Source of the DNA: Janthinobacterium sp. PAMC25594
GTDB taxonomy: Bacteria > Pseudomonadota > Gammaproteobacteria > Burkholderiales > Burkholderiaceae_D
NCBI RefSeq assembly: GCF_019443505.1
Contig: NZ_CP080377.1
Coordinates: 6,386,001 to 6,450,000 of the forward strand
Direction: 5' to 3'
DNA length: 64,000 nucleotides
Shown: one piece after another, positions 1-64,000 of the stretch
How positions within the stretch are numbered: the stretch's first letter is position 1
Layout of the letters: each line of letters opens with the position of its first letter
Program-made: the position numbers and the translations under genes
The notes under the pieces: model-generated
The model's input: only the letters and a program-made list of their open reading frames with translations
The model's database searches: none
Told to the model about the DNA's origin: nothing

Positions 1-3000
1 TGCCTGGCCCACTCGGCGAGGCTCGCCTGCAGTGCGTCGATCACGCTCAGCACCGCGCCCGCATCGGGTCGCGCCGGGTCGCGTCGCAAGGCGCGGATCA
101 GGATCAGCGCGGCGTAGAAGCTGCACTCGGCAACCTTGGCCTGGCCGCGCATGATCTGGGTGACGATGCCGAGCTGACCGGCCAGCAGCTCGGCGTCGGC
201 GCCGTCGAACAGGTAGGCGTTGCGGATCTTGCCTTGCAAATAGTAGGCGCGGTACAGCTGCGAGTCGCCATACTGATTGAGGAAGCGCGCCTCGCTGAAC
301 GTCGCATCATCGTAGCTGTCGTGCCGGGGCAGCAGGCCCATCAGACATTTGATCGGCTGGACAGCGGCGGCGACGCAGCAATCGGCCATCGCCTGCTGGC
401 CGTTGGCGCGCATCAGCGCCAGGTCGTGCTCGATGTCGTGCATCAGGTGCGGCAGATAGTCGCCGAGGATCATCCTCTCGGTGGCGCGCACGGCCGCCAC
501 CACGCCGACCTGCACGAAATCGGCGATTTCCAGTGCCCAGCCAAAGGCTTCTTCGTACAGGGCGTCGGAGCTGCGCAGCGGCTGCGTCCAATGGCTGATG
601 AGCGCACCGAACATTAGGCCCGTGAGCGTGCGCGTCTGCAGATTGGCACGCCGCCTGGCCAGCGCCATCGCCATCGCGCCGAAGTCGTAGCCGCGCGCCA
701 CGTCGCCGTCGTACAGCGCCAGCATCATCGCGTAGCCGACATAGGCGACGGCGCTGAAATCGCTGTTCCCCCGTTGCATGGACAGCCGCGTCATCGATAC
801 CACCATCAGCGCGCTCAGATCCTGCTGGCCGGCGTAATAGCTGGCCATCCACAGGCCCTGCATCATCTGCATCGCGGCCACCGCGTCCGGCGCGCACATG
901 TCGCCGGCCGCCAGCAAGGTGTCGGGCGCCCGCGCGCCAGGCTGCCGTCCGATATCGGCGAGGATCTCGTCGAAGCGCGCCTTCATGTGCGCCACATCGT
1001 GTGGAATGGCGATGTTCAACTGCGCCAGGCCTTCGCGCTGCACGGCGATGGCGTCGAGCAGGCGGCCCTGCAATTGATACTGGTGCGCCTGGATGGCAAT
1101 GCAGCGTACCTGCAGCAGCGGGCGCAAGGTGCGGGCGCGCAGCAGCGGATAGATCGCCTCGGCGGCATCGAACTGCCCGCACAGGTAAGCCGCTTCGGCC
1201 GCGCCCAGCTGCAGGTCGAGCCAGAGGTCGGCGTGGACGCTCCACGCCTCCGCAGACAGCAGACCCAGACCAATTCGCATGTGTTCCAGCGTGGCCTGGA
1301 ACGCGGCCGAGCGTCGTGCCTTGCCGCCGGCCCGCAGATTGAGCGCCGCCAGCTGCACGCGCTCATCCGCATCGTCGAGCAGCGCACGGCCGGCGTTGAG
1401 CTGCTCGACGATTTCAAACAGTGTTACGTCCTGGTGCTCCGGCGCCGTATGCCGCAGCAGCAGGCGGCCGATGCGAAGATGGTTGGCCGCGCGGGTGCCG
1501 GCATCGGCGACCAGGTAGGCTGCCTGCTGCACCCGGTCGTGCAGGAAACGGTAATTGACGCCGCTGTGGCCGGCACGGGTGTCGCCATCGACGTATTTAT
1601 AGCGTTCGTCGAGCGGCTGGGCCAGTCCGGCATGGAGCGCCGGCCACAAGGCTTGCTGCGTGTGCCGGGGCGAGCGGTCCGTTGCCAGTGCAAGCGTGTC
1701 GAGCGTGAAGCGGTTGCCGCTGGAGGCGGCCAGTTGCAGCAGGTGCTGCGTTGCCGTGGGCAGGCGGTGGATTTTCTCCAGCAGCACATCGACCACGTTG
1801 TCGGTATATTTGACCTGTTGTATCGCGGGCAGGTCCCAGTCCCAGCAATCGCCTTCGGCCCGGTAGCGCAGGTGGCCCGTCTCATTGAGCGAAGCGAGGA
1901 ACTGGTTGAGGAAAAATGGATTGCCGGCCGTCTTGTTGTAGCAAATGCGGGTCAGGGGCGCGCAGTCAGGTGCCGCCACGCGCACGGTAGCCGCTACCAT
2001 TTGCGCCACCTGCGGCTCGCTCAGGGGGCTCAGTAACAGCGTGGACAGGCGCACCTCGCGTGCGAGCAGCTTGTCGCGCAGCGCGATGAGCGGGTGCGCG
2101 GCGCTCACTTCGTTGTCGCGGTACGCGCCGATGAACAGCAGGCAGCACTTGTCGCAGGAGAGCATGAGCAGTTCGATCATCCGCAGCGTGGCGGCATCGG
2201 CCCATTGCAGGTCGTCCAGGAACAGCACCAGCGGATGCCCGGCGCAGGCGAAGACTTCGACGAAGCGGGGGAACAGGCGGTCCAGGCGCAGCTGGGCCTG
2301 TGCCGGCGCCGATGCGGGCAAGGCGTCGGTGGGGCCGACGATCAACGCCAGTTGGGGAATCAGTTCGACCAGCACGCCGATGCCATCGCCCAGGGCGCCG
2401 TGCAGTTTTCCGGACCACTGCCGCAGCGTTTCCTCGGGCTGGCCCAGCAGCTGGCGCACCAGCCCCTGGAAGGCCTGGATCAGCGAGGCATACGGTACGT
2501 CGCGCTGGAGCTGGTCAAATTTGCCGGACAGGAAGCAGCCGCGCCGGGCGACGATCGGTTTCTGCACTTCGTTGACGACCGCCGACTTGCCGATGCCCGA
2601 ATGGCCGGCCAGCAGCAGCATCTCGCAACTACCCGCGGCACTGCGTTCAAACGCCGCCAGCAGCACGGCGATGGCATCCTCGCGCCCATGCAGCGTCTGC
2701 GGCACAAGGAAGCGGCGATTGTGGTCGGACAACTTGAGCGCCTGCGCCGGCTTGTTCGCGCGGCATGCTTCGAGGTCGCGGCGCAGGCCTTGCAAGCTCT
2801 GATAGCGCTGATCGGCATTTTTTTCCAGCAGCCGCTGGATGATCGGCAGCAGCTGGCCAGGCAAGTCGGCGAGTGCAGGGTGCGACCAGTCGGGACTGCG
2901 GGCAATGTGGCAATGCACGAGTTCCATCGCGTCGCCCGCCTCGAACGGCGCCTGGCCGGCCAGCAGTTCGTACAGGGTGGCGCCGAGCGCATAGAAATCG

Positions 3001-3596
3001 GCGCGCCAGTCGACCCGCCGATTCATGCGCCCCGTTTGTTCCGGCGCCATGTAACGCAAGGTGCCTTCCAGGGCCTGGAGATTGACGATGCCAGGGCTTT
3101 CGTATGGCAGTTCACAGGCGATGCCGAAATCGGTCAGCTGCAGCAGACGCCGATCGGCGTTCCACACCAGATTGGATGGATTGATGTCCTTGTGGATCAC
3201 GCCATGACGATGGACCTCTTCCAGCGCCGCGCACAGTTGCAGCGCGATGTCGAAAAAATCCTCCAGCGCCAACGCAGGTTGCGCCGGCGTCCTGCGCGCC
3301 GCCAGCTGCGTGCGCAAAACCTGGTCGAGCGCCTGGCCGCCGCCATCTTCCTGCAGCATCGTCCAGCACCCGCCGTGCAACTGCAGCGCCAGCGGATGCA
3401 CCACGCCAGGATGGCGGCAGCGGCGTGCGATCGCATACTCGCGCTTGAATTGTGCCAGTTGCTGAAAGGAAGGGAACTGCTGATTGGGCTTCTTGACGAT
3501 CAGCGCGGTGCCATCAGCGGCCCTGGCGCGATACACCCGCGAGCGGCCACCGCTGTGCAGCTGTTGGATGATCTCGTGGTCGAAAAGGGAGCTCAT
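1..3596 (-). CDS. Ser/Thr protein kinase fused to AAA ATPase (3' end outside window)
   Basis: Start ATG at 3596-3594; the gene runs off the left edge, giving about 1198 visible residues. The N-terminus is a Hanks-type kinase: VKK lysine near residue 35, HKDINPSN catalytic loop at about 135-142, a TDFG metal-binding motif and an APEQTGR motif. An AAA_16/NB-ARC-like ATPase follows, with Walker A GHSGIGKS at about 331-338 and Walker B LVLFLDD near 461. The rest is an alpha-helical, TPR-like region. Family members of this layout usually end in GAF and histidine-kinase modules; that part is not in the window, so only a cytoplasmic signalling role is inferred. The strong periodicity of this frame explains long open frames on the opposite strand. 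Confidence 0.9.
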   Translation of the reverse strand, partial: MSSLFDHEIIQQLHSGGRSRVYRARAADGTALIVKKPNQQFPSFQQLAQFKREYAIARRCRHPGVVHPLALQLHGGCWTMLQEDGGGQALDQVLRTQLAARRTPAQPALALEDFFDIALQLCAALEEVHRHGVIHKDINPSNLVWNADRRLLQLTDFGIACELPYESPGIVNLQALEGTLRYMAPEQTGRMNRRVDWRADFYALGATLYELLAGQAPFEAGDAMELVHCHIARSPDWSHPALADLPGQLLPIIQRLLEKNADQRYQSLQGLRRDLEACRANKPAQALKLSDHNRRFLVPQTLHGREDAIAVLLAAFERSAAGSCEMLLLAGHSGIGKSAVVNEVQKPIVARRGCFLSGKFDQLQRDVPYASLIQAFQGLVRQLLGQPEETLRQWSGKLHGALGDGIGVLVELIPQLALIVGPTDALPASAPAQAQLRLDRLFPRFVEVFACAGHPLVLFLDDLQWADAATLRMIELLMLSCDKCCLLFIGAYRDNEVSAAHPLIALRDKLLAREVRLSTLLLSPLSEPQVAQMVAATVRVAAPDCAPLTRICYNKTAGNPFFLNQFLASLNETGHLRYRAEGDCWDWDLPAIQQVKYTDNVVDVLLEKIHRLPTATQHLLQLAASSGNRFTLDTLALATDRSPRHTQQALWPALHAGLAQPLDERYKYVDGDTRAGHSGVNYRFLHDRVQQAAYLVADAGTRAANHLRIGRLLLRHTAPEHQDVTLFEIVEQLNAGRALLDDADERVQLAALNLRAGGKARRSAAFQATLEHMRIGLGLLSAEAWSVHADLWLDLQLGAAEAAYLCGQFDAAEAIYPLLRARTLRPLLQVRCIAIQAHQYQLQGRLLDAIAVQREGLAQLNIAIPHDVAHMKARFDEILADIGRQPGARAPDTLLAAGDMCAPDAVAAMQMMQGLWMASYYAGQQDLSALMVVSMTRLSMQRGNSDFSAVAYVGYAMMLALYDGDVARGYDFGAMAMALARRRANLQTRTLTGLMFGALISHWTQPLRSSDALYEEAFGWALEIADFVQVGVVAAVRATERMILGDYLPHLMHDIEHDLALMRANGQQAMADCCVAAAVQPIKCLMGLLPRHDSYDDATFSEARFLNQYGDSQLYRAYYLQGKIRNAYLFDGADAELLAGQLGIVTQIMRGQAKVAECSFYAALILIRALRRDPARPDAGAVLSVIDALQASLAEWAR

Positions 3597-3644
3597 GGGC
3601 TTAGCGGTACACGGACGGTTGCGGGAGCCTTGAGGCGCACATTT

Positions 3645-3659
3645 CGAAGTCTTACTTCG
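3645..3659. promoter_or_regulatory. Perfect palindrome upstream of the kinase gene
   Basis: CGAAGT-CTT-ACTTCG is a perfect inverted repeat (6-bp arms, 3-bp centre) about 50 bp upstream of the kinase start, in the kinase/membrane-protein intergenic region. It could be an operator for a dimeric regulator. No regulator is identified and no convincing promoter boxes were seen beside it. Confidence 0.3.
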
Positions 3660-3778
3660 TTGCAAGTATTATATCAGCAGGAAGTCGCGGCGAAGCGAGA
3701 GGAGCGAAGGCTGTTGTTGCAAAAATGTCGGCGCTGCCGGGCGCATGCGTGCTTTGGCTCGCTGTGGCCGCGCCCGGC

Positions 3779-4390
3779 TTACTGGTAAATAGTCAGGTAT
3801 TTCGCGGGAATGTCGAGCGGGTGGAGCATGCCCGCTAACGCCAGGTCAATCAGCAGGGCGACCACCAGGCCGACTCCCGCCGGAACGCCCATGGCGAGCC
3901 TGCGCACCATGGGCGAGCGCGCTTTGACTTGCCAATATGCGGCACAGCCCAGGTGCGTGAATAGGGCATACACTGCGAAGAAATAATACGGCGCAAAGAA
4001 TAATGCATATGGCATCCGTACAAAACCGGCTGCGGCATAGTAAAAATTGGTGTCGAGCCTGAGTGCGGCGCGGCCAAACAGGACCGCACCGACATGAAAG
4101 AGCAGGAACAGGGCCAGGTAGATCCCTGAGCCGGCCTGTAGCCACGCTACGAATCCGGAACGTTCTTTCCATCTCCGCAGCGTCATCCATATTTCGCTGC
4201 CACATTGAAACAGCACGCACGCCAACAGTACCGGCTCGACAACGGCATTGCGATACAGCGGCCGGGTCGCCTCCATGAAGGCGATGTGCGCGTGGGCGCC
4301 GGCAACAGCCACCAGGTGATTAGCAAGATGCAGCAATATATAGGCTGCCAGCAGACATGCCGACAGGCGGTGAAATTGACGAATTGACAT
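3779..4390 (-). CDS. Multi-pass membrane protein, cytochrome b (SdhC-like) type
   Basis: A protein of about 203 residues with five hydrophobic segments and several histidines at membrane edges (LLHLANH, LFHVGAV, FTHLGCA). That pattern resembles four/five-helix b-type cytochrome or SdhC/FrdC-like membrane anchors, but no flavoprotein or iron-sulfur gene is adjacent, so a respiratory role is only a guess. I chose the ATG at 4390, which gives a normal basic N-terminus (MSIRQFHR) before the first helix; a GTG at 4465 would add a low-quality 25-residue leader. It is read towards the kinase gene's promoter region. Confidence 0.6.
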   Translation of the reverse strand: MSIRQFHRLSACLLAAYILLHLANHLVAVAGAHAHIAFMEATRPLYRNAVVEPVLLACVLFQCGSEIWMTLRRWKERSGFVAWLQAGSGIYLALFLLFHVGAVLFGRAALRLDTNFYYAAAGFVRMPYALFFAPYYFFAVYALFTHLGCAAYWQVKARSPMVRRLAMGVPAGVGLVVALLIDLALAGMLHPLDIPAKYLTIYQ

Positions 4391-4474
4391 ATGAATCCAT
4401 GAGTGAGTTTGATTTCCCTGTGTTGCGCTGGCGCTCCATACCTCACCGAGGGCTGCATTTCCCACCGGGTACTG

Positions 4475-4543
4475 TCACCGAAAATTTTCATTTACTAATA
4501 AATCGGCAACCTTGTGCAAGACGGGCGTGGCAGCGGTATTCAT
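4475..4543 (-). CDS. 22-codon ORF with a strong ribosome binding site
   Basis: ATG at 4543-4541 is preceded by CGAGGGAGTCTC, the best Shine-Dalgarno in this stretch, yet the frame stops after 22 codons (MNTAATPV...ENFR). It may be a leader peptide of the membrane-protein gene at 3779-4390, or the 5' end of a gene whose remainder is lost. The rest of 4391-4764 holds nothing else I can support. Confidence 0.25.
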   Translation of the reverse strand: MNTAATPVLHKVADLLVNENFR

Positions 4544-4764
4544 GAGACTCCCTCGGTTGGCATGTGATGAAGGTAGTATCGTTTGGTCAGTCAAGTAGGT
4601 CTTGAACGTTTGCGACACGCTGCAATACTTTCATGACTCCACCTGATGCCATCTGCCCTCCGACTGCCGCGCCCCTTTGCCCCGCGCGTGGCGCTGGCCT
4701 CTTATCTACGAGCCTGGCTGGTACGCGGCACCATCGACTCTGTACCGTCCGCCGGAGGATATTC

Positions 4765-5124
4765 ATGAAGAAGAAACAATTGCCTTCGAAGGGGGAGATC
4801 ATTCCCACTTCACCGGAATCAGCACCCAAGTTGCGCGCCACATTCACAGATGAGTTCAAGCGCGATGTGGTAGCGCGGCTGCGCGCGGGCAATCAAAGCG
4901 CCACTAATTTGGCGGTAGAGCAAGGGCTACGTCGCAACCAGCTCTACAAGTGGGCGAAGTAGCTCGATGAGCAATCCTTGGAGGAAGTCCTGCGCTCTCC
5001 CGGCCGGCCACCGACGGGCAATCTGAGTGAAATCGAACAGTTAAAAGGTGACCTTGCCAGTGCCCAGGAGGAGCTGGCCATCTTGAAAAAGTTAGATGCG
5101 TACTTAACTCGCCTAAAGAAGTGA
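4765..5124 (+). pseudogene. IS3-family OrfA, interrupted by a nonsense codon
   Basis: ATG follows GCCGGAGGAT, a good RBS. The product starts MKKKQLPSK and contains an IS3 OrfA helix-turn-helix (TDEFKRDVVARL...AVEQGLRRNQLYKWAK). A TAG at 4960-4962 cuts it after 65 codons; beyond it the same frame continues with the typical OrfA leucine-zipper part (SEIEQLKGDLASAQEELAIL) to a TGA at 5122-5124. The family OrfA binds the element ends and supplies the N-terminus of the OrfAB transposase. The nonsense codon makes this copy inactive. Confidence 0.75.
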
Positions 5125-5326
5125 CGTACGCCGTCATTGAGACGCACCGCAGCGAGTTTTCAGTCAAGTCGCTATGTCGTGTGCTCGATATCAGCCGCAG
5201 TCTGTACTACGCCGTCAAGAAGGCCTGGACATCTTCGACTACATCGAGATATTTTATGATCCGAAACGCGGTCACGGATTTAATGACAGGCTTTCGCCAG
5301 TAGATGTTTGCCACACCGCTGGGTAG
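5121..5326 (+). pseudogene. IS3-family OrfB with internal deletion of the DDE core
   Basis: GTG at 5121 overlaps the end of OrfA, as usual in IS3 elements. The first about 34 codons (VTYAVIETHRSEFSVKSLCR...SLYYAVKK) are a normal OrfB N-terminus. The sequence then jumps, with a frame change, to the extreme C-terminus (IFDYIEIFYDPKRGHGFND...) ending at a TAG at 5324-5326. The whole rve/DDE catalytic region of about 200 residues is missing, so no transposase activity is possible. Confidence 0.75.
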
Positions 5327-5430
5327 CGGAGTTCAACCAGCCAGCTTGGCAGCGCAGTTCCAGGGCAGGAAGTCGTCGACCCATCGACGGTTTCCTATTG
5401 CGACAAAACCAAAAGACGCGCCCTCGATGT

Positions 5431-6452
5431 TCAGATGTCGGGCACATCGCGGGACGGCAGGGGTGACGCCAGCATGACGGGAAGGACCTTTGGTGCGATC
5501 TTGTTCTTCAGGATGTTCAAGGCAGTGCCGGCGGCGAAGCGGGGAAGAGCAGAGTAAGGCAGGAGGTTATGGACATAGGCCGTGCGCTGGACGCCATGTG
5601 CATCACGGATGCGCAGTTGTTGGTATTCGTCATCGTCGAGCTTGACGGCGTAAACCTGGATATATCGCAGCGCATGGTTTCCATTCTGCTGTAAGGCGCC
5701 GCGAATCGCCTCGACCCGGCCAACGTCATCGAGCGTGATGTAGTTGTCACCGTCGCCCAGGCCCACCTTGATATTTCCCGTCGAGCCTGCCAACACGTTC
5801 AGCGTGTTCATATCCATGTACTGATCGGACGGATGCTGGTTCAGCCAGTTTAGGATGCTGGCGGTGCGCGTCGCGGTCGTGACGACGGCGGCGCCATCGA
5901 TGCTGTGCTGAGAACGGATGTTGGCGATGGGGACATACATCTTCTGGTAGTCCTGTGGCTGGATCCTGCCGGTGATCCAGGCAGAGGTGTTGTGGCGTTT
6001 TACCCCAGGCCCGGAAGTGATCGACATGAGCAGTTCGCCGATCTGCGCAAGCTTGGAAAATTTACTAACCATCGCACCGATGCCACCGCTATCTGCGGCG
6101 TCGGGGCCAAGTCCTTGGAACGCACGATCAGTGCGGTTGCGGCATCTTGCCAGGTCGCGAAGTAGAGGTCCTTTCCTGTCGTGAAGGCGAGGGCACCAAG
6201 CCGGCCCGCCTGCGGTCCTATATGGACGCGCACGTCGGAAAAATCAGCGTTAAACGCCGATTCCATCTTCGCCAGAAGCGCTTGTGATAATGGCTGCCCG
6301 CCTCCGCGTAGGAGACCAAGTTGCCGCGGGTCTATGCCACCGTCCGCCAGTTGAACCGCCGACTGCGCCACTTGCGCCTGCAAAGCGCCTTGCTTCGAAC
6401 CTCGCAGGGAACGCTGAGCGAGCGAGGCAAACGCCCAGCGGCAAAGAAACAT
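5431..6452 (-). pseudogene. DUF4157 protein gene, frameshifted and probably 5'-truncated
   Basis: The 5' half (6452 down to about 6130) encodes a DUF4157 N-terminal domain: GGGQPLSQALLAKMESAFN...FSDVRVHIGPQAGRLGALAF...GKDLYFA. DUF4157 marks effectors linked to extracellular contractile injection systems and other secreted toxins. The usual zinc motif HELTHVVQQ, expected just after this block, is absent. Somewhere between about 6160 and 6080 the frame changes; the other frame then stays open to 5431 with a plausible acidic C-terminal domain (MVSKFSKLAQIG...LPSRDVPDI) that I do not recognise. No RBS precedes 6452. It lies between two transposase remnants, so a decayed effector gene is the best reading. 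Confidence 0.55.
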
Positions 6453-6716
6453 TGAATTACACGTATATTCATAATTTCCTTCGCAAGTTGGCTGTTAATC
6501 GCAGCCCAGCTGAGAACATTGAAGGGTACAGATTAGCTGAGAAATGTTGGACACATCAGCGTGACTCTATTATGAATAATTAACGTCCAAACATTCTCTC
6601 CAAAAGGCTCATACGGAAATCGAGTGCGAGCACAGAGGAATTTGCGGTCGCCGAACGTTAAGTAGGTCGTGGGAAATTATTGTGACGTTATGACAAACAG
6701 AACCGGATGCTCTGCA

Positions 6717-6965
6717 AGGCGCCCGCAAACCAACGGCATGGTCGAACGCTTCAATGGCCGCATCAGCGAGGTCGTCAACCATACCCGTTTCGGCTCCCGT
6801 GCCGAACTGGAATCGACGCTGCGCAATTACCTGAAAATCTACAACCACAACATTCCCCAGCGCGCCTTGGATAACGCAACACCGATTCAAGCGATGAAGA
6901 AATGGCGGGAGAAAAAGCCGGAATTATTCGTTAAACGCGTATATGACCAGGCCGGTCTTGACATC
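6717..6965 (+). pseudogene. IS481-type transposase, C-terminal remnant
   Basis: The frame encodes the last about 80 residues of an IS481-family transposase: RRPQTNGMVERFNGRISEV near the catalytic glutamate, then YNHNIPQRALDN, TPIQAMKKW and the end KRVYDQAGLD. Everything upstream of RRPQ is gone, and no terminal repeats were identified. Its downstream edge abuts the 3' end of the gene at 6931-7419 on the other strand. About 260 bp to its left (6453-6716) hold nothing recognisable. Confidence 0.7.
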
Positions 6966-7419
6966 GACTATTGGCGGACAGAAGCAGCTCACGCGCCCAA
7001 GCATTCGCGTCATCCAAAGAATTGAAAACTTCAAATGGTCGGGCCGCCTCAGAAAATTTCTTTTTAAACAAAGGAAGCATAATAATGGATTCTGTAATTT
7101 CTTCACCAATTACCCAGGCGGTAGCAAGAGGGGAGATGTTACATTCACTTCGCTTCAGGAGAATAGAGCCAAATTCCGCTAGTGCATCCTGCGGCATTAA
7201 CATGCTCTCTCGAAACAAGGCTATTTCCACAAAAGGCCCGTTACCCTTCAGTTCCGAATAAAGCGTGTCATTGAGGACGAGGAGTGAAGAAAAGAATTCG
7301 CGATTGAACGGCCCGGTCAAATCAAGAAAAACGACATTCCCCTCTGGCCAGACTTTCACTTGACCATGTGGCTTAAAGAAAGAGGGTAGAAAATTTTCAT
7401 GACTAAGTGTATTTTTCAT
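6931..7419 (-). CDS. SpoIIAA/STAS-like domain protein, C-terminus possibly truncated
   Basis: A 162-codon frame with lower GC than its surroundings. The fold pattern (GNVVFLDLTGPFNREF at the N-terminus, LATAWVIGEEI in the middle, RPFEVFNSLDDANAWARELL at the end) resembles SpoIIAA-like/STAS small proteins, which in many bacteria are uncharacterised soluble proteins; I do not assign a function. The last about 15 codons overlap the IS481 remnant, so the natural C-terminus was probably replaced when the element landed. The RBS is weak. Confidence 0.5.
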   Translation of the reverse strand: MKNTLSHENFLPSFFKPHGQVKVWPEGNVVFLDLTGPFNREFFSSLLVLNDTLYSELKGNGPFVEIALFRESMLMPQDALAEFGSILLKRSECNISPLATAWVIGEEITESIIMLPLFKKKFSEAARPFEVFNSLDDANAWARELLLSANSRCQDRPGHIRV

Positions 7420-7830
7420 GGTCGGTGCTCGCTACAAAAATTATTTCTACTTAATTTTACAGCGTTTTTATCGAGAGCTGACAAGTTGTGACCACGGCCT
7501 TTCTGGCCTGCAGCGGTCCGTGAGCATAACGAATTACCAAGCGAGAAAAGTCACACATTGTCACATCAACGTAAACGTTTGCTTCTGGCCGCTTGCCGTC
7601 GATAACTCATTACATCCACGGCCGCCAGACGCCCCCGAGAATAGCAAATTGCCGAACAGGAAACTACACGCCTTACCACGCCCCGGTGAATGCCTTATCC
7701 ATGTCCCAGACAGTCGCCACCATGCCGAAATGTAACTTGGCAAGCTGCTGTCGAGGCGGCCAGCACCGGCATGCCGATTATCTGGTGCGCCCGTTTGAGC
7801 GCTGCCGGCCAGCGCACCATGCGAGCGAGG

Positions 7831-7942
7831 GGCAGGTCTGACAATCGGACAAAAGCTTCACAGTTCGTGCTTCAAAGTAGGGCGAATTTCACGACACCAT
7901 TTCTACAAAAACCAAGGTCGTGTCCAAATGTCAGACCTGGCC
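7831..7942. repeat. MITE-like element bounded by imperfect inverted repeats
   Basis: The left end GGCAGGTCTGACAATCGGAC (7831-7850) and the right end (7921-7942, reverse complement GGCCAGGTCTGACATTTGG...) form inverted repeats sharing an 11-bp perfect core CAGGTCTGACA. The 112-bp unit has no coding capacity and lies directly against the broken end of the integrase fragment at 7943-8005. No target duplication was identified. The remainder of 7420-7830 has no gene I can support. Confidence 0.5.
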
Positions 7943-8005
7943 CCGGCTTTCGGCTTTCAGGACCCCGGCTTCCCAGCCGCCAGCCCGTTTCCTGAATGAA
8001 GCCAT
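7931..8005 (-). pseudogene. Tyrosine integrase, N-terminal fragment only
   Basis: ATG at 8005-8003 follows GAGAGGG, a good RBS, and reads MASFRKRAGGWEA, the classic opening of the arm-binding domain of phage/ICE integrases. After about 20 codons it meets the MITE-like repeat and stops at a TGA (7933-7931). Upstream lie three 11-bp-spaced repeats, a terminator and a tRNA 3' fragment, the same layout as in front of the intact integrase at 42236-43219. This is therefore the relic of a different element that used the same tRNA gene. Confidence 0.6.
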
Positions 8006-8021
8006 GCATCCCTCTCGTTGA

Positions 8022-8050
8022 GGCGTAATCATGGCGTAAATTTGGCGTAA
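8022..8050. repeat. Three GGCGTAA repeats spaced 11 bp: probable integrase arm sites
   Basis: GGCGTAA occurs at 8022-8028, 8033-8039 and 8044-8050, exactly 11 bp apart, just upstream of the integrase fragment start. One-helical-turn spacing and position suggest arm-type binding sites of the lost integrase. Confidence 0.5.
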
Positions 8051-8107
8051 TCGCTACTGGTTTTTGTCGGCTTTAATCTGGATCAAGAGAAATGTCGGGA
8101 CGTAAAA

Positions 8108-8150
8108 AAAAGCCACTAACCCGTTGATTATATTGGGTTTAATGGCTTTT
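8108..8150 (-). terminator. Intrinsic terminator downstream of the left tRNA fragment
   Basis: An imperfect stem (AAAAGCCACTAACCC / GGGTTTAATGGCTTTT) with loop GTTGATTATATT, ending in a T run on the minus strand. The loop and outer stem resemble the terminator at 43329-43369, so both look like diverged copies of the terminator behind the tRNA-Leu gene. Confidence 0.6.
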
Positions 8151-8176
8151 TCGATGTTTCCAAATTCTGTGCGCTG

Positions 8177-8192
8177 GTGCCCGGAGCCGGAA
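8177..8192. other. attL core of prophage 1 (tRNA-Leu 3' end fragment)
   Basis: GTGCCCGGAGCCGGAA is identical to 43397-43412. It corresponds to the acceptor/T-arm 3' end of tRNA-Leu on the minus strand; beyond it the sequence degenerates (AGTCAAAC versus ATCGAACC). Confidence 0.75.
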
Positions 8193-8229
8193 GTCAAACG
8201 CCATCAATAATGCGGGCCTCAGAGCATCA

Positions 8230-8246
8230 TGGGGATTTTTTGGGGA
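8230..8246. repeat. Two TGGGGA repeats spaced 11 bp: left arm sites for the integrase
   Basis: TGGGGA at 8230-8235 and 8241-8246 lie in a 19-bp stretch identical to the sequence just upstream of the integrase gene (about 43252-43270). Presence at both prophage ends supports arm-type integrase binding sites. Confidence 0.6.
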
Positions 8247-8312
8247 GGAGAGATTGCGATTCCCGAAACAGGAATGCAAAATCGGCGCCACGAAAAGTTC
8301 TACTATACATGC

Positions 8313-8834
8313 TTACGGGACGATGTTGGCTCGGATAAATGCCTGGCATGCCCGTCCAGTCGCGGCTACCTCTTCCGTCTGCAGGATCAAGGCTTGAATA
8401 TCTCGCGCCACTGCGTCAGGAAGTAGCCCGCTGGCGGGATCGGCTGCAGTGCCTCCTTCGGGGCCACTGGCACCGGCCGGGGCGGTAGGTCCAGCACTTG
8501 GACAGAAGGCGGGCTTGCGCATGCGCTCAGCAGCAGCAAGACGAGCGCGCACATCGTTGATTTCGTCATCGTAGACTTTCGTGACGGCCGCCGCTTTGGC
8601 GGCCTGTTGCCTGGCCAGCGCCAGATTCTCGGCAGCGCGCTGCGCCACCGCCTTCGTTTCCGCCGCCGCGCGGGTCTTCTTGTCGGTATCCCACAGCGCC
8701 TGCACTTCCGCCCGGCCTTGGGCGTTACCGAGGAGGCGCTGGTAAAGCATGCCGGCACTCGCCAGCACGCACAGCATTACGGTGGCGTACAGCCAGCTGG
8801 GCACCTTGCCGGCGAACTTAGCCAGCGCACTCAC
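8313..8834 (-). CDS. Rz-like inner-membrane spanin (i-spanin)
   Basis: 173 residues: one N-terminal transmembrane helix (WLYATVMLCVLASAGMLY, about 14-31), then a long charged coiled coil (DTDKKTRAAAETKAVAQRA...) and a C-terminal tail. This is the i-spanin pattern: it spans the periplasm and, with the outer-membrane partner Rz1, fuses the two membranes in the last step of lysis. It is the last lysis gene, overlaps the endolysin stop by 4 nt, and contains the Rz1 gene nested in another frame. Confidence 0.85.
   Translation of the reverse strand: MSALAKFAGKVPSWLYATVMLCVLASAGMLYQRLLGNAQGRAEVQALWDTDKKTRAAAETKAVAQRAAENLALARQQAAKAAAVTKVYDDEINDVRARLAAAERMRKPAFCPSAGPTAPAGASGPEGGTAADPASGLLPDAVARDIQALILQTEEVAATGRACQAFIRANIVP
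8387..8569 (-). CDS. Rz1-like outer-membrane spanin lipoprotein, nested inside Rz
   Basis: 60 residues read from ATG 8569 in a different frame inside Rz. A short signal peptide ends in the lipobox LLSAC (CALVLLLLSAC), followed by a proline-rich mature part (SPPSVQVLDLPPRPVPVAP), the standard o-spanin composition. The complete nesting in Rz follows the lambda Rz/Rz1 arrangement. It should be lipidated and anchored in the outer membrane, pairing with the protein at 8313-8834. Confidence 0.85.
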   Translation of the reverse strand: MTKSTMCALVLLLLSACASPPSVQVLDLPPRPVPVAPKEALQPIPPAGYFLTQWREIFKP

Positions 8835-9355
8835 GCGAGCACCCGCTGCGCCACCGCGAATAGCGCCAGGCGCTCGGCCAGGCCATTCGTGCCGCCATTG
8901 ATGCGTCGCGTCACCTTCACCTGATCGCCGGCATCGGCCAGGGCGTTCAGCCCCTTGGTCTGCCAGAACCAGCCTGCCGAGCGGCAGGCGTTGATGGCCT
9001 GCTCGAGCAGCTCGGGCTGTGCCAGCAGATCCAGGCCCAGCGCCTGGCCACAGGCGGCGTAGTTCGCGCGCCCGGTCACCTGCAGCAGGCCCCGCCCACG
9101 GAAGCGCACGCCGTCGCCACGTTGCGTGTTGCCCAGATCGGCACGGCCCTCGTAGGCCTGGCCGCTGGCCAGCTCACGCACATAGCGTAGCTGGCCAGAC
9201 TCGTGCCCGACCTGTGACAGGAACGACGCCTGGCGCGCTGGGGTCGTGATGCCGAATTCCAGCATGGCCGCATTCAGCGGCACCAGGAAGGCTGGCGCGC
9301 GCGCGCGTGCCAGCGGCATGATGGCCAGCAGCTGGGACAGTTCCAGGGCGCTCAT
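8831..9355 (-). CDS. Glycoside hydrolase family 19 endolysin
   Basis: 174 residues with the GH19 (chitinase-like lysozyme) fold: catalytic glutamate in GHESGQLRYVRE (about 51-61), the FRGRGLLQVTGRANY block and the C-terminal VTRRINGGTNGL motif. It cleaves peptidoglycan during lysis. No signal peptide is visible, so export should depend on the holins encoded just upstream. Start ATG 9355 overlaps the preceding gene by 4 nt. Prophage 2 uses an unrelated M15 peptidase for the same job. Confidence 0.9.
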   Translation of the reverse strand: MSALELSQLLAIMPLARARAPAFLVPLNAAMLEFGITTPARQASFLSQVGHESGQLRYVRELASGQAYEGRADLGNTQRGDGVRFRGRGLLQVTGRANYAACGQALGLDLLAQPELLEQAINACRSAGWFWQTKGLNALADAGDQVKVTRRINGGTNGLAERLALFAVAQRVLA

Positions 9356-9615
9356 GGTACGGCCCTGCGGTTTTTGATCAACCAGCCAATCACGACGACA
9401 CCAGTCATGCCTACCTTCAAAAGCGCTTCACCTGGAGGTGGCTGCGTGTAGCCGTACAGTGGGCCTGCCAGCACGGCGAGCGCACCCACGCCCATCAGCA
9501 CATAGAAGAGGCGGTAAAGGTGGTTGCTGTGGCGATTCATACGATTCAGTACGCACAAAGAATGGCAGAGCAGGATGGCTCCGGCCAGCAAATTCAGGGT
9601 GAGCATGAGGCTCAT
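9352..9615 (-). CDS. Second holin-like small membrane protein
   Basis: 87 residues with three hydrophobic segments (LTLNLLAGAILLCHSL, FYVLMGVGALAVLAGPLYG, VGMTGVVVIGWLI) and a basic C-terminus. It sits between the holin and the endolysin with ATGA overlaps on both sides; prophage 2 has a protein of similar size at the same place (48882-49142). It is probably a holin or antiholin partner; which role it plays cannot be read from the sequence. Confidence 0.7.
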   Translation of the reverse strand: MSLMLTLNLLAGAILLCHSLCVLNRMNRHSNHLYRLFYVLMGVGALAVLAGPLYGYTQPPPGEALLKVGMTGVVVIGWLIKNRRAVP

Positions 9616-9977
9616 TGAACACCTCCTTTTTTCTTCAGCCAGCCCAATGCGAGCGGAACGATGGTTTGTGCCGAGACGCCGGCGGCGAACGCACAGAACC
9701 AGCGCACAGCGTCGGCAGACTTCGCCATCCAGGGAAAATATTCCATCGCACCAGCATGCGCAATGGGTCCGACATAACCGGCTACCAAGGCGCTTGTCAT
9801 GACGGAAATAACCATTTTCAGACGGCTGGTCTGGTCGACCATCGACAAGGCGACAAGGCCGCCTGCTAGGCCGACGAGTAGCACATCGTATTCCAGGCCG
9901 AGGATCGAGCCGGTCAGTGTCACGGTACCGAGAGCGAGTGCACCGCCGGCGGCGGTAATTGTTGCGGGTTCAGTCAT
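9612..9977 (-). CDS. Phage holin
   Basis: 121 residues, four hydrophobic stretches and a basic tail (LGWLKKKGG). It is clearly related to 49139-49504 of prophage 2 (shared GTVTLTGSILG-type start and C-terminal LKKKG/LRKKGD). It is first in the lysis cassette and forms the inner-membrane lesion that releases the endolysin. The upstream spacer (9978-10169) is AT-rich and may contain the promoter, but I did not find a clear one. Confidence 0.75.
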   Translation of the reverse strand: MTEPATITAAGGALALGTVTLTGSILGLEYDVLLVGLAGGLVALSMVDQTSRLKMVISVMTSALVAGYVGPIAHAGAMEYFPWMAKSADAVRWFCAFAAGVSAQTIVPLALGWLKKKGGVQ

Positions 9978-10169
9978 GGGTGCCTTTGATGGGGTAGGTA
10001 GGTCTCAGTCTTTACGGCTTAACTAAGTAGTCAAGAGGGTATGCCTTTGACATAAATAGACGGGTTGAAGTTAATTTTTGACTAGACTCAATACCTATGG
10101 GGGATATTCCAATCTAATCATTTACCAACATGCAACATTGTTACTTTTCATGCATTAGTAAATAATTTA

Positions 10170-11828
10170 TTACCCTATGTTGTAGCCTAACTGGGATACT
10201 GCAATGTCCAACGTAACACTAAATCCTGACGACGCATTAGTTACAACAACAAAACCATTGGCATCAAGGGAGTATGTAGGCGCCCCCCATCCGGAAGTAT
10301 TGAATACGACCGTATCGCAAATCTTAGTAAATGTATTTGCGCCACCTTGGCCAGATGCCATTGTTGCAATGCCTAATGTTGACCATCTATAATTTGCGCC
10401 ACGCGCAGTTATATGCAACAACATTCCTGTTTTAATTCCTGCATTTCTATTGAATGTTAGGTCAACGTTTACACCGCCGCCATTTACTACGGGGGTAGCG
10501 CTTGATGTATAAGGTCGCCGCAGCAAGGAAAGTTGCCCATTTGATGCAAGCGTTATGTGCTCACAGAGGCGAGCAGTACCAAGAGTCCAATTCTCATTAA
10601 CTGATAGGATGGTGGAGTCCATTAATAAATTACCAGGGCCTTGACCTAATACAACTTGTTTTGTGGCGCTCGGCTCAAGGGTAATTGAGCCATGGAAAAT
10701 TGCAGGAACGTTAGGGTTAGTACCATTGTGCTGAACAAGGATAACTGGGCCGCCTTGTGGCCATAACTGTAAGCTAAGTGGTGAATTATATGGAAAGCAT
10801 CCATCACCTACGGTCACAACCGGGTATCCGGTTGCGCCATTGACCAAACAATCCCGCAGTCCAGACCCGTGGAAGCTCGCATCTCCACTGGACTTTCTGT
10901 ATTCAATTGGTTTTAAGCAAGATGATTTGAATTCACAAGAATCTGCTATAAGATATTCACCAAATGAACCCGCAGTTTTATTATTAAATAGAAATCCACC
11001 GGACAGGTCGGAGAAAACACAGTCACTAAATGTCATTCCACATTGTCCATCTATTTCTATAGCTATCTGCGTCCCGTTTCCTTTAAATCCGATATTGCAC
11101 CAATTTGCGGACAAAAGGCGGCCGCTACCTCCCTGTATGTAACAAGAAGATGCGCCTGCTGGAATGTTGGAAAAATCAAAAACAGAGAACATTCCATTTT
11201 CGCCAAACATCACAGGTGCCGAGAAGCTGCTCAGCTTTATAAGTGGAGCATCAATTCTGTATACACCTGCTGGTACGTGTAATGCAATTCCTCGAGGGAC
11301 GCACCAGTCCCATGCGGCCTGTATTGATTCTCCAACATTAATTGCTTTTGTTCCAGCCTTGACGTCATTAATCTGCTCAATAGACATAAAATCAAATAAG
11401 CTTGTTTGGTCGCGTAGTTTATCCTGCACGGTTCGGAATGCCGAACCAATCGCCGATGAAATCCAACCAATAAGGCTGGATCCGAGAAAACTAGCCAACA
11501 GCGCTATAAATGTGTTGGTAAGATTATTAACTCCATCTGCTTTGCGCGTCCATACCGTCGTACCGTCTGATCGTTTAAGGCTGATATCGTATGAGCCATT
11601 ACCCAGGTACAGAGGCGTCGGCAGCTCTCCCCGCGCATTGAGCGCGATGTACTGGCCACCCAGGCCATCGGCCGTGTAGGTCTGCGGCACGGTGCCCTCA
11701 GGATCGGTGTAAGCCACTTTCTGGGCCGTAGTGCCGAAGGCATACGTATACAGGCGGCCACCGACCAGGGTGATGCCGTCGTCGGTGAATTCCTGGACGT
11801 TGAAAAGTGCTGGCTGGCTTGCTGACAT
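10170..11828 (-). CDS. Tailspike protein (beta-helix receptor-binding protein)
   Basis: 552 residues from ATG 11828. The N-terminus (about 1-110) is a head-binding adaptor of the tailspike type (GGRLYTYAFGTTAQ, YIALNARGELPTPLYLGNGSY). The remainder is a glycine/asparagine-rich beta-helix pattern typical of pectate-lyase-like spikes that bind or cleave surface polysaccharide. The receptor-binding part is visibly AT-richer than the adaptor, a sign of horizontal exchange. It carries no variable repeat of the DGR. Two terminators precede it, so it probably has its own promoter or depends on antitermination. Confidence 0.8.
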   Translation of the reverse strand: MSASQPALFNVQEFTDDGITLVGGRLYTYAFGTTAQKVAYTDPEGTVPQTYTADGLGGQYIALNARGELPTPLYLGNGSYDISLKRSDGTTVWTRKADGVNNLTNTFIALLASFLGSSLIGWISSAIGSAFRTVQDKLRDQTSLFDFMSIEQINDVKAGTKAINVGESIQAAWDWCVPRGIALHVPAGVYRIDAPLIKLSSFSAPVMFGENGMFSVFDFSNIPAGASSCYIQGGSGRLLSANWCNIGFKGNGTQIAIEIDGQCGMTFSDCVFSDLSGGFLFNNKTAGSFGEYLIADSCEFKSSCLKPIEYRKSSGDASFHGSGLRDCLVNGATGYPVVTVGDGCFPYNSPLSLQLWPQGGPVILVQHNGTNPNVPAIFHGSITLEPSATKQVVLGQGPGNLLMDSTILSVNENWTLGTARLCEHITLASNGQLSLLRRPYTSSATPVVNGGGVNVDLTFNRNAGIKTGMLLHITARGANYRWSTLGIATMASGQGGANTFTKICDTVVFNTSGWGAPTYSLDANGFVVVTNASSGFSVTLDIAVSQLGYNIG

Positions 11829-11844
11829 GGTTGGCCCTGGAAAC

Positions 11845-11869
11845 AAAAAAGCCCCGCATGAGCGAGGCT
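11845..11869 (-). terminator. Intrinsic terminator upstream of the tailspike gene
   Basis: On the minus strand AGCCTCGCTCATGCGGGGCT forms a stem-loop followed by six T. It lies between the injection gene at 11923-14154 and the tailspike. Confidence 0.7.
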
Positions 11870-11876
11870 GGAAAAG

Positions 11877-11901
11877 AAAAAGCCGCCTGGAAGGGCGGCG
11901 T
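11877..11901 (-). terminator. Second, tandem intrinsic terminator
   Basis: On the minus strand CGCCGCCCTTCCAGGCGGC is followed by five T, immediately before the terminator at 11845-11869. Tandem terminators would separate the virion operon from tailspike expression. Confidence 0.65.
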
Positions 11902-11922
11902 GCTGGGTGCGTGGGGTGCGGG

Positions 11923-14154
11923 TTACTGCTGCTGGATGCGTGCTGGCGTTGACAGGTTGCCGGACAGGCTTCCGCCGGCCTGGCCAGCCAAGGCACCGAC
12001 GCCGCCATTCAGCATCAAATTGTGGTCGTTCAGCTGTTGCACGATCTTGACGATGGCATTCATGTTTTGCTGGCCCTCGGCGCCGCGCGACAGGAGCATG
12101 GCGCCCATTTGGTTACGCACGGGCTCCGGAATGGCCACGCGGTTCCAAGCATTCTTGGCGGCGCCAATCGCCACCAGCGGGTTGCCGGCCTTCAGCGCCG
12201 CAACGCTGCTGCCAGCCTCGGTGAGTGCGCGCGTGTCCAGGTCGCCCATGCCCGCCAGGCGCGCCGCTGTCTGTGAACCCACGCCGACGCTCTGGATGCG
12301 CTTCAATTGCGCTTCCTTGGCCACATCAGCGGCAAACTCGCGGTAGGCGCGCTGGCTGCCGAAGATTGCGCGCAATTTCTCTTGCGTCGCTGGCTCCTTC
12401 CACATATTCATGATGTTGGTCTGGCCGCCCTGGGTGCCGAGCTTTTCGCGCAGACCCTCAAAGGCACCGATGCGAAATGCTTGCAGCTCGTTGTCGCTCA
12501 TGTTACGCACAACGGTGTTGATACCGGCCTCACCCTGATTGATCGACTTCTTGCCCGCGTTGGCCGCATCGATCAGGGAGCTGGGCTGCGAAAACGCGTT
12601 GCGGGCGGACTGGTACAGAGACACCCGGGTTTGCGGGTCGGTCGTGACCGTGTCGAGTTCGTTGATTAATTTGCTGCGCAAGTCCGTGATCGAGCGGCCC
12701 AGCGCCGTCACTGTGCCATCAGGCTTCGTCGCGCTCGAGGACTTCAACAAGTCGTCCAGGCCTTGCTTGACGTGATCCAAGTCGCCCATTCCCCACTTGC
12801 CGGACTGGTTCATGATGCCATTCGCTGCGGGCGTGCCGTCGATGGTAAAGGGCTGCTGGTAACCGGTCGCAATCTTGCGGCCGAGCGCTACGGCGCCCAG
12901 CTTGTCCGCGTCGGCAACGATGGCTTTCAAGGTATCTGATGGCTGCACCTCAATTTGGCGCAGTTGCGCATACAGCGGAGCCGAATCTTGGTTGCGGCGA
13001 GAAATTAGCGCCTCCACGGTGGTTGCTTGTCGCTGTCCCTGGGTATCCAAGGCTTTCTCGGCCGCGCTGCGCATGCGCTCGCCCACGCCGGCCGTGCGCT
13101 GCCGCTGTAGGTTATACACGGATTCCTTGGTCCGGCCGGGCAGGGTGGCCAGCGTATCGAGCAGCTGATTCGTATTGCGCCCGGCGGCATCCGCCAGCAC
13201 TGCCTCATCGCCCAGCTTGCCGAAGCGGGCCGCCACCTGGGTGAGCGGGTTGACGTAGCCGCCGGTCGCCAGGGTTCCGCGCGCGTCGCGCGCGATAGCC
13301 TCGGCCGCTTTTTGTTTTGCATATTCAAGGGCGGATGACTGGGAAAAACGCTGTTTCACGTTGCCCGCGATGGCGCCCAGGCCGCTCACCACTGGCGATG
13401 AGATGCCGCCAAACGCCGCGCTGGCGGCGGCCGACGTAGCCGCATCGCCCAGCGAGCCGCCAAAGGTGTCGGCATTAGAGTTAGTGGCGCCCATGACGCC
13501 ACCGTAGGCGGCGCCCACGCCAGCGGCCTGTGCGGCACGTGGCAGCGCACCAATGACCTTGCCGGCCTGCTGCGTGATGCCGGCCATCTGCATCAATTTT
13601 GCGCCGCCTTTCACTAGGGCGCCACCGACCGGCAGCGACGCGAGGATATCGCCACTTACTTCACCCGCCAGGGCGGACAGCGGGTTCTTCTCTTTATAGG
13701 GCGCCAGATCGGCAGTCAGCCGCGCGCGGCCTTCCTCTGCATCCTTGACCAGCCAGTTACCGGCCCGATTCAACAGGGATGGGGATTTATTGCTGGTAAC
13801 CAAATCCGATAATGACGGGGTTGGTGACGTGACGCTATCGAGGCCGACCAGGCCCTTGCCCACAAGCCGCTGCGCGCCCAGGACGAAGCGTCCGGCACTA
13901 GATCCGGCGCCAGCGCCGGCGGCCACCACGCCATCGAGAAAGCCGCCGCCTTTTGCTTTGGAGGCATCCGGCGCGGCTGCAGCAGGCTGCGGACCGCCAA
14001 GATGGCTGACGATTTCTTCCGGCTTGTATCCGGCACTCGATGCAGCCTTGATTTTTTCGCCATATTCAGGCATTGCGGCCAGGTGACCGACAATTTCAGC
14101 ATCACCATAGCCGGCCGCCTTGGCCTGCGCAATTTTCTCTTGTACGGTAGCCAT
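11923..14154 (-). CDS. Large internal virion / DNA ejection protein (P22 gp16 position)
   Basis: 743 residues. The N-terminus contains two short alpha-helical repeats (IAQAKAAGYGDAEIVGHL, IKAASSAGYKPEEIVSHL) also seen in other podovirus ejection proteins, then a glycine/alanine-rich, partly hydrophobic middle and long helices. P22 order is gp7-gp20-gp16, and this is the third of three such genes, so gp16-like is a positional assignment. Such proteins are carried in the virion and enter the cell envelope to let DNA through. It begins 3 bp after the preceding gene. Confidence 0.7.
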   Translation of the reverse strand: MATVQEKIAQAKAAGYGDAEIVGHLAAMPEYGEKIKAASSAGYKPEEIVSHLGGPQPAAAAPDASKAKGGGFLDGVVAAGAGAGSSAGRFVLGAQRLVGKGLVGLDSVTSPTPSLSDLVTSNKSPSLLNRAGNWLVKDAEEGRARLTADLAPYKEKNPLSALAGEVSGDILASLPVGGALVKGGAKLMQMAGITQQAGKVIGALPRAAQAAGVGAAYGGVMGATNSNADTFGGSLGDAATSAAASAAFGGISSPVVSGLGAIAGNVKQRFSQSSALEYAKQKAAEAIARDARGTLATGGYVNPLTQVAARFGKLGDEAVLADAAGRNTNQLLDTLATLPGRTKESVYNLQRQRTAGVGERMRSAAEKALDTQGQRQATTVEALISRRNQDSAPLYAQLRQIEVQPSDTLKAIVADADKLGAVALGRKIATGYQQPFTIDGTPAANGIMNQSGKWGMGDLDHVKQGLDDLLKSSSATKPDGTVTALGRSITDLRSKLINELDTVTTDPQTRVSLYQSARNAFSQPSSLIDAANAGKKSINQGEAGINTVVRNMSDNELQAFRIGAFEGLREKLGTQGGQTNIMNMWKEPATQEKLRAIFGSQRAYREFAADVAKEAQLKRIQSVGVGSQTAARLAGMGDLDTRALTEAGSSVAALKAGNPLVAIGAAKNAWNRVAIPEPVRNQMGAMLLSRGAEGQQNMNAIVKIVQQLNDHNLMLNGGVGALAGQAGGSLSGNLSTPARIQQQ

Positions 14155-14157
14155 GGA

Positions 14158-15411
14158 TTATTTGAAAATGTCGTTGAGGGATGGCTTGGCGACGCCAGAG
14201 TCCGCGGTGAATGCGGAGTTTCCGGCGTTCTTTTTCAAGCCTTGAATCGTGGTTTTTCTGGCCTTGGCTTTTTGTGCTATCACGCCAACGCTGTCGCCTG
14301 GCTGGGGGAAGTACTGTTTAACGGCATTATCGAATTCCGATGCGGCAATCGCGGCACCGGACTCTTGTCGCAGCACCGCATTCACAAAATCGCGTTGGGC
14401 TTGCTCTGCCTTTTGATCACTATCTGTCAACGAGAATTTGTTGGCGGCGGCGCTCAGAGCGCCACCGATAAGGGGAAAGCCTTCCAGTGATCGCTTTGAG
14501 TTGACGGCCGCAGGCCGGTAATCAATCGAGTTCAAAATCCTATCTGCCTCTTCGGCACGCGCACCGAAGATGGCAGATTTGCCTTCGAATTCGGTCGGCT
14601 TGCCTTTGACGATTTTCGGATCGGCTGGCCCGCCAGGGATAAATACAAGTGTTCCATCTTGGTTGGCACGATAGCCAGTAGGGATGCGGCCTTGGCTTGC
14701 AGCCTTACGGGCACGCTCATCGACCTTGTTTTGCCCGGACACCGTCACAGCACGGTTTGCATCGCCCTCGGACTTGATACGGGCGTTGGTGGCAATGTTG
14801 TTCGCATCGGGCGCGATCTGGCCGGCCGCATCCTTGGCCGACATTATCCGTTGCAACATGCTGACCTGCCATTTCGGGAAGTCGGCAGGGTTTTTCGGGA
14901 TAGTCTGCCGCACAAGCGCCGCCTGCTCAGGATCGATATCACCAGCCTGTTCATGTAAAGCCAGGCTGACCAGTGCCTGCTGCGGGTCGGTAAAGGCCGC
15001 AATATCCTGAATGGATTTCTGGCGCTTTTCTTCTCGTTGCTTATAGGCAAGGCCGTCTTTCTCCGCCGTGAGCTTGCCGGTCTGCGCGGTCAGGTGCTCA
15101 TTGGTCGCCTTGGCGTTCGCCAGCTCCTGCTGCTGCTTCGTATAGGCGAGTGCGTGCTTGCCGTAACCGGCCTGGGCCAACCCCACCGCGACCTGGTCTG
15201 GCGTCTGCCCACTCGAAACGAGGCGGGAAAGCGCGTTATCGGCGCCACGTTCGCGCGTATAGTCGTCTTGCTTTTGCTGCCCGGCAGCCAGTGTCAGTGC
15301 ATTTTGCTGCAGCGTCTGCTTGCGCGCGTCGGCCTGGTCGTACTCGTCGGCGTATTCCAGCACCGACTTCGGCGGCCGCAGGTACTGCTGGAAAATATTG
15401 TCGTCTGCCAT
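14158..15411 (-). CDS. DNA ejection protein (P22 gp20 position)
   Basis: 417 residues, starting MADDNIFQQYL. Mostly helical, charged and glutamine-rich with coiled-coil potential (ALAYTKQQQELANAKATNEHL; REEKRQKSIQDI). There is no enzymatic motif. Position between the gp7-like and gp16-like genes and comparable length support an internal virion role. Spacing of 2-3 bp to both neighbours indicates one operon. Confidence 0.65.
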   Translation of the reverse strand: MADDNIFQQYLRPPKSVLEYADEYDQADARKQTLQQNALTLAAGQQKQDDYTRERGADNALSRLVSSGQTPDQVAVGLAQAGYGKHALAYTKQQQELANAKATNEHLTAQTGKLTAEKDGLAYKQREEKRQKSIQDIAAFTDPQQALVSLALHEQAGDIDPEQAALVRQTIPKNPADFPKWQVSMLQRIMSAKDAAGQIAPDANNIATNARIKSEGDANRAVTVSGQNKVDERARKAASQGRIPTGYRANQDGTLVFIPGGPADPKIVKGKPTEFEGKSAIFGARAEEADRILNSIDYRPAAVNSKRSLEGFPLIGGALSAAANKFSLTDSDQKAEQAQRDFVNAVLRQESGAAIAASEFDNAVKQYFPQPGDSVGVIAQKAKARKTTIQGLKKNAGNSAFTADSGVAKPSLNDIFK

Positions 15412-15413
15412 TT

Positions 15414-16112
15414 TTATCCTCCACTCGCTGCTTGTGCGTTGATTCGCGCCATTTCGTCAGCGTAACCGCCTGCTGGCTGCCCGGTTCCTGCGCTGCGCCC
15501 ATAAATCGCGGCGAGTTGATTGCCAGTATTGGCCCAGATGTTCCCCTGGGCCAGCGTGGCAGCGCCGGCGTTGTTGGCAGCAGCGCGGGTCAGCGCGTTG
15601 TTCGATGCCGTGGCCTCTGCGCCCAATGCGCTCACATTTTGAGTGCTGGTCTGCCCGATATTGGCCAGCGCGGCCAGGCGATTCAGGCGGTCGGTGCGCG
15701 TCTGGTTAGCGCGGTTGTATGCCGCGCTGTAGCCGCTGGTGGCGTAGTCGCTGCCGTACTGGGCCGCAGCCTTCAGGGCTGCGCCGGAGATGCGGCCACC
15801 GGCGGCCGAGGTTTGGCGGTTAATTGCCTGCTGGCCCTGATCCAGGCCAAACTGGTAACCGGGTTCGAGCTGGACCTGGCTCCGATCGAGCGGAGTATCG
15901 TTTTCCGTTGCGAACGTGCCAAGGGCCTTGGTGCCAGCTGCCAAGTACGGCGCATAATCCGATCGCGTCAGATCGTACTGGCGACGACTTTCCGCCAGGC
16001 TATCGGCAGTACCCTGCGCTTGCTGGTCGGCGGCGTTGCCGGCGGCGTTCGAACTGATCAGCGAGCCCCCAATGGTGCCGACGACTGCGGCTCCCGCTAC
16101 CCAAAATGTCAT
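15414..16112 (-). CDS. DNA ejection protein (P22 gp7 position)
   Basis: 232 residues with an N-terminal glycine-rich hydrophobic segment (VAGAAVVGTIGGSLI, about 5-19) followed by helical, Ala/Asn/Gln-rich sequence. P22 gp7 is of similar size and is the first of the ejection genes. It overlaps the cupin-like gene by 4 nt. Confidence 0.65.
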   Translation of the reverse strand: MTFWVAGAAVVGTIGGSLISSNAAGNAADQQAQGTADSLAESRRQYDLTRSDYAPYLAAGTKALGTFATENDTPLDRSQVQLEPGYQFGLDQGQQAINRQTSAAGGRISGAALKAAAQYGSDYATSGYSAAYNRANQTRTDRLNRLAALANIGQTSTQNVSALGAEATASNNALTRAAANNAGAATLAQGNIWANTGNQLAAIYGRSAGTGQPAGGYADEMARINAQAASGG

Positions 16113-16582
16113 GACAGAACTCCTTGCGTCGTGTTTTTGATCAAATTGCCAGCGGCGTACATTGCTGTCGGTTCGTCCTCGACCAGTTCTGCCTCGGCCG
16201 CATCGACGTCAGTCGCATCAGTACGATGAAACGTCATACACAGGGCATCCGTTTTCGCGTAGACCGCGCGCTTGGTGCCTGGCATGCTTTCAATCATGGC
16301 CGGGCCGGTAATGCACTGCACGCCGCTATCAGTAGTGATACAGACCGTGCCGCTGACAATCAGGTAGAAGTGCTCCTTGCGGTGCACCTTGCCGACCACC
16401 AGTACGCCAGCTGGGCGCCAGACTTCCCGGCAGTACATGCCGCCATGAAAGCGATGCTTAGTTTCTGGCTGATACTGCGGTAGTTTGCTCAGGTCTTCCT
16501 GCAGCCGGCGCACCTGGTCGTGCATCGTGCGGGCCGGCACTGGCGCGAAACCGCATCCATAGGTCACCGTGATTTTCTGCAT
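16109..16582 (-). CDS. Cupin-fold phage protein of unknown role
   Basis: 157 residues with a single cupin-like barrel: HRFHGGMYCREVWRPAGVLVVG, then HRKEHFYLIVSGTVCITTDSG. The pairs of His and Glu/His in these strands could bind a metal. It lies inside the virion operon between a small structural gene and the gp7-like gene, roughly where P22 has gp14, suggesting a virion or assembly role, but nothing in the sequence proves it. It could also act on a small molecule. Confidence 0.6.
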   Translation of the reverse strand: MQKITVTYGCGFAPVPARTMHDQVRRLQEDLSKLPQYQPETKHRFHGGMYCREVWRPAGVLVVGKVHRKEHFYLIVSGTVCITTDSGVQCITGPAMIESMPGTKRAVYAKTDALCMTFHRTDATDVDAAEAELVEDEPTAMYAAGNLIKNTTQGVLS

Positions 16583-16584
16583 GA

Positions 16585-16956
16585 TCAGCCAGCCACCCCG
16601 ATCTCACCTTCGCCCGAAATCGTCAGCGCGCTGGCCGTGCCAGCGCCGCCGACCAGGTATTCGCCTGCATCGAGGCGCAGCATGCCGTACCAGTCGTAGG
16701 AGTTGTTGGCGGGCACCTGCTGGCCAGCGCCGATGACTTCGGTGCCCGCTGCGTTGGCGCCACTGGCACCGAGGAATGTCGAGAAGGCCGCGGCGCTGGC
16801 TGTCTTGTTCGTCACGCGGATATGCTTGAGCACGATGTACTGCGACGATGCACCAGCGTTGACGCCGCCGGCGGCCGTGGGCGGGCTGAGCAAGTTGGTG
16901 GTCAGCGTCGCGCTCAGGGCGACTGGGCCAAAGCGGAAAGTCTTATTCGAGGCCAT
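16585..16956 (-). CDS. Small beta-rich phage structural protein (unknown)
   Basis: 123 residues, alanine/glycine/threonine-rich with alternating strand pattern (FGPVALSATLTTNLLSP; YIVLKHIRVTNKT; YLVGGAGTASALTIS). This composition is typical of head decoration or tail-associated proteins of podoviruses. It starts ATG 16956, 9 bp after the collagen-like gene. Function not recognised. Confidence 0.6.
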   Translation of the reverse strand: MASNKTFRFGPVALSATLTTNLLSPPTAAGGVNAGASSQYIVLKHIRVTNKTASAAAFSTFLGASGANAAGTEVIGAGQQVPANNSYDWYGMLRLDAGEYLVGGAGTASALTISGEGEIGVAG

Positions 16957-16965
16957 GGTTGCCTT

Positions 16966-17382
16966 TCAGTTAGGTTTGACGGGCCAGAATACGTCAGTCG
17001 TCTCTGGCTCTTGCAGCATAAAAATGGCGGGGCCCGGCTTTCCGGGCTCGCCGTCCCGGCCTGGTGGACCGGGCACAAACTCTGTTGAGCCGCCGCCCTC
17101 ATCGCCCAGCGTTATCGCCGGGCCGGTTGAACCCTGATCACCTGGGAAGCCACGGGGACCAGGCGGCGGCGGGATTGATTCGGCGCCGTCGCTGCCTTCG
17201 GCTAGCAGGCCCATGAAGGCGCCCATGGCAAAATTGTTGAAATTCTGCAAGGTGCTGGATGACTGGGCATTGAGCGACTCGAAATAACGCGCCCATTCCG
17301 GCGTGATGTAGATCTCGACTTGCTTGCCCGCCACCATTGCGGTACCGATAGCGATACGGGTTGGGGCTGGGACGCTAATCAT
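16966..17382 (-). CDS. Collagen-like phage protein (position of P22 tail needle gp26)
   Basis: 138 residues from ATG 17382. After an N-terminal domain (residues 1-75, ISVPAPTRIAIG...) come collagen-like Gly-X-Y stretches (GPRGFPGDQG; PGPPGRDGEPGKPGP), which form trimeric stalks. In P22 the gene after gp10 is the trimeric needle gp26, so this may be its counterpart; that is inferred from order. The start overlaps the 3' end of the gp10-like gene by 8 nt. Confidence 0.65.
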   Translation of the reverse strand: MISVPAPTRIAIGTAMVAGKQVEIYITPEWARYFESLNAQSSSTLQNFNNFAMGAFMGLLAEGSDGAESIPPPPGPRGFPGDQGSTGPAITLGDEGGGSTEFVPGPPGRDGEPGKPGPAIFMLQEPETTDVFWPVKPN

Positions 17383-18757
17383 CGATGGCCGCCGCATGGA
17401 TATTGAATGGGACCGGATCGGAGCAGCGGATGCGGAAAACCCGGTCGTGCGCCGTGCCCAGCATCATCCAGCGCACTTTCTGCATCCAGCGCCCGATGGC
17501 GCCCAGCGGGCGCAGCAGCTTGGGGCCGAAGGTATAGCCGCCATCGTTCGATAGTTCGAGCGTGACGTTGCCGCCATGGCCGGTAGTGCAAGCCAGTTCC
17601 AGGCCAGCGAATGTGATCGGCTCCATGCTGCCTTTGACCATGTGGGGCCATGTGCGCTCGCGCACCAGCGGATCGCCGCCCAGGGTGTAGGTGGCGGGGT
17701 CGATCTTGTACAGCTTGCCGGCGGCATCGCCAGCGTATTGCGCTCCATTGGCGAAACACACGTCGATAGCGCGCAGCGGCGCCCAGCCATCACCCCATTC
17801 AGCACGTTCATGCCATTGCTGCATGGCGGCGTCATAGACCAGTGTGGTGTCCATGCCCGGCGCGTTGATGCCGATGAATTCATGCCCGTCAACCTGGTAT
17901 GTCCACATGCTGGCCGCTGCCAGGTCGGTAGACTTGGCCAGCAGCTGCTCGATGGCGCGCGTGGAAACGCGAGAGGGCGCATGGCCCAGCATGCGATATA
18001 CGATGCCGCTACCTGTGCGCGTCTGGCCGATCCAAAAGATCGAATCGGCGGCGACGATGGCGGCATCCTTGCCGACGCAACCGACGTCGATCTGCGCCGA
18101 GTTGTAGCGCGCGAAGGGAAACAAGGCGCCGCCGCTGTTGATCCAGATTTCGGTGGTGTAGGTGCCCAGAAGGATCAGTTCACGGTGCAGCACCTTGCTG
18201 GTGACGATGTTGTCCGGCTGGGCGTCGGCCGAGGTGAAGTCCAGGGCATCGAGCTTGCTGGCGTCGTCGAGGGCGGTGATGTAAAACTGGTCGGTACCGG
18301 GTGCCACAAAAATCATGTGGCCGTCGATGAAGTCGACCGTGTTCGAGCCGCGCCATGCCGGCGAAGTGATCGTGCCCAGCACATTGCTTGCCAAGGTGTA
18401 GACCTGACCCACGGCGCCGGACACGATTACCAGCTGGGTGTTGTTGTGCGCCATTCCGACGGCGCCACTGGACGACGCCAGCGTTCCGCGGCTGACGGCG
18501 GCGCCGGCCACGATCTCGAACAAGGTGCTGCCAGCTACGACGAACCAGCGGCCCTCAACATTGCGCTGGCCGCGAATCTCGGCGCCCAAGGTGAGGAACA
18601 GGGCCAAGCCAGGGGCCGATACCTGCGTCAGCACGCGCGTCTCGCCCAGACCTTCGATTTGCTCCAGATAGCAGTTGATCGCCGTCTGCACAGCTGCCTT
18701 GCGGTCATCCAAGTGGTAGCTGGGCCCGATACAGGCGACGTAATTGCGGCCGGCCAT
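17375..18757 (-). CDS. Packaged DNA stabilization protein (P22 gp10-like)
   Basis: 460 residues. ATG 18757 overlaps the stop of the gp4-like gene by one base (TGATG). Repeating beta-propeller-like strands with recurring motifs (GHMIFVAPGTDQFY, IIVAADSIFWIGQ, HEFIGINAPGMDTTLVYD) are typical of the gp10 tail-hub family, which plugs the portal vertex after packaging. Length matches P22 gp10 (about 470). No membrane or enzymatic features. Confidence 0.8.
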   Translation of the reverse strand: MAGRNYVACIGPSYHLDDRKAAVQTAINCYLEQIEGLGETRVLTQVSAPGLALFLTLGAEIRGQRNVEGRWFVVAGSTLFEIVAGAAVSRGTLASSSGAVGMAHNNTQLVIVSGAVGQVYTLASNVLGTITSPAWRGSNTVDFIDGHMIFVAPGTDQFYITALDDASKLDALDFTSADAQPDNIVTSKVLHRELILLGTYTTEIWINSGGALFPFARYNSAQIDVGCVGKDAAIVAADSIFWIGQTRTGSGIVYRMLGHAPSRVSTRAIEQLLAKSTDLAAASMWTYQVDGHEFIGINAPGMDTTLVYDAAMQQWHERAEWGDGWAPLRAIDVCFANGAQYAGDAAGKLYKIDPATYTLGGDPLVRERTWPHMVKGSMEPITFAGLELACTTGHGGNVTLELSNDGGYTFGPKLLRPLGAIGRWMQKVRWMMLGTAHDRVFRIRCSDPVPFNIHAAAIDD

Positions 18758-19419
18758 CAGTTCCAGCCCTGCAGGATGTTGCCGACGCAGTTGGGCGCCA
18801 GTGGATTGGTGCTCAGCATGGCTGGGCGAATATTGCCGCTCTTGATGCGGAACAGGGCGCGCTGCTCGGCCAGCATCAGATCGGCCGTGACCTTGCCCAG
18901 CAGTGCCGGCGCCATGGCCACGGCCAGCGCGGCAGCGAAGGCGCCCTGATAGCCGGCGGGTAGAAGGTAGGCGGTATCGAGGTCGGCGAACTGCGAAAAG
19001 GCCTTGCGCGACAGCGCGTTGATGGTATTTCCAGTGGCGGCTGGATACAGGAAGATGGTGGACAGGCCATCGCGCGCCCATACTTCCGGGCGGCCACCTG
19101 TCGTTTTCAGCTGAATATCGTTGTATTGCGCCATGGTGATCGGTGCCATGGGATAGTCGTCGGCTTGCAACTGCTCGACCTGGTCGCCCGGTGCGATTGC
19201 TGCAAAATCACCCACGCCCAGCGTCAGCGTTGGCCCCGTGATCACACCGGAGACGATCTGGTCTTGTGGCGGCATGGTGCTGCCGACCGACCAGTCATCG
19301 GCAATGGCATTGAGCCGACGCAGGCAGACAGCCGCCAGGTCGGCATCTACCGCCTCACCTGGCGCAAGCCGGTTCATGGCTTCGAGTGCCAGGCTGATGA
19401 TGGTGCGGGCGGTGACCAC
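18757..19419 (-). CDS. Tail accessory / head completion protein (P22 gp4-like)
   Basis: 220 residues, largely helical N-terminus (VTARTIISLALEAMNRL...CLRRLNAIADDWS) with the conserved middle segment of the gp4 family (MAQYNDIQLKTTGGRPEVWA). gp4 binds under the portal and starts tail assembly; some members also have muralytic activity. Order coat - gp4 - gp10 agrees with P22. Confidence 0.8.
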   Translation of the reverse strand: MVTARTIISLALEAMNRLAPGEAVDADLAAVCLRRLNAIADDWSVGSTMPPQDQIVSGVITGPTLTLGVGDFAAIAPGDQVEQLQADDYPMAPITMAQYNDIQLKTTGGRPEVWARDGLSTIFLYPAATGNTINALSRKAFSQFADLDTAYLLPAGYQGAFAAALAVAMAPALLGKVTADLMLAEQRALFRIKSGNIRPAMLSTNPLAPNCVGNILQGWN

Positions 19420-19422
19420 TGC

Positions 19423-19665
19423 TTATTCCTTTGGCAGCAAGGCTACCAACTTGGCCAGGCCAGCGCCGTCCGGATAGCTGATGCCGGCCGCATCGAGCTG
19501 GGCACGGACACTGGCGGCGAAATCCGCTTGCGTCGCTGGCGCGACTGCAACGGCGCCAGCGCGGGCCGGGCCATAGCCGGCGGCGGCCAGCGTGTCGTGT
19601 TCGGCTTCGTCGTTGGCAACGGCAAAGCCGACGCCTTCCTTCAGTTTCATATTGAGTGGGTACAT
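19423..19665 (-). CDS. Small phage protein between coat and gp4-like genes
   Basis: 80 residues from ATG 19665, chosen over ATG 19677 because GGAG lies 8 nt upstream of it. The N-terminus MYPLNMKLKEGVGFAVANDEAEH resembles short phage proteins found next to coat genes; the C-terminus has a helix. No known function. Confidence 0.55.
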   Translation of the reverse strand: MYPLNMKLKEGVGFAVANDEAEHDTLAAAGYGPARAGAVAVAPATQADFAASVRAQLDAAGISYPDGAGLAKLVALLPKE

Positions 19666-19693
19666 GGTGTGCTCCATTTGATTGGGTAAATGC

Positions 19694-19719
19694 GAAAAGG
19701 CCAGCGCGTGGCTGGCCTT
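19694..19719 (-). terminator. Terminator-like hairpin after the coat gene
   Basis: On the minus strand AGGCCAGCCACGCGCTGGCCT followed by TTT forms a GC-rich stem directly downstream of the coat stop codon. It could reduce expression of the tail genes relative to coat protein. Confidence 0.55.
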
Positions 19720-19726
19720 GGTCGCT

Positions 19727-21001
19727 TTAGTTGGTGCGGCGCACCGAGAAGTTCGGCAGCGTCACGGCGGCGCCCCACAGGACATCGAAGCGGCTGATGA
19801 ACTTGTTGGCGGTGATATCGAAGCCGCGCACGAAGCGCAGGCTAATGCCGCCCTCGTCAGCCATCGATGCCTGGTAGGCCATATCCATGCCGCCTGGCAG
19901 TTCCTGCTTTGGCGACACGAAGGTCAGGGCGTCGCGGTGCCAGACCATGTTCTGCGTGTAGGTCGTATTGGCAGCGCCCGAGGTGATCGTGATGGCCGCG
20001 CCGGTGGCTGGGCGCGCAGTCACGTTCTGGTAAGCACCGCCAGCGATGATCGCCGGGCTGGCGATGATGGTGGCATTGCCGGCACCGTCCGACGAAACGG
20101 CAGCGGTGACAAGGAACGATTGCAGCACGCCCGTGCTGGCCTTGGTTTCCGGGTTGACCGAAAACACGCCGGCGACGGTGTAGGTGTCGCCGGCATTCAG
20201 GCGCAGCGCAGCGGCGGCGGTCCAGCCGTTGGTCACCAGCGACGTGGTGGCCGCATACGGATTGTCGGTCGCGCCTGCGTTGATGATGCCTTGGTTGGCG
20301 CCGTTGACCAGCGGCACGCCGCCCAACGGGCCGACCGTGTGCGATGGCACGTTCTGCGACATGGCGATGTCCAGGCCAGCGCCGGTCTTGATCACGCCGG
20401 TCTTGTACTGCTCGCCCAGCACTTCCTTGTTGTTGAACAGGCCCGACAGGCCTGCCACGATGGTGGCGTTGGCGCCCGGTTCGATGGCAGCCATACGCTG
20501 GCCATCGCGCGGCACGCTCATACGGTCCAGCGGCACACCAGCCTGTAACAGGTCTGCGAAGGTTGCTGGCGGGGTGCCGGGCGTGCCCACGATCTGGTGC
20601 GTGCCATTTTTGAGCACGACGCCCAGGCGGTAATCGAGCAGGGCGGCTAGCTTCAGGCCGGCTGGCTTCAGGTAGCGTTCTTTGAATGCCTTGCTGACCT
20701 GGCCGTTACTGCCCACCGAGGTGGTCAGCTCGGTCGAGCCGATGGCGAAATCGAGGCCCAGCAGCGGCTGCAGCGTCACGTCGACGTTGCGTTCGGTGAT
20801 GTCCTGCACCACGGCCGTTTCACCATCGCGGTGCATGAATTGGACCGGTGCGCGCGCGCTGATTTTCTGGCCGGGCTTGAGATCCTTTTCCCAGGCATCC
20901 TTGTAGTCGGTGTTGGTGTTACCCAGGAAGGCCGATGCGTTGTGCGCGATGCGCAACACTTCATTGGTGATGATCTGCGAGGTCTGGAGTGCGTTTGCCA
21001 T
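19727..21001 (-). CDS. Major coat protein (P22 gp5-like)
   Basis: 424 residues, close to P22 gp5 (430). It begins MANALQTSQIITNEVLRI, with the family's N-arm and HK97-fold features: QKISARAPVQFMHRDG, LDFAIGSTELTTSV, and a middle Thr/Ala-rich insertion-domain-like region. It forms the capsid shell over the scaffold encoded upstream and is the most highly expressed virion gene in such phages; a terminator hairpin follows it. Confidence 0.85.
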   Translation of the reverse strand: MANALQTSQIITNEVLRIAHNASAFLGNTNTDYKDAWEKDLKPGQKISARAPVQFMHRDGETAVVQDITERNVDVTLQPLLGLDFAIGSTELTTSVGSNGQVSKAFKERYLKPAGLKLAALLDYRLGVVLKNGTHQIVGTPGTPPATFADLLQAGVPLDRMSVPRDGQRMAAIEPGANATIVAGLSGLFNNKEVLGEQYKTGVIKTGAGLDIAMSQNVPSHTVGPLGGVPLVNGANQGIINAGATDNPYAATTSLVTNGWTAAAALRLNAGDTYTVAGVFSVNPETKASTGVLQSFLVTAAVSSDGAGNATIIASPAIIAGGAYQNVTARPATGAAITITSGAANTTYTQNMVWHRDALTFVSPKQELPGGMDMAYQASMADEGGISLRFVRGFDITANKFISRFDVLWGAAVTLPNFSVRRTN

Positions 21002-21014
21002 GAAAGGCTCCTAT

Positions 21015-21854
21015 TTAGCGTTGTGCCCGTTCCTGGGCATTTGCCCAGGCGATGTAGGCCTTGGTGTTGGATGGGTCGGGCATGGGGCTGGTCTTGCCGG
21101 CGCCGTTACGCGGCGCTTCCAGCGGCGCTGCCGCGTTGCTTGGCTTGGGTTTGCCTGCCTTACCGGCTGCCGCGATCTTGTCTTCGATGCGGGCGATCGC
21201 GCGGCCGGCCTGGGTGGGCGACATGGTTGCGATACGCTCGGCTTCCTCGACGTTGTCCGGGTCGGTCAGGTACTCGATCAAGCCTTTCGGGTTGTCGGAT
21301 TCGAAAATCGCATCAGTGGCGGGCTTGGGCGCGCCGCTGCGATCTGCCAAACCGTCGAACACATCGTCCAGATCGGATGCCAGGGTGTCAAACTTTTCGG
21401 CACCCCATTCCTTCGCCAGCGATGCGACGACGCCCTGGCGGCGATCAACCACGGCCTGCTGCTGCGTCAACGCTGGTGCAAGCTGCTTGGCTTGCTCTGC
21501 GATATGACGCTGCAATTCAGCGCGGGTCATCGATACGGGCTCGTCGTCGTTCTCGTCGGCGTGCTGCTGTTGCTGCTGTGCGGGCGTGACTGCGGCCCGC
21601 AATTCGTATTTCTGGCGCGTCAGGTTGTCGACCCGGCGACGCAGGCGCGCCATTTCGCGCTGCTCGGCCGTCTTTTCCTTCTGCTGCTCGGCCGACGCGG
21701 CATTACCTTCGCCTTCGGCTATGGCGGTGGAGTTGCCTGCGTCACCGGCATCACCGTGCTGGTTTTCGTGTTCGGCGCCGGTGTGATCGTCGTTCGTGGC
21801 GCCCGCCGCGGCGTCGCCGCCTTGTGGCAATGCGTTTTCAGTGGTCAAGGTCAT
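21015..21854 (-). CDS. Scaffolding protein (P22 gp8-like)
   Basis: 279 residues, low-complexity acidic N-terminus (GDAGDAGNSTAIAEGEG), a helical centre (QQKEKTAEQREMARLRRR) and C-terminal helices, typical of P22-like scaffolds that direct procapsid assembly and then exit. The start overlaps the end of the portal gene by 4 nt (ATGA); the coat gene follows 13 bp downstream. P22 gene order supports the call. Confidence 0.8.
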   Translation of the reverse strand: MTLTTENALPQGGDAAAGATNDDHTGAEHENQHGDAGDAGNSTAIAEGEGNAASAEQQKEKTAEQREMARLRRRVDNLTRQKYELRAAVTPAQQQQQHADENDDEPVSMTRAELQRHIAEQAKQLAPALTQQQAVVDRRQGVVASLAKEWGAEKFDTLASDLDDVFDGLADRSGAPKPATDAIFESDNPKGLIEYLTDPDNVEEAERIATMSPTQAGRAIARIEDKIAAAGKAGKPKPSNAAAPLEAPRNGAGKTSPMPDPSNTKAYIAWANAQERAQR

Positions 21855-24133
21855 GCTCCTGGTTGTGGTTCAGGCAAAGAAAAACCCGCACTTGGCGGGT
21901 TCGATTGGGTCTGCATTTCAGCAGGGTCCTGCTGGTCAGGCATGCCGGGCGGTGCTTGAGCATCCATCTGGCTGGGGTCATTCGGGTCTGGCTCTTCCTG
22001 CTGCACCTGCTCGATCTGTTCCTGATGTTCGGGCTGCATCGCGACCGGCTCGGCCGCTTGGGGCTGTTCCGATGGCAGCGGCGTCGGGTTGCTCAGCATG
22101 CTCTCGACGGTTTGCGCTACCATCAACTGGATCTGCTCCGGTGTCATGGCCGCGCTGGTCAGCTGAAGCCGCTTGGTCTCGGCATCGTAGGCCTTGATGT
22201 TCAGTTCGCGTTCCTTCGCCTCGTTTTCCTCGCGCCTGTTGTGTACCTGCTCCATGGCTTCGTCGGCCTCGGCCTGCGCGTCGTGCGCGTGCTTCAAGGC
22301 CTCCTTCAGCGACTCTTCCATCTGCTTCATCTGCTGCATCAGCTGCTCCGGCTTCGGCGTCTTGTTGGTTTCCGGGTCGAGGATGGCCTGTACCGCCGGC
22401 GGCGCCATGGCGGTCAACACTTGGGCCAGCTTATCGGCATGCGGGATATCCAGGTTGCGCGCCCACAGCGGTGCGATGGCTGGTGTCAGGTCTGGGTTCG
22501 TGCGCATCACCTCGCCCAGGGCGGTCTGCGCCTGGCTGCGCTGGGTAGAGAACGACGAGCCGACCACCACGCGAACGTCGTAGTCGCCGACGTTCGGGTT
22601 GATGACAATACCCTCGTCAGTGTCCCGCATCGCTTCCTTCTGCTCTGGGTCGATCGTGACCGTGCCAGGCTTCGCGTCTATACCCATGATGCGCTGCTGC
22701 CGCTTGGTATCGATCAGCTTCGTCGACATCTGCACGGCAATGCGACCCACCTGACCCAGCGAAAAGGCCAGCTGCTGCGGAAAATGACTGGTCGATGCCT
22801 CGCCTTGCTGCTTGCGTGCATCGATGGCCACGCCAGACGACTCGTTGCTCGGCGCGCCTAGGTTGGCCTGATACATGCCGATACTCGCTTCCAGGTCGTG
22901 CAGCGCATCAGAGGCGCCAACTGCATGATTTTGCAGGTTGACGGAGACATTCGGGCGCGATGGCGCCGCAATAGGTTGGCCGCGCTCATCTACATCGTGA
23001 TATGGCAAGTAGGCGCGTGAATCAAGCGACGCGCGGTCCCACAGCGTTTCCAGCCCCGCAATAGAGCGCGCTGGCACAATCCATGGCGCCTTGGGCGCAC
23101 TGCCCATGTAGGCCAGCAACTCCGATTTATGATAGTTGTAGGCCCGTTGTGGGTTCATCGCGCGGCGCGGGATGCCGCAATAGCGCATGACGCCGTTCTC
23201 GATACCCCAGTAGCCATACACCGGCACGATGCCGATGGAATCGGCTGGGTAAAGGCCTTCGCTGCTGTCCTTGTTCTTCGGCGTTTCCAAGATGCCAGCG
23301 CCAGACATCGTGCGCCACTTGACGCATTCGTATTTATCCTTGTACACGCGCTGGAGGGGCAGCTGCGCACCAGCAGCCTGACACGCAGCCCAGTATTCAT
23401 CTTCGCTACCGGCCTGGTCCTCGCCGTCGGCGCCGGTCCAGATGCTGATCTGGCGCGTCTTTTCTTCCTTGTACCACTGCTCGGCCACGATGATGGATTG
23501 CCGCTCACCTTCGCCGCATGACTGGCGCTCCGAACCGAAGCTCTTTTTCTCGGCCTTGGCGCCGTACTTGCGCTCAAACTCGCGCTGGCTGACGGCGGTC
23601 AGAAGATAGCCGAACGTGGCATCGCTGCCGTCGAGCTGCACGCTCCACGGGTCGAACACCACGCGCAGCGGATCGGCTACAGCGCTGATGCGCGGCTCCT
23701 GATAGCCAAGCGCGCGGTCAACGTATTCAGGGCGCACTACCAGATAGCCCACGCCGGTGCGCGCCGACGAGGTCAGGGCGATCCCGTAAGCAGCCTGCGC
23801 GCGGCTGGCGTATTCGATGTGGCGCAGCATACCGTCGAGCTGCTCGCTGACCTTGACGTCGGCGCCGGAGCCGACTGGAACTGTGTGGATGGCCGGTGGC
23901 GACTTCGTGACTTGGCCGGCCACGTTGGCAACGTACTGGCCCACATGATCCATCACAAGGCACGGCCGCGCGCCACCCGGGTCAAGCTCTCGGGAGCGTT
24001 TGACGGCTTCATCCCATTGCTGCGGGTTCGATGGGTCGGAAAAGCGCAGGTCTTCCTCAATCTGCTGCCGCTGTTCGCGAGTCGCGTTCATCGCGTCCTC
24101 GTACAGCTCCTGCGCTTCCTGGAAGTCGTCCAT
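21851..24133 (-). CDS. Portal protein (P22 gp1-like)
   Basis: 760 residues, comparable to P22 gp1 (725). ATG 24133 overlaps the terminase stop by one base (TAATG) and follows GGAGCAAGGGC. The N-terminal portal core (PCLVMDHVGQYVANVAGQ, GVGYLVVRPEYVDRALG, RVVFDPWSVQLDGSDATF) is followed by a long helical C-terminal barrel (KPEQLMQQMKQMEESLKEAL) and a Gln/Pro-rich tail. It forms the dodecameric DNA channel. A hairpin with a T run sits inside its 3' end at 21880-21901. Confidence 0.85.
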   Translation of the reverse strand: MDDFQEAQELYEDAMNATREQRQQIEEDLRFSDPSNPQQWDEAVKRSRELDPGGARPCLVMDHVGQYVANVAGQVTKSPPAIHTVPVGSGADVKVSEQLDGMLRHIEYASRAQAAYGIALTSSARTGVGYLVVRPEYVDRALGYQEPRISAVADPLRVVFDPWSVQLDGSDATFGYLLTAVSQREFERKYGAKAEKKSFGSERQSCGEGERQSIIVAEQWYKEEKTRQISIWTGADGEDQAGSEDEYWAACQAAGAQLPLQRVYKDKYECVKWRTMSGAGILETPKNKDSSEGLYPADSIGIVPVYGYWGIENGVMRYCGIPRRAMNPQRAYNYHKSELLAYMGSAPKAPWIVPARSIAGLETLWDRASLDSRAYLPYHDVDERGQPIAAPSRPNVSVNLQNHAVGASDALHDLEASIGMYQANLGAPSNESSGVAIDARKQQGEASTSHFPQQLAFSLGQVGRIAVQMSTKLIDTKRQQRIMGIDAKPGTVTIDPEQKEAMRDTDEGIVINPNVGDYDVRVVVGSSFSTQRSQAQTALGEVMRTNPDLTPAIAPLWARNLDIPHADKLAQVLTAMAPPAVQAILDPETNKTPKPEQLMQQMKQMEESLKEALKHAHDAQAEADEAMEQVHNRREENEAKERELNIKAYDAETKRLQLTSAAMTPEQIQLMVAQTVESMLSNPTPLPSEQPQAAEPVAMQPEHQEQIEQVQQEEPDPNDPSQMDAQAPPGMPDQQDPAEMQTQSNPPSAGFSLPEPQPGA
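21880..21901 (-). terminator. Terminator-like hairpin inside the portal 3' coding end
   Basis: On the minus strand AACCCGCCAAGTGCGGGTT followed by TTT lies about 30 nt before the portal stop. It has the form of an intrinsic terminator although it is within coding sequence; it may attenuate transcription into scaffold and coat, or be coincidental. Confidence 0.4.
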
Positions 24134-25401
24134 TAAATTGCCCTTGCTCCTGATGCTGCTGAATTGGTGTAGTCGTAGACAGGCCGCGACGTGTCGTTGG
24201 TCATGCTTTCCGCATTGATGGCGATGTAGCGCAGGTTGTCGGCGCCATGCGACCACTCGTCGTGCAGTGGCGCGCCAGCCTCGCGGGTTTGCTGGTTGAT
24301 CTGGCGCCGGTACCGCTTGGCGCACTGGAATAGCCGGGCCGCGTTGCCCTTGTCAAAGTACATGCGGCGAAAGGTCATGCGGGTCAGGCGAATTCCGTCC
24401 TCGATGCTCATGTTTGGGGTGATGCGCACGTCCCAGCCAAAGCCGCGCATGATCTCTTCCGCGCTCTTGCCGGTCTTGTAATCCTTGTGGCGACCATCGT
24501 GCGGCAAGAACACCAAGCCCCAGTTGTAATTCTTCTTTTTCAGCTCATCCGAGTAATGGTCGAGCGTCTTGTGGCTTTCCTCGATGTTCTCGATGATGCG
24601 CAGCTCACCAGCATGCCGCTGCACCAAGCTGATCGACATGGCATCGTTCCAGCCAAGATCGAATATAACGTGCACTTTGAGCATCGGATCGTAAGCCACA
24701 TTGCAGAGGCGCTTCTCCTCCTCGGCCTGGGCGACTTCGGCGTAATAGATCGCGCCCACTACGGCGGGCATGCACTTGCCTTCCCAGATGTTGCTGTATT
24801 CAGCGGGCGGCAGCGTCAGTTTGGCATGCTGCCGCTCCTTCTCCAACGTCTCGGGGAACCACGGGTTATCCATGTAGTTCATGTCGACGATGATCGCGTC
24901 TTCAGGCTGATTCGTGATGAAGCGGTCGTATGTCTCGTCCGAATCAAGTTCAGGATTGAACGACAGCCATATCTCCGAGCCGTCCTTTCGAATGGTCGGG
25001 ATCAGCACGGCCCAGCTACGCTTGCTGACCGTCTGTGCCTCTTCCACCCACACGATATCGCAGCCTTCGAACGACTTGACCGACTCGACCGTATGCTCAG
25101 CAAGGCCAGAAAAAGCGAACTCGGTACCGTTCTTGCCGCGAATTTCGGTATCGAACACCTGGTAGAAGGAGCCCAGGCCTAGCGCCTCAATCTGATCCTT
25201 CAGCAGCTTGTGCACGGACTGCTTGATCGACTTCTGCACCTCACGCGCACACAGGATGCGCAGCTTTTGCGCGCTTCCCTTGATCAGCAGCGCGCGCGCA
25301 AAGCTCCAGGACTTTGCGCTGCCACGGCCGCCTTTCGCGCCTTTGTAGCGCGCCTTCTTCGTCAGCAGGAAGGCCAGCTTTTGCGGGAATTTAATTGCCA
25401 T
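24133..25401 (-). CDS. terL: Terminase large subunit
   Basis: 422 residues, PBSX/Terminase_3 type. Walker A GGRGSAKS at residues 24-31, Walker B CDIVWVEEAQ near 115-125, and a C-terminal nuclease domain with aspartates in HVIFDLGWNDAMS and FLPHDGRHKDYK. It pumps DNA into the procapsid and cuts it. The start overlaps the small terminase gene by 11 nt, and the stop overlaps the portal start by one base. Confidence 0.9.
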   Translation of the reverse strand: MAIKFPQKLAFLLTKKARYKGAKGGRGSAKSWSFARALLIKGSAQKLRILCAREVQKSIKQSVHKLLKDQIEALGLGSFYQVFDTEIRGKNGTEFAFSGLAEHTVESVKSFEGCDIVWVEEAQTVSKRSWAVLIPTIRKDGSEIWLSFNPELDSDETYDRFITNQPEDAIIVDMNYMDNPWFPETLEKERQHAKLTLPPAEYSNIWEGKCMPAVVGAIYYAEVAQAEEEKRLCNVAYDPMLKVHVIFDLGWNDAMSISLVQRHAGELRIIENIEESHKTLDHYSDELKKKNYNWGLVFLPHDGRHKDYKTGKSAEEIMRGFGWDVRITPNMSIEDGIRLTRMTFRRMYFDKGNAARLFQCAKRYRRQINQQTREAGAPLHDEWSHGADNLRYIAINAESMTNDTSRPVYDYTNSAASGARAI

Positions 25402-25972
25402 CAGGACTCACGAACTCGATTTGCCAGTTCATCGTTTCCGGGACGTTGCCCTTGTTCATATCGTCGATGGCTTCCTTGTTCGCTCTCAACAAGTTCATCG
25501 GGATGCTGCTGGCGGCGTTGGCATGGCCCTGCAGCAGCGCCGCCACCTGCAAGCGCTTGATGCTTTTCAACGGATCGACGTCATCTACCAGCTCGAGCTG
25601 CTGATTGGCCAGCATCGACAAACGGTGCATCGAGGCAGCGCTAAACTCGGCTGCTGACGCGGCATGTTCGCTTACATTCGACAGCTTGCGCGCCAGCTCG
25701 GAGACGATCCGCTGCTGGCCTTGCGGCAATGCGCCGAACAGTTCGGCAATATGCTTATTCGTCGCATCAGCCTGAACCATCTTTTCCGCTATGACGCGAA
25801 GGTCTTTTTTCGTGTTCGGCGCTTCGGCTTTATTCGGCTTTAATTTGCGCCGGATAGAGGATTCATTGACGCCGAATTCTTGCGCCAGCGCATTGATCGA
25901 AATGCCGTCGACCAGGTGACGCCGCTCGACCTCAATCCACTGGTCATCGGTCAGCGAAGATTTGCGACCCAT
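25391..25972 (-). CDS. terS: Terminase small subunit
   Basis: 193 residues with an N-terminal helix-turn-helix (DDQWIEVERRHLVDGISINALAQEFG...ESSIRRKL, about 6-43) and a long helical oligomerisation region. It recognises the packaging site and feeds DNA to the large subunit. AGGGGAAC lies upstream of ATG 25972. It opens the virion operon just downstream of the terminator at 26011-26036, so a late promoter should lie close by; none was obvious. Confidence 0.8.
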   Translation of the reverse strand: MGRKSSLTDDQWIEVERRHLVDGISINALAQEFGVNESSIRRKLKPNKAEAPNTKKDLRVIAEKMVQADATNKHIAELFGALPQGQQRIVSELARKLSNVSEHAASAAEFSAASMHRLSMLANQQLELVDDVDPLKSIKRLQVAALLQGHANAASSIPMNLLRANKEAIDDMNKGNVPETMNWQIEFVSPDGN

Positions 25973-26010
25973 GACAAGTTCCCCTATGAAAAAAACACGT
26001 TCAGAAATGC

Positions 26011-26036
26011 AAAAAAGCCAGCTTTTTAGGCTGGCT
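26011..26036 (-). terminator. Intrinsic terminator between early and virion genes
   Basis: On the minus strand GCCAGCCTAAAAAGCTGGC is followed by six T. It separates the gene at 26084-26473 from the terminase operon and would be the natural target of a late antiterminator. Confidence 0.75.
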
Positions 26037-26083
26037 TCAATATTTTCAGGCGAGCGGAACCCGCCTGTACTTCGAATTGTAGG

Positions 26084-26473
26084 TCAAAAACGAGAACCAG
26101 TGCAAACATTTTTCTTCAATTTTGCAAACAGGACCGCCCGCGCCTCTATGGCAACAGCAGGAAAATCAGCATTTGGGAAACGCCACGGGGTGCCGACGCT
26201 GCAAGACTTGTAGATAGCCCACATGTGCAGTTTTGAAAGGCTGTCTATCATCGCATCGGTCGCCCTGGCAATCTCATGGTCGCGTTTGCGCTGATCTTCA
26301 ATCGAATCAGTGCCATGCCCATCAGAATTCCCAACGAGGCCACCCATAGTTTTGGCACCCAGGTCGCGGTCGTCGTCATCCATCCACTCCTTCCAGCACT
26401 CCAAGCAATAGTCCAGCGGATCAGGGCCATTTTGGCGCTCGAACTGCACTTCCTCTTTTCTGACGCGACGCAT
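26084..26473 (-). CDS. Phage protein of unknown function before the terminase operon
   Basis: 129 residues, acidic and helical, with a CLEC pair in LDYCLECWKEWMDDDDRD and conserved-looking GAKTMGGLVGN. It occupies the place where many lambdoid and P22-like phages have a late regulator (Q or similar), directly upstream of a terminator, but no homology to Q is visible. A regulatory role is an untested inference from position. Confidence 0.55.
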   Translation of the reverse strand: MRRVRKEEVQFERQNGPDPLDYCLECWKEWMDDDDRDLGAKTMGGLVGNSDGHGTDSIEDQRKRDHEIARATDAMIDSLSKLHMWAIYKSCSVGTPWRFPNADFPAVAIEARAVLFAKLKKNVCTGSRF

Positions 26474-26568
26474 TTTCGGTCCCTTTCTTGTTCAGTTTGT
26501 ATCTATTTTTTGCCGGCGGCGGATTTCCGCGCCGGATTTGTACCGATGACTACCGATAATCATGCTAT

Positions 26569-27636
26569 TCAGGATTCATGCGGGTCTGCGGGTTGGTCTT
26601 CGCCACTTTTTCGCCGTGCAGTGAATCCCATTTTCTTGGCGATGCTGCCTTGCGCTTGCACGGCGGTGTCGAGGTTCTTCTCAAGGTAGGCCATGGTGGT
26701 CAACGGGCTTTTGTGGCGCAGCACCTTCTGGATGGTCTGGATCGGCACGCCTGATTCGGACAGCAGGGTGGCGAAGCTGCCGCGCAGACGGTGTGGGGTG
26801 ATGCCCTTGGTCTTGCAGTGGGCGTTGGCAGTGGCGATAGGGCGCCGGGCGAAGCCGGGCGGCTGCTGGCTGCCGTCCTTACGCGCGGTAATCAGGCCTT
26901 CGGGCTGGCGCCGGGGTTGTAGGTAGTCGACCAGCCACGCGGGCATCGGTACCGGCTCGGCCTCCTTACCCTTGGTGATGCCGGGCGTGTAGGTGCGCCG
27001 CTCCCAATCGATCCATTCCCAGCGCGCGCTGGCGGCTTCGCTTTCGCGCAGGCCCAGGCCAAACATGAAGCGGATAGCAGTGGAGACGGCAAGGGAGCGG
27101 CGGCCGGCGCCGTCGATGGCATCGAGCCACTGCATGGCCACATCAAGCGGCAGGATTTTACGCGGGCGCTTCTGTGTGCTGAGCATGGCCACGTTCCATG
27201 GCCGGCGTGCCAGCATGCCCTGGGAAACGGCCCAATTCGTCACCAGCCGCATCACGCGCAGCCAGTGGTTGGCCGTGGCCGGCTCGCGCGTGGTCAGGTG
27301 TTCGTTGCGGGCCAGCTCGATGTGGCGTGCAGTGATCTCGCTGACGAGCAGGTCGCCCAGGTCGTACAGGTGCAGGCGGTAGCAGGTGCTGACGCTGCGC
27401 ACGTGGGCGGCGCTCGACACCGGGCCACGCACCAATAGCCACTCGGCGAAGAGCGCGCGCAGTGTCGGTACCGGCTTGCCGCCGTTCGTGCGCACTACCT
27501 CCTCATCGTAGGCGCGGCTGGCCACCGCTTCGGCACGAGCCTTGGCGCGTTCGCGCGTGCTGCGCTGAACGCGGCTGCCGGCCACCTGGAAGCGGTAGTG
27601 CCAGATTTTCTTGACCTTGAACAGGGCGAATGTCAT
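26569..27636 (-). CDS. Second tyrosine recombinase, internal to the prophage
   Basis: 355 residues with an N-terminal SAM-like core-binding domain (RALFAEWLLVRGPVSS...) and a catalytic domain containing the expected Arg in GLGLRESEA, the HRLRGS box and HKSPLTTMAYLE with the Tyr nucleophile. All signature residues are present. Unlike the integrase at 42236-43219 it lies between dnaB and the terminase operon, far from either att site. Possible roles are resolution of genome multimers or inversion of a segment; it could also be a captured integrase. Confidence 0.8.
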   Translation of the reverse strand: MTFALFKVKKIWHYRFQVAGSRVQRSTRERAKARAEAVASRAYDEEVVRTNGGKPVPTLRALFAEWLLVRGPVSSAAHVRSVSTCYRLHLYDLGDLLVSEITARHIELARNEHLTTREPATANHWLRVMRLVTNWAVSQGMLARRPWNVAMLSTQKRPRKILPLDVAMQWLDAIDGAGRRSLAVSTAIRFMFGLGLRESEAASARWEWIDWERRTYTPGITKGKEAEPVPMPAWLVDYLQPRRQPEGLITARKDGSQQPPGFARRPIATANAHCKTKGITPHRLRGSFATLLSESGVPIQTIQKVLRHKSPLTTMAYLEKNLDTAVQAQGSIAKKMGFTARRKSGEDQPADPHES

Positions 27637-27653
27637 GCGGATGGTCCTTTTTG

Positions 27654-28994
27654 CTAGAGGTGTTCGGCCAGGCCGCGCTTGTAGCTCTGGGTGGGGGCCG
27701 CCGGGCGTGGCCGGTTGTTGTCGGTAAAGCGGGTGTACATGCCTTCGTAGGCGAGCAGCACGTCATCGATGCGGCCCTGCCGGTTCTTTGCCACGAAGAT
27801 ATCGGCGCAGCCACGCAGGTGGCTTTGCGGGTTGTCCACCTCGTCGCGGTGCACGAAGATGACGATATCGGCGTCTTGCTCGATGGCGCCGGAGTCGCGC
27901 AAGTCGGACAGTTGCGGGCGCGCCTTGTTGGCGGCGTTGCGCGACAGCTGGGACAGGGCCAGCACGACGATGTTCAACTCCTTGGCCAACGCCTTCAAGC
28001 CGCGCGTGATTTCCTCGATCTGGCTATTGCGGTTGTCGCCGGCGCCGCTCATCAGTTGCAGATAGTCGACCACCAGCAGGTCAAGGCCATGCTTGCGTTT
28101 CACCAGGCGCGCCTTGCTGCGTACGTCCAGCAGCGTCAGCGCCGGCTGATCGTCCAGGTGTAGGCCCATGGCGTTCAGTTTCACGTTGGCCACCGTGAAA
28201 TTGTTCCAGTCGCCATCGCTGAAATCACCGCGGATCACCGTACTGAGTGGGATGCTGCCAAGCGCGGCCACGGCGCGGTCGAGCAGCTCGCCGTTCTGCA
28301 TCTCCTGCGACAGGAACAGCACCGAGTGTGTCTCGGCTGCATTGGTGGCGATGTTCAGGGCCAGCGCGGTTTTACCCATCGATGGCCGCGCGCCGAGGAT
28401 CACCAGCGCACCACGATTCGGGCCACCGTTCAGCAGGCGGTCAATATCGGCAAAACCGGTGGCGATGCCGGTGTATTTGCGCTCTGCACGGTCGCCCAGC
28501 ACATCGATGTGCGCCATCATGGCAGCGCTGGCCTGGATCGGCTCGCGCAAGGTACGCGTTTCGGCCAGCGCCGCCAGGGCCGATTGCGCAGCGTCGAGCA
28601 CCTCACCGGCGCTGCGGCCGTCCGGCTTGAAGGCCATTTCGGACATGTCGGCCGTGGCGGCCAGTAGGCCCCGGCGCAACGCGCGGTCGCGCACCAGGTC
28701 GGCATAGCGGCCGATGTTGGCGGCGCTGGGCATGCTCTGGGCCACCGAGTTCAGGTAGGCCACGCAGTCAGGCAGCGACTGGGCCAGCGCGGTGGACACC
28801 GTAATCACGTCGCATTCGCCACCCTGGGCGATCTGGCGCAGCACTTCCACGAAGATCGTGCGGTGGTCGTGCCGGTAAAAGTGCGCCGGGCGCAGATCAC
28901 CCATGCGGTCGACGCCAGCGTTATCGCGCAACAGTGCACCGATAACGGATTGCTCGGCCTCAATGGCGGCCGGCAGGGTTTGTTCTTCGGTCAT
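27654..28994 (-). CDS. dnaB: Replicative DNA helicase, DnaB family
   Basis: 446 residues: an N-terminal primase-binding domain (AAIEAEQSVIGALLRDN, residues 9-25), and the RecA-like helicase domain with Walker A GARPSMGKTA at 201-210, DLLVVDYLQLMSG as Walker B and IVLALSQLSR. It unwinds DNA at the phage fork and allows replication independent of host helicase loading. The start overlaps the upstream replication gene by 4 nt. Confidence 0.92.
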   Translation of the reverse strand: MTEEQTLPAAIEAEQSVIGALLRDNAGVDRMGDLRPAHFYRHDHRTIFVEVLRQIAQGGECDVITVSTALAQSLPDCVAYLNSVAQSMPSAANIGRYADLVRDRALRRGLLAATADMSEMAFKPDGRSAGEVLDAAQSALAALAETRTLREPIQASAAMMAHIDVLGDRAERKYTGIATGFADIDRLLNGGPNRGALVILGARPSMGKTALALNIATNAAETHSVLFLSQEMQNGELLDRAVAALGSIPLSTVIRGDFSDGDWNNFTVANVKLNAMGLHLDDQPALTLLDVRSKARLVKRKHGLDLLVVDYLQLMSGAGDNRNSQIEEITRGLKALAKELNIVVLALSQLSRNAANKARPQLSDLRDSGAIEQDADIVIFVHRDEVDNPQSHLRGCADIFVAKNRQGRIDDVLLAYEGMYTRFTDNNRPRPAAPTQSYKRGLAEHL

Positions 28995-29875
28995 GCCGCT
29001 TCCTTGGTTTCTTGAAATTTCTCTGCCTGCTTGCCGTTCGAAGTCAGGAAGTACTGGCCCTCACGGTCGATGGCCCACAGCTTGAAATAATTGTTTTCGA
29101 CGTACTTGCGGAAGGTGGCGCGCCAGTCCTTCTGCCGCTTCGCTGGCTGCGTTCCGCCCGGCAGGAAGCGCCGACAGAACTCGGCCCAGGCCAAGGCCAC
29201 CATGTCGACAGGCAGGCCGGCGCCTTGGGCGTAACCCCACAGCGGGGCGTAGTTGCGCAGGGGGCGTTCGTTCTTGGCCTGGCAGTCGTCGAGGAACGTT
29301 TGCAGCGCAGTCGCCGGGGTTGAGTCCTTTTTGCCCGGCTTGGCAGCAGGCCCCGCGTCAGCGGGGTTTGGGGTACTTGTTTTTAATGTAGATGAAGATG
29401 AAGATGTAGAGCCGTCTCCCAAGTCATCACCAATGGTGGGCTTTGGTGTTGTCTTTGGTGTGTTGTTTGGTGGTGCGTTTTCGTCGCCAAAACGGGTACC
29501 TTGCCCGCGCCGTTGGCGGATATATTCATCCCGCACGAAGCGGCTGCAGTACCACAATGGGCCTGCGTTTGACGTCACCAAAGTCACCGGCTGACCGTCA
29601 CGACCTGCATGACGTGGCGTGAAAACGTAGTCCGCCGCATTATTGTCCGCTCCCTTGAGCACATCCTTAGCCGCCAGTTCGCGCGCCAGCTTCAGTGGCA
29701 CGCCGGCCACCTGGGCCAGCTCGTTGAGGGGCCAGCGGCAGATGCCATATTCATCGGCATCGTGCAGCACGCACATGATATCGACCCAAGCTCCACGCGC
29801 CGCCTCGGAACAGCGGCGCAGCTTGGAATTGATGCGCCAGTCAGCTGGATAAAACTGGAATGATGGGCGCTTCAT
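28991..29875 (-). CDS. Phage replication protein with DUF1376-like winged helix
   Basis: 294 residues. The N-terminal part (FQFYPADWRINSKLRRCSE...GAWVDIMCVLHDADEYG) is the winged-helix domain seen in phage replication initiators encoded next to helicases. A proline/serine/threonine linker (about 140-190) leads to a C-terminal domain (LPVDMVALAWAEFCRRFLPG). It probably recognises the phage origin or loads the DnaB helicase, whose gene overlaps by 4 nt. No ATPase motif is present, so it is not a DnaC-type loader. Confidence 0.75.
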   Translation of the reverse strand: MKRPSFQFYPADWRINSKLRRCSEAARGAWVDIMCVLHDADEYGICRWPLNELAQVAGVPLKLARELAAKDVLKGADNNAADYVFTPRHAGRDGQPVTLVTSNAGPLWYCSRFVRDEYIRQRRGQGTRFGDENAPPNNTPKTTPKPTIGDDLGDGSTSSSSSTLKTSTPNPADAGPAAKPGKKDSTPATALQTFLDDCQAKNERPLRNYAPLWGYAQGAGLPVDMVALAWAEFCRRFLPGGTQPAKRQKDWRATFRKYVENNYFKLWAIDREGQYFLTSNGKQAEKFQETKEAA

Positions 29876-30243
29876 AAGTGCTTCTCTGGATGTGATTCTG
29901 TGGCGTCCAGATCGCCGCGATCAGGGCGACGCACGACGGTGACAGGTTGCGGCGCGCTCGGGCCGCGATGATGCGCCGTGGCCACGCTACAGGCGCCGGC
30001 AGCGGTCTTGCCCTGCAATGCCTGGCGCGTCGATGCCTTGATGGTGTAGGTGATGTTGCTGAGCTCGATGTGGGCCATCAGCAGGCTGGCGAAATGCTTG
30101 CGCATGTTGCATTCCATGCCGGACTCTTCCAGATCAAAGCTAGCGCGCTCGCAGATCTGGTAGAAGGTGCCGGGACCGGCCAGCAGCGTTTGCAGCACCA
30201 GGTAAGGACGGGAGCCGACATATGGCATCAAGCGCGCCGTCAT
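29872..30243 (-). CDS. Small winged-helix-like phage protein
   Basis: 123 residues. The first 75 (YLVLQTLLAGPGTFYQICERASFDLEES...) look like a winged helix; the C-terminus (AHHRGPSAPQPVTVVRRPDRGD) is disordered. The stop overlaps the start of the replication gene by 4 nt, so it belongs to the replication operon. It may be a DNA-binding accessory factor; function unknown. Confidence 0.55.
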   Translation of the reverse strand: MTARLMPYVGSRPYLVLQTLLAGPGTFYQICERASFDLEESGMECNMRKHFASLLMAHIELSNITYTIKASTRQALQGKTAAGACSVATAHHRGPSAPQPVTVVRRPDRGDLDATESHPEKHL

Positions 30244-30328
30244 TGCCGCACCTGCGCAGCCTGGGGCTTCATCGAAAACGCGGAGTATGTTATTCTTGGC
30301 ATGTTCGTTTTAAGTAAGTGTTTTAGGA

Positions 30329-30355
30329 AGCCCGCCTTGTACGCGGGCTTTTTTT
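30329..30355 (+). terminator. Plus-strand intrinsic terminator among minus-strand genes
   Basis: AGCCCGCCTTGTACGCGGGC followed by eight T (TTTTTTTT-like run) is a strong terminator on the plus strand. All neighbouring genes are on the minus strand, so it may end a small plus-strand RNA starting within about 30240-30330, or it may be a leftover. Confidence 0.65.
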
Positions 30356-30364
30356 CGTTCGCGC

Positions 30365-30727
30365 TTATTGCGCCTGCTGGTGCAGCGTTTCTTTCAGGAG
30401 GTAGCCTTCGAGCGCCCAGATCTTCTGTTCGGCGTTCAGGCGCGCCACTTCCTGGCCGATTTCGGCATCGAAGTTCTCCGGACTGGCGCAGGCGCTTTCG
30501 CCGGTGACGGTGAAACCATTGCGCAGCACCAGGACGCAGAACGTCAGCAGATGCAGCGGCGGGGTGGAGCCGTCGTCGACACCACCATCGATGGCGGCGC
30601 CGCGCACGCCGTCAGCGGCCGTGAAGTAGTGCGTCTGTGCGATGGCTGCTTGAATGCCTGCTGGCGTGATGCGCGGTGCGGTCTTGCCCTTGGCCTGGAT
30701 TTGCTGCTCGATTTCTTGATCGCTCAT
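30365..30727 (-). CDS. N4 gp49 / Sf6 gene 66-family phage protein
   Basis: 120 residues with the family's hallmark C-terminal half: LTFCVLVLRNGFTVTGESACASPEN and ARLNAEQKIWALEGYLL. Members are widespread in early regions of temperate phages and have no established function. It is the first gene after the 5' untranslated gap at 30728-30884, in which I see no confident gene. Confidence 0.8.
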   Translation of the reverse strand: MSDQEIEQQIQAKGKTAPRITPAGIQAAIAQTHYFTAADGVRGAAIDGGVDDGSTPPLHLLTFCVLVLRNGFTVTGESACASPENFDAEIGQEVARLNAEQKIWALEGYLLKETLHQQAQ

Positions 30728-30884
30728 ATTTCGCTTTCGATGTGTCGCCCGACTCGGTGAGCGACTGCCCGTCTTTCGCGCGCTTCCTTGCGCTGCATCT
30801 GCTGCATCTGCTGCACTTTTGATGAAGCGCAGACCTGGTACCTGTCTGCACTGCCATCCTGTAGCTGTCGGGGACTGCGCCCAG

Positions 30885-31091
30885 CTACGTCGGCGGATCG
30901 GACGTGTTCATGTACTTGTCCGCCGCCTCGCGCAGCTTGTTGGTATCGCGATACAACTGCGAACTCGCTTTAGCCCGCGCTTGCCCCTCTGGCTGGGCCT
31001 TCGCTGCCAGGTTGGCTCTGTCGCTCAGGCGCCATACGCACACTGCCTGCAGTGCGTAATCCGCTGCCGTCGCGCGCTGCTCTTTTTTCAT
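30885..31091 (-). CDS. Short early phage protein (unknown)
   Basis: 68 residues, highly charged and helical (MKKEQRATAADYALQAVCVW...KLREAADKYMNTSDPPT). The codon pattern favours this frame over an overlapping frame starting near 31149. No recognisable family. Confidence 0.45.
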   Translation of the reverse strand: MKKEQRATAADYALQAVCVWRLSDRANLAAKAQPEGQARAKASSQLYRDTNKLREAADKYMNTSDPPT

Positions 31092-31171
31092 CCTGTCCCT
31101 CGTCTTTCTGCGCCGGCGCTATCGGCCGGCCTATCGGTCTGATTTCGTACATCGGCTCCGCCTCTATTCCG

Positions 31172-31438
31172 TTAAACCCGCATGTGCATCTTGGGGATGA
31201 CGCCGAAACTCGGGCGGCATGGCAGCAACTGGGACCGGCGGCGCGGGCCGCCGTTGGGCCCTTCTCGGCGGCTACCTGGCTGGCTACCATGACGTTGCTG
31301 GCGCGCCCAATGCAACAGGCTCTGGCGGGCTTGGTCGCTGCGCGTGACGCCAGCTGCGGCGCATGCCTGCAAGATCGTTTTCTCTTCCTCGGGGTCGAGG
31401 TAGGTTTTCAGCAGCTTCGTGCGGGTGGTGGTATTCAT
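31172..31438 (-). CDS. Ribbon-helix-helix-like DNA-binding protein
   Basis: 88 residues. The first 46 (TRTKLLKTYLDPEEEKTILQ, then GVTRSDQARQSLLHWARQQ) have the strand-helix-helix layout of Arc/MobC-like regulators; the tail is basic and disordered. It is likely an early regulator in the cro operon. ATG 31438 lies divergent from the gene at 31554. Confidence 0.55.
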   Translation of the reverse strand: MNTTTRTKLLKTYLDPEEEKTILQACAAAGVTRSDQARQSLLHWARQQRHGSQPGSRREGPNGGPRRRSQLLPCRPSFGVIPKMHMRV

Positions 31439-31553
31439 GGGTTTCCTTTTAAAAGTGGATCTGGATTACGGGTGGTGCGGTACTGCAAAAAAGGCGAGGA
31501 ATTCCTTCGTGCTACATTGCTATCTCCATAACAACAATTTGAAGGAACTCCCC

Positions 31554-31868
31554 ATGACTTTTCCGATTGCTACAAATTTTGTTTCTATTGAGCTAAGCCC
31601 TCAGCAAACAGGGATCGGCCTAACTGTTTTTAAGGCCTCGGTGACACTGGAGAGCAACAGGGGGCCTATTCCTGAGCAGGTAACGTTCACGGTCGCTGTG
31701 AAGGCTGGGAATCGCAGCATTGTCGAAATTCACAAAGAGGCGATCAGTCGGGCGGCCTTAATACTGGCAAGCGTCAGTGGGCTTGGCCATCCGCACCCAG
31801 AGGACGCTGTGGCGACTTGGGGGCAATTGGCTGCAGATTTACCTCGAACGCAGATAAGCCAGCCTTAA
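31554..31868 (+). CDS. Small plus-strand protein facing the early operon (unknown)
   Basis: 104 residues from ATG 31554, preceded by GAAGGAACTCCCC. Beta-rich N-terminus (IATNFVSIELSPQQTGIGLT), then VTFTVAVKAGNRSIVEIHKEA. It converges on the minus-strand gene at 31774-32181 and overlaps its 3' end by 95 nt, so transcription of one could interfere with the other. Not recognised. Confidence 0.5.
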   Translation: MTFPIATNFVSIELSPQQTGIGLTVFKASVTLESNRGPIPEQVTFTVAVKAGNRSIVEIHKEAISRAALILASVSGLGHPHPEDAVATWGQLAADLPRTQISQP

Positions 31869-32181
31869 AAGCAAGAGCGGCCGCCTCGGCTGCATCTGAT
31901 GGCCCCACTGCGAAGTGCGCACTGGAGTTCGCAATAACCTGCGTCAGCAGCATCACCAGCGCATCCCGGTCACGATCTGGAAACTGGCTGCCGCTGGCGC
32001 ACACGGCGAGCTGGCCGCCAACTTGGCCGCCAGCAACGTCTTCGCGATGCGGCGGACTCGCCAGGCGCGTACGGTTCGATCCGAAGGGCATGCCCTCCAC
32101 CTTGATGAGCACGCCGAACAGCTTGGCGACCAGGTGGACGGGGAGGACGCGCCAACGCGCGTGGGTGGTGGCGTGGTTCAT
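31774..32181 (-). CDS. Early phage protein downstream of cro (unknown)
   Basis: 135 residues from ATG 32181, which overlaps the cro-like stop by 4 nt (ATGA), the main support for this start. Contains LLTQVIANSSAHFAVGPSDAAEAAALAFKAG-type helical C-terminus but no known domain. It should be expressed with cro at induction. Its 3' end is antisense to 31554-31868. Confidence 0.5.
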   Translation of the reverse strand: MNHATTHARWRVLPVHLVAKLFGVLIKVEGMPFGSNRTRLASPPHREDVAGGQVGGQLAVCASGSQFPDRDRDALVMLLTQVIANSSAHFAVGPSDAAEAAALAFKAGLSAFEVNLQPIAPKSPQRPLGADGQAH

Positions 32182-32555
32182 GGTTTTTCCTTTGGTTCGA
32201 GCGACGGCGGGATGGCGGGCAGCACGACGCTGTGCGCCGGGATGGTGTCGAGGATGTTGGTGGGGGAGGGGGGCTGGCGGCCGGCGTGGCCAGGAGCGGG
32301 CAGCGGATCGGTGGCGCGGCGCTGAGCAGCCTCTACGGCCAACTCCGGCCAAATGGACTGCCAATCGTATGGACGTAAAGTTCGACGAGAAACCTCTCCG
32401 CCTGTGATTCGCTCCAAAATCGGCGCAAGCCTGATCAATTTATCGTCAGGAATACCGCCACTCCTCCAGGCATGCACCGAGGGTGGCTTTACATTCAGCA
32501 TCTTGGCTACGGCAGTAGGTCCACCCAGCCGATCAATCATTTCGCTCGGAGTCAT
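32178..32555 (-). CDS. Cro/YdaS-like transcriptional repressor
   Basis: 125 residues. The N-terminus (MIDRLGGPTAVAKMLNVKPPSVHAW...IPDDKLIRLAP, 6-45) is the helix-turn-helix of YdaS/Cro proteins. The C-terminus is proline-rich and disordered. It is divergent from CI across a 92-bp operator region and is expressed from a consensus-like minus-strand promoter (32582-32610). By analogy with lambda it should shut off CI and early transcription after induction. Confidence 0.8.
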   Translation of the reverse strand: MTPSEMIDRLGGPTAVAKMLNVKPPSVHAWRSGGIPDDKLIRLAPILERITGGEVSRRTLRPYDWQSIWPELAVEAAQRRATDPLPAPGHAGRQPPSPTNILDTIPAHSVVLPAIPPSLEPKEKP

Positions 32556-32581
32556 AGAGGTTTTGGTTAGATATTTCTCTC

Positions 32582-32610
32582 ATATTAGGAGTAGCTAACA
32601 TAAATGTCAA
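32582..32610 (-). promoter_or_regulatory. Cro-side early promoter (PR)
   Basis: On the minus strand TTGACA (32610-32605), a 17-bp spacer and TAATAT (32587-32582) make a near-consensus sigma-70 promoter reading into the cro-like gene. The spacer contains TTAGCTACTCC, shared with the DGR promoter at 33824-33852. Confidence 0.8.
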
Positions 32611-32648
32611 TAGCCACTCCTAATCCAGTAACAGTTAGGATCGCCTAA
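32585..32648. promoter_or_regulatory. CI/Cro operator region with TTAGG-N4-CCTAA sites
   Basis: Three dyad sites: TTAGGAGTAGCTAA (about 32586-32599, overlapping the -10 of PR), its inverted relative TAGCCACTCCTAA (32611-32623, upstream of the -35) and the perfect palindrome TTAGGATCGCCTAA (32635-32648, touching the CI start codon). The arrangement resembles tripartite lambdoid operators. The repressor identity is inferred from position. Confidence 0.65.
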
Positions 32649-33340
32649 TGACACTTTCAGAACGTATACGAGCAGCTATGACTGCTTCCCAGATGAACCA
32701 GACCGAACTTGCAAGGGCATGCGGAGTGAAGCCCCCGAGCGTTCACGGCTGGCTGACAGGTAAGGCAAAATTTCTGCGAGGCGAGAATTTGTTGTTGGCG
32801 GCCAAGGCGTTAGGGGTAACTCAAGAGTGGCTCGCAACCGGTCGAGGTGAAATGCACCAAAGTCCTGCGGCATCTATGCCTAATGCACGCCAGGTCATAG
32901 CCGCCGATCAAGACGACCCTAACTTCGTGGAAATACCAATGGTCAAACTGAAGCTCTCTGCTGGGATAACCGGATTCAACACAGATCCTGATCGGCGAGA
33001 CGGAGGAACGCTGGGTATGAGGCGTAATTGGATCGAGAGAAGGGGGTACAAACCCCATAAATTGATAGCAATTCAAGTGAGCGGGGAGAGCATGGAGCCA
33101 TCTCTTTATGCCGATGATGTGATTGTCATTAATACCGATGATGTTCAGCCAGTTGATGGTCAAGTTTTTGCGATCAACTATGAGGGACAAGCGGTTGTAA
33201 AGCGCTTAGCGCGCGATGCAGGAGAATGGTGGCTCACCTCTGATAGTCCTGACCAACGAAAGCATGCCCGGAAAGTTTGTCGAGACGACGCATGCATCAT
33301 TATTGGACGAGTAGTCCACAAAGAAAGTGATCGTATCTGA
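32648..33340 (+). CDS. CI-like prophage repressor (HTH plus S24 peptidase)
   Basis: 230 residues. HTH_3 domain at 1-60 (MNQTELARACGVKPPSVHGWL); an S24/LexA-type autoprotease C-terminus with catalytic Ser in SGESMEPS (about 148) and Lys in AVVKRL (about 185). An Ala-Gly pair in LSAGITG is a candidate cleavage site. It maintains lysogeny and should be inactivated by RecA* during DNA damage. It is coupled (TGATG) to the gene at 33340. The operator motif it faces recurs in front of the DGR targets. Confidence 0.88.
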   Translation: MTLSERIRAAMTASQMNQTELARACGVKPPSVHGWLTGKAKFLRGENLLLAAKALGVTQEWLATGRGEMHQSPAASMPNARQVIAADQDDPNFVEIPMVKLKLSAGITGFNTDPDRRDGGTLGMRRNWIERRGYKPHKLIAIQVSGESMEPSLYADDVIVINTDDVQPVDGQVFAINYEGQAVVKRLARDAGEWWLTSDSPDQRKHARKVCRDDACIIIGRVVHKESDRI

Positions 33341-33726
33341 TGAGCGATTTACCAGTTGATGATTACCACGATCGTGCGCTAGATGCATTGGCTAAAACCG
33401 ACGAAGCAACAAAACTTAGATTTAAGCAATTGATGTGCGAAAGCCCTGCAAATTTTGACTTTTACGGCGCTGTTTTAGAGGCGAAAAAAGGGGCGGAATT
33501 AGATGAAATCATAGCCTACCCGGACAAAAATCTCGAAATGAAGTACACAGTACAGCAAGGATTGCGAGCGGCGTGCCATGGAAGAGAGGACACAGCTACA
33601 GTGATGATTGTTCAGTTAGCAATATTGAAAAGGCTTGATAAAGCTGAAAAATTGAACAACCGTGTCTATTTTTGCATGTGTGCAGTAGTGGTGCTGTTGC
33701 TCTATATTGCATCAAAGCTATCATAA
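33340..33726 (+). CDS. CI-coupled protein with a C-terminal membrane anchor
   Basis: 128 residues; ATG overlaps the CI stop codon by one base, so it is expressed in the lysogen. The soluble N-terminus is charged and helical; residues about 105-126 (VYFCMCAVVVLLLYIASKL) form one membrane helix at the very end. Lower GC than the neighbours. Genes in this position often confer superinfection exclusion or other lysogenic traits; that is a positional inference only. Confidence 0.7.
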   Translation: MSDLPVDDYHDRALDALAKTDEATKLRFKQLMCESPANFDFYGAVLEAKKGAELDEIIAYPDKNLEMKYTVQQGLRAACHGREDTATVMIVQLAILKRLDKAEKLNNRVYFCMCAVVVLLLYIASKLS

Positions 33727-33789
33727 AGCCCGATAAGCAGCACCAACAAGACCCGCCAGTCCTCCCTCGACACCTAAAAAGACGCTACT

Positions 33790-33818
33790 ACTCCTAATAT
33801 TTATTAAATATTAGGAGT
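33790..33818. promoter_or_regulatory. 29-bp perfect palindrome with operator half-sites, upstream of DGR
   Basis: ACTCCTAATATTTA and its exact inverse TAAATATTAGGAGT flank one central base. The ends ACTCCTAAT/ATTAGGAGT equal the operator half-sites of the CI/Cro region. Located just upstream of the -35 of the promoter at 33824-33852. Confidence 0.75.
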
Positions 33819-33823
33819 TCCTA

Positions 33824-33852
33824 TTGACTTAAAAATTAGCTTGTCCTAATAT
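33824..33852 (+). promoter_or_regulatory. DGR-operon promoter, a near copy of the cro promoter
   Basis: TTGACT (33824-33829), 17-bp spacer, TAATAT (33847-33852). Aligned in register with PR it shares ATTAGGAGT..CTATTGAC upstream and TTAGCT..TCCTAATAT across spacer and -10. Additional TCCTAA half-sites overlap and follow the -10. It reads into the first DGR target gene. Confidence 0.8.
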
Positions 33853-33888
33853 TCTCCTAACAGCCGATCAACATGCTAGGAGATGACA

Positions 33889-34335
33889 ATGCCCCAGCCC
33901 ACCGCAGCACCTTCCACCACCCCCGCAGCCGACACTATCGGCGCCCAGCCCTTCATTCCTGTAGTCGTCTCGTACGGACATATCCCAGCCGCCATCGGCG
34001 CCGCTTTTGCCGGTGGCATCTATGCCGGCATCATCCGCGGCGTGGATGGTGGTCCCGATCAGCACCTGGTGCTGGTGGAAGGGGAGGGCGTTGATTTGTC
34101 CTGGGAGGCCGCCGGCGTCTGGGCCGAGTCTGTGGGCGGTTCGCTGCCGACGTGCGCCGAGCAAGCGCTGCTGTTCGCCAACCTGAAAGACCAGTTCAAG
34201 TCGGACTGGTACTGGTCTGGTGAGCAGGCCGGCCCCTCTTACGCGTGGCTTCAGTATTTCTACTATGGCGGCCAGGTCAACATCCTCAAGTCGTACGAAG
34301 GCCGCGCCCGCGCCGTCCGCAGATTGCCAATTTAA
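33889..34335 (+). CDS. DGR target protein 1 (DUF1566-like, variable C-terminus)
   Basis: 148 residues; ATG 33889 is 6 nt after AGGAG, whereas ATG 33883 abuts it. The N-terminal linker is proline-rich, then the conserved body GGIYAGIIRGVDG, LSWEAAGVWAESVGG and LPTCAEQALLFANLK leads to WYWSGEQAGPS and the variable block YAWLQYFYYGGQVNILKSYE, ending RARAVRRLPI. This is the C-type-lectin/DUF1566 type of ligand-binding scaffold used by many DGR targets. No signal peptide or membrane segment. It is the first gene behind the CI-type operator promoter. Confidence 0.85.
   Translation: MPQPTAAPSTTPAADTIGAQPFIPVVVSYGHIPAAIGAAFAGGIYAGIIRGVDGGPDQHLVLVEGEGVDLSWEAAGVWAESVGGSLPTCAEQALLFANLKDQFKSDWYWSGEQAGPSYAWLQYFYYGGQVNILKSYEGRARAVRRLPI
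34237..34324 (+). repeat. DGR variable repeat VR1
   Basis: 88 nt matching TR 38911-38998. All 12 differences are at TR adenines (to T, G or C). The upstream part of the TR homology is missing: this target is 6 nt shorter (GPSYAW instead of GPSSSNAW). Confidence 0.93.
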
Positions 34336-34390
34336 TCCTTTATTAATTTCCTTTTCGTCCCGACCACGACATCCCATCACGGAGCCACTC

Positions 34391-35023
34391 ATGACCAGCA
34401 ATGCCGCCACGCCTTGTGCCACACCAGGCGCTGCCATCCCCCTCGCTACCTGCTCCCTTTGCCATCGCTCAGTCGATGCCAACAGCAATGCACGTGCTGA
34501 CGCCATTGTCAGCGGCTTGCTCGACGCCGAATTGTGGCCGGTCGATAGCGAGCTGGTCACCGAGATTCGCGCCATGTTCCTGACCCATTGGGGCATGGAC
34601 AAGGGGCAGGCCGATGCGCGGATGTCCCGCCTCCATTACAGCTCGGCTGCCGCTTTGGTGCCCGTGACCGGGCCTGGCGCCATTGGCAGTGCCTACGCTG
34701 GTGGTATCTATGCCGGGATCATGCGCGGCGTCGATGGTGCGCCTGACGAGCACCTGGTGCTGATGTCAGGTCAAGCCGAGGGCGTGAGCTGGGACGCGGC
34801 ATGCGCCTGGGCCAGGTCGATTGGTGGCGAGCTGCCAAGCCGTCGCGAACAGCGCTTGCTGTTCATCAACTTGAAAGATGAATTCAAGGATGAGTGGTAC
34901 TGGTCCAGCGAGCAGGCCGGCCCCTCTAACGCGTGGATTCAGGGTTTCGACTTTGGCAACCAGCACTACTACCGCAAGTCGTACGAAGGCCGCGCCCGCG
35001 CCGTCCGCAGATTACCAATTTAA
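34391..35023 (+). CDS. DGR target protein 2 (DUF1566-like, with N-terminal extension)
   Basis: 210 residues from ATG 34391 (GGAGCCACTC upstream). An N-terminal extension of about 95 residues carries CSLCHRSVD (a CxxC pair that may bind zinc or form a disulfide) and a helical region. The DUF1566-like body follows (GGIYAGIMRGVDG, VSWDAACAWARSIGG, LPSRREQRLLFINLK), then WYWSSEQAGPSNAWIQGFDF with the variable block and RRLPI end. Target 1 is closely similar in the shared part, pointing to gene duplication. Confidence 0.85.
   Translation: MTSNAATPCATPGAAIPLATCSLCHRSVDANSNARADAIVSGLLDAELWPVDSELVTEIRAMFLTHWGMDKGQADARMSRLHYSSAAALVPVTGPGAIGSAYAGGIYAGIMRGVDGAPDEHLVLMSGQAEGVSWDAACAWARSIGGELPSRREQRLLFINLKDEFKDEWYWSSEQAGPSNAWIQGFDFGNQHYYRKSYEGRARAVRRLPI
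34925..35012 (+). repeat. DGR variable repeat VR2
   Basis: 88 nt aligned to TR 38911-38998; 10 differences, all at TR adenines. The first template codon AAC is unchanged here, so this VR is the closest to the template. Confidence 0.93.
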
Positions 35024-35053
35024 TCCCTTATCCATTTCAGCATGAGATCCGCC

Positions 35054-35392
35054 ATGACTCTCGAAAACATTGCCTCAGCGTTGCCTGGAAATGCGCAAAG
35101 CTCTCCGCCGGACCGCGTGCGGCGCGTTTCTCTCGCCATGCCAAGTAAGGCGCTCTGCCTCGTTGGTGCCACCTACAGCCTGGCCAATGGCCGTGGCGAA
35201 CGGATTGCAATGGTTTCGGTTGTACCTCAGGGACTTGGCGCCACGCGTACTGCCGCCGCTCGCATGGCTTATTCGTCAGAAATGGTTGGCGCGCTGCGCG
35301 CCGCAAGCATGGATTATGAGATGAATGGCGCCGTGTCACCCGAAACCATCAGCCTGATGCGCCGGCTGATCGATGACATAGGTGCCGCATGA
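35054..35392 (+). CDS. Small phage protein in the DGR operon (unknown)
   Basis: 112 residues from ATG 35054 (alternative ATG 35042 has no RBS). Contains LCLVGATYSLANGRGERIAMVSVVPQG and a helical C-terminus. Starts about 30 nt after target 2 and overlaps the next gene by 4 nt. Not recognised. Confidence 0.5.
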   Translation: MTLENIASALPGNAQSSPPDRVRRVSLAMPSKALCLVGATYSLANGRGERIAMVSVVPQGLGATRTAAARMAYSSEMVGALRAASMDYEMNGAVSPETISLMRRLIDDIGAA

Positions 35393-35583
35393 ATGCCAGG
35401 GAGCTACTTGCCGCGATACGCCGTTGTGTTGTCGATGCCCAGCAGAGTGAGCCGAATGACGTCGAGGCGCGCGCGCACTACTTTATCGCAACCCTGTCCG
35501 GATCGCTGGAGAAATACGATGCCGTCGGCGCTGAGTTGGTGTTTTCCGTCATCACCCAGCCTGTCAGCGGGGAAGCCAGATGA
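35389..35583 (+). CDS. 64-residue phage protein (unknown)
   Basis: Overlaps both neighbours by 4 nt (ATGA), the best evidence that it is translated. Helical N-terminus (MNARELLAAIRRCVVDAQQ). No family recognised. Confidence 0.5.
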   Translation: MNARELLAAIRRCVVDAQQSEPNDVEARAHYFIATLSGSLEKYDAVGAELVFSVITQPVSGEAR

Positions 35584-35720
35584 TCGCCTTTATCGTTACC
35601 GTGCGCCGCGATGGCTTGCCAGTGCTGTCCTATCCGCATCAGGCGTGCGATGGCAGCACCGCAATCATGAATGCACAGGATAAATATGGCATCTGCCGTG
35701 TTTCCGTCAAGCCAGCATAA
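35580..35720 (+). CDS. 46-residue phage protein (unknown)
   Basis: ATG overlaps the preceding stop (ATGA). Product MIAFIVTVRRDGLPVLSYPH... is beta-rich and ends VSVKPA. Short, but coupled on both sides and in phase with operon spacing. Confidence 0.45.
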   Translation: MIAFIVTVRRDGLPVLSYPHQACDGSTAIMNAQDKYGICRVSVKPA

Positions 35721-35729
35721 GGAATTGCT

Positions 35730-35840
35730 ATGCGCAAAATGATCACCCTGTTGCACATGTATCGCCACTTCCGTCGCCATGGCGCCGGCCAGTTTGGCGC
35801 TGCCATCAAGGCTGTACGCGTCTACCAGACTGGATTCTGA
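35730..35840 (+). CDS. 36-residue basic phage peptide (unknown)
   Basis: Reads MRKMITLLHMYRHFRRHG and ends YQTGF; AAGGAATTGCT precedes the ATG. Rich in Arg/His, so it could bind nucleic acid. Too short for a family call. Confidence 0.4.
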   Translation: MRKMITLLHMYRHFRRHGAGQFGAAIKAVRVYQTGF

Positions 35841-35841
35841 T

Positions 35842-36030
35842 ATGCCGCGCGCTGATCCGGACCGCGCCGCGCTGGAAATCGCACACCACGCGCTGCAGAC
35901 AACCATGTCGCTCGACGACATGCTGAAGCAACGCCACTTTGAACTGATTTTGAAATGCCTCGCCCGCCGGCACATGCAGCGCCGCGCGCGCATTGATGTG
36001 AAAAAGCTGCAAGCCAATGACCACGACTGA
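35842..36030 (+). CDS. 62-residue phage protein (unknown)
   Basis: Starts one base after the previous stop. Helical and basic (MSLDDMLKQRHFELILKCLARRHM). Operon spacing supports translation; no homology recognised. Confidence 0.45.
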   Translation: MPRADPDRAALEIAHHALQTTMSLDDMLKQRHFELILKCLARRHMQRRARIDVKKLQANDHD

Positions 36031-36040
36031 AGGAGCCCAC

Positions 36041-36391
36041 ATGGGACAAAGAGCATTTGCCGTATTTCTGCAGGAATTGCGCGACGGCCGCACGCATATT
36101 GAACTGACCACGGCCCTGGCTGACCTTCTCGGCAAAGTGAAGGACACAGGGAAGGCCGGCAGCATCACCCTGCAAATCGGCGTCAAGCCGGCTGGCAAAG
36201 GTGCCGACGTCGACAAGGTTGTAATCATGGACAAGATCACGACTAAGCTGCCGACGCCTGAGCGCGGCGAAGATTTCTACTGGCTCACCGATGACAACGA
36301 CCTGAGCCGCAACCACCCGAAGCAAAGCACCCTTGACCTGCGCGAAGCTGCGCCAACCGCTCCACTCGTATTGAAAGAAGCCACGAAATGA
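36041..36391 (+). CDS. Phage protein paired with DUF2303 gene
   Basis: 116 residues; AAGGAGCCCAC is a strong RBS for ATG 36041. Strand/helix pattern AFAVFLQELRDGRTHIELTTALADLL...GSITLQIGVKPAG. The stop overlaps the DUF2303 gene by 4 nt; such pairs occur in early regions of other temperate phages. Function unknown. Confidence 0.6.
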   Translation: MGQRAFAVFLQELRDGRTHIELTTALADLLGKVKDTGKAGSITLQIGVKPAGKGADVDKVVIMDKITTKLPTPERGEDFYWLTDDNDLSRNHPKQSTLDLREAAPTAPLVLKEATK

Positions 36392-37266
36392 ACCAACCCA
36401 CCACCTTGACCAACGATGCGGCCGGCGCTGGTAGCGCTGCTGCCGAGCATCTGCATATTGATGCGGACGCCATTGCACGTATTGGCACCCTCGCCACGGC
36501 TGCGGCCGCCGTGCGTCACGTTGACGCTGCCACCTTCCTCGTACTGCCGCCAGAATTCACCGCCAAATCCATCACGGCTGAAATCGAGGCAGCGTCGGAC
36601 GCGCCCAACCGCAAGCGCGGCACCGTTGCACTTTCCAGCGTAGAAAGTTTCAAGGCATTCATCGTGGACCAGGGCCTTATCGACTCCAGCTACATCTATG
36701 CGGATCCAGACAAGCGCACGCTGACCGCTGTGCTGAATGAGCATGTGCATTCCGCTCCTGTTGCTGGCTGGCGCGACTTCCGTGCCGTCTACACGGCGGA
36801 GCTCAGCCGCGAATTCGACAACTGGCTTCGCAATGACAAAAAAATCATGGAGCAGGAAGAGTTCGCTATTTTCCTGGAAGACAACATCGCTGACATTGTC
36901 GAACCATCGGGCGATGCGTTGCACGCCGTGGCCCTGACGCTGCAGGCGAAAACCGAAGTAGCCTTTTCCAGCCATCGGCGCCTGGACAACGGCCAGGTGC
37001 AGCTGGGTTATTCGGAGTCGATCACGGCTACCGCCGGCGGCGCGGGCAACATCGATATCCCACGCGAGTTTGCCATTGGCGTGCGCCTTTTCAAAAATGG
37101 CGAGGGCTACAAGGTACGCGCGCGTCTGAAATACCGCCTGGGTAACGGCAAGGTGAAGTTCTGGTATGAGCTGGACCGCGCAGAGAACGTCATCGAAGAA
37201 GCCTTCGATGCCTACATTGATGCTGCTACGGCCAGCGGCTTCACCGTTCTGCGGGGCAAACCTTAA
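36388..37266 (+). CDS. DUF2303 family phage protein
   Basis: 292 residues: residues about 50-150 (VRHVDAATFLVLPPEFTAK, AFIVDQGLIDSSYIYADPD, HSAPVAGWRDFRAVYT) and the C-terminal AIGVRLFKNGEGYKVRARLKYR are characteristic of the DUF2303 family, found in many phage early regions near recombination or replication genes, with no established activity. A short GC-rich stem-loop (CTGGGCGC...GCGCCCAG, 37272-37293) follows it before target 3. Confidence 0.75.
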   Translation: MNQPTTLTNDAAGAGSAAAEHLHIDADAIARIGTLATAAAAVRHVDAATFLVLPPEFTAKSITAEIEAASDAPNRKRGTVALSSVESFKAFIVDQGLIDSSYIYADPDKRTLTAVLNEHVHSAPVAGWRDFRAVYTAELSREFDNWLRNDKKIMEQEEFAIFLEDNIADIVEPSGDALHAVALTLQAKTEVAFSSHRRLDNGQVQLGYSESITATAGGAGNIDIPREFAIGVRLFKNGEGYKVRARLKYRLGNGKVKFWYELDRAENVIEEAFDAYIDAATASGFTVLRGKP

Positions 37267-37329
37267 TCATCCTGGGCGCCTACGTGCGCCCAGCAACATC
37301 ACCACCTGATTTTCACACGAAGGAAACCT

Positions 37330-37938
37330 ATGAACATCATCACCAATACCTTGCCGGCTGCCATTGGTGCCGCATTCGGCGGCGGCTTCTTCGCTGGCCT
37401 GATTAATGCCGGTGGCAAAACCTTTGCGCTGATCGTGTCGCCGAAGCTGTTCGGTGAATTCAAGGGCCGCTGGCACGCATCGGATGACAGCGTGCCGGGC
37501 GCCGAAGACTATGCCGATGGACTGGCCAACACCAATGCTATGGCGGCCGCTGGTAGCGAACTGGCCAAGGCCGTGCGCGCCAGCGTCATCGAAGGCTTCG
37601 ATGACTGGTACATCCCAGCGCGCGACGAGCTCGAACTGATCTACCGCAACCTCAAGCCGACGGATTATGAAAATTCGGCATCCTTCCGCGATGGTGAAAA
37701 CCCTAGCAGCGTACCGATGGGCCGCCACTACACCGAGGAATTGCCAGGGCAGACCGGCGTGGACGAATTCCGTGCAGGTGGCAACCAGGCGCTGGACCCC
37801 GTCTGGCACTGGTCCAGCACGCAGTACGGCCCTTCCTCTTCTTACGCGTGGGGTCAGCATTTCTACGGTGGCTACCAGACCAACTTCCACAAGTCGTACG
37901 AAGGCCGCGCCCGCGCCGTCCGCAGATTGCCAATTTAA
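37330..37938 (+). CDS. DGR target protein 3 (DUF1566-like, longer body)
   Basis: 202 residues; AAGGAAACCT precedes ATG 37330. The body differs from targets 1, 2 and 4: GGGFFAGLINAGGKTFALIV, then a long helical insert, WYIPARDELELIYRNLK and HWSSTQYGPSSSYAWGQHF with the variable block, ending RRLPI. The W-(Y/H)-WSS and RARAVR motifs are standard DUF1566/lectin-fold features. Its VR has the full-length match to the template, including the QYGPSSS codons absent from targets 1 and 2. No secretion signal. Confidence 0.85.
   Translation: MNIITNTLPAAIGAAFGGGFFAGLINAGGKTFALIVSPKLFGEFKGRWHASDDSVPGAEDYADGLANTNAMAAAGSELAKAVRASVIEGFDDWYIPARDELELIYRNLKPTDYENSASFRDGENPSSVPMGRHYTEELPGQTGVDEFRAGGNQALDPVWHWSSTQYGPSSSYAWGQHFYGGYQTNFHKSYEGRARAVRRLPI
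37819..37927 (+). repeat. DGR variable repeat VR3
   Basis: 109 nt, full-length match to TR 38890-38998, with 11 differences, all at TR adenines. Both flanks diverge immediately outside. Confidence 0.95.
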
Positions 37939-37974
37939 CTATTTATCAATTTTCTTTCACTTCGAAAGCCCAGC

Positions 37975-38343
37975 ATGAGCAAACAACAATTCATGGCCGA
38001 GAACCTGCAGGAAGGCGAGATCTACGCCGGCCTGATCCTCGGCAAGGACGGCGCCGCTGACTATCACCTGTTTCTGCAGGCAGGCGAAGCTGTGGACGTG
38101 ACGTGGCAGGCGGCCGTCGACTGGGCCAAGAAGTTGGGTCACAGCTTGCCAACGCGCCGCGAACAAGCGCTGCTGATCGCTAACCTGAAGGAGCAGTTCC
38201 AGCCGCGCTGGTATTGGTCGGGCGAGCAGTACGGCCCTTCCTCTTCTTACGCGTGGGGTCAGCTTTTCGGCTATGGCTACCAGGACTACGACCTCAAGTC
38301 GTACGAAGGCCGCGCCCGCGCCGTCCGCAGATTAGAAATTTAA
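37975..38343 (+). CDS. DGR target protein 4 (DUF1566-like, shortest)
   Basis: 122 residues. It consists almost entirely of the ligand-binding module: GEIYAGLILGKDGAADYH, VTWQAAVDWAKKLGH, LPTRREQALLIANLK, WYWSGEQYGPSSSYAW, variable block, RRLEI. It lies 18 bp upstream of the avd gene, the classical position of a DGR target. The final residues (RRLEI) differ from the RRLPI of the other three. Confidence 0.88.
   Translation: MSKQQFMAENLQEGEIYAGLILGKDGAADYHLFLQAGEAVDVTWQAAVDWAKKLGHSLPTRREQALLIANLKEQFQPRWYWSGEQYGPSSSYAWGQLFGYGYQDYDLKSYEGRARAVRRLEI
38226..38332 (+). repeat. DGR variable repeat VR4
   Basis: 107 nt matching TR 38892-38998 with 13 differences, all at TR adenines, the most diversified of the four. 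Confidence 0.95.
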
Positions 38344-38361
38344 TCCTTTAACCATTTCGAC

Positions 38362-38733
38362 ATGGCCAACCATACCGACCTGCCGATTTCCAAGGTTGCC
38401 TACGATCTGCTGGTCGTGGCAACCGACCTCACCAAGAATATGCCCCGCGACTTCAAGGCATCGATTGGCAAGGAAATCCGCGACGAGTGCGTGCGTTTGA
38501 CGGTGCTTATCTTCCGCGCGAACTGCGCGGGCGACAAAACGCCGTACCTCGACAAGTTGATCGAGCGCACCCAGGTGATCGAGTTGCTGTTCCGGCTTTC
38601 CAAGGATATGCGCTTTATCTCCGTCGCACAGTATGCGCGGGCCATCGCATTAACCAGCATGGTCGGCAAGCAGGCCGGCGGCTGGCGCAAGTACACCGCA
38701 TCGTCGCCTGTATCCCCTCGGTCAAGGCCGTAG
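38362..38733 (+). CDS. avd: DGR accessory variability determinant (Avd)
   Basis: 123 residues with the four-helix-bundle Avd pattern: LPISKVAYDLLVVATDLTKN, IRDECVRLTVLIFRANCAG, IERTQVIELLFRLSKDMRFI and the C-terminal MVGKQAGGWRK. Avd forms a basic barrel that binds the RT and template RNA and is required for mutagenic homing in studied DGRs. It is located between the last target and the TR, as in the Bordetella phage arrangement. The last about 12 residues look like a non-conserved tail. Confidence 0.9.
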   Translation: MANHTDLPISKVAYDLLVVATDLTKNMPRDFKASIGKEIRDECVRLTVLIFRANCAGDKTPYLDKLIERTQVIELLFRLSKDMRFISVAQYARAIALTSMVGKQAGGWRKYTASSPVSPRSRP

Positions 38734-38889
38734 GGACCGTGCGATCTTTTAATCTGGTCGTGCCGCTGGCTCACAAGGCCACCGCTATGCGCACCGCAGT
38801 AACCAGCCGGCGGTGTCCGGACAGGCCTGGCGCAGTTTCCCCGCTGATCGGCATAGCCTTCGGCGGGGCGACGTAGATAGCACGAATTG

Positions 38890-38998
38890 ACGCAGTACGG
38901 CCCTTCCTCTTCTAACGCGTGGAATCAGAATTTCAACAATGGCAACCAGAACAACAACCACAAGTCGTACGAAGGCCGCGCCCGCGCCGTCCGCAGAT
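38890..38998 (+). repeat. DGR template repeat (TR)
   Basis: 109 nt. In target frame it would encode TQYGPSSSNAWNQNFNNG followed by NQNNNHKSYEGR: nine Asn codons (AAC/AAT), whose adenines are the mutable positions; no target protein surrounds it. The 3' end (GTCCGCAGATC versus GTCCGCAGATT in VRs) marks the IMH*/IMH difference. The RT start codon (38939) is inside it. The 156 nt between avd and TR may hold the structured spacer RNA used for priming. Confidence 0.95.
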
Positions 38999-40102
38999 CA
39001 TCCCGATGCGGACTTCACGCTCGAGCAGCTGGCCGTCGCCTATTTTGACTGCCGCCGCAGCAAACGCAATACCCCCAGCGCCCTGGTGTTTGAGCAGCAC
39101 CTGGAGCGCAACCTGATCGAGCTGCACGACGAGCTGCAGGATGGTTCGTACAAGCCTGGCCAGTCGATCTGCTTTGTCGTCACCCGCCCGAAAGCACGCG
39201 AGGTGTGGGCGGCCGACTTCCGCGACCGTGTCGTGCACCACCTGCTGTACAACAAAATTTCGCCACGCTTCTATGCCTCGTTCATCAAGGACACATGCGC
39301 CTGCATCCCTGGGCGCGGCACCATGTACGCCGCCAAGCGCCTCGAATCGAAGATCCGCAGCGTGACACAGAACTGGGCCCAGCCAGCTTTTTATCTGAAA
39401 TGCGACCTGGCTAACTTCTTCGTGGCCATCGATAAGGTAGTGCTGCGCGGGCAGATCGCTGCGCGCGTCACCGAGCCATGGTGGCTTCGCCTGGCCGAAA
39501 CCATCCTGTTCCACGATCCACGGGAGAATTACCAGCTGCGCGGCGAGGCCGACATGCTGGCGCGCGTGCCGGCGCACAAGCGCCTGGTCAATCAGCCAGT
39601 CCACTTGGGCCTGCCGATTGGCAACCTTTCATCACAGTTCTTCGCAAATATTTACCTCGATGCGCTGGACCAGCACTGCAAGCACCGTATTGGCGCCCGC
39701 CATTACATCCGTTACGTCGACGACTTCCTGCTGCTGCACGAATCGCCACAGTGGCTGTGCGCGGCGCTGGCCAACATCAACGAGTTCCTGCCGCGCGTGC
39801 TGCACGCCAATCTCAATCCCAGAAAAACCATCCTGCAGCCCATCGCCCGCGGCGTGGACTTCGTTGGGCAGGTCATCAAGCCTTGGCACAGCCGCACGCG
39901 GCGCCGCACTGTGCACGAGGCGACAAGCCGTGTCGCAGGCATTGCTGCCGACGAGGTGTTTGCCACGGCAAACAGCTACTTTGGTCTGCTGCGCCAGGCG
40001 GGTAGCAGCCATGCAGACCGGGCAGCGCTGGCGCGCACTGTGCTGCGGCGCGGGCATTGCGTCGATCAGGCGCTTACTAAAACTTATCGGAAATCCGCAT
40101 GA
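38939..40102 (+). CDS. DGR reverse transcriptase
   Basis: 387 residues. N-terminal DGR-RT region FTLEQLAVAYFDCRRSKRN, then RT core: LKCDLANFF (about 153), GLPIGNLSSQFFANIYLD (about 223, the DGR-type motif 4 with SQ) and YIRYVDDFLLL (about 259, catalytic YVDD). The only in-frame ATG upstream of the core is 38939, inside the TR; an in-frame stop lies at 38888-38890. The first about 20 residues are thus TR-encoded. It makes the adenine-mutagenised cDNA. The stop overlaps the methyltransferase start (ATGA). Confidence 0.93.
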   Translation: MATRTTTTSRTKAAPAPSADHPDADFTLEQLAVAYFDCRRSKRNTPSALVFEQHLERNLIELHDELQDGSYKPGQSICFVVTRPKAREVWAADFRDRVVHHLLYNKISPRFYASFIKDTCACIPGRGTMYAAKRLESKIRSVTQNWAQPAFYLKCDLANFFVAIDKVVLRGQIAARVTEPWWLRLAETILFHDPRENYQLRGEADMLARVPAHKRLVNQPVHLGLPIGNLSSQFFANIYLDALDQHCKHRIGARHYIRYVDDFLLLHESPQWLCAALANINEFLPRVLHANLNPRKTILQPIARGVDFVGQVIKPWHSRTRRRTVHEATSRVAGIAADEVFATANSYFGLLRQAGSSHADRAALARTVLRRGHCVDQALTKTYRKSA

Positions 40103-41646
40103 AACGAGACAACTTCACCATGTCGCTCGACCTGGGCAGTGAGCTGCTCATCGACAACTTTGCCGGTGGTGGCGGGGCATCTGAGGGTATTGAGCAAGCA
40201 TTCGGTCGCCCCGTCGATGTGGCCATCAACCACAATGGCGAGGCACTTGCCCTGCATGCGGCCAACCACCCTTATACAGCCCACCATCAAGAGGACGTGT
40301 ACGCAGTGCACCCAGGCTTCATCACGGGTAACCGTCCTATCGGCCTGGCGTGGTTCAGCCCCGACTGCAAGCACCATAGCAAGGCCAAGGGCGGGAAGCC
40401 GCGGGAAAAGAAGATCAGGGGTCTGGCCTGGGTAACGCTTAAGTGGGGCGCATTCCAGATGCCTCGCTGCATCGCACTGGAAAATGTTGAAGAATTTCTC
40501 GACTGGGGCCCACTGGACGACGAGGGAAGCCCGATTGCCCACGCAAAGGGCCGCACCTTCGCGGCATTTATCGATGCGCTGTCGACAGGCCTCGCCGCCG
40601 ATCATCCGGACGTGCCGGAAATCTACGAGGCGCTGGGCGCCGACTTCCCGATGGAGCGCCTGTATCGCGGTCTTGGCTACAAGGTCGAATACAAGATCCT
40701 GCGCGCCTGCGACTTCGGCACCCCGACTATCCGCAAACGCCTGTTTGTGTTCGCGCGCCGCGACGGCCTGGCCATTCGCTGGCCGGTACCGACGCACGGC
40801 AATCCAAAGTTGAAGGGCTTCGCCAAGTCCGGCCTGAAGCCTTGGTTGACGGCTGCCGATTGTATCGACTGGTCCATCCCTTGCCCAAGCATTTTCACGC
40901 GCAAGAAGCCGCTGGCCGACAAGACGCTGGCGCGCGTGGCCAAGGGTGTGATGAAGTATATCGTCAACGCTGAAGACCCTTTTATCGTGCCGGCCGGCGG
41001 CGCGCCGTTCCTGGCGGAGCATGCGAACGGTTCCACCCAGCGCAACTTCAGCGCGGCCGAACCACTGCGCACACAGTGCGCCGAAATCAAAGGCGGCCAC
41101 TTCGCCCTGGTGAGTGCGATGCTGGCGAAGCACTACAGCGGCGTCGTCGGCACGGCGGTGACGGTGCCGTTCGGCACGGTCACCACATCGGATCACCATT
41201 CCGTTGTGGCCAGCACCATCGTCAAGCTGCGCAACAACCAGTTCGGCCAGGACGTGCTGCAGCCCATCCCGACGCTGACGGCCGGCGGCGGCCACGTGGC
41301 CGAGGTCCGCGCCTTCCTGATTAAGTATTACAGCGAAGGTGGCCAAGATCAGTCGCTGACCGATCCGATGCATACCATCCCCACCAAGGATCGCATCGGG
41401 CTGGTAACCATTCGCGGCGAAGACTACGCCATCGTCGACATCGGCATGCGCATGCTGACGCCACGCGAGCTGGCGCGCGCCCAGGGCTTCCCGGAGACCT
41501 ACATTCTCGACCTGGTGCATAACGGCAAAAAACTGTCGAAGGAGGCGCAGGTGCGCATGATCGGCAACAGTGTTTGCCCACCGCTGGCGCGCGCCCTAGT
41601 GGCCGCCAATTTCCAACACGAACAACAGTTTGCGAGGGCAGCATGA
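40099..41646 (+). CDS. C5-cytosine DNA methyltransferase
   Basis: 515 residues. Motif I FAGGGGASEGIEQAFG (21-36), motif IV FSPDC with the catalytic Cys90 (PDC rather than the usual PPC), motif VI ENVEEF (128-133), motif VIII TIRKRLFVFARR and motif X RMIGNSVCPPLARAL near the end. It transfers methyl to cytosine C5, most likely to protect phage DNA. The ATGA overlap couples it to the RT. No restriction endonuclease gene is adjacent. Confidence 0.9.
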   Translation: MKRDNFTMSLDLGSELLIDNFAGGGGASEGIEQAFGRPVDVAINHNGEALALHAANHPYTAHHQEDVYAVHPGFITGNRPIGLAWFSPDCKHHSKAKGGKPREKKIRGLAWVTLKWGAFQMPRCIALENVEEFLDWGPLDDEGSPIAHAKGRTFAAFIDALSTGLAADHPDVPEIYEALGADFPMERLYRGLGYKVEYKILRACDFGTPTIRKRLFVFARRDGLAIRWPVPTHGNPKLKGFAKSGLKPWLTAADCIDWSIPCPSIFTRKKPLADKTLARVAKGVMKYIVNAEDPFIVPAGGAPFLAEHANGSTQRNFSAAEPLRTQCAEIKGGHFALVSAMLAKHYSGVVGTAVTVPFGTVTTSDHHSVVASTIVKLRNNQFGQDVLQPIPTLTAGGGHVAEVRAFLIKYYSEGGQDQSLTDPMHTIPTKDRIGLVTIRGEDYAIVDIGMRMLTPRELARAQGFPETYILDLVHNGKKLSKEAQVRMIGNSVCPPLARALVAANFQHEQQFARAA

Positions 41647-41942
41647 AAATTTACATCGCGGGACCGATGACCGGGCGGCCGCAGTTCAACTATCCAGCGT
41701 TCCACCAGGCGGCAGCTCTGCTGCGCGCCGCCGGCCACGTCGTGATCAACCCGGCCGAGAACCCCGCGCCGGCATGCGGCAGCTGGCTCGGCTACATGCG
41801 CATGAGCGTGGCCCAGGTGGCCAACGTCGACTGCTTGGTGATGCTGCCAGGCTGGCCGCTCAGCAAGGGCGCGCGCATCGAATATTTACTCGCCAAGCTG
41901 CTTGGGCTTGGTGTTACTTCACTGAAGAAAATGGGAACATAA
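41643..41942 (+). CDS. DUF4406 protein (nucleoside deoxyribosyltransferase-like)
   Basis: 99 residues: MKIYIAGPMTGRPQFNYPAF, PAENPAP and the acidic pair plus C-terminal GWPLSKGARIEYLLAKLLG are typical of DUF4406, related in fold to nucleoside 2-deoxyribosyltransferases. It may act on a nucleotide. ATG overlaps the methyltransferase stop by 4 nt, so the two are co-expressed. No biochemical role is established for phage members. Confidence 0.8.
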   Translation: MKIYIAGPMTGRPQFNYPAFHQAAALLRAAGHVVINPAENPAPACGSWLGYMRMSVAQVANVDCLVMLPGWPLSKGARIEYLLAKLLGLGVTSLKKMGT

Positions 41943-41944
41943 AC

Positions 41945-42214
41945 ATGACAGCCACAGAAACCGACATCCTGGCCAAGCTGGCAGAGGCAATCGAAAAAAT
42001 ACAACGCCCGGCGCTGCCGCTATCCGTTGACCTGTGGGACATGGAAATGCTGGGGCAATACTTCAAGCGAAATCCGCAGGTTGTACGCCAGAATATCGCC
42101 TGCCTCCCGAGCTTTCCAAAGGCGATCAGGCTGCCAACGAAAGCAAAATCGCATCCACTATACAGCGCCAAGGAAGTGGTCGAGTGGGCACAACGCCACC
42201 GAGACAAAAACTGA
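41945..42214 (+). CDS. xis: Excisionase-like DNA-binding protein
   Basis: 89 residues. The C-terminal half (MLGQYFKRNPQVVRQNIACL, FPKAIRLPTKAK, YSAKEVVEWAQRH) has the AlpA/MerR-type winged helix-turn-helix of excisionases. It converges on int with only 21 bp between the stops, so its position near attR suits a recombination directionality factor. Expressed with the DGR/methyltransferase operon, which would tie excision to induction. Confidence 0.65.
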   Translation: MTATETDILAKLAEAIEKIQRPALPLSVDLWDMEMLGQYFKRNPQVVRQNIACLPSFPKAIRLPTKAKSHPLYSAKEVVEWAQRHRDKN

Positions 42215-42235
42215 AGGTATGTGGCTGGCGAAGGA

Positions 42236-43219
42236 TTACAGCTTCTTCGCCAGTTCTGCAGCCGTCTCGTTATAGTAGATTTGCAACATCGTCAAATCCT
42301 TGTGTCCGACCATGCGCGCCAATTCCAGCACGTTGAGTTTCTTGGCCAGCCGCGTGATTGCCTCATGGCGAGTGTCGTGAAAGGTCATATCCGCAACGCC
42401 TGCTGCGCCTCGGGCCTTCCGGAACAGGGCATCGAGGCTCGCCGTTGAAACCCCGAAGCATGTGTCATTCCCAGTCGGAAGCAGCTCCAGCAATTCAATG
42501 GCGCGGCCCGACAGCGGAACGGACCGCTTCGTGCCGTTCTTCGTTCGAGGTAAGTGCGCCACATTGTCCTCAATATCCCCCCAGGTAAGTCCGCATATTT
42601 CGCCAGCCCGCATGGCTGTCTCGATAGCGAACAGGAAGGCGACCGCGATTGCTGACGACTTGGTCGTGACTTCTCCATCAAAACCCAGTGCCAGGCACAA
42701 CCGTTCGATCTCGTCGTCAGTTATGCGCCTGTCGCGAGGAGGGGGATTTTTAGGGCGGCGCACGTCGACGGTAGGGCTGGCGGAAATCCATTTCCATTCA
42801 CGGCGCGCAGTCGTGAAAACGTGGGACAGTAAATTCATGTCGCGATTTACGGTAGACCCAGCGACAGATAAGAGCCGATCATCGCGCCACTTGCCGAGGA
42901 CGTCGGCCGTGACGTCGCACAGTTTCATCTCACCAAGGGGCACCTGGTTGACAATGTGGCGGGCTATCGCAGCCAGGCGGATACCTTCCCAGCGTGCACC
43001 ACGCTTGTGTGGCGAAACCTCGACACCGTATCTATCGAAGGCATCCTGGCACGTTTTATCGGTGTTTACACCCGTCTCAACCATGCGCCGCATCTGCGAT
43101 TCGCGCTCAATAGCCCATGCCTGCGCCTCAGCTTTTGTGGGAAGGACTGCGGAATCGCGCACTCCCTTGACGGAAATCTGGACGCGCCAGCCGGTTTTCT
43201 GTTTTGTAATCGATGCCAC
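42236..43219 (-). CDS. int: Prophage 1 integrase (tyrosine recombinase)
   Basis: 327 residues: arm-binding N-terminus (MASITKQKTGWRVQISVKG), core-binding domain (LGKWRDDRLLSVAGSTVNRD) and catalytic domain with Arg in AMRAGEICGL, HDTRHEAI and GHKDLTMLQIYY including the Tyr nucleophile. It catalyses integration into the tRNA-Leu 3' end about 180 bp away; three 11-bp-spaced TGGGGA repeats lie just upstream of its start, so Int binding may also repress its own gene. Confidence 0.92.
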   Translation of the reverse strand: MASITKQKTGWRVQISVKGVRDSAVLPTKAEAQAWAIERESQMRRMVETGVNTDKTCQDAFDRYGVEVSPHKRGARWEGIRLAAIARHIVNQVPLGEMKLCDVTADVLGKWRDDRLLSVAGSTVNRDMNLLSHVFTTARREWKWISASPTVDVRRPKNPPPRDRRITDDEIERLCLALGFDGEVTTKSSAIAVAFLFAIETAMRAGEICGLTWGDIEDNVAHLPRTKNGTKRSVPLSGRAIELLELLPTGNDTCFGVSTASLDALFRKARGAAGVADMTFHDTRHEAITRLAKKLNVLELARMVGHKDLTMLQIYYNETAAELAKKL

Positions 43220-43242
43220 TACCTAATCCCCTGAGGAAAACA

Positions 43243-43270
43243 TGGGGACATTATGGGGATTTTTTGGGGA
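43243..43270. repeat. Three TGGGGA repeats spaced 11 bp: right arm sites
   Basis: TGGGGA at 43243-43248, 43254-43259 and 43265-43270. The last two units with their spacer are identical to 8229-8247 at the other prophage end. Confidence 0.65.
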
Positions 43271-43328
43271 GTTGGTGCAGTTTATTAATCGCTTCGTATC
43301 GTAATTACTAGCGCTTGACGAAAAGAAA

Positions 43329-43369
43329 AAAGGCGATAAATCCTTGATTCTATTGGATTTATCGCCTTT
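43329..43369 (-). terminator. Terminator behind the tRNA-Leu fragment
   Basis: A perfect 15-bp stem (AAAGGCGATAAATCC / GGATTTATCGCCTTT) with an 11-nt loop and A/T runs on both sides, so it could work in both directions. Related to the stem at 8108-8150. Confidence 0.8.
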
Positions 43370-43396
43370 TATCGTGTGCTGCAAAAATGTCTCTGA

Positions 43397-43412
43397 GTGC
43401 CCGGAGCCGGAA
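43397..43412. other. attR core of prophage 1
   Basis: GTGCCCGGAGCCGGAA, identical to 8177-8192; equals the 3' end of the tRNA-Leu fragment. Confidence 0.75.
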
Positions 43413-43451
43413 TCGAACCGGCACGCCCTTACAGGCGGGAGATTTTAAGTC
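43398..43451 (-). pseudogene. tRNA-Leu(UAA) 3' fragment, anticodon loop to discriminator
   Basis: On the minus strand GACTTAAAATCTCCC carries the anticodon loop (CTTAAAA, anticodon UAA) and its 3' stem, then a long variable arm (CGCCTGTAAGGGCG), the T arm (GCCGGTTCGATTCCGGC) and TCCGGGCA. The 5' half (acceptor, D arm, 5' anticodon stem) is absent to the right of 43451, so this is not a functional tRNA. It marks the junction between prophage 1 and prophage 2. Confidence 0.8.
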
Positions 43452-43672
43452 AGTAGGGAAAGCGTTACGATTCAATGACTTAGTATGGTTTTTCGTTCCG
43501 CAAAAATTCTAATTCATGCTTCTAGATGCCGCATGTTTGCATGCCAACTCCCTGTTTTGCGGAACGATTTTTGCCCCGACTTTATGTAGGGAGGATGGAA
43601 CCCTGCGCCATATCAGCGCCAGAATATTACCGTGAACTATCCTTATCCGTATCGAGTAGTGAGGCCAGCCTC

Positions 43673-43987
43673 ATGAGATTTGCAGCGATGTGTATGACGA
43701 TTCAGCTTGCCACGGGATGTACATCAGTACCATCAAATCAAACGGAAGCCCCAGATCTGCTTGGCTTGAATTCGTTTGCGCTAGCTGCCCGTTATGGCAC
43801 GCCCGACAGCTACCAGCACCAAGGCGAATATCTGCAGCTGAACTACGGCAGCGCTGCCGTCGGCTGCCAGGTCATCGTGCTGGTCGACCAGCAGCAGCGC
43901 GTGGCCGGCTGGGCAACGTCAGGTGCCCGCTGCAACGGCGCTGGGCAAAATGGGAATGCAGAGCCAGACCTGGATGTACTGGACTAG
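43673..43987 (+). CDS. Small putative lipoprotein
   Basis: 104 residues from ATG 43673. A short N-terminal hydrophobic stretch ends in ATGC, an acceptable lipobox (MRFAAMCMTIQLATGC), followed by a mature domain with two further cysteines (GCQVIVLVDQ; GARCNGAG). Resembles SmpA/OmlA-like small outer-membrane lipoproteins in its alternating strands, but the match is weak. It converges on and overlaps the next gene by 69 nt. Confidence 0.5.
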   Translation: MRFAAMCMTIQLATGCTSVPSNQTEAPDLLGLNSFALAARYGTPDSYQHQGEYLQLNYGSAAVGCQVIVLVDQQQRVAGWATSGARCNGAGQNGNAEPDLDVLD

Positions 43988-44314
43988 TGTCCCGTCTACT
44001 GTTTCGTTTTCATACCCTTTGAGTATCAGGCCATCAGCATCCAAACGCTCCATCGTGGGCTCAAAAAGCGGCTTACAAACGTTGGTCGAGGTGGCATAGT
44101 TTGGCCGGCGCAGCGTGGCAGAGCTATGGTAGCGAACGCATGCGCCCGTCCCGACGTGCTCGAAAACAAGCAGGCCGTCCAATGGCTCGGAGTCGAGCAT
44201 TTCCTGGCGCGTAATTCGGCGCCCCTTCTTGCGCAGCATAATCACGCGGACAGGCATGCCCTGCCGCTCCGCCACTTTCACCGGCCACTGATGCTTATTT
44301 GTTGTGCCGTCCAT
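43919..44314 (-). CDS. LexA-controlled phage protein (unknown)
   Basis: 131 residues from ATG 44314. Basic N-terminus (NKHQWPVKVAERQGMPVRVIML, KKGRRITRQEMLDSEP) with strand pattern and a hydrophobic end. A consensus LexA box sits 14 bp upstream of the start, so it should be induced by DNA damage. No family recognised; possible roles are a lysogenic SOS function or a regulator of the cargo genes. Confidence 0.55.
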   Translation of the reverse strand: MDGTTNKHQWPVKVAERQGMPVRVIMLRKKGRRITRQEMLDSEPLDGLLVFEHVGTGACVRYHSSATLRRPNYATSTNVCKPLFEPTMERLDADGLILKGYENETVDGTLVQYIQVWLCIPILPSAVAAGT

Positions 44315-44327
44315 AATGCAACCAATA

Positions 44328-44347
44328 TACTGTATAAAAACACAGTA
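44328..44347. promoter_or_regulatory. Consensus LexA (SOS) box
   Basis: TACTGTATAAAAACACAGTA matches TACTGT-N8-ACAGTA. The dyad extends to 11-bp perfect arms (44323-44333 and 44342-44352). It is 14 bp upstream of the minus-strand gene at 43919-44314. The remaining gap to 44729 shows nothing else I can support. Confidence 0.8.
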
Positions 44348-44729
44348 TATTGCCAAGCTTGGAAAACCAGAAGGCGAAATTTGTAACTAGAAGAGCCCGC
44401 CCTGCTCCACGGGAGTGGCCGGCGCAGTCGCCTTCGTCCGCGGTCACGGCCGCTCGGGTGCATTGAGCAACTGTGCAAGTGTCTACCAGCATACCTTGGT
44501 TACCGTTCCACGGGCGCTGCATGAGAAGATGCATACGAAACTAGTGACCGAAATTTACTGTAGTTCACCGCCAACTAGAGCAGCATTCGCCACACCAGCA
44601 CCACGAAAAAACATTCCAATTGCGGTCGAAATCCTAATGGTATTGAAAAACAAGTAGACAGCCGAAGTAGATTCTGTAACGCTTACCAAAATTGAAAAAA
44701 ATAGCCGATTACAACAGGAAAATAATGCA

Positions 44730-46613
44730 ATGAATATTACTCAACTCCGCAATTTCAACGGATTTTCATTAAAAAATCCATCAACATTTCAGAATGCTAT
44801 TTCCGTTATCATTGGAAGAAATGGATCAGGAAAAACACGTTTTCTAAATTCAATAGTAAATGGAAGCTGCAATATTGAAATCAACGAAACCATTCTGCAA
44901 AACTCTCAAATAAAACTTATCTCATCTCATGAATTTAATCCAAATCTTGGTCAATTTTTTGAGAAAAATAGACATGAACGCAGTATAGAATCAATATGTA
45001 ATGCATTGAAAAATTACAAGGATAATTTGGAAATATTAATCCAAGATGGCGCTACAAATTATAGGGAAGTCATAAGTCCACGCGCAATATATATGGCAAT
45101 CAAAAAAATTGCAAATGCAGTAGAAAAGAACCCTCAAGAACTAACGCAGGAAGACATACTATTGCATTACACAGAAGAAAATGAAAATATAATTGGACAT
45201 TTAAATGTACGAGAGATGTTCTCCGACTACATACGCAAAATTTGGCAAAACAAATATAATGGATTCCTCCTTACATTAGGGGAAAGCGTCCCACATTACA
45301 ATGATGAAGAATTCAAAGAGAGATTTGGTGAAAGGCCGTGGATTCCACTAAATAATATTTTAAGCTTCATTTTTGACGGAAAGTATCATTTCAATCCTCC
45401 ATCAGAAACAGATCGCACACTAAGCGAACCGACTGACCTACTAGATGAATCAGGCACAATAATTACACCACCAATGTTATCCTCCGGAGAAAACACTTTA
45501 CTTTGGATGGCTCTAACATTATTTAACAGTCAATATGGAAAGCAAACATTGAGCGCAGCACCAAAACTTATTTTAATGGATGAGCCAGATGCTTTCCTTC
45601 ATCCCAAAATGGTTGACAAATTATTTCAAACGTTGGAAATCTTCACTAAAAATTTTGGGGTAAAAATTATACTCACAACTCACTCGCCGACAACGGTAGC
45701 ACTGGCACCAAACGACATTATTTACCTTATAAAAAATAACGAGGTTAGTGAAATTGACAAGGATTCGGCAATCTCAGAACTATTGTCAGGGGTTACTCAG
45801 ATATCTATAGATCCTGAAAACCGACGACAAGTTTATGTTGAAAGTCTATATGATCACGCAATATATCAATTAATTTATGATAAATTGGTGAAAAAATCAA
45901 AGCATCTGGATAAAAAGATAAATTTAACCTTCATAAGTTCCGGCCCCAAGGTATCAAAAGGTCATATTATAAATTCAGCCAAATTTGTTGGGATTGTTGA
46001 TGAAGAAAAATTGAATCAACTGGCGGAATTGATCAACGGAGCGGGGAATTGCACTCAAGTAGAAGGAACAGTTAATGAACTTATAGAAAATGGAAATAGA
46101 ACAGTTAGAGGGGTAATTGATTGGGATCTGAAGGCACATGATACAAAATTTGTCAAAGTATTAGCCAAGGATCATTGTTATGCAATAGAAAATTTAATAA
46201 TAGATCCGATCTGCACGTTATTATTTCTACATAAAAAATGGCCTACCGAGTATCCAATAAAAGATTTTTGCGAAGAAGAAGTGCATTGGTCTGATTGGAT
46301 TAAGGATGAAAAATTACTGCAAAAATCAATGGATTATTTCATTTTTAAAATTAGTGGCAAAAAAAACGCAAGAAATACCGAGACGGAATATCTCAACGGA
46401 ATTAAATTGTTAAGCGATAAAGATTATTTGCAAATTCACAGCAAAGCTCTACCTGATCTGGCAGTGAAGGAATTTAAAAGATTAACATCGACAATTGGGA
46501 ACAAAAAAAGAGGATTAATGTACGAAATTGCAGAATTTAGCATGGTGCATGAAACAAATGGTGATCTTATTCCGGTTCAATTTGAGACTATATTTAAAGC
46601 ACTCCAAGAATAA
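44730..46613 (+). CDS. AAA ATPase with DUF4435/TOPRIM-like C-terminus, defence candidate
   Basis: 627 residues. ABC/SMC-type ATPase: Walker A GRNGSGKT (29-36), signature LSSGENTLLWMAL (about 250), Walker B LILMDEPDAFLHP (about 283) and H-loop LTTHSPTTVAL. From about 370 comes an OLD/DUF4435-like part (VYVESLYDHAIYQL, FVGIVDEEKL, VRGVIDWDLKAHD, YAIENLI) with acidic residues typical of TOPRIM nucleases. Strikingly AT-rich against the GC-rich surroundings, so recently acquired. Related ATPase-TOPRIM proteins are anti-phage systems; here a role in superinfection exclusion is inferred. Confidence 0.75.
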   Translation: MNITQLRNFNGFSLKNPSTFQNAISVIIGRNGSGKTRFLNSIVNGSCNIEINETILQNSQIKLISSHEFNPNLGQFFEKNRHERSIESICNALKNYKDNLEILIQDGATNYREVISPRAIYMAIKKIANAVEKNPQELTQEDILLHYTEENENIIGHLNVREMFSDYIRKIWQNKYNGFLLTLGESVPHYNDEEFKERFGERPWIPLNNILSFIFDGKYHFNPPSETDRTLSEPTDLLDESGTIITPPMLSSGENTLLWMALTLFNSQYGKQTLSAAPKLILMDEPDAFLHPKMVDKLFQTLEIFTKNFGVKIILTTHSPTTVALAPNDIIYLIKNNEVSEIDKDSAISELLSGVTQISIDPENRRQVYVESLYDHAIYQLIYDKLVKKSKHLDKKINLTFISSGPKVSKGHIINSAKFVGIVDEEKLNQLAELINGAGNCTQVEGTVNELIENGNRTVRGVIDWDLKAHDTKFVKVLAKDHCYAIENLIIDPICTLLFLHKKWPTEYPIKDFCEEEVHWSDWIKDEKLLQKSMDYFIFKISGKKNARNTETEYLNGIKLLSDKDYLQIHSKALPDLAVKEFKRLTSTIGNKKRGLMYEIAEFSMVHETNGDLIPVQFETIFKALQE

Positions 46614-46759
46614 AAGAAAGGGTGCCAAATTGAATAACTTTATCTAATTCAGCGCCGTGCTACTTTGGAGTTTAAAAAATTTTTCAAAATATCAACTTTG
46701 ACGGATCCATATTTAAACGCACGTGATCTGGAACATGAAAGAAAGGAATGTCCAACAGA

Positions 46760-46861
46760 CTAAAGGCATCCATAAAGAATGGCCAACTGTGCCTCTTCGA
46801 ATGCACGGCCGCGCGGCCATTCCCACGCCAGCGCCACGACGATATACTCGTCAGTGGCCAC
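46760..46861 (-). pseudogene. Fragment of an Rz1-like spanin gene
   Basis: 33 codons (VATDEYIVVALAWEWPRGRAFEE..., stop 46762-46760) resemble the C-terminal half of the Rz1-like lipoprotein at 47772-48038 (AATDGEMVVALARDWPRGRKYEV). No signal peptide or lipobox part precedes it. It sits directly downstream of the Dam gene, so the methyltransferase is flanked by spanin sequence on both sides. The rest of 46614-46880 is empty. Confidence 0.6.
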
Positions 46862-46880
46862 GGGCTACAGCACTTAAAAT

Positions 46881-47669
46881 TCAGAAAAGACCTACAGGCT
46901 CGCCCGCTCTATCCCAACTGTAGATTATCAGTTCCTTCCGCTGCACCGCTCTCCCACCGCCACCGACGTTGTACTGAATGCCCGTCGTATCCATCTGAAA
47001 GTGCTGGAACACTCGCCGGATGTCCGGGTGGTCGTTCAAGCTCAAGATGGCCTTGCCCTTCAGTCTAGCCATCAATTCAGCCATCTTCTCGTACTGCGCA
47101 AACTCGAACTCCACGCCATACCCGGCAGTCTCCCAGTACGGCGGGTCCAGGTAAAAAAGCGTATGAGGCCGGTCGTAGCGCTCCATGCACTTGTACCAGT
47201 CCAGATTTTCGATGTAAGCGCCGGACAGGCGCAGGTGTGCTGCCGAAAGGTTCTCCTCGATACGGAGCAAGTTGAGCGGTGGCGCTGTCGTGGCGGTTCC
47301 CCATGATTGCCCGTCGACCTTGCCGCCGAAGGCATGCTGCTGCAGGTAGAAGAAGCGCGCCGCGCGCTGCAGGTCCGTCAGGGTATGCGGCGGCGTATCC
47401 TGCAGCCACTTGAAAACCTCGCGGCTCGACAGCGCCCACTTGAACTGGCGTACGAATTCCTCTAGGTGGCACTTCACGACGCGATACAGGTTGATCAGCT
47501 CGCCATTGACGTCGTTGAGCACTTCCACCTCGGCCGGAGGCCGCATGAAGTACAGCGCGGCGCCGCCAGCGAAGACCTCGACGTAGCAGGTATGAGGTGG
47601 AAATTGCGGGATAATGCGGTCGGCCAGGCGTCGTTTGCCGCCGATCCAGGGGATGATGGGTAATGCCAA
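46881..47669 (-). CDS. DNA adenine N6-methyltransferase (Dam family)
   Basis: 262 residues. Motif I PWIGGKRRL and EVFAGGAALYF, catalytic DPPY in FYLDPPYWETAGYG (about 173), and VLNDVNGELINLYR typical of D12-class Dam enzymes. It methylates adenine, probably protecting phage DNA from host restriction. Solitary, with no endonuclease beside it. It lies at the end of the lysis cassette. The 100 bp to its right hold no gene. Confidence 0.9.
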   Translation of the reverse strand: MALPIIPWIGGKRRLADRIIPQFPPHTCYVEVFAGGAALYFMRPPAEVEVLNDVNGELINLYRVVKCHLEEFVRQFKWALSSREVFKWLQDTPPHTLTDLQRAARFFYLQQHAFGGKVDGQSWGTATTAPPLNLLRIEENLSAAHLRLSGAYIENLDWYKCMERYDRPHTLFYLDPPYWETAGYGVEFEFAQYEKMAELMARLKGKAILSLNDHPDIRRVFQHFQMDTTGIQYNVGGGGRAVQRKELIIYSWDRAGEPVGLF

Positions 47670-47771
47670 AATGTGTACCTCCTAGTGGTAAAGTCGAATT
47701 CCTCCCATGAGGTAATCCAAGCCTACTCACCAGGCTCCACCGGCTGATTGCGGCTGTTAGCGCAGCGACAA

Positions 47772-48038
47772 TCAGCGCTCCGATTTTTCATCTGGCAGAA
47801 TGCAGCCCGCAATTGCTGCCTCCAGTTCCACTTCATACTTCCTGCCGCGCGGCCAGTCCCGCGCCAGCGCCACGACCATTTCGCCATCCGTTGCCGCTGG
47901 CGCCAGCTGGTCGAACTCGTAGGCCGGGCGCTGCGGCGCCACCTTTACACATGGTGTAAATACAGGAACCTCGACGCGCACGGGAGTCGGGGGCGCGCTG
48001 GCGCAGCCGGCCAGCATCAATACAAGCATCCATTTCAT
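47772..48038 (-). CDS. Rz1-like lipoprotein (o-spanin)
   Basis: 88 residues. Signal peptide with lipobox LAGC (MKWMLVLMLAGCASAPPTP), then a short proline-rich segment and a more polar C-terminus (ARDWPRGRKYEVELEAA). ATG 48038 overlaps the Rz stop by 3-4 nt, so the pair is tandem rather than nested as in prophage 1. It should sit in the outer membrane and bind the Rz-like i-spanin. Confidence 0.75.
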   Translation of the reverse strand: MKWMLVLMLAGCASAPPTPVRVEVPVFTPCVKVAPQRPAYEFDQLAPAATDGEMVVALARDWPRGRKYEVELEAAIAGCILPDEKSER

Positions 48039-48430
48039 TGCACGCCCTCCAGCAGCAGCCTGACGGCCGGCATAGCCTCGTCGCAGGTATTGGCGCGCGC
48101 GCCCGCGATCTGCGCCAGGGCGACGTCATACTTCTTGCCCTTGGCAGCGGCTGCCGCCTGTGCCGCCGTGCCGCGCTCCTGCGCCGCCAGGGTTGCCTTG
48201 GCCATGCCATCGATGGCGCGGTTTTGCTCGGCAATGGAGCTGCGCAGCTGCGCGCTGACGCCTTGCTCCTGCACCAGCGCCGCGCGCGCGGTGTCACGGT
48301 CGCCAGCTGCCAGCCACCAGCCCGTGCCAGTGGAGCTGGCCACCACCAGCAGCACGGCGGCCAGCAGGATGGCCGCCGCCTTCCAGATACCGCTGACGGC
48401 GCCGGCCGCCAGGGTGCCCAGCGCGCTCAC
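48035..48430 (-). CDS. Rz-like i-spanin
   Basis: 131 residues from GTG 48430, which overlaps the endolysin stop (GTGA). One N-terminal membrane helix (IWKAAAILLAAVLLVVAS, about 18-35), then a long coiled coil (DRDTARAALVQEQGVSAQ...KGKKYDVALAQIAG). It completes the lysis cassette together with the Rz1-like protein downstream. Confidence 0.75.
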   Translation of the reverse strand: MSALGTLAAGAVSGIWKAAAILLAAVLLVVASSTGTGWWLAAGDRDTARAALVQEQGVSAQLRSSIAEQNRAIDGMAKATLAAQERGTAAQAAAAAKGKKYDVALAQIAGARANTCDEAMPAVRLLLEGVQ

Positions 48431-48891
48431 GGCCGCACCTGCAAGATGCCAGCGCGCGTGCCGTGGCGGTCGATGGTGATGATGCGGTTGATCGGCTTGG
48501 CCACCATCTTTGTGCTGACGTGCACCCAGGTCAGTTCGTTGATGATCTGGCCGATGCCGAACTCGTCCAATTTCGGCAGTAACGCCTGGCATACTTGGTA
48601 TGGCGTCATGCGCAGCGCCTTGAAGTCAGCAGCGCAGCCGCGCACATGATCACTGCCATCGCTGCTGCCGATGCCCCGATTCACGGGAATCGAGCGGTAG
48701 CCACTGATATTGGTCAGCGGCGTATCGATGCCGGTGCTGGCCGTCAGATAATTGCGGATGCGCTGCAGCATCTCGGCCGTACGCTGCAGTTCTGCCAGCA
48801 CGACGGCCGGCGGCGTGTTGTCGGCACCATGGCGCGCCGCCCAGTCGGAGGCGATCAGTTCGGCCAGCGAGAAATTTTTACTCAGTTGCAT
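48427..48891 (-). CDS. M15A peptidase endolysin
   Basis: 154 residues, peptidase M15A fold: SGYRSIPVNRGIGSSDGSDH with the zinc histidine and VRGCAADF aspartate (about 80-92), then LTWVHVS with the second zinc histidine. It cleaves D-Ala-linked peptide bonds in peptidoglycan. ATG 48891 overlaps the holin-like gene by 10 nt. Different enzyme class from the GH19 endolysin of prophage 1 despite homologous holins. Confidence 0.88.
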   Translation of the reverse strand: MQLSKNFSLAELIASDWAARHGADNTPPAVVLAELQRTAEMLQRIRNYLTASTGIDTPLTNISGYRSIPVNRGIGSSDGSDHVRGCAADFKALRMTPYQVCQALLPKLDEFGIGQIINELTWVHVSTKMVAKPINRIITIDRHGTRAGILQVRP

Positions 48892-49142
48892 GACGATCCC
48901 TTCCAGAACGATGAGCGCCGGTCGACGCAGACTAGCGCAGCGATGCCACAATGGAGCAGCACCTCGGGCCAGGCCGGTGTCACACCGAACAGCAGCACGG
49001 CGGCGGCACCGGCCGTGAGCGCTATCCACGTGATGCGGATAGGACTGCCCGTGCCAGGCCGCATGTGGTTGAGCTCGACGAACAGCCCTCGCGCCAGCAC
49101 GATGGCCGCCGCCGCCATGTCGATCGAATACAAAATGTTCAT
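48882..49142 (-). CDS. Holin-like small membrane protein
   Basis: 86 residues with three hydrophobic segments (SIDMAAAAIVLARGLFVEL, ITWIALTAGAAAVLLFG, VLLHCGIAALVCV) from ATG 49142, which overlaps the upstream holin stop (ATGA). Counterpart of 9352-9615 in prophage 1; holin or antiholin role not separable by sequence. Confidence 0.65.
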   Translation of the reverse strand: MNILYSIDMAAAAIVLARGLFVELNHMRPGTGSPIRITWIALTAGAAAVLLFGVTPAWPEVLLHCGIAALVCVDRRSSFWKGSSCN

Positions 49143-49504
49143 GGCACGTCTCCTTTCTTGCGCAGCCAGGCGAATGCGGCCGGGATGATGACCTGGGCGC
49201 ACAGGCCCAGGCCGGCTGCGGCTGCGATGCGGATACCCGATTCGCCGGCGCTCGACAGGAATGGGAAATAATTGGCTGCTGTGACGCTGGCCACCGGCGC
49301 GAACCAGCCGGCGATCAGCGAGGAGCCGATCACGCTGCCGGCGATCTGCGGGCCGCGCATGGGCGGCAGGTAGGACAGCGAAACTAGGCCGCCAGCCAGG
49401 CCGGCCAGCAGCGCGTCATACTGCACGCCCAGGATGGATCCGGTCAGGGTGATGGTGCCGGCGGCGATTGCAATGCCGACGGTGCTGCTTGCAGGTTCTG
49501 CCAT
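49139..49504 (-). CDS. Phage holin
   Basis: 121 residues, homologous along its length to the holin at 9612-9977 (TITLTGSILGVQYDALLAGLAG versus TVTLTGSILGLEYDVLLVGLAG) and the same length. Four membrane segments and a basic end (LRKKGDVP). First lysis gene, separated from the tail fibre gene by a terminator and a 166-bp gap, so it probably has its own promoter. Confidence 0.8.
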   Translation of the reverse strand: MAEPASSTVGIAIAAGTITLTGSILGVQYDALLAGLAGGLVSLSYLPPMRGPQIAGSVIGSSLIAGWFAPVASVTAANYFPFLSSAGESGIRIAAAAGLGLCAQVIIPAAFAWLRKKGDVP

Positions 49505-49628
49505 ATTGGCCTTTCGGGTTGGGTATGTGGGTGGATTGCTCTAGAGCAGCGGCTAGCGCTGACATTACGAGCATGGCTGTCTCATTTCTAGGGAAAGGTG
49601 AGACAGTATTTTTCTGATGGTGGAAATG

Positions 49629-49652
49629 AAAAAACCCGCCGAAGCGGGTTTG
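49629..49652 (-). terminator. Intrinsic terminator after the tail fibre operon
   Basis: On the minus strand AAACCCGCTTCGGCGGGTTT followed by a T run, 20 bp past the tail fibre stop codon. Confidence 0.8.
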
Positions 49653-49670
49653 TGGTGGAGTGCTGCTGTG

Positions 49671-51524
49671 CTACACGACCTTGACCATCACATAGGCCCG
49701 GCCGTCCGGTTCAATCGAGATCACGCGGCCGACCGCGCGAAAGTACTGCTTCATGCTGAGGTCATCCTCGCGCACGGCAATGCCCTTGATCCCGGCACCG
49801 TCCTGCACAGGCACGATGTAGTCGCCTGGCTGGGCGCCCTGCACGTTGACCGGCACGCGGCCGGCGATGGCGATGCGGTCGACCTTCTGGCGCTCGACTT
49901 CCAGCGCCGCGTCGAAGGTGGCCATGGCCTCGGCGTCCTGCTGCACGGCGATATTGTGGGCGGCCAGCGCGGCAGTGTAGGTGGCCATCTTTTCCGCCCA
50001 TTCTTCATCGGTGTCGCCGGGTTCCGTTACCACGTCCTCATATTCCGGTGGATTGGTGCCGGGCACGGGCTGCTGCGTGACCACATCTGTGCGGCGCAGG
50101 GGTTGGGTCGGCGCTGGTCCTGTCTGGGGCGACGGGCGCGGCCCCACGTCGTTGGCCCAGGAATCGCCACCGACAAATGAGGGTGCGGTCGATTTGATCG
50201 AGAACATGACGGCATCGGCCCACTTGTCCGTGACTTTGTTGTCGGCGGTGATGCCGACTATTTGACCGGGGGCGACGATACCGCAGATAGGGCTTTTGAA
50301 AATGTATTCGGCATAGTCATTGCCCATGCCGTTGATTGTGCCAGGTGCTCCTATGCTTCTTCCAGATGCGGCATTCTTTCCAACATACAACACAGTGCCG
50401 GCGTTGTTCCATCCTCCAAGGCCATCAGCCGCAAGAACAGCTATGCTTGGATTGGTCGCGCCATTCAGGCCAACGTACAAAATCTCCATACCTTGGCTGC
50501 CCGTTTTGCTGATGTTATGTCGACCTGCCGCCGCGTCAGTGCTGCCAGCTTTTAACAACGGCATATACACAAGGCCCGTTCCCCTGACGCTGAGCAGATC
50601 CGCGCTGTTGGTGTTTGAGCCTGTGTCATAAGCACTTAATGCCATTGTGTAGCCGTCTTTGGTCAGCGCGCCATTTCCGGCAGATACCTTCCAATTAAAA
50701 ACGCCCGGATTTGCCGAACCTGTTATTCCGCCCACCCCGAGAGCCAGCATGGTCCGAAATGTCCCCGCAGCTACGGCGTTTTGTTCGCCACCAGCATTCA
50801 AAAAAGAGGTGCTGGCAGTACCATTCCCAACAAATATGGTAGACCGGAACAGGCTCGCAATCGAGCCGGTTGAAGTGCCGGCTGGTGCAATTCCCCGCCA
50901 GCGTGGTGGATAAGTTGTCGCATCGCCCGTGTCATAAACAACTGTTCCGGCAGGTGTTGCTGTTACAGAAACAGGCTGCGCGTATGTAGTGGCCGTATAA
51001 CCCAGCAGGTTGAATGACGCCGATCCGAACGTGCCCGGCCGAAAATGCAAATACACTTCAAACGTTCCGTTCGCTTGCTGAAAGACAGCTATACGGGCAT
51101 TAACTGCGACGGTTCCATTGAACGTCGCATCGTAATAAAAGCCACCCCGGACGCCCAGCATGAGCACGAACGGGGAACTGGCGCTCGCAGCCCAGTTATC
51201 ATTCAATACCCCGTCAATGCGCAAATGTTGTGCATTACTGCCACCGTCAGCTGCAAACGTGGCAATCCGATACCAAAGGCCTGTCGGAGGGTTTTGGCCG
51301 ATGAAGCTGTAGCCTGCTTTATTGGTCATCCCAACCGTCACAGGCCACGTAGTAGCGATTGAAATGCTCGGGTCTAACCATGCTGGATTCATATAGCCAT
51401 TCGGCCCGCCAAGCGGCGACCGCCCCACCGCTGGCGCATACGATGCCACCACGGCGCCGCGCCCGGCCAACTCATTCAGGCGCCGGATCGTGTCTTTCTG
51501 GCCATAGTAAAAAAAGTCGCCCAT
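49671..51524 (-). CDS. Tail fibre protein with Peptidase_G2-like domain
   Basis: 617 residues. The N-terminus starts MGDFFYYGQKDTIRRLNELAG; the middle is Gly/Thr/Ala-rich, beta-structured fibre sequence. Residues about 395-450 (GNDYAEYIFKSPICGIVAPG, VTDKWADAVMFSIKS) resemble Peptidase_G2, an autoproteolytic module of phage appendages. A coiled segment (YTAALAAHNIAVQQDAEAM) and a beta C-terminus follow. ATG overlaps the previous stop by one base. Probably host recognition. No DGR variable repeat. Confidence 0.7.
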   Translation of the reverse strand: MGDFFYYGQKDTIRRLNELAGRGAVVASYAPAVGRSPLGGPNGYMNPAWLDPSISIATTWPVTVGMTNKAGYSFIGQNPPTGLWYRIATFAADGGSNAQHLRIDGVLNDNWAASASSPFVLMLGVRGGFYYDATFNGTVAVNARIAVFQQANGTFEVYLHFRPGTFGSASFNLLGYTATTYAQPVSVTATPAGTVVYDTGDATTYPPRWRGIAPAGTSTGSIASLFRSTIFVGNGTASTSFLNAGGEQNAVAAGTFRTMLALGVGGITGSANPGVFNWKVSAGNGALTKDGYTMALSAYDTGSNTNSADLLSVRGTGLVYMPLLKAGSTDAAAGRHNISKTGSQGMEILYVGLNGATNPSIAVLAADGLGGWNNAGTVLYVGKNAASGRSIGAPGTINGMGNDYAEYIFKSPICGIVAPGQIVGITADNKVTDKWADAVMFSIKSTAPSFVGGDSWANDVGPRPSPQTGPAPTQPLRRTDVVTQQPVPGTNPPEYEDVVTEPGDTDEEWAEKMATYTAALAAHNIAVQQDAEAMATFDAALEVERQKVDRIAIAGRVPVNVQGAQPGDYIVPVQDGAGIKGIAVREDDLSMKQYFRAVGRVISIEPDGRAYVMVKVV

Positions 51525-52354
51525 TACAGTTCCTCGATTTCGATGTTAGTGGCATATGCCTGGTAATACGGGGTGGTGATGGCGGAATTGCTGGCGATGC
51601 GGCCATACACCTGGTGCGCCTGCTCGAGTTCACCGTCATCACTGTCTGGGTACAGGCTGATCAGCAGCGGCCGCGACAGCCCGTTGCCGCGCACGATGCG
51701 CCACAGCTCGGCCCGGTCCAGCGGCGTCATATGATCCAGTGCAAGCGACAGCTTGCGATACAGCGCACCGCGCCCGACCGTTTGGCCGCCAGCGCCATTG
51801 CGATACTGGGTGCTGGTGTCGACCGACGTGACGCCGGCACCGTACGAGGCGTTTTGCTCCGGGCTCCAGTAAGGGCCGATCACCAGGCGCGCCGCCTCGA
51901 TGTAGCCTGCCGGGTTGTCCGGGTCGGCGAGGTCAATCACCAGCTTTTTGACGCTGCGCATCTGGAGCCAGCAGCGCGCATACGTGCCGCCGCCGTAGCT
52001 GAAGGCGTTCACGCCCAGCGGCAGCGCGCCCCAGTCCCACATGCCCAGGCGCGCGTACTCGCACGCTGGCACCGTGCCGGTATCGAAATCGGGCACGGCG
52101 TCGCCTGGCTCCACATAGCCGCGCACGCGGATCGTCGCCGTCGGCGTCAGGTTGCAAAATGGCAGCGCCACACCGCCGATGATCTCGGGCGTGGGCCAGG
52201 TGGCGGTGATGCTCAGGGCCAGGCCGAGCGAGCGCAGCACGTCATGCTTGCCTTCGCGCTGCAGGTTGGCCACGCTCAGCGCGCCGGCCTGGCTCGATGC
52301 CGTGAGTGCGGCACGGTCGGCGGCATTGTCATAAATGATTCGCAGGTTCGTCAT
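51524..52354 (-). CDS. Phage tail protein (unknown, tail tip/fibre-associated)
   Basis: 276 residues from ATG 52354 (MTNLRIIYDNAADRAALTAS). Beta-rich with a jelly-roll-like centre (FCNLTPTATIRVRGYVEPG; MRSVKKLVIDLADPDNPAGY) and the final part KLSLALDHMTPLDRAELWRI. Lies between a small HExxH protein and the fibre gene; such proteins are common distal-tail components of siphoviruses. Function not established. Confidence 0.6.
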   Translation of the reverse strand: MTNLRIIYDNAADRAALTASSQAGALSVANLQREGKHDVLRSLGLALSITATWPTPEIIGGVALPFCNLTPTATIRVRGYVEPGDAVPDFDTGTVPACEYARLGMWDWGALPLGVNAFSYGGGTYARCWLQMRSVKKLVIDLADPDNPAGYIEAARLVIGPYWSPEQNASYGAGVTSVDTSTQYRNGAGGQTVGRGALYRKLSLALDHMTPLDRAELWRIVRGNGLSRPLLISLYPDSDDGELEQAHQVYGRIASNSAITTPYYQAYATNIEIEEL

Positions 52355-52358
52355 CGGT

Positions 52359-52691
52359 TCAATCCTTGGATGCCTTGAGCAGAGCAACCGCCTGCGCATG
52401 GGTGATATCGACGCCGTAGCGCATGAGCAATACGGCGGCACGCTCCAGAGAAATGCCGCCGGCAGCCAGCTGTGCCCGGTAGCCGCGCACTTCGGCGCCC
52501 AGGCGGAAGCGCGCCGACATGGCATAACGCAACAGCCATGGCAACACGCCACAATTGCGCTGCTCGCGGTAATGCACCATCTCGTGCTGGAGCAGCGCGT
52601 CGTCGCCGCGCGAGGCCGGCCGCACCAGGATGAGGGGCCAGACGGTCATGGCATCGAATCTTGCGGGTATGTATCGGGTTGAAATAATCAT
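52359..52691 (-). CDS. Small HExxH metallopeptidase-like phage protein
   Basis: 110 residues with the zinc-binding signature HEMVHYREQ (HExxH, about residues 36-44) after a short beta N-terminus, and a conserved-looking RLGAEVRGYRAQ, which could give the third ligand (Glu). It sits between the tail tip protein and another tail protein, so a virion-associated protease or processing role is possible. Too short to be a typical endolysin. Confidence 0.6.
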   Translation of the reverse strand: MIISTRYIPARFDAMTVWPLILVRPASRGDDALLQHEMVHYREQRNCGVLPWLLRYAMSARFRLGAEVRGYRAQLAAGGISLERAAVLLMRYGVDITHAQAVALLKASKD

Positions 52692-52693
52692 GG

Positions 52694-54937
52694 TTATCCG
52701 CAGTGGTAGGTGCAGGCGATCAAACGGGTTTCTGATGGCGTGTTGAATGAAATCGGCTCGCGCGCCTTGGCGACCGTGTAGGAATGTAAAACGTCGTCCG
52801 CCTGGCGCATGCCCTTGCCAGGCATGCTGGACGTGGTGATGTAGTCGCCGGCCTTGATATCGCCGCCTTCGCCGCAGACATTGATCTGACCTTCGCCAAC
52901 CGAGTTCAGGGTGATCAATTTGTACTTCTCAGCCATAAAAGCCAGACCAATGATGCCCTTGAGTGCTGCTGGCGGGTCCTCCGGGTCCAGCGGGCGCTGG
53001 CCAACGAAGACACCGATTACGTTTTTCTGCTGCGGCCTGGTGGTCAGCGCATTGATCGCAATCGTATTCGAGATACCGCCGTGGTGAGCAATGGCCAAAT
53101 CGACCAAGATATCGCCCTGTAGTGGCTCAAAATTCAACTCGACCAGACCATCATGGCTTCCTGTAAATGGCCCGTAGTTGGCCCCAACGCCACCTGCATA
53201 GAAATCGTAGGCGCCGCCAGCACCAGCCGCCTCGATGCCATTGCCGTAGCGGCTCTCCGCAATAATGGCGGCCTTGGTACCACCATCCACTGCGACCTTG
53301 AGGCCAATGTAGCGGTCGCTGGTGATGTAGGCTCCGTATCCGGTGGTACTTCTGGCGAACAGACCAACCGAACTGGTGCTTTCCGCAGATATGCCAAATC
53401 CAGAGGTGGATCGGCCCGATAAGGCGGTGCCGCTGTTGCTAAACGCTCGAATTCCCTCCCTCGGATTCAACGAAGTATATGAGCCAACCGAAAGAATTGC
53501 CGGGCCAACCATACCCATCGTCACCAGCGGTTCAACTCCGTTGCCCCCCGCATCGCCATACAAAACCAACTGGTTCTTATCATTCTCGTTCAAGGCAATA
53601 CGCTCGCCGCTAGCGGCCGTCCGCACCAGCCCCCCGGTGATAGTCGTGCCCAAAATCGTCACGCCCGTGATCGTTCCGGCCGTCATATTGCCGAAATTGG
53701 CACTGAGGGCCGACAGGCTGCCCACCTTCAGGTTCGACAGGTACGGCACGCCCCATACCGTATTGACCCCATCGTAGATGCCCACCGACTGAAACCATGC
53801 CTGGCCTGCCGCCGGCGCGGTTGTCGGCTGCGCCACCCAGGCGCGTGTCTCGTCCCAGGTGCCGGTGGCCGGATAGGCGGTGCCGGCGCGGGATACCGAC
53901 GCCGGCGTCAGGTTGAGCGTGAAGGCATCCGCCAGTGTGTAGGCGATAGCGACCGATGCGCCATTGGTGCCATTCGCTCCGTTGGCACCATTGGCGCCGT
54001 TGCTTCCTGGCGTCCCGTTCGTTCCTGCATAGCCGATTGCCGCCACCGTTGCGGTCGACCAGTTGATCGGCGAGGTGGCGGCACCGGCGCCGTCGACCAG
54101 ATTGACCGCGCCTTCGTACAGCGTGTATCCCAGCGCTGGCGCCGCCGGCTTGGTCGCGCTCCAGCCTGTCACCGGCACTGTGTTGTAACTGGCCGTCGCC
54201 CACGTCCAGATCGCGCTGCCCGTGATCGTCGGCGCGCTCGTCGCCCATTGGTAAGCGCGCGCGGTACCACTCTTCACGCCCGGCACACCCTGCGGCCCGA
54301 CGGCGCCATTCACTGCGATTGATGCAATGGCGGCGTTCGCATAGCCGACCGTCGATACGGCGGTATCCCCCGCGACGGTCAACACCCGCGTAGCAGTGAA
54401 TAATTGCAGCCCAGGCGTGCCAGGATTGGCCGGAACCGACACCGACCAGCCATCACTGACGGAATAAGTCGAATTGATGCCGGTGGCCCAAGTGTATTTC
54501 GTCACACCGCTTGGCACCGCTGGTGCCGTCGCCGCCCACTGGTACAGATATGCCGTTGCTGTTTTGCTGCCGGCCGCCCCCGTTACTCCATCGAAAGCCT
54601 TGGAAATGACCCGGCTTTGCGTGTACGTCACACCCTCATGGGAGATTTTTGCGGTCACGGTCACTGAACTCGCACCCATCGCCGTGAACGCCAGGCTGCG
54701 GGCGTTACCCGTGCCCGTCAACTCGCTGCCTTCGGTGGCGCTCCAGATGACCACGCCCGGAATACCGATCAGCTGCGCGCGCAAAATAATGGCCTCCGGC
54801 GAACCGATGCCGGTCTCCGTCACACGGAAGGCCTGCGTATCTGCTTGCAGAATCAACGCCTTGCCGGCACTGGGGTCGATATTGCGCGGTATTGTGCCTT
54901 GCAACATCGCATCACGATCATTCAAAACAACGCTCAT
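52694..54937 (-). CDS. Tail tip / central fibre protein with collagen-like segment
   Basis: 747 residues from ATG 54937 (ATGA overlap with the previous gene). N-terminal beta domains, two Ig-like repeats (YLYQWAATAPAVPSG; RAYQWATSAPTITGS), a collagen-like linker (GTNGTPGSNGANGANGANG, about 305-325), then LSALSANFGNMTAGTITGVT, typical of the C-terminal part of tail tip J-like proteins, and a trimeric-fibre end. The most likely host-contact protein of the long tail. Confidence 0.7.
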   Translation of the reverse strand: MSVVLNDRDAMLQGTIPRNIDPSAGKALILQADTQAFRVTETGIGSPEAIILRAQLIGIPGVVIWSATEGSELTGTGNARSLAFTAMGASSVTVTAKISHEGVTYTQSRVISKAFDGVTGAAGSKTATAYLYQWAATAPAVPSGVTKYTWATGINSTYSVSDGWSVSVPANPGTPGLQLFTATRVLTVAGDTAVSTVGYANAAIASIAVNGAVGPQGVPGVKSGTARAYQWATSAPTITGSAIWTWATASYNTVPVTGWSATKPAAPALGYTLYEGAVNLVDGAGAATSPINWSTATVAAIGYAGTNGTPGSNGANGANGANGTNGASVAIAYTLADAFTLNLTPASVSRAGTAYPATGTWDETRAWVAQPTTAPAAGQAWFQSVGIYDGVNTVWGVPYLSNLKVGSLSALSANFGNMTAGTITGVTILGTTITGGLVRTAASGERIALNENDKNQLVLYGDAGGNGVEPLVTMGMVGPAILSVGSYTSLNPREGIRAFSNSGTALSGRSTSGFGISAESTSSVGLFARSTTGYGAYITSDRYIGLKVAVDGGTKAAIIAESRYGNGIEAAGAGGAYDFYAGGVGANYGPFTGSHDGLVELNFEPLQGDILVDLAIAHHGGISNTIAINALTTRPQQKNVIGVFVGQRPLDPEDPPAALKGIIGLAFMAEKYKLITLNSVGEGQINVCGEGGDIKAGDYITTSSMPGKGMRQADDVLHSYTVAKAREPISFNTPSETRLIACTYHCG

Positions 54938-56406
54938 ACGAGAATTCCCACTTTGCAATGCGCACTTTCCCAGCTGGGAGCCAGGGAAATCACGATCCCA
55001 GGCACACCGGCTTCCATCCCGAAGCGCTGGTTATAGATCACGATGGGTTGGCCCAGCTCCAGCATAAGCATTTCCGGCAGCCCCTCGAACTCGTAGACCA
55101 TGCGTGGAGACGACCACAGGGCCAGTTGGCGCGCCGCTTCGGCATCCGCATCAGCGCGACGCAGCAGCATCGTGTCTTGCTGGACTGGATCGAGCGTCTG
55201 GCGATAAATGGTGCGCACCGGGGCGTTCGTGCTCGTCGCTGTCAGCCATTCGGTTGCGAACAATTCCTTGTGCTGGGCGGGGATCGACGTTTGCAGGCCT
55301 GGTTGCAGGGTCCAATTTTTGCAGAAACCCAGCTTCACAGCCGCAACGACCTCGGGACGCACGGTCGGCTCCAGCGTGTCGCCCACAATATGTTCCGGAC
55401 GGATCTCGGTCAGCGTGCCGGGGGCCGGCAGCGCAATCTGGATCAGGCGCAGCTGGCCAAGCCGTGACAGCGCCATCTGCGCGCCGACGCTGGCCGTGAG
55501 CGCCTCGCAGGCGCTGATCACATTGGTGCGGCCTTGCAGGTACAGGCCGACGGGCTGCTGGTGCGCTGCGTCGAATGCCGCTAGGCTGGCGATATCCAGA
55601 TCGGCGCTGGTGAACCTGTCGGCCGCGCTGCCGTATCCTGTGACCAGGCGCTGCACCAGCGCCGCAATGGTGTTGGCGTAGGCGCCCGGCTTGTCTCCCT
55701 GCACCGATACGGTGATGGCGCCGACCGGGTTGGCATTGAGCGTCAATTTCCCCGTGCTGTTGACCGCCACGGCCGCCACCGGCAGGCCGTTGTCACGCAC
55801 CTCAAAAATACTCTCGCACGCGCCGTCATGCACCTGGTACTGCAGCATGACCGCATCGACCAGCAAGGGCGTGATGTTGTGTACCTCGCCAAAGGACAGC
55901 GGCAAAACGGCGTCGGCATTCAGCGAACTGGCCAACTTGCTTTCAGTGGCCGGCGCGTTGAGGCGCTGCATCTTGTCGCGCAGCTTCAGGGCCAGCATGT
56001 TGCGTCCCTTCGGTGCGATATCAGCCACGATGCCGTTAAAGATCATGCGGAAGTCCGCCCTTGGCCAGCGCGGATCACCTATCCATGCCCGCACCGGCCG
56101 GTTCGTCCAGACGCTGCCAGCACCGAGCCAGCCGTCACGCTCGCCATTGGCGTTGCTCAACTCAATATCCCCGGTAGAGAGGCTGGCCTCGCCATCGAGC
56201 GACAGCTGCTCGCTAAACTGCACGCCCGTCGACACGATGGGTTCATAGGCGAGATTGGACGGCGTGTCGGCCGGACCAGTGACGAAAACGCCAGTGGACA
56301 AATACTTTGTCGTCTCCACACCCGAGACGCACACGGCCACCTCGATCAAAACCAGCGGGATCGCCAGCGGGTTTTTCAGCCAGGCCAAGAAATCTATATC
56401 GCTCAT
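54934..56406 (-). CDS. Distal tail / baseplate hub-like protein
   Basis: 490 residues. ATG 56406 overlaps the tape measure stop by 4 nt. N-terminal domain MSDIDFLAWLKNPLAIPLVLIEV, then beta-rich segments (GEASLSTGDIELSNANGERD; PVRAWIGDPRWPRADFRMIF) and a C-terminal hub-like domain ending LELGQPIVIYNQRFGMEAG. Position after the tape measure and before the tip fits a gp27-like hub or distal tail protein. Confidence 0.65.
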   Translation of the reverse strand: MSDIDFLAWLKNPLAIPLVLIEVAVCVSGVETTKYLSTGVFVTGPADTPSNLAYEPIVSTGVQFSEQLSLDGEASLSTGDIELSNANGERDGWLGAGSVWTNRPVRAWIGDPRWPRADFRMIFNGIVADIAPKGRNMLALKLRDKMQRLNAPATESKLASSLNADAVLPLSFGEVHNITPLLVDAVMLQYQVHDGACESIFEVRDNGLPVAAVAVNSTGKLTLNANPVGAITVSVQGDKPGAYANTIAALVQRLVTGYGSAADRFTSADLDIASLAAFDAAHQQPVGLYLQGRTNVISACEALTASVGAQMALSRLGQLRLIQIALPAPGTLTEIRPEHIVGDTLEPTVRPEVVAAVKLGFCKNWTLQPGLQTSIPAQHKELFATEWLTATSTNAPVRTIYRQTLDPVQQDTMLLRRADADAEAARQLALWSSPRMVYEFEGLPEMLMLELGQPIVIYNQRFGMEAGVPGIVISLAPSWESAHCKVGILV

Positions 56407-59400
56407 ACTAATTTAGCCTTCATCTTTTCCGCATAAATTGGCGCCATAGCTGCCGACTTGGCACCAGCCACTTGCTTGATGGCGGCCTTGTCCGACGCAT
56501 CGTAATTTCCCAGAATGATGTCGCCGGTTTGCTTGGCCTGATCGGCACGCAAGCCCCTGAGCTCTTCACGCGTTGCCTTGTTCTCTTCGCGCAGGGAGCG
56601 GATTTCGGCCACGAGAGCGTCCGTATTCCCGCCGCCCTGACTTGGCGCACCACCAAAATAGCGACGCATGGCGGCCGCTGCTGCGGCATCCACCACCACC
56701 TCGCCCTGGTGCAACTCGGCCGCATAACCGTTGAATGGCACACTGACCAGGCCGCCGGCATGGGAGCCATCGAACGGCACCCCCAGGCGGGTAGCGACAC
56801 CCATCGCCGCCCGTAGCCCGTCGATGGCCTGCGCCACCGTCAGCACGCTGGCATTGACCGTGATTAGGCCCGACACCTGGGCCTTGAGCGCGTCCAGGCT
56901 GGCCTGCTGCATGTTGACCTGCGCAGCCGCATACTTCAGCGCCTCAGCATTGGCCGCCTGTACCAGGGCGTAATCTGCCGCATACTTTGTGCTGCTCGCA
57001 TTCACCAGCTGGGACGCCGTCAGGAATGCCTGCTCTGCGGCCGACAGGCCCGATTGCGCTTCCGCATCGCCACCCCTGGCTGCCGCCAGCGTTTTCTCGA
57101 ATTGCGCCCTTGCCTCGGCATATTTCTGCTCTGGCGTCAGGGTGGACAGATTGCCAAGGGCCAGGCCGGCACTCATGCTATTGAGGCTCGAAACCCAGTT
57201 CTTCACCTTATCGAGCGCACTTTGCGCCGCCGAGCTTTCGGCTTGGTAGGCACTGGTCAACGCATCCTTGGCGGTCACCAAAGTCTTGGCCGCCGCATCA
57301 CGCGCGGCAGCCGCCGCTTTTTCCACCTGCACCTGGTCGAAGAGCGCCTTGTTGACGTCGGCGATGCCAGCGCGCTGGATGGCCAGCAACGCCGTTTCGC
57401 TTTTCGTCAATTCGTTGAGCTGCTGCTGCAGGTCGCGACGCTCGCTGGCAATCTCACTGGCGGTCTTGTTCGCTGCGGCCAGATCGCCCGTGGCACCGGC
57501 CAGCTCGGCCGCATAGTCCGCCGCCTTCTTGAACGGTTCGGCAAGGCCAATCAATCCCACATACATCGCCTGGCCAGCAGCCGTGTTCAGGTCCTGCGCC
57601 AGCACCAGGGCCTTGAACTGGTCGACAGTGTCCACACCCGATATGCCCAGCTTGCCCATGGCATCGTTCACCGATTTGGTGATTGGCGCCATGCGTTCGG
57701 CTTCGGTCAGGAAGTTTTCGACAAAGTAGCTGGTGCCGCTGGTCAGCGTCTCCAAACCGCCGGCCGCAGTGATCAGGCTTTCGCTCAGCGCCACCGCGCC
57801 CAGGCCGGTCGTATTGAAGGACTTGCCCAGCACAGCCAGCACGTCGGACACCTGGATGTAGTCGTTGGTCACGCGCACCAGAGTTTCCAGATAACCCTCG
57901 CCGACAGCCTGGTATTGCGCCAGGCCGGCCACGCCAAACTTGGCCATGTCGTCGCCCATTTTCGAGAACGCCGTCTCCAGGGCTTTCTGCTGCTCCTCGG
58001 CCGACAAGTCTTTCAGGCTAATTTTGCCCAGGTCCACCACGAACGAATTGAGGTGAGCATTGAACGCTGCACCACCCAGGCCCAGCACGTCGGCTGCGCT
58101 GCGGATGGTGTCGCCCATGCTGGTGATGATCATGGTGAACTGGTCGTTCATTTCGTCCGACAGCGCAGCCGTCTTCGTGCTGTTTTTGCTGCTGTAGCTG
58201 ATGCCGAACGCCTTCTTTTTGACATTGATGTCGGCATACGCCTGGGCATCGAAGCCCAGCGCGTCGACGTTGCCCAGCGATGTGGCCGCGCCCGTGATCC
58301 CTGAGTCCTTGACCGACACGGACGTTTTGATCAATTTCGACACCACAAAACCGATGGCGGCGCCGATGGCCATGCCGATGGGGCCGGCGACTGCGCCCAT
58401 CATGGTCAGGCTGCTGCCGATGGTGCCCATGGTCATGGCGCCGGCAATACTGCCGCCCAGCACCGCGCCGCCATACGTCGCAGCACCCGTCAACACGCCT
58501 TGTCCGACCTTACCCAACGTGGGCGTGCTGCCAGTGGTGATGCCCGCCGTCGCGCCAGCTCCAGCGGCGGTGATACCCGAGCGCGCCAGCAGGTTGCCCA
58601 GGTTACCGATGCCGGCCACCATCTGTTTCAGCGACTGGTCCATAGAAATGGTGTGCGCCAGGCCCAGGCCGGAGTTTTTCTCCATGATGGCCAGGCTGTG
58701 GGCGATCGATTCGGATTTCGCCGACGAGTCTCCCAGCACCGAGCCGGTACCGTTGGCAGCCTGGCGTTGTTCGGACAAGCTCACACTGCTACCACCCATG
58801 CCGCCCAGCATCTTGGCGCCAATGGCGACCACGGCCGCCAGCGTCGCGGCGCCGGCCGCCAGGTTGAGCGGGAACGGCAGGCTGGCCAAGGCCTTCACCA
58901 CGGCAGTAATGCCCCAGGCGCTGGCCTCGGTCGCAGCCAGACCGGTGGACGCGGCCGTGGTCGTCGCCTCTCCGGTCAACTTGGTGGCGTTCAAGGTCAG
59001 ATTGGCGGCAACCTCCGCTTCTTTGAAGAATATCTTTTTGACCATTGACTCGACGGCCATCGCCATTTCGTAGGCGCGGAAGGCCTTCTCAGTCGACTCC
59101 ATCACCTTGTAGCCGACAGTGTTTTCCTTGAAAAAGCCTTTGGCTGCGCCGGCCATATCGCCATAGCTTTTGATCTTCGCCTGGGCACTTCCACGCGTTG
59201 CCGCGATCTCGGCTTTGGCGATCGCATCGGCGCTGCTTTTGGGGTCGGCTTTGACAGTAGCCAGTTGTGCGGCGATAGCCTGCTGCTGCACCGCGTAGCC
59301 AGAGAGCGCGGTCGTCAGTCCGCCGATGGCGCTGCCGACCTTCCCAAAGGACGCGGCCATGCCGTCGGCAGCGGATTTTGTGGCGGCATCGACGGCGGTT

Positions 59401-61811
59401 AGGATGTCGAGGAGCTCCTTGGCCTTTGCGACGTTGGAGCCCGTGTCAAGCGCCCCCAACGTGCCGGCCGTGGCCGCTTTTTCTTTTTGCAGGCCAATCA
59501 TGCGCATCAGGTGATTAACTTCTGCCTCGTCCAGGTCAAGGTCCTGCGGGCCACGCCGAGCCAGGCGATCCTCCATACGGGCCAGGGTCAGCGCCTCAAT
59601 CTGGGCTTTTGACATGCCGTAGGTAGCGATGGCTTGTTTATTTGCTTCGATCTCGTCGTAAGCTGCCGCGGCCTCTTGGTCACGACCATCCTTCAGTTCC
59701 TGGACGGCTTTTTTGACGCTCTTGGCTGAAAGAAGCTGTGCATCTTCGCTTGCGACTTGGGCGATCAGCACCCGGGCGCGTTCGATGTCGGCCGCATTCA
59801 ATTTGGTTTTATCAGCCAGGATGGCGGCATTCAACTTAACCGTCATTTTTTGCGCGTCGGTCATATTTTCAAAGCCGAGCGCCTCCAGCTTATTGGCTTC
59901 CAGTTTCTCTTGAATAGAGGTCACCAATGACTTATAGGCATTCTCTTCCTGTTTCAGGGCAGATGCTGCGCCCTTATCAACGTATTTGGCCCGGACCATA
60001 ACTTCAATGTCAGCTGGGATGGATCCAAATTTCGTACGCAACTCGGCAAGCTCGGCTTCCATTCGGTCTTTTGCAGAACCATTCTTCGCGCGCCAGTCTT
60101 TAATTCTGTCATTTCTGGTTCCCTCCTTATCCACCGTGCGCTCTTCCTGCGCATTCACAATCTTGCTTTCCAGCGCGTTGTAATCAGCGGTTAGAGTGAC
60201 AACCAATCGAGCAAGTGATTCTTTGGAGCGCAATGAGAATCGGCCCACGCCATTCTGTGCATCTTCCATATTTTTTTTTGCCTTGGCCAGCGCATCTTTA
60301 TCTGCATCATTGGCTTGTTTGGCTACAGGAACCGCATTTCGCAGGGCGTTACGCTCCTTCAGTTTGTCTATTTCCTTGTCCAGCCGATCAATCGCTTCCA
60401 ATGTTGTTTCAGCTACAACTTCCGCAGTTTCCTTCGCGGCCGCCTTTGCCTTGTTGGAATAATGAGACCAGGCAATAGCAGCCGCGCCCAGTGCGGTAAT
60501 GATGAGACCAATCGGCCCCCCCATAAAAGCCATAATGCCGCGCAAGACACCCATGGCCCTGGTGGCAAGGGTCGCCGCGGCTGCCTGGGCAGTCAAAGCC
60601 ACTGTAGCTGCGGTGGTTGCCCTGGTGGCAGCAGTAGCAGCTGCGGCTTCAGCCGACATCGCCACGGCATGCGCTTCCGCTAGGGCAGTTGCGCGTGCTT
60701 CGGCAGGGATCAAGCCATTCAACGCGATGGCAAGCATCACCTCGCCTTCGGCTGCTGCAATGGCAGTGCGCAGCTCGGCAACCCTGGCGGTGGCCAGCGC
60801 TGCAGCGGCGCCAGTCGCCGTACTAGTCGCACGCGCCTCGGTCAGCTTGGCCGCAGCTGCTATGGCGCTGGCCTCGCTGGTCGTGACGGCAAGCGCCAAA
60901 CTACTGGCCGCCGCTGCCTTGTTTGCAACCGTCGCAGCATAGGTGTCGGTGACCCATTTCCCCATCCATGTGCCCAATTTAGCGGCAGTGAGCGTCGTGA
61001 TGGTACCCATCAGTATCGCCATGTTTTCCGACAAGAGTCGAATGCCGGTAGTCAGTGCAGATACAGTTCCGTTGGCCTGCGCTTTGACAGCCGTCAACTC
61101 CATGAACGCATCTTTAGCGACCGTGAGAGCACCGCCTATGGTGGCAATTTGCTTGCTCTCTTCGCGGAGCGATCCCAAAGCTTTTGGCAATACGTCTGCC
61201 ATGATCTGGGACGTGATTTTTCCCTCGCCGGCAAGACCCTTGAGAGCGCCAATAGGCAGTCCCATACCGTCTGCCAGCGCTTTCATCAAGCGCGGCGCAG
61301 CTTCGTTGACAGCATTGAACTCTTCGCCGCGCAGGGTGCCGGAGGCGAAGGCCTGCGACAACTGCAGCTGGGCCGAAGCTGACTCCGTCGCCGTAGCGCC
61401 GGAAACCCTCAGCGCCAAGTTGACGGTTTCGGTGATGTCGGTAACCTGCTTTAGCGTCGTGCCCAGTTCGCGCGTGCCGTTGGCAATGCGCGCATACAGC
61501 GTTCCGGTGCCAGCCAAGGACTGCTGCGAGCCAGTAGCGATGCGTTTCACATCGGCGTAGGCCGCGTTGTATTCGTTCTGCGACACCGTCGCCAGACGTA
61601 GCTGGGCAGTGAATTTCGTATACTCATCGCTCATGCCGACGATGGCGGCCAGCCCCGTGCCCATACCGATGGCTCCCAAGGCGGCGCCAACCTTGTCGCT
61701 GTACGACGCGATATCGCGAAGAGAAGATGTCGACTGCGTGCGCAAGCGATTGAATTCCCGGATCGCCTGGGCCGAGTCGGCGGTAATGATTACGCGTGAT
61801 TCATTTGCCAT
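56403..61811 (-). CDS. Tail tape measure protein
   Basis: 1802 residues, the longest gene here. It begins MANESRVIITADSAQAIREFNRL, the family start, with the TMP motif region GEEFNAVNEAAPRLMKALAD (about 175-195). Long helical coiled coils alternate with hydrophobic stretches (GGPIGLIITALGAAAIAW; MGAVAGPIGMAIGAAIGFVV). It sets tail length; at about 0.15 nm per residue the tail would be roughly 270 nm (inference). The start overlaps the frameshifted chaperone by 11 nt. Confidence 0.9.
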   Translation of the reverse strand: MANESRVIITADSAQAIREFNRLRTQSTSSLRDIASYSDKVGAALGAIGMGTGLAAIVGMSDEYTKFTAQLRLATVSQNEYNAAYADVKRIATGSQQSLAGTGTLYARIANGTRELGTTLKQVTDITETVNLALRVSGATATESASAQLQLSQAFASGTLRGEEFNAVNEAAPRLMKALADGMGLPIGALKGLAGEGKITSQIMADVLPKALGSLREESKQIATIGGALTVAKDAFMELTAVKAQANGTVSALTTGIRLLSENMAILMGTITTLTAAKLGTWMGKWVTDTYAATVANKAAAASSLALAVTTSEASAIAAAAKLTEARATSTATGAAAALATARVAELRTAIAAAEGEVMLAIALNGLIPAEARATALAEAHAVAMSAEAAAATAATRATTAATVALTAQAAAATLATRAMGVLRGIMAFMGGPIGLIITALGAAAIAWSHYSNKAKAAAKETAEVVAETTLEAIDRLDKEIDKLKERNALRNAVPVAKQANDADKDALAKAKKNMEDAQNGVGRFSLRSKESLARLVVTLTADYNALESKIVNAQEERTVDKEGTRNDRIKDWRAKNGSAKDRMEAELAELRTKFGSIPADIEVMVRAKYVDKGAASALKQEENAYKSLVTSIQEKLEANKLEALGFENMTDAQKMTVKLNAAILADKTKLNAADIERARVLIAQVASEDAQLLSAKSVKKAVQELKDGRDQEAAAAYDEIEANKQAIATYGMSKAQIEALTLARMEDRLARRGPQDLDLDEAEVNHLMRMIGLQKEKAATAGTLGALDTGSNVAKAKELLDILTAVDAATKSAADGMAASFGKVGSAIGGLTTALSGYAVQQQAIAAQLATVKADPKSSADAIAKAEIAATRGSAQAKIKSYGDMAGAAKGFFKENTVGYKVMESTEKAFRAYEMAMAVESMVKKIFFKEAEVAANLTLNATKLTGEATTTAASTGLAATEASAWGITAVVKALASLPFPLNLAAGAATLAAVVAIGAKMLGGMGGSSVSLSEQRQAANGTGSVLGDSSAKSESIAHSLAIMEKNSGLGLAHTISMDQSLKQMVAGIGNLGNLLARSGITAAGAGATAGITTGSTPTLGKVGQGVLTGAATYGGAVLGGSIAGAMTMGTIGSSLTMMGAVAGPIGMAIGAAIGFVVSKLIKTSVSVKDSGITGAATSLGNVDALGFDAQAYADINVKKKAFGISYSSKNSTKTAALSDEMNDQFTMIITSMGDTIRSAADVLGLGGAAFNAHLNSFVVDLGKISLKDLSAEEQQKALETAFSKMGDDMAKFGVAGLAQYQAVGEGYLETLVRVTNDYIQVSDVLAVLGKSFNTTGLGAVALSESLITAAGGLETLTSGTSYFVENFLTEAERMAPITKSVNDAMGKLGISGVDTVDQFKALVLAQDLNTAAGQAMYVGLIGLAEPFKKAADYAAELAGATGDLAAANKTASEIASERRDLQQQLNELTKSETALLAIQRAGIADVNKALFDQVQVEKAAAAARDAAAKTLVTAKDALTSAYQAESSAAQSALDKVKNWVSSLNSMSAGLALGNLSTLTPEQKYAEARAQFEKTLAAARGGDAEAQSGLSAAEQAFLTASQLVNASSTKYAADYALVQAANAEALKYAAAQVNMQQASLDALKAQVSGLITVNASVLTVAQAIDGLRAAMGVATRLGVPFDGSHAGGLVSVPFNGYAAELHQGEVVVDAAAAAAMRRYFGGAPSQGGGNTDALVAEIRSLREENKATREELRGLRADQAKQTGDIILGNYDASDKAAIKQVAGAKSAAMAPIYAEKMKAKLV

Positions 61812-62510
61812 CGGTTTTCTCTCTCCAGGCGCTCAAGGTCGCCCGCTCCATACATTGAATTTCATGAAAAATACGCTCTTCGTCACGTCGCTTGACGCGA
61901 GCCTTGCGCATGACCACTTCCACGCCTGGATATGACAGGCCGGTTGCACCGGCCATACCGACCATCCATTGCGTGCTCATGGCTTGGAACAAGTTCCAGC
62001 TGGGCACGTTCTCGGGCCATAAGTAGAGCGCCTCGCTGATGACAGGTGCCCGCCGAATCCGCAGCCCCATCACTGCTGCCGCCTCTTCGGCCGCCTCGCG
62101 CCTCTGCTGTTCGTCCTCTTCAGATTCCACCAGGCCGAGCGCCACATGGCGCGCGACCTGACTTAGTTTTTTGCCTTGGCGCCGGCCTCTTTCATGTAGG
62201 CGGTGAAGCACAGCATGCCCAGGCCGGAGATATTGAGGAGGGCTTCGAGCGCCTCGGCGCAAAACTCCGCCGGGGTGTCATCTTCCTCCAGCACCAGGCG
62301 CTGATCGCGCCAGCCGGTTGCGACGCCGGAGATGAACTCGTCCACTTGCGTTTCGCCACTGCCCAGGGCCGTTTTCAGGTCCGCAGCATCGAGGCGATTG
62401 CAAATCAAGGTGAATTTGAACGCGATGGCCTTGCCGCTCTCATTGGTATGGGAGCCGGCCACCAGTACTGCCACGGTATTACCGACAACGATTTTGTATT
62501 TTTTGGTCAT
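61801..62510 (-). CDS. Tail assembly chaperone, long frameshifted form (gpGT-like)
   Basis: Shares its start with the short chaperone (ATG 62510), shifts -1 at A AAA AAC (62172-62166) and continues to the stop at 61803-61801, giving about 236 residues. The added part (LSQVARHVALGLVESEEDEQ...ERATLSAWREKTDG) has a conserved WNLFQAMSTQWMVG segment. In lambda the GT fusion recruits tape measure and tail tube proteins. No independent start is needed for the downstream frame. Confidence 0.8.
62163..62510 (-). CDS. Tail assembly chaperone, short form (gpG-like)
   Basis: 115 residues from ATG 62510 (MTKKYKIVVGNTVAVLVAG) to TAA at 62165-62163. Compact alpha/beta protein, most of it conserved-looking (FKFTLICNRLDAADLKTALG; PAEFCAEALEALLNISG). 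It lies between tail tube and tape measure genes, the invariant position of the frameshifting chaperone pair in long-tailed phages. Confidence 0.82.
   Translation of the reverse strand: MTKKYKIVVGNTVAVLVAGSHTNESGKAIAFKFTLICNRLDAADLKTALGSGETQVDEFISGVATGWRDQRLVLEEDDTPAEFCAEALEALLNISGLGMLCFTAYMKEAGAKAKN
62166..62172 (-). promoter_or_regulatory. Programmed -1 ribosomal frameshift site A AAA AAC
   Basis: The heptamer is in the correct phase (GCA AAA AAC TAA), immediately before the zero-frame stop. The -1 frame is open from here to 61801. Confidence 0.85.
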
Positions 62511-62550
62511 GATGTATTTCCTGACTGCGGGGCCAGCATGGCCCCTGGGT

Positions 62551-63522
62551 TTAAAAACTGGTAGTGATGCGGATTTCGTCGTTGCCGGCAACCGGGTTGA
62601 CCAGCAGCTTGTAACCGATCATGCGGGCGCCGTTAAGGTCTTCCTTGGACGGCTCAATGCGCTGCACACCGGGCATGAACACGCCGACACGGCTGCCGGC
62701 AACAGTGCCGTGGATCATGCCGAGGCTCGTCTTGGCGGTGGCCAGCACGGCGGCCATGGCGGCAACCTCCTGCGCCGCCGTCAGTTCCAGCTGCACTGCG
62801 CCTGTTACCTTGCGTTCGGTAATTGGTACGGATTCACCACCCAGTAGCGCCTGAAACGGCGAGGTGACACCCAGATCAACCGTCAGCCCCTTACTCGGGT
62901 AGGAATCGCCGCCGATCAGCGCTGGTGGCGTGGTGATCGCATGTGTAGCACCCCACATCAGCTTACCGGAGTTGGCATCCAGCACGATCTCCGGGACTTG
63001 CCACTCTTCCAGGTCTGCCGTTGGAGCAGCGGCCTCGCGAATGCCGCCGTACAGGCAGACGAACTTGCACGAGATGACTGGTTTTTCGCCAACGCTCAAC
63101 TTCAGCGAAGCGGTACCGCGCGCGCCCAAGCCTTTATGCAGCACGCCATCGTCATACCAGTAAATGGTGGCCGATTCGAAACCTGTTGAAATCGGGACAT
63201 AATCCACACGCACGCCTGCCGTGATGACCTCGGCGAAACCACAGGCGCGCAGCAGCGGACCCCACGCAGGCGCGGTACCCAGTGTGCCGGCACCGACCAG
63301 TTCGACGTCGAAACCCATTTCAACGTGGCGGCTACCGACCAGCTGCTCGTCACCGCCAAGGTATGGCCGGATATTATTGCGGTCGACGTTTTGCGCGTTC
63401 AGCGGGTTGATGCTCAGCGTGCTGACCAGCATTGCGTTGGCCGCGCCAGTTGGCACTGCGTCGACACCGTATACTGGCTCGATCTTGGCGAGGATCGCCG
63501 TATTGCGAATGAGGCGAGACAT
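62551..63522 (-). CDS. Major tail tube protein
   Basis: 323 residues (MSRLIRNTAILAKIEPVYGVD). Beta-rich with the family's N-terminal NVDRNNIRPYLGGDEQLVGS and the middle VPISTGFESATIYWYDDGVL. Large for a tube protein, perhaps with an extra C-terminal Ig-like domain. It polymerises around the tape measure; the chaperone and tape measure genes follow. Confidence 0.78.
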   Translation of the reverse strand: MSRLIRNTAILAKIEPVYGVDAVPTGAANAMLVSTLSINPLNAQNVDRNNIRPYLGGDEQLVGSRHVEMGFDVELVGAGTLGTAPAWGPLLRACGFAEVITAGVRVDYVPISTGFESATIYWYDDGVLHKGLGARGTASLKLSVGEKPVISCKFVCLYGGIREAAAPTADLEEWQVPEIVLDANSGKLMWGATHAITTPPALIGGDSYPSKGLTVDLGVTSPFQALLGGESVPITERKVTGAVQLELTAAQEVAAMAAVLATAKTSLGMIHGTVAGSRVGVFMPGVQRIEPSKEDLNGARMIGYKLLVNPVAGNDEIRITTSF

Positions 63523-63525
63523 GGA

Positions 63526-63696
63526 TTACTCCTGGTTGAGTTGCGTGGCCGTGGCCGGATTCTTGACGAGCGAGCCGTCAACAGGGTTGCGGGTGTAGCT
63601 GCCGCCCGTTTTCGGCTCGGCATGCCGGATAGGTGCGGGTGTGGCAGCCACCGAGGGGGCTGGTGCTGCCGGCGGCTTGGGTGTATTAATATCCAT
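63526..63696 (-). CDS. Small proline/alanine-rich phage protein
   Basis: 56 residues from ATG 63696, overlapping the previous stop by one base (TGATG). Pro/Ala-rich N-terminus, then GGSYTRNPVDGSLVKNPAT. Short proteins of this composition are common just upstream of tail tube genes; function unknown. Confidence 0.6.
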   Translation of the reverse strand: MDINTPKPPAAPAPSVAATPAPIRHAEPKTGGSYTRNPVDGSLVKNPATATQLNQE

Positions 63697-64000
63697 CAGG
63701 TCAAGGTCCTTCCTTTTGTTTTGTGCATCACGACGAATTTGGCGGTAATACATGCAATTTTTGAATCGAGCTCGTCAACTTCCCACGACAGCGTGTCGCC
63801 GGGCAATGGCTCAAACGACATGGCAGCCCCTCCGAGCGTCGGCGCCAGCGCCAGGCGGTCAAATACATCCATCAGCAGCGCATCGGCGACCGCGTCCGGC
63901 TCGCTACCCGTGGCGCGCGCATAGCATTCGACGTTGACCAGCGTGGCCCAGGTAGTCGGGCCACCAATAATCTCAGCCAGGGTCGAGGTGCTGCGCTCGA
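63696..64000 (-). CDS. Head-tail connector / tail completion-like protein (5' end outside)
   Basis: At least 101 residues, entering from the right edge. Visible part: STLAEIIGGPTTWATLVNVE, ALLMDVFDRLALAPT, SWEVDELDSKIACITAKFVV. Alpha/beta pattern and position before the tail tube gene fit a tail terminator or completion protein (minor tail protein U-like). Confidence 0.55.
   Translation of the reverse strand, partial: ERSTSTLAEIIGGPTTWATLVNVECYARATGSEPDAVADALLMDVFDRLALAPTLGGAAMSFEPLPGDTLSWEVDELDSKIACITAKFVVMHKTKGRTLT

Follow-up and report, generated by a model that had tools for sequence, protein, structure and literature searches.

A four-target diversity-generating retroelement in the early arm of a prophage, with a proposed early-operon setting

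The window, the whole 64,000-nucleotide stretch of DNA analysed here, carries a complete diversity-generating retroelement (DGR) at positions 33889-40102. It comprises Avd, a template repeat (TR), a reverse transcriptase (RT), and four variable repeats (VR1 to VR4), each located 3'-terminally in a separate small DUF1566/Lcl_C-like gene. The features, in window coordinates, are as follows.

32582..32624, minus strand: putative pR promoter, TTGACA-17-TAATAT, 10/12 match, facing the minus-strand early genes
32648..33340, plus strand: CI-like repressor, PHROG transcriptional repressor phrog_4, E=3.9e-51
33790..33852, plus strand: putative pL operator/promoter, with TTGACT-17-TAATAT at 33824-33852, 9/12 match
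33889..34335, plus strand: target 1, 148 aa, DUF1566/Lcl_C-like; AGGAG precedes the ATG
34237..34324, plus strand: VR1, by TR alignment in an A-tolerant scan
34391..35023, plus strand: target 2, 210 aa, DUF1566/Lcl_C-like with an N-terminal extension
34925..35012, plus strand: VR2, by the same scan
36388..37266, plus strand: DUF2303 gene, PF10065, E=2.9e-54, separating targets 2 and 3
37330..37938, plus strand: target 3, 202 aa, Lcl_C, E=2.2e-9, above the Pfam cut-off
37819..37927, plus strand: VR3, by the same scan
37975..38343, plus strand: target 4, 122 aa (116 aa if the start is ATG 37993), Lcl_C-like
38226..38332, plus strand: VR4, by the same scan
38362..38733, plus strand: Avd, PF22296 and phrog_3206
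38702..38892, plus strand: RT-15 RNA (RF03018), a leader running from Avd to the TR, with a 3-nt overlap with the TR start
38890..38998, plus strand: TR, with nine AAY codons in the VR frame
38939..40102, plus strand: DGR reverse transcriptase, 387 aa, phrog_1423
40099..41646, plus strand: C5-cytosine methyltransferase, PF00145, E=8.4e-23, overlapping the RT stop as the next gene on the strand

This layout agrees with the original prediction of one RT, one Avd, and one TR serving four target genes of 122 to 210 residues in the early arm, beside a repressor (the CI-like gene just upstream). The A-tolerant scan of the 64 kb found no sixth VR-like copy, and a BLAST search with a 111-nt query returned only the five TR/VR places in the 6.55-Mb genome, a search that a strongly altered copy could escape. 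All four VRs lie in the early arm, and no gene of the structural region of the prophage carries a VR by that scan, as had also been stated for the tailspike. The open reading frame at 10170-12008 had no PHROG match. For attachment sites we found just a 19-bp and a 16-bp repeat, neither convincing.

We confirmed the predicted family assignments of the RT and Avd by profile searches. The RT matches phrog_1423 (E=1.3e-115), shows the motifs GNLSSQ and YVDD in an alignment with BPP-1, and has 8ub7 as its best PDB match (9e-37). It starts at ATG 38939, inside the TR, the sole in-frame ATG, GTG, or TTG codon 5' of the conserved region. Avd matches phrog_3206 (E=2.1e-32) and PF22296 (E=1.4e-11, 45.3 bits against a cut-off of 40); it scores 54.5 bits with NF033474, below the cut-off of 80, and has no sequence match in the PDB. 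BPP-1 has a 3' RNA element within its RT gene; looking for a counterpart, we compared fourfold sites in the first 36 to 48 RT codons. These showed raised conservation among 10 sequences of the Janthinobacterium clade, but none in a wider set of 63.

Differences between the VRs and the TR are confined to template adenines. In an 84-nt register, VR1 to VR4 are changed at 11, 10, 10, and 12 of the 27 template As and at none of the 57 other positions each. The last 37 nt of this register served as the alignment anchor, picked as common to all five copies; outside it, changes fell in 43 of 80 template-A cells and in 0 of 108 non-A cells. In a 36-codon comparison, which begins seven codons in for VR1 and VR2 owing to a 5' length difference, amino acid changes are confined to the nine AAY codons and one CAC codon, with the lone exception of VR4 codon 1, at the repeat edge. 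The sequence 3' of the VR is common to all four VRs and absent after the TR, a candidate IMH/IMH* difference; folding it gave no strong hairpin common to the four.

The window locus is one of a family of 84 distinct loci, and close relatives are found in Janthinobacterium genomes. The RT motif [LIV]GxxxSQ is present in 81 and Y[VMA]DD in 80 of the 82 RTs at loci long enough to test. The original prediction had proposed searching related prophages for VR/TR pairs and would have been refuted had the targets been absent from every relative; at least one VR occurs in 77/84 loci, and seven have none by the scan rule. All 180 VRs found lie 5' of the RT on its strand. Four targets on one template are indeed present here and are not unique, standing instead at the top of the range: at least two VRs occur in 72/84 loci, exactly two in 45 and four in 4. 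The scan penalises non-A mismatches, so its count of non-A changes (35/12461) is biased low. Only hits with at least three times as many A as non-A changes were kept, a filter that those of L041 failed, and L033 has just 300 nt of upstream sequence. Target reading frames were called by an AAY-frame rule, with 2 of the 180 VRs lost for want of a start codon.

Natural variation shows the same signature. The near-identical isolated phages Haboob and phPA-G share an identical TR, and their RTs differ at 14/1060 nt; in their two VRs, 12/34 and 13/32 template As have changed, against 0/69 and 0/68 of the other sites, showing the system at work in nature. Between target 3 and P0002, its near-twin from a metagenome, 9 of the 10 DGR residues differ, against 7 of the remaining 192. 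Among 21 locus pairs compared (a gapped VR in one pair was passed over), 13 differ mainly at template As and 8, which are near-identical records, show no VR difference. We regard it as virtually certain that the locus belongs to an active DGR family. Phages Medea1 and Aurca01 have no avd-TR-RT beside their targets, and these targets differ mutually at template-A positions, a speculative hint that another phage in the same host may diversify targets in trans.

The targets are small, and their domain is recognised to varying degrees. Against the Pfam cut-off of 34.9 bits for Lcl_C (PF07603), only target 3 of the four passes (38.1 bits); targets 4, 2, and 1 score 25.1, 20.2, and 13.8 bits. All 178 family targets match an in-house profile at E<1e-5, a partly circular result, as 42 of them built the profile. 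With the fold taken from homology, up to ten DGR-variable residues per target would lie on a C-type-lectin-like face. Lys380 and Lys385 of the solved Lcl domain, two of the positively charged upper-surface residues mutated in glycosaminoglycan-binding tests (PMC11162425), align with DGR-variable codons 16 and 21; Lcl itself is described as extracellular in the accessible literature text. By crude home-made rules, a lipobox occurs in 0/178 targets and a weak signal-like start in 4/178, and 13/178 pass the hydropathy threshold for a membrane segment, mostly at a conserved Ala/Gly-rich segment close to where the domain begins. A secreted or surface role was set aside for now on these three counts. 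Of the roles originally suggested, the secreted binder is thus disfavoured, and an early intracellular role appears to fit best. In two loci (L036 and P0121), with differing VRs, a target is fused to a DHH/DHHA1 phosphoesterase-like part, which may hint at a cytosolic location.

The position of the targets suggests how they are controlled. The word ACTCCTAATA flanks the repressor gene on both sides. The putative pR has an operator-like palindrome whose 14-nt arms are 93% complementary, and the putative pL has a palindrome at 33790-33818 with two perfect 14-nt arms. The pL score of 9/12 equals the scan threshold, and the region holds 11 such sites against 5.0 expected. Target 1 is the first gene behind the putative pL; the other targets, Avd, RT, and methyltransferase follow on the same strand, suggesting that they would be silent in a lysogen and switched on together early. 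The proposed operon contains two weak terminator-like sites (35114 and 35523), from a terminator scan at or below the level of chance.

Comparison across the family points the same way. Wherever both a VR and a repressor were detected on the RT strand, all VRs of the locus fall between the two genes, repressor and RT (42/42 loci); order was scored on that strand only, and one opposite-strand repressor match was left uncounted. In 12/42 loci, a word common to both repressor flanks occurs no more than 140 nt from the first target (shuffles: mean 0.53, maximum 4 in 500). These operator-like words differ from phage to phage, 30/42 loci have none beside the first target, and among the 12 positives L083 and L022 (gaps of 5.6-7.3 kb) look like chance. 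Promoter-like sites lie within 130 nt of 8/74 first targets versus 0/102 later targets. The complete records of Haboob and Magia have no VR outside the early arm, and that of QDWS has one further VR, also in the early arm. We consider early-operon control of the targets and the mutator likely.

Immediately before the TR lies a known structured RNA. RT-15 (RF03018) is full-length in the window (177.4 bits against a gathering cut-off of 82, E=6.5e-44) and above cut-off in 15/15 relatives examined, and its end meets the TR start within 4 nt in 16/16 loci tested. On this sequence evidence, the RT-15 RNA would be the 5' leader of the template RNA. The junction is an observation made here; we found no paper using the name RT-15 in the open-access literature. 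A search of 369 genomes of the class, run under stricter filters on a sample that held very few relatives, found RT-15 in the window's own genome only. The RNA fold of 38702-39150 is not more stable than shuffles (z -0.22).

Taken together, we propose a DGR of a working type, built into the left, pL-like early operon of a lambda-organised prophage in a Janthinobacterium host. RT and Avd would copy the TR RNA, with RT-15 as its 5' leader, making errors at A, and the cDNA would replace the VRs of four paralogous genes; the substitution pattern and natural variation show this rewriting, and its biochemistry is taken by analogy from BPP-1. The four products would be small DUF1566/Lcl_C proteins with no recognised export signal. 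Targets and mutator would stay silent in the quiet lysogen and be expressed jointly from the outset of infection or induction, and diversified progeny would take new early proteins into the next host. Their likeliest job may be intracellular, binding host-cell molecules that vary, at an early stage of infection. We put the probability of this whole explanation at roughly 0.6. The targets probably have an intracellular, non-virion role, and counter-defence specifically is a tentative leading candidate for it.

The strongest rival is that the targets are virion parts, small receptor-binding tips clipped onto the tail, so that the DGR shifts host range as in BPP-1. A host-range change is suggested in the available text of the Magia announcement (PMC7883833), the Lcl domain trimerises, and in phage PMBT3 (87 kb) a DUF1566-like relative sits among late genes, beside peptidoglycan hydrolase and lysozyme genes. 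In the distant locus L065, the N-terminal part of the target also matches an Ig-like domain weakly, below cut-off (E 0.0059). Against this stand the 42/42 placement, the strand of the early-arm targets, which in the window, Magia, Cruim01, QDWS, and Haboob is not the strand that encodes the structural genes, and the absence of a fibre domain (Pfam, PHROG) from the four window targets. A tail target was set aside by position, and we judge the virion reading unlikely.

Less probable still is that the targets are lysogenic-conversion proteins guarding the lysogen, by superinfection exclusion or by sensing incoming phages as proposed for cellular DGRs. They do adjoin the repressor, and cytoplasmic DGR targets have been proposed as bacterial antigen sensors in the accessible part of PMC10907252. 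However, repressor-operator-like palindromes precede target 1, which should thus be off in a lysogen, and similar words occur ahead of the first target in about ten loci; moreover, the four window targets have no NTPase, adaptor, or effector domain and no PADLOC match. The superinfection role originally left open is therefore disfavoured for the resting lysogen. Finally, the window copy could be a relic that diversified once but whose prophage or DGR is now dead, as the lack of clear attachment sites might suggest, but RT, Avd, and all four targets are open, the RT motifs are intact, and P0002 differs mainly at DGR residues, making this very improbable.

In most readings, phage DGRs act on tails to alter host range. 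With every detected target between repressor and RT in all loci with a placed repressor, programmed hypermutation would, on the early-operon reading, also act on proteins that work after DNA entry. More speculatively, and doubtful as a generalisation, temperate phages of many Proteobacteria might carry antibody-like immediate-early intracellular binders, served by one DGR under the lytic repressor and also diversifiable in trans; if true, each burst sends phages with new early effectors against the variable defences of the next host. The system is testable: isolate-derived phage records exist for Haboob, phPA-G, Magia, Cruim01, and QDWS, a leader RNA can now be named for the template, and phages with targets but without the mutator are a natural experiment.

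The closest known system is Burkholderia phage Magia (MT701587), of the same family, with Avd, TR, an RT 63% identical to that of the window, and short lectin-fold targets in its early arm. The accessible text of its announcement names genes 47 and 57 as DGR targets and proposes host range or adaptation, without discussing early control (PMC7883833); we found three VRs, the third in gene 46, which that text does not name. This cassette, in Magia, and multi-target DGRs are already in print. In the portions available, the literature describes DGRs with two, three, and four VRs (PMC3521204), DUF1566 as a common target domain, and a TR overlapping the RT reading frame as a structural group (PMC3521204, PMC6642488). 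Stenotrophomonas SKA14 and the DGRs of DiGReF Table 2 resemble the window in having several paralogous targets but are not placed there in a temperate-phage early operon (PMC3521204, PMC6642488). As far as the open-access literature shows, the early-operon rule is new here, as probably are the RT-15 link and the argument that the binders are soluble, early, and probably intracellular.

Two further systems share parts of this picture, each as described in the accessible text of its source. Tentaclin DGRs of gut phages have two targets with C-type lectin domains, but these are presented as receptor-binding proteins, in two topologies, one with a 5' VR (PMC10743442). Cellular antigen-sensor DGRs include targets predicted to be cytoplasmic, and one clade pairs a lectin-only target with a longer one; these are bacterial conflict systems with NTPase or MoxR partners rather than phage early genes (PMC10907252). 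Bordetella phage BPP-1 (NC_005357) shares the order target-avd-TR-RT, an RT and Avd alignable with those of the window, and A-specific rewriting at the target 3' end, whereas its single target, mtd, is a tail protein encoded beside a tail-fibre gene. In BPP-1 the TR directly follows avd, with a 144-nt spacer before brt; in the window about 190 nt of RT-15 RNA precede the TR, which itself overlaps the RT reading frame, so that the recognised structured RNA lies on the opposite side of the TR from that in BPP-1.

Every gene of the diversity-generating retroelement (DGR) cassette lies on the plus strand, with gaps of -4 to 63 nt between selected neighboring genes. There are two exceptions: 296 nt ahead of position 36017, and 205 nt from the accessory gene avd to the reverse transcriptase (RT) gene, which is taken up by an RNA and the template repeat (TR). 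A C5 methyltransferase gene directly follows the RT. The cassette and adjacent features are:

33790-33818: palindrome with two perfect 14-nt arms, upstream of the promoter-like site
33824-33852: promoter-like site, TTGACT-17-TAATAT, 9 of 12 match
33889-40102, plus strand: DGR cassette, in the order targets 1 and 2, small genes, DUF2303 gene, targets 3 and 4, Avd, TR, RT
38702-38892: RT-15 RNA (Rfam)

In a fixed register, variable repeats VR1 to VR4 differ from the TR at 11, 10, 10, and 12 of 27 template As and at 0/57 other positions. A 37-nt anchor within this register was picked for identity; without it, 43/80 A cells and 0/108 non-A cells are changed across the four VRs, bearing out the original prediction that one RT, one Avd, and one TR serve four DUF1566-like targets. 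Apart from VR4 codon 1 at the repeat edge, all protein changes affect either AAY codons (nine) or a single CAC codon. When the 64 kb was scanned with tolerance for changes at A, no copies beyond the TR and the four VRs turned up.

The VR variation among isolates implied by that prediction was also found. Between the phages Haboob (Denmark) and phPA-G (Portugal), the RT differs at 14/1060 nt and the Avd-RNA stretch at 2/544 nt, and the TR is identical; their two VRs differ at template As alone (12/34 and 13/32 A sites; 0/69 and 0/68 others), pointing to DGR activity in nature. Likewise, the VRs of related loci L037 and L039 differ at 16/28 and 16/28 A sites and at 2/74 and 1/74 others. Among 21 pairs compared, 13 changed mainly at A sites, and 8 were near-identical records without a VR difference. 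Window target 3 differs from its metagenome near-twin P0002 at 9/10 DGR residues and 7/192 other residues.

RT searches returned 64 viral-contig loci, 23 genome-contig loci, and 9 phage records above 60% identity, with Magia counted twice among them. Matches occurred in 7/40 whole genomes of the genus and 13/294 of the family, counting the window's own genome. Our sample of 104 loci (L006-L096, 12 genome stretches, and the window) collapsed to 84 distinct loci, which carry 0 VRs in 7 cases, 1 in 5, 2 in 45, 3 in 23, and 4 in 4. The proposed search for VR/TR pairs in relatives thus yielded 180 VRs, with at least one in 77/84 loci, and 180/180 lie upstream of the RT on the same strand (flanks ≤10 kb for most loci). 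Substitutions fall at 2228/5392 template As and 35/12461 other positions, the latter figure being biased low because the VR scan penalizes non-A mismatches. DGRs with several DUF1566 targets are already known, and the Magia DGR was announced with two short targets (PMC7883833). One Magia VR (L070:12517-12607) lies in gene 46, annotated merely as a hypothetical protein.

Phages Medea1 (L134:5178-7064) and Aurca01 (L136:4178-6082) retain both targets at the equivalent position without avd-TR-RT beside them. The mutator has given way to a putative HNH-like gene whose annotation is hypothetical or RecB. BLAST detected RT-end remnants of 22 and 28 residues, and Medea1 shows a weak 72-residue RT match with one stop; the RT search covered the whole Medea1 record and a 10.5-kb stretch of Aurca01. 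Between these phages, target 1 differs at 15/31 A sites, 0/69 others, and 4/498 in the rest of the gene; target 2 differs at 15/31, 1/69, and 31/498. The common insert suggests a single loss event. If so, later diversification, in trans or by recombination, would be needed.

Iterating the repressor search along the strand of the RT placed a repressor upstream in 43 loci; 42 of these also have VRs, and in 42/42 every VR falls between the repressor and the RT. An earlier single-pass search had found 30 loci, including L024 without VRs, plus one opposite-strand match. A recognized integrase lies downstream of the RT in 31/31 loci (23 same strand, 8 opposite), and, of the 84 loci, 23 have a C5 methyltransferase match downstream of the RT and 5 have one upstream. 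No VR was found outside the early arm in the complete Haboob and Magia records. QDWS has one additional VR, likewise in the early arm (record position ~44976; L132:26977, locus tag 65), between repressor C and RecT in a gene annotated merely as hypothetical. Structural genes are therefore not targets in these phages or the window, and the predicted placement of targets in the early arm holds in the window and three isolates.

Elsewhere in the prophage region, an AAA ATPase-like gene (44730-46613, plus strand) immediately outside the integrase matches PADLOC models for PtuA, GajA, and AriA and is possibly a defense gene at the prophage edge. A second integrase-like gene (26569-27636, minus strand) lies between the DnaB helicase and terminase genes, and ARAGORN calls a tRNA-Ala (15545-15620, plus strand) antisense to a DNA-ejection gene (15414-16112).

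The promoter-like site ends 36 nt ahead of the target 1 start, and a mirror site across the repressor gene (TTGACA-17-TAATAT, minus strand) has a 93% palindrome. With ≤1 mismatch, ACTCCTAATA occurs five times in 64 kb against 0.65 expected, four of them at these repressor-flanking sites, which form a putative pL/pR layout. We also looked for 11-nt words common to the repressor's upstream flank and a 140-nt stretch immediately preceding the first target. Such words occur in 12/42 loci, counting the window (500 shuffles: mean 0.53, maximum 4), and beside 1/64 later targets. The repressor-target gap is short (466-1464 nt) in 10/12 word-positive loci; the exceptions, L083 and L022, may be chance matches. 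The words vary from phage to phage, as expected for different immunities. In the remaining 30/42 loci, the first target lacks an adjoining word and is mostly further down the same strand. Promoter-like sites lie ≤130 nt from 8/74 first targets and 0/102 later targets. Two weak terminator-like sites inside the proposed window operon count against a single operon, in a terminator scan performing at or below chance. Repressor control is consistent with the report that silencing a CI-like repressor induces DGR activity in Hankyphage (PMC12135933). Overlapping the repressor stop is a 128-aa gene (33340-33726, plus strand), possibly expressed in lysogeny; its product has a hydrophobic stretch at the C-terminus and matches nothing in Pfam or NCBIfam.

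Target proteins have a median length of 161 aa (177 of 178 after excluding one end-cut target; 100-260 aa in 168/177). All 178 match a single profile, made from 42 of those same proteins. By crude rules, 0 have a lipobox, the start is weakly signal-like in 4, and 13 exceed a hydropathy threshold. Lysines 380 and 385 on the charged upper surface of the solved extracellular Lcl domain correspond in the alignment to DGR-variable codons 16 and 21, under a numbering offset consistent with all four named lysines. A DHH/DHHA1 phosphoesterase-like part, with Pfam matches below cut-off and homologues so named, is joined to one target (L036:7035-8618); P0121 has the same fusion and an almost identical lectin part with different VR residues. 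In the 87-kb phage PMBT3, whose record has no RT match, a DUF1566-like protein (L135:5019-5531) adjoins peptidoglycan hydrolase and lysozyme genes.

RT-15 was found in 16/16 loci examined (the window and 15 relatives, of 84), always ending ≤4 nt from the TR start, and would most simply be the leader of the template RNA. Neither this link nor a rule that the family's targets belong to a repressor-proximal early operon was found in the open-access literature searched. Based on both, we favor the reading that the targets are putative early, soluble, non-virion binders, with counter-defense as the leading candidate job.

The sole upstream in-frame start of the RT ORF falls inside the TR, both in the window and in the relatives closest to it. 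TR/RT overlap has been described before (PMC3521204). The arrangement differs from that reported for BPP-1, where a structured priming spacer is located 3' of the TR (PMC12875486), whereas here the TR overlaps the RT ORF.
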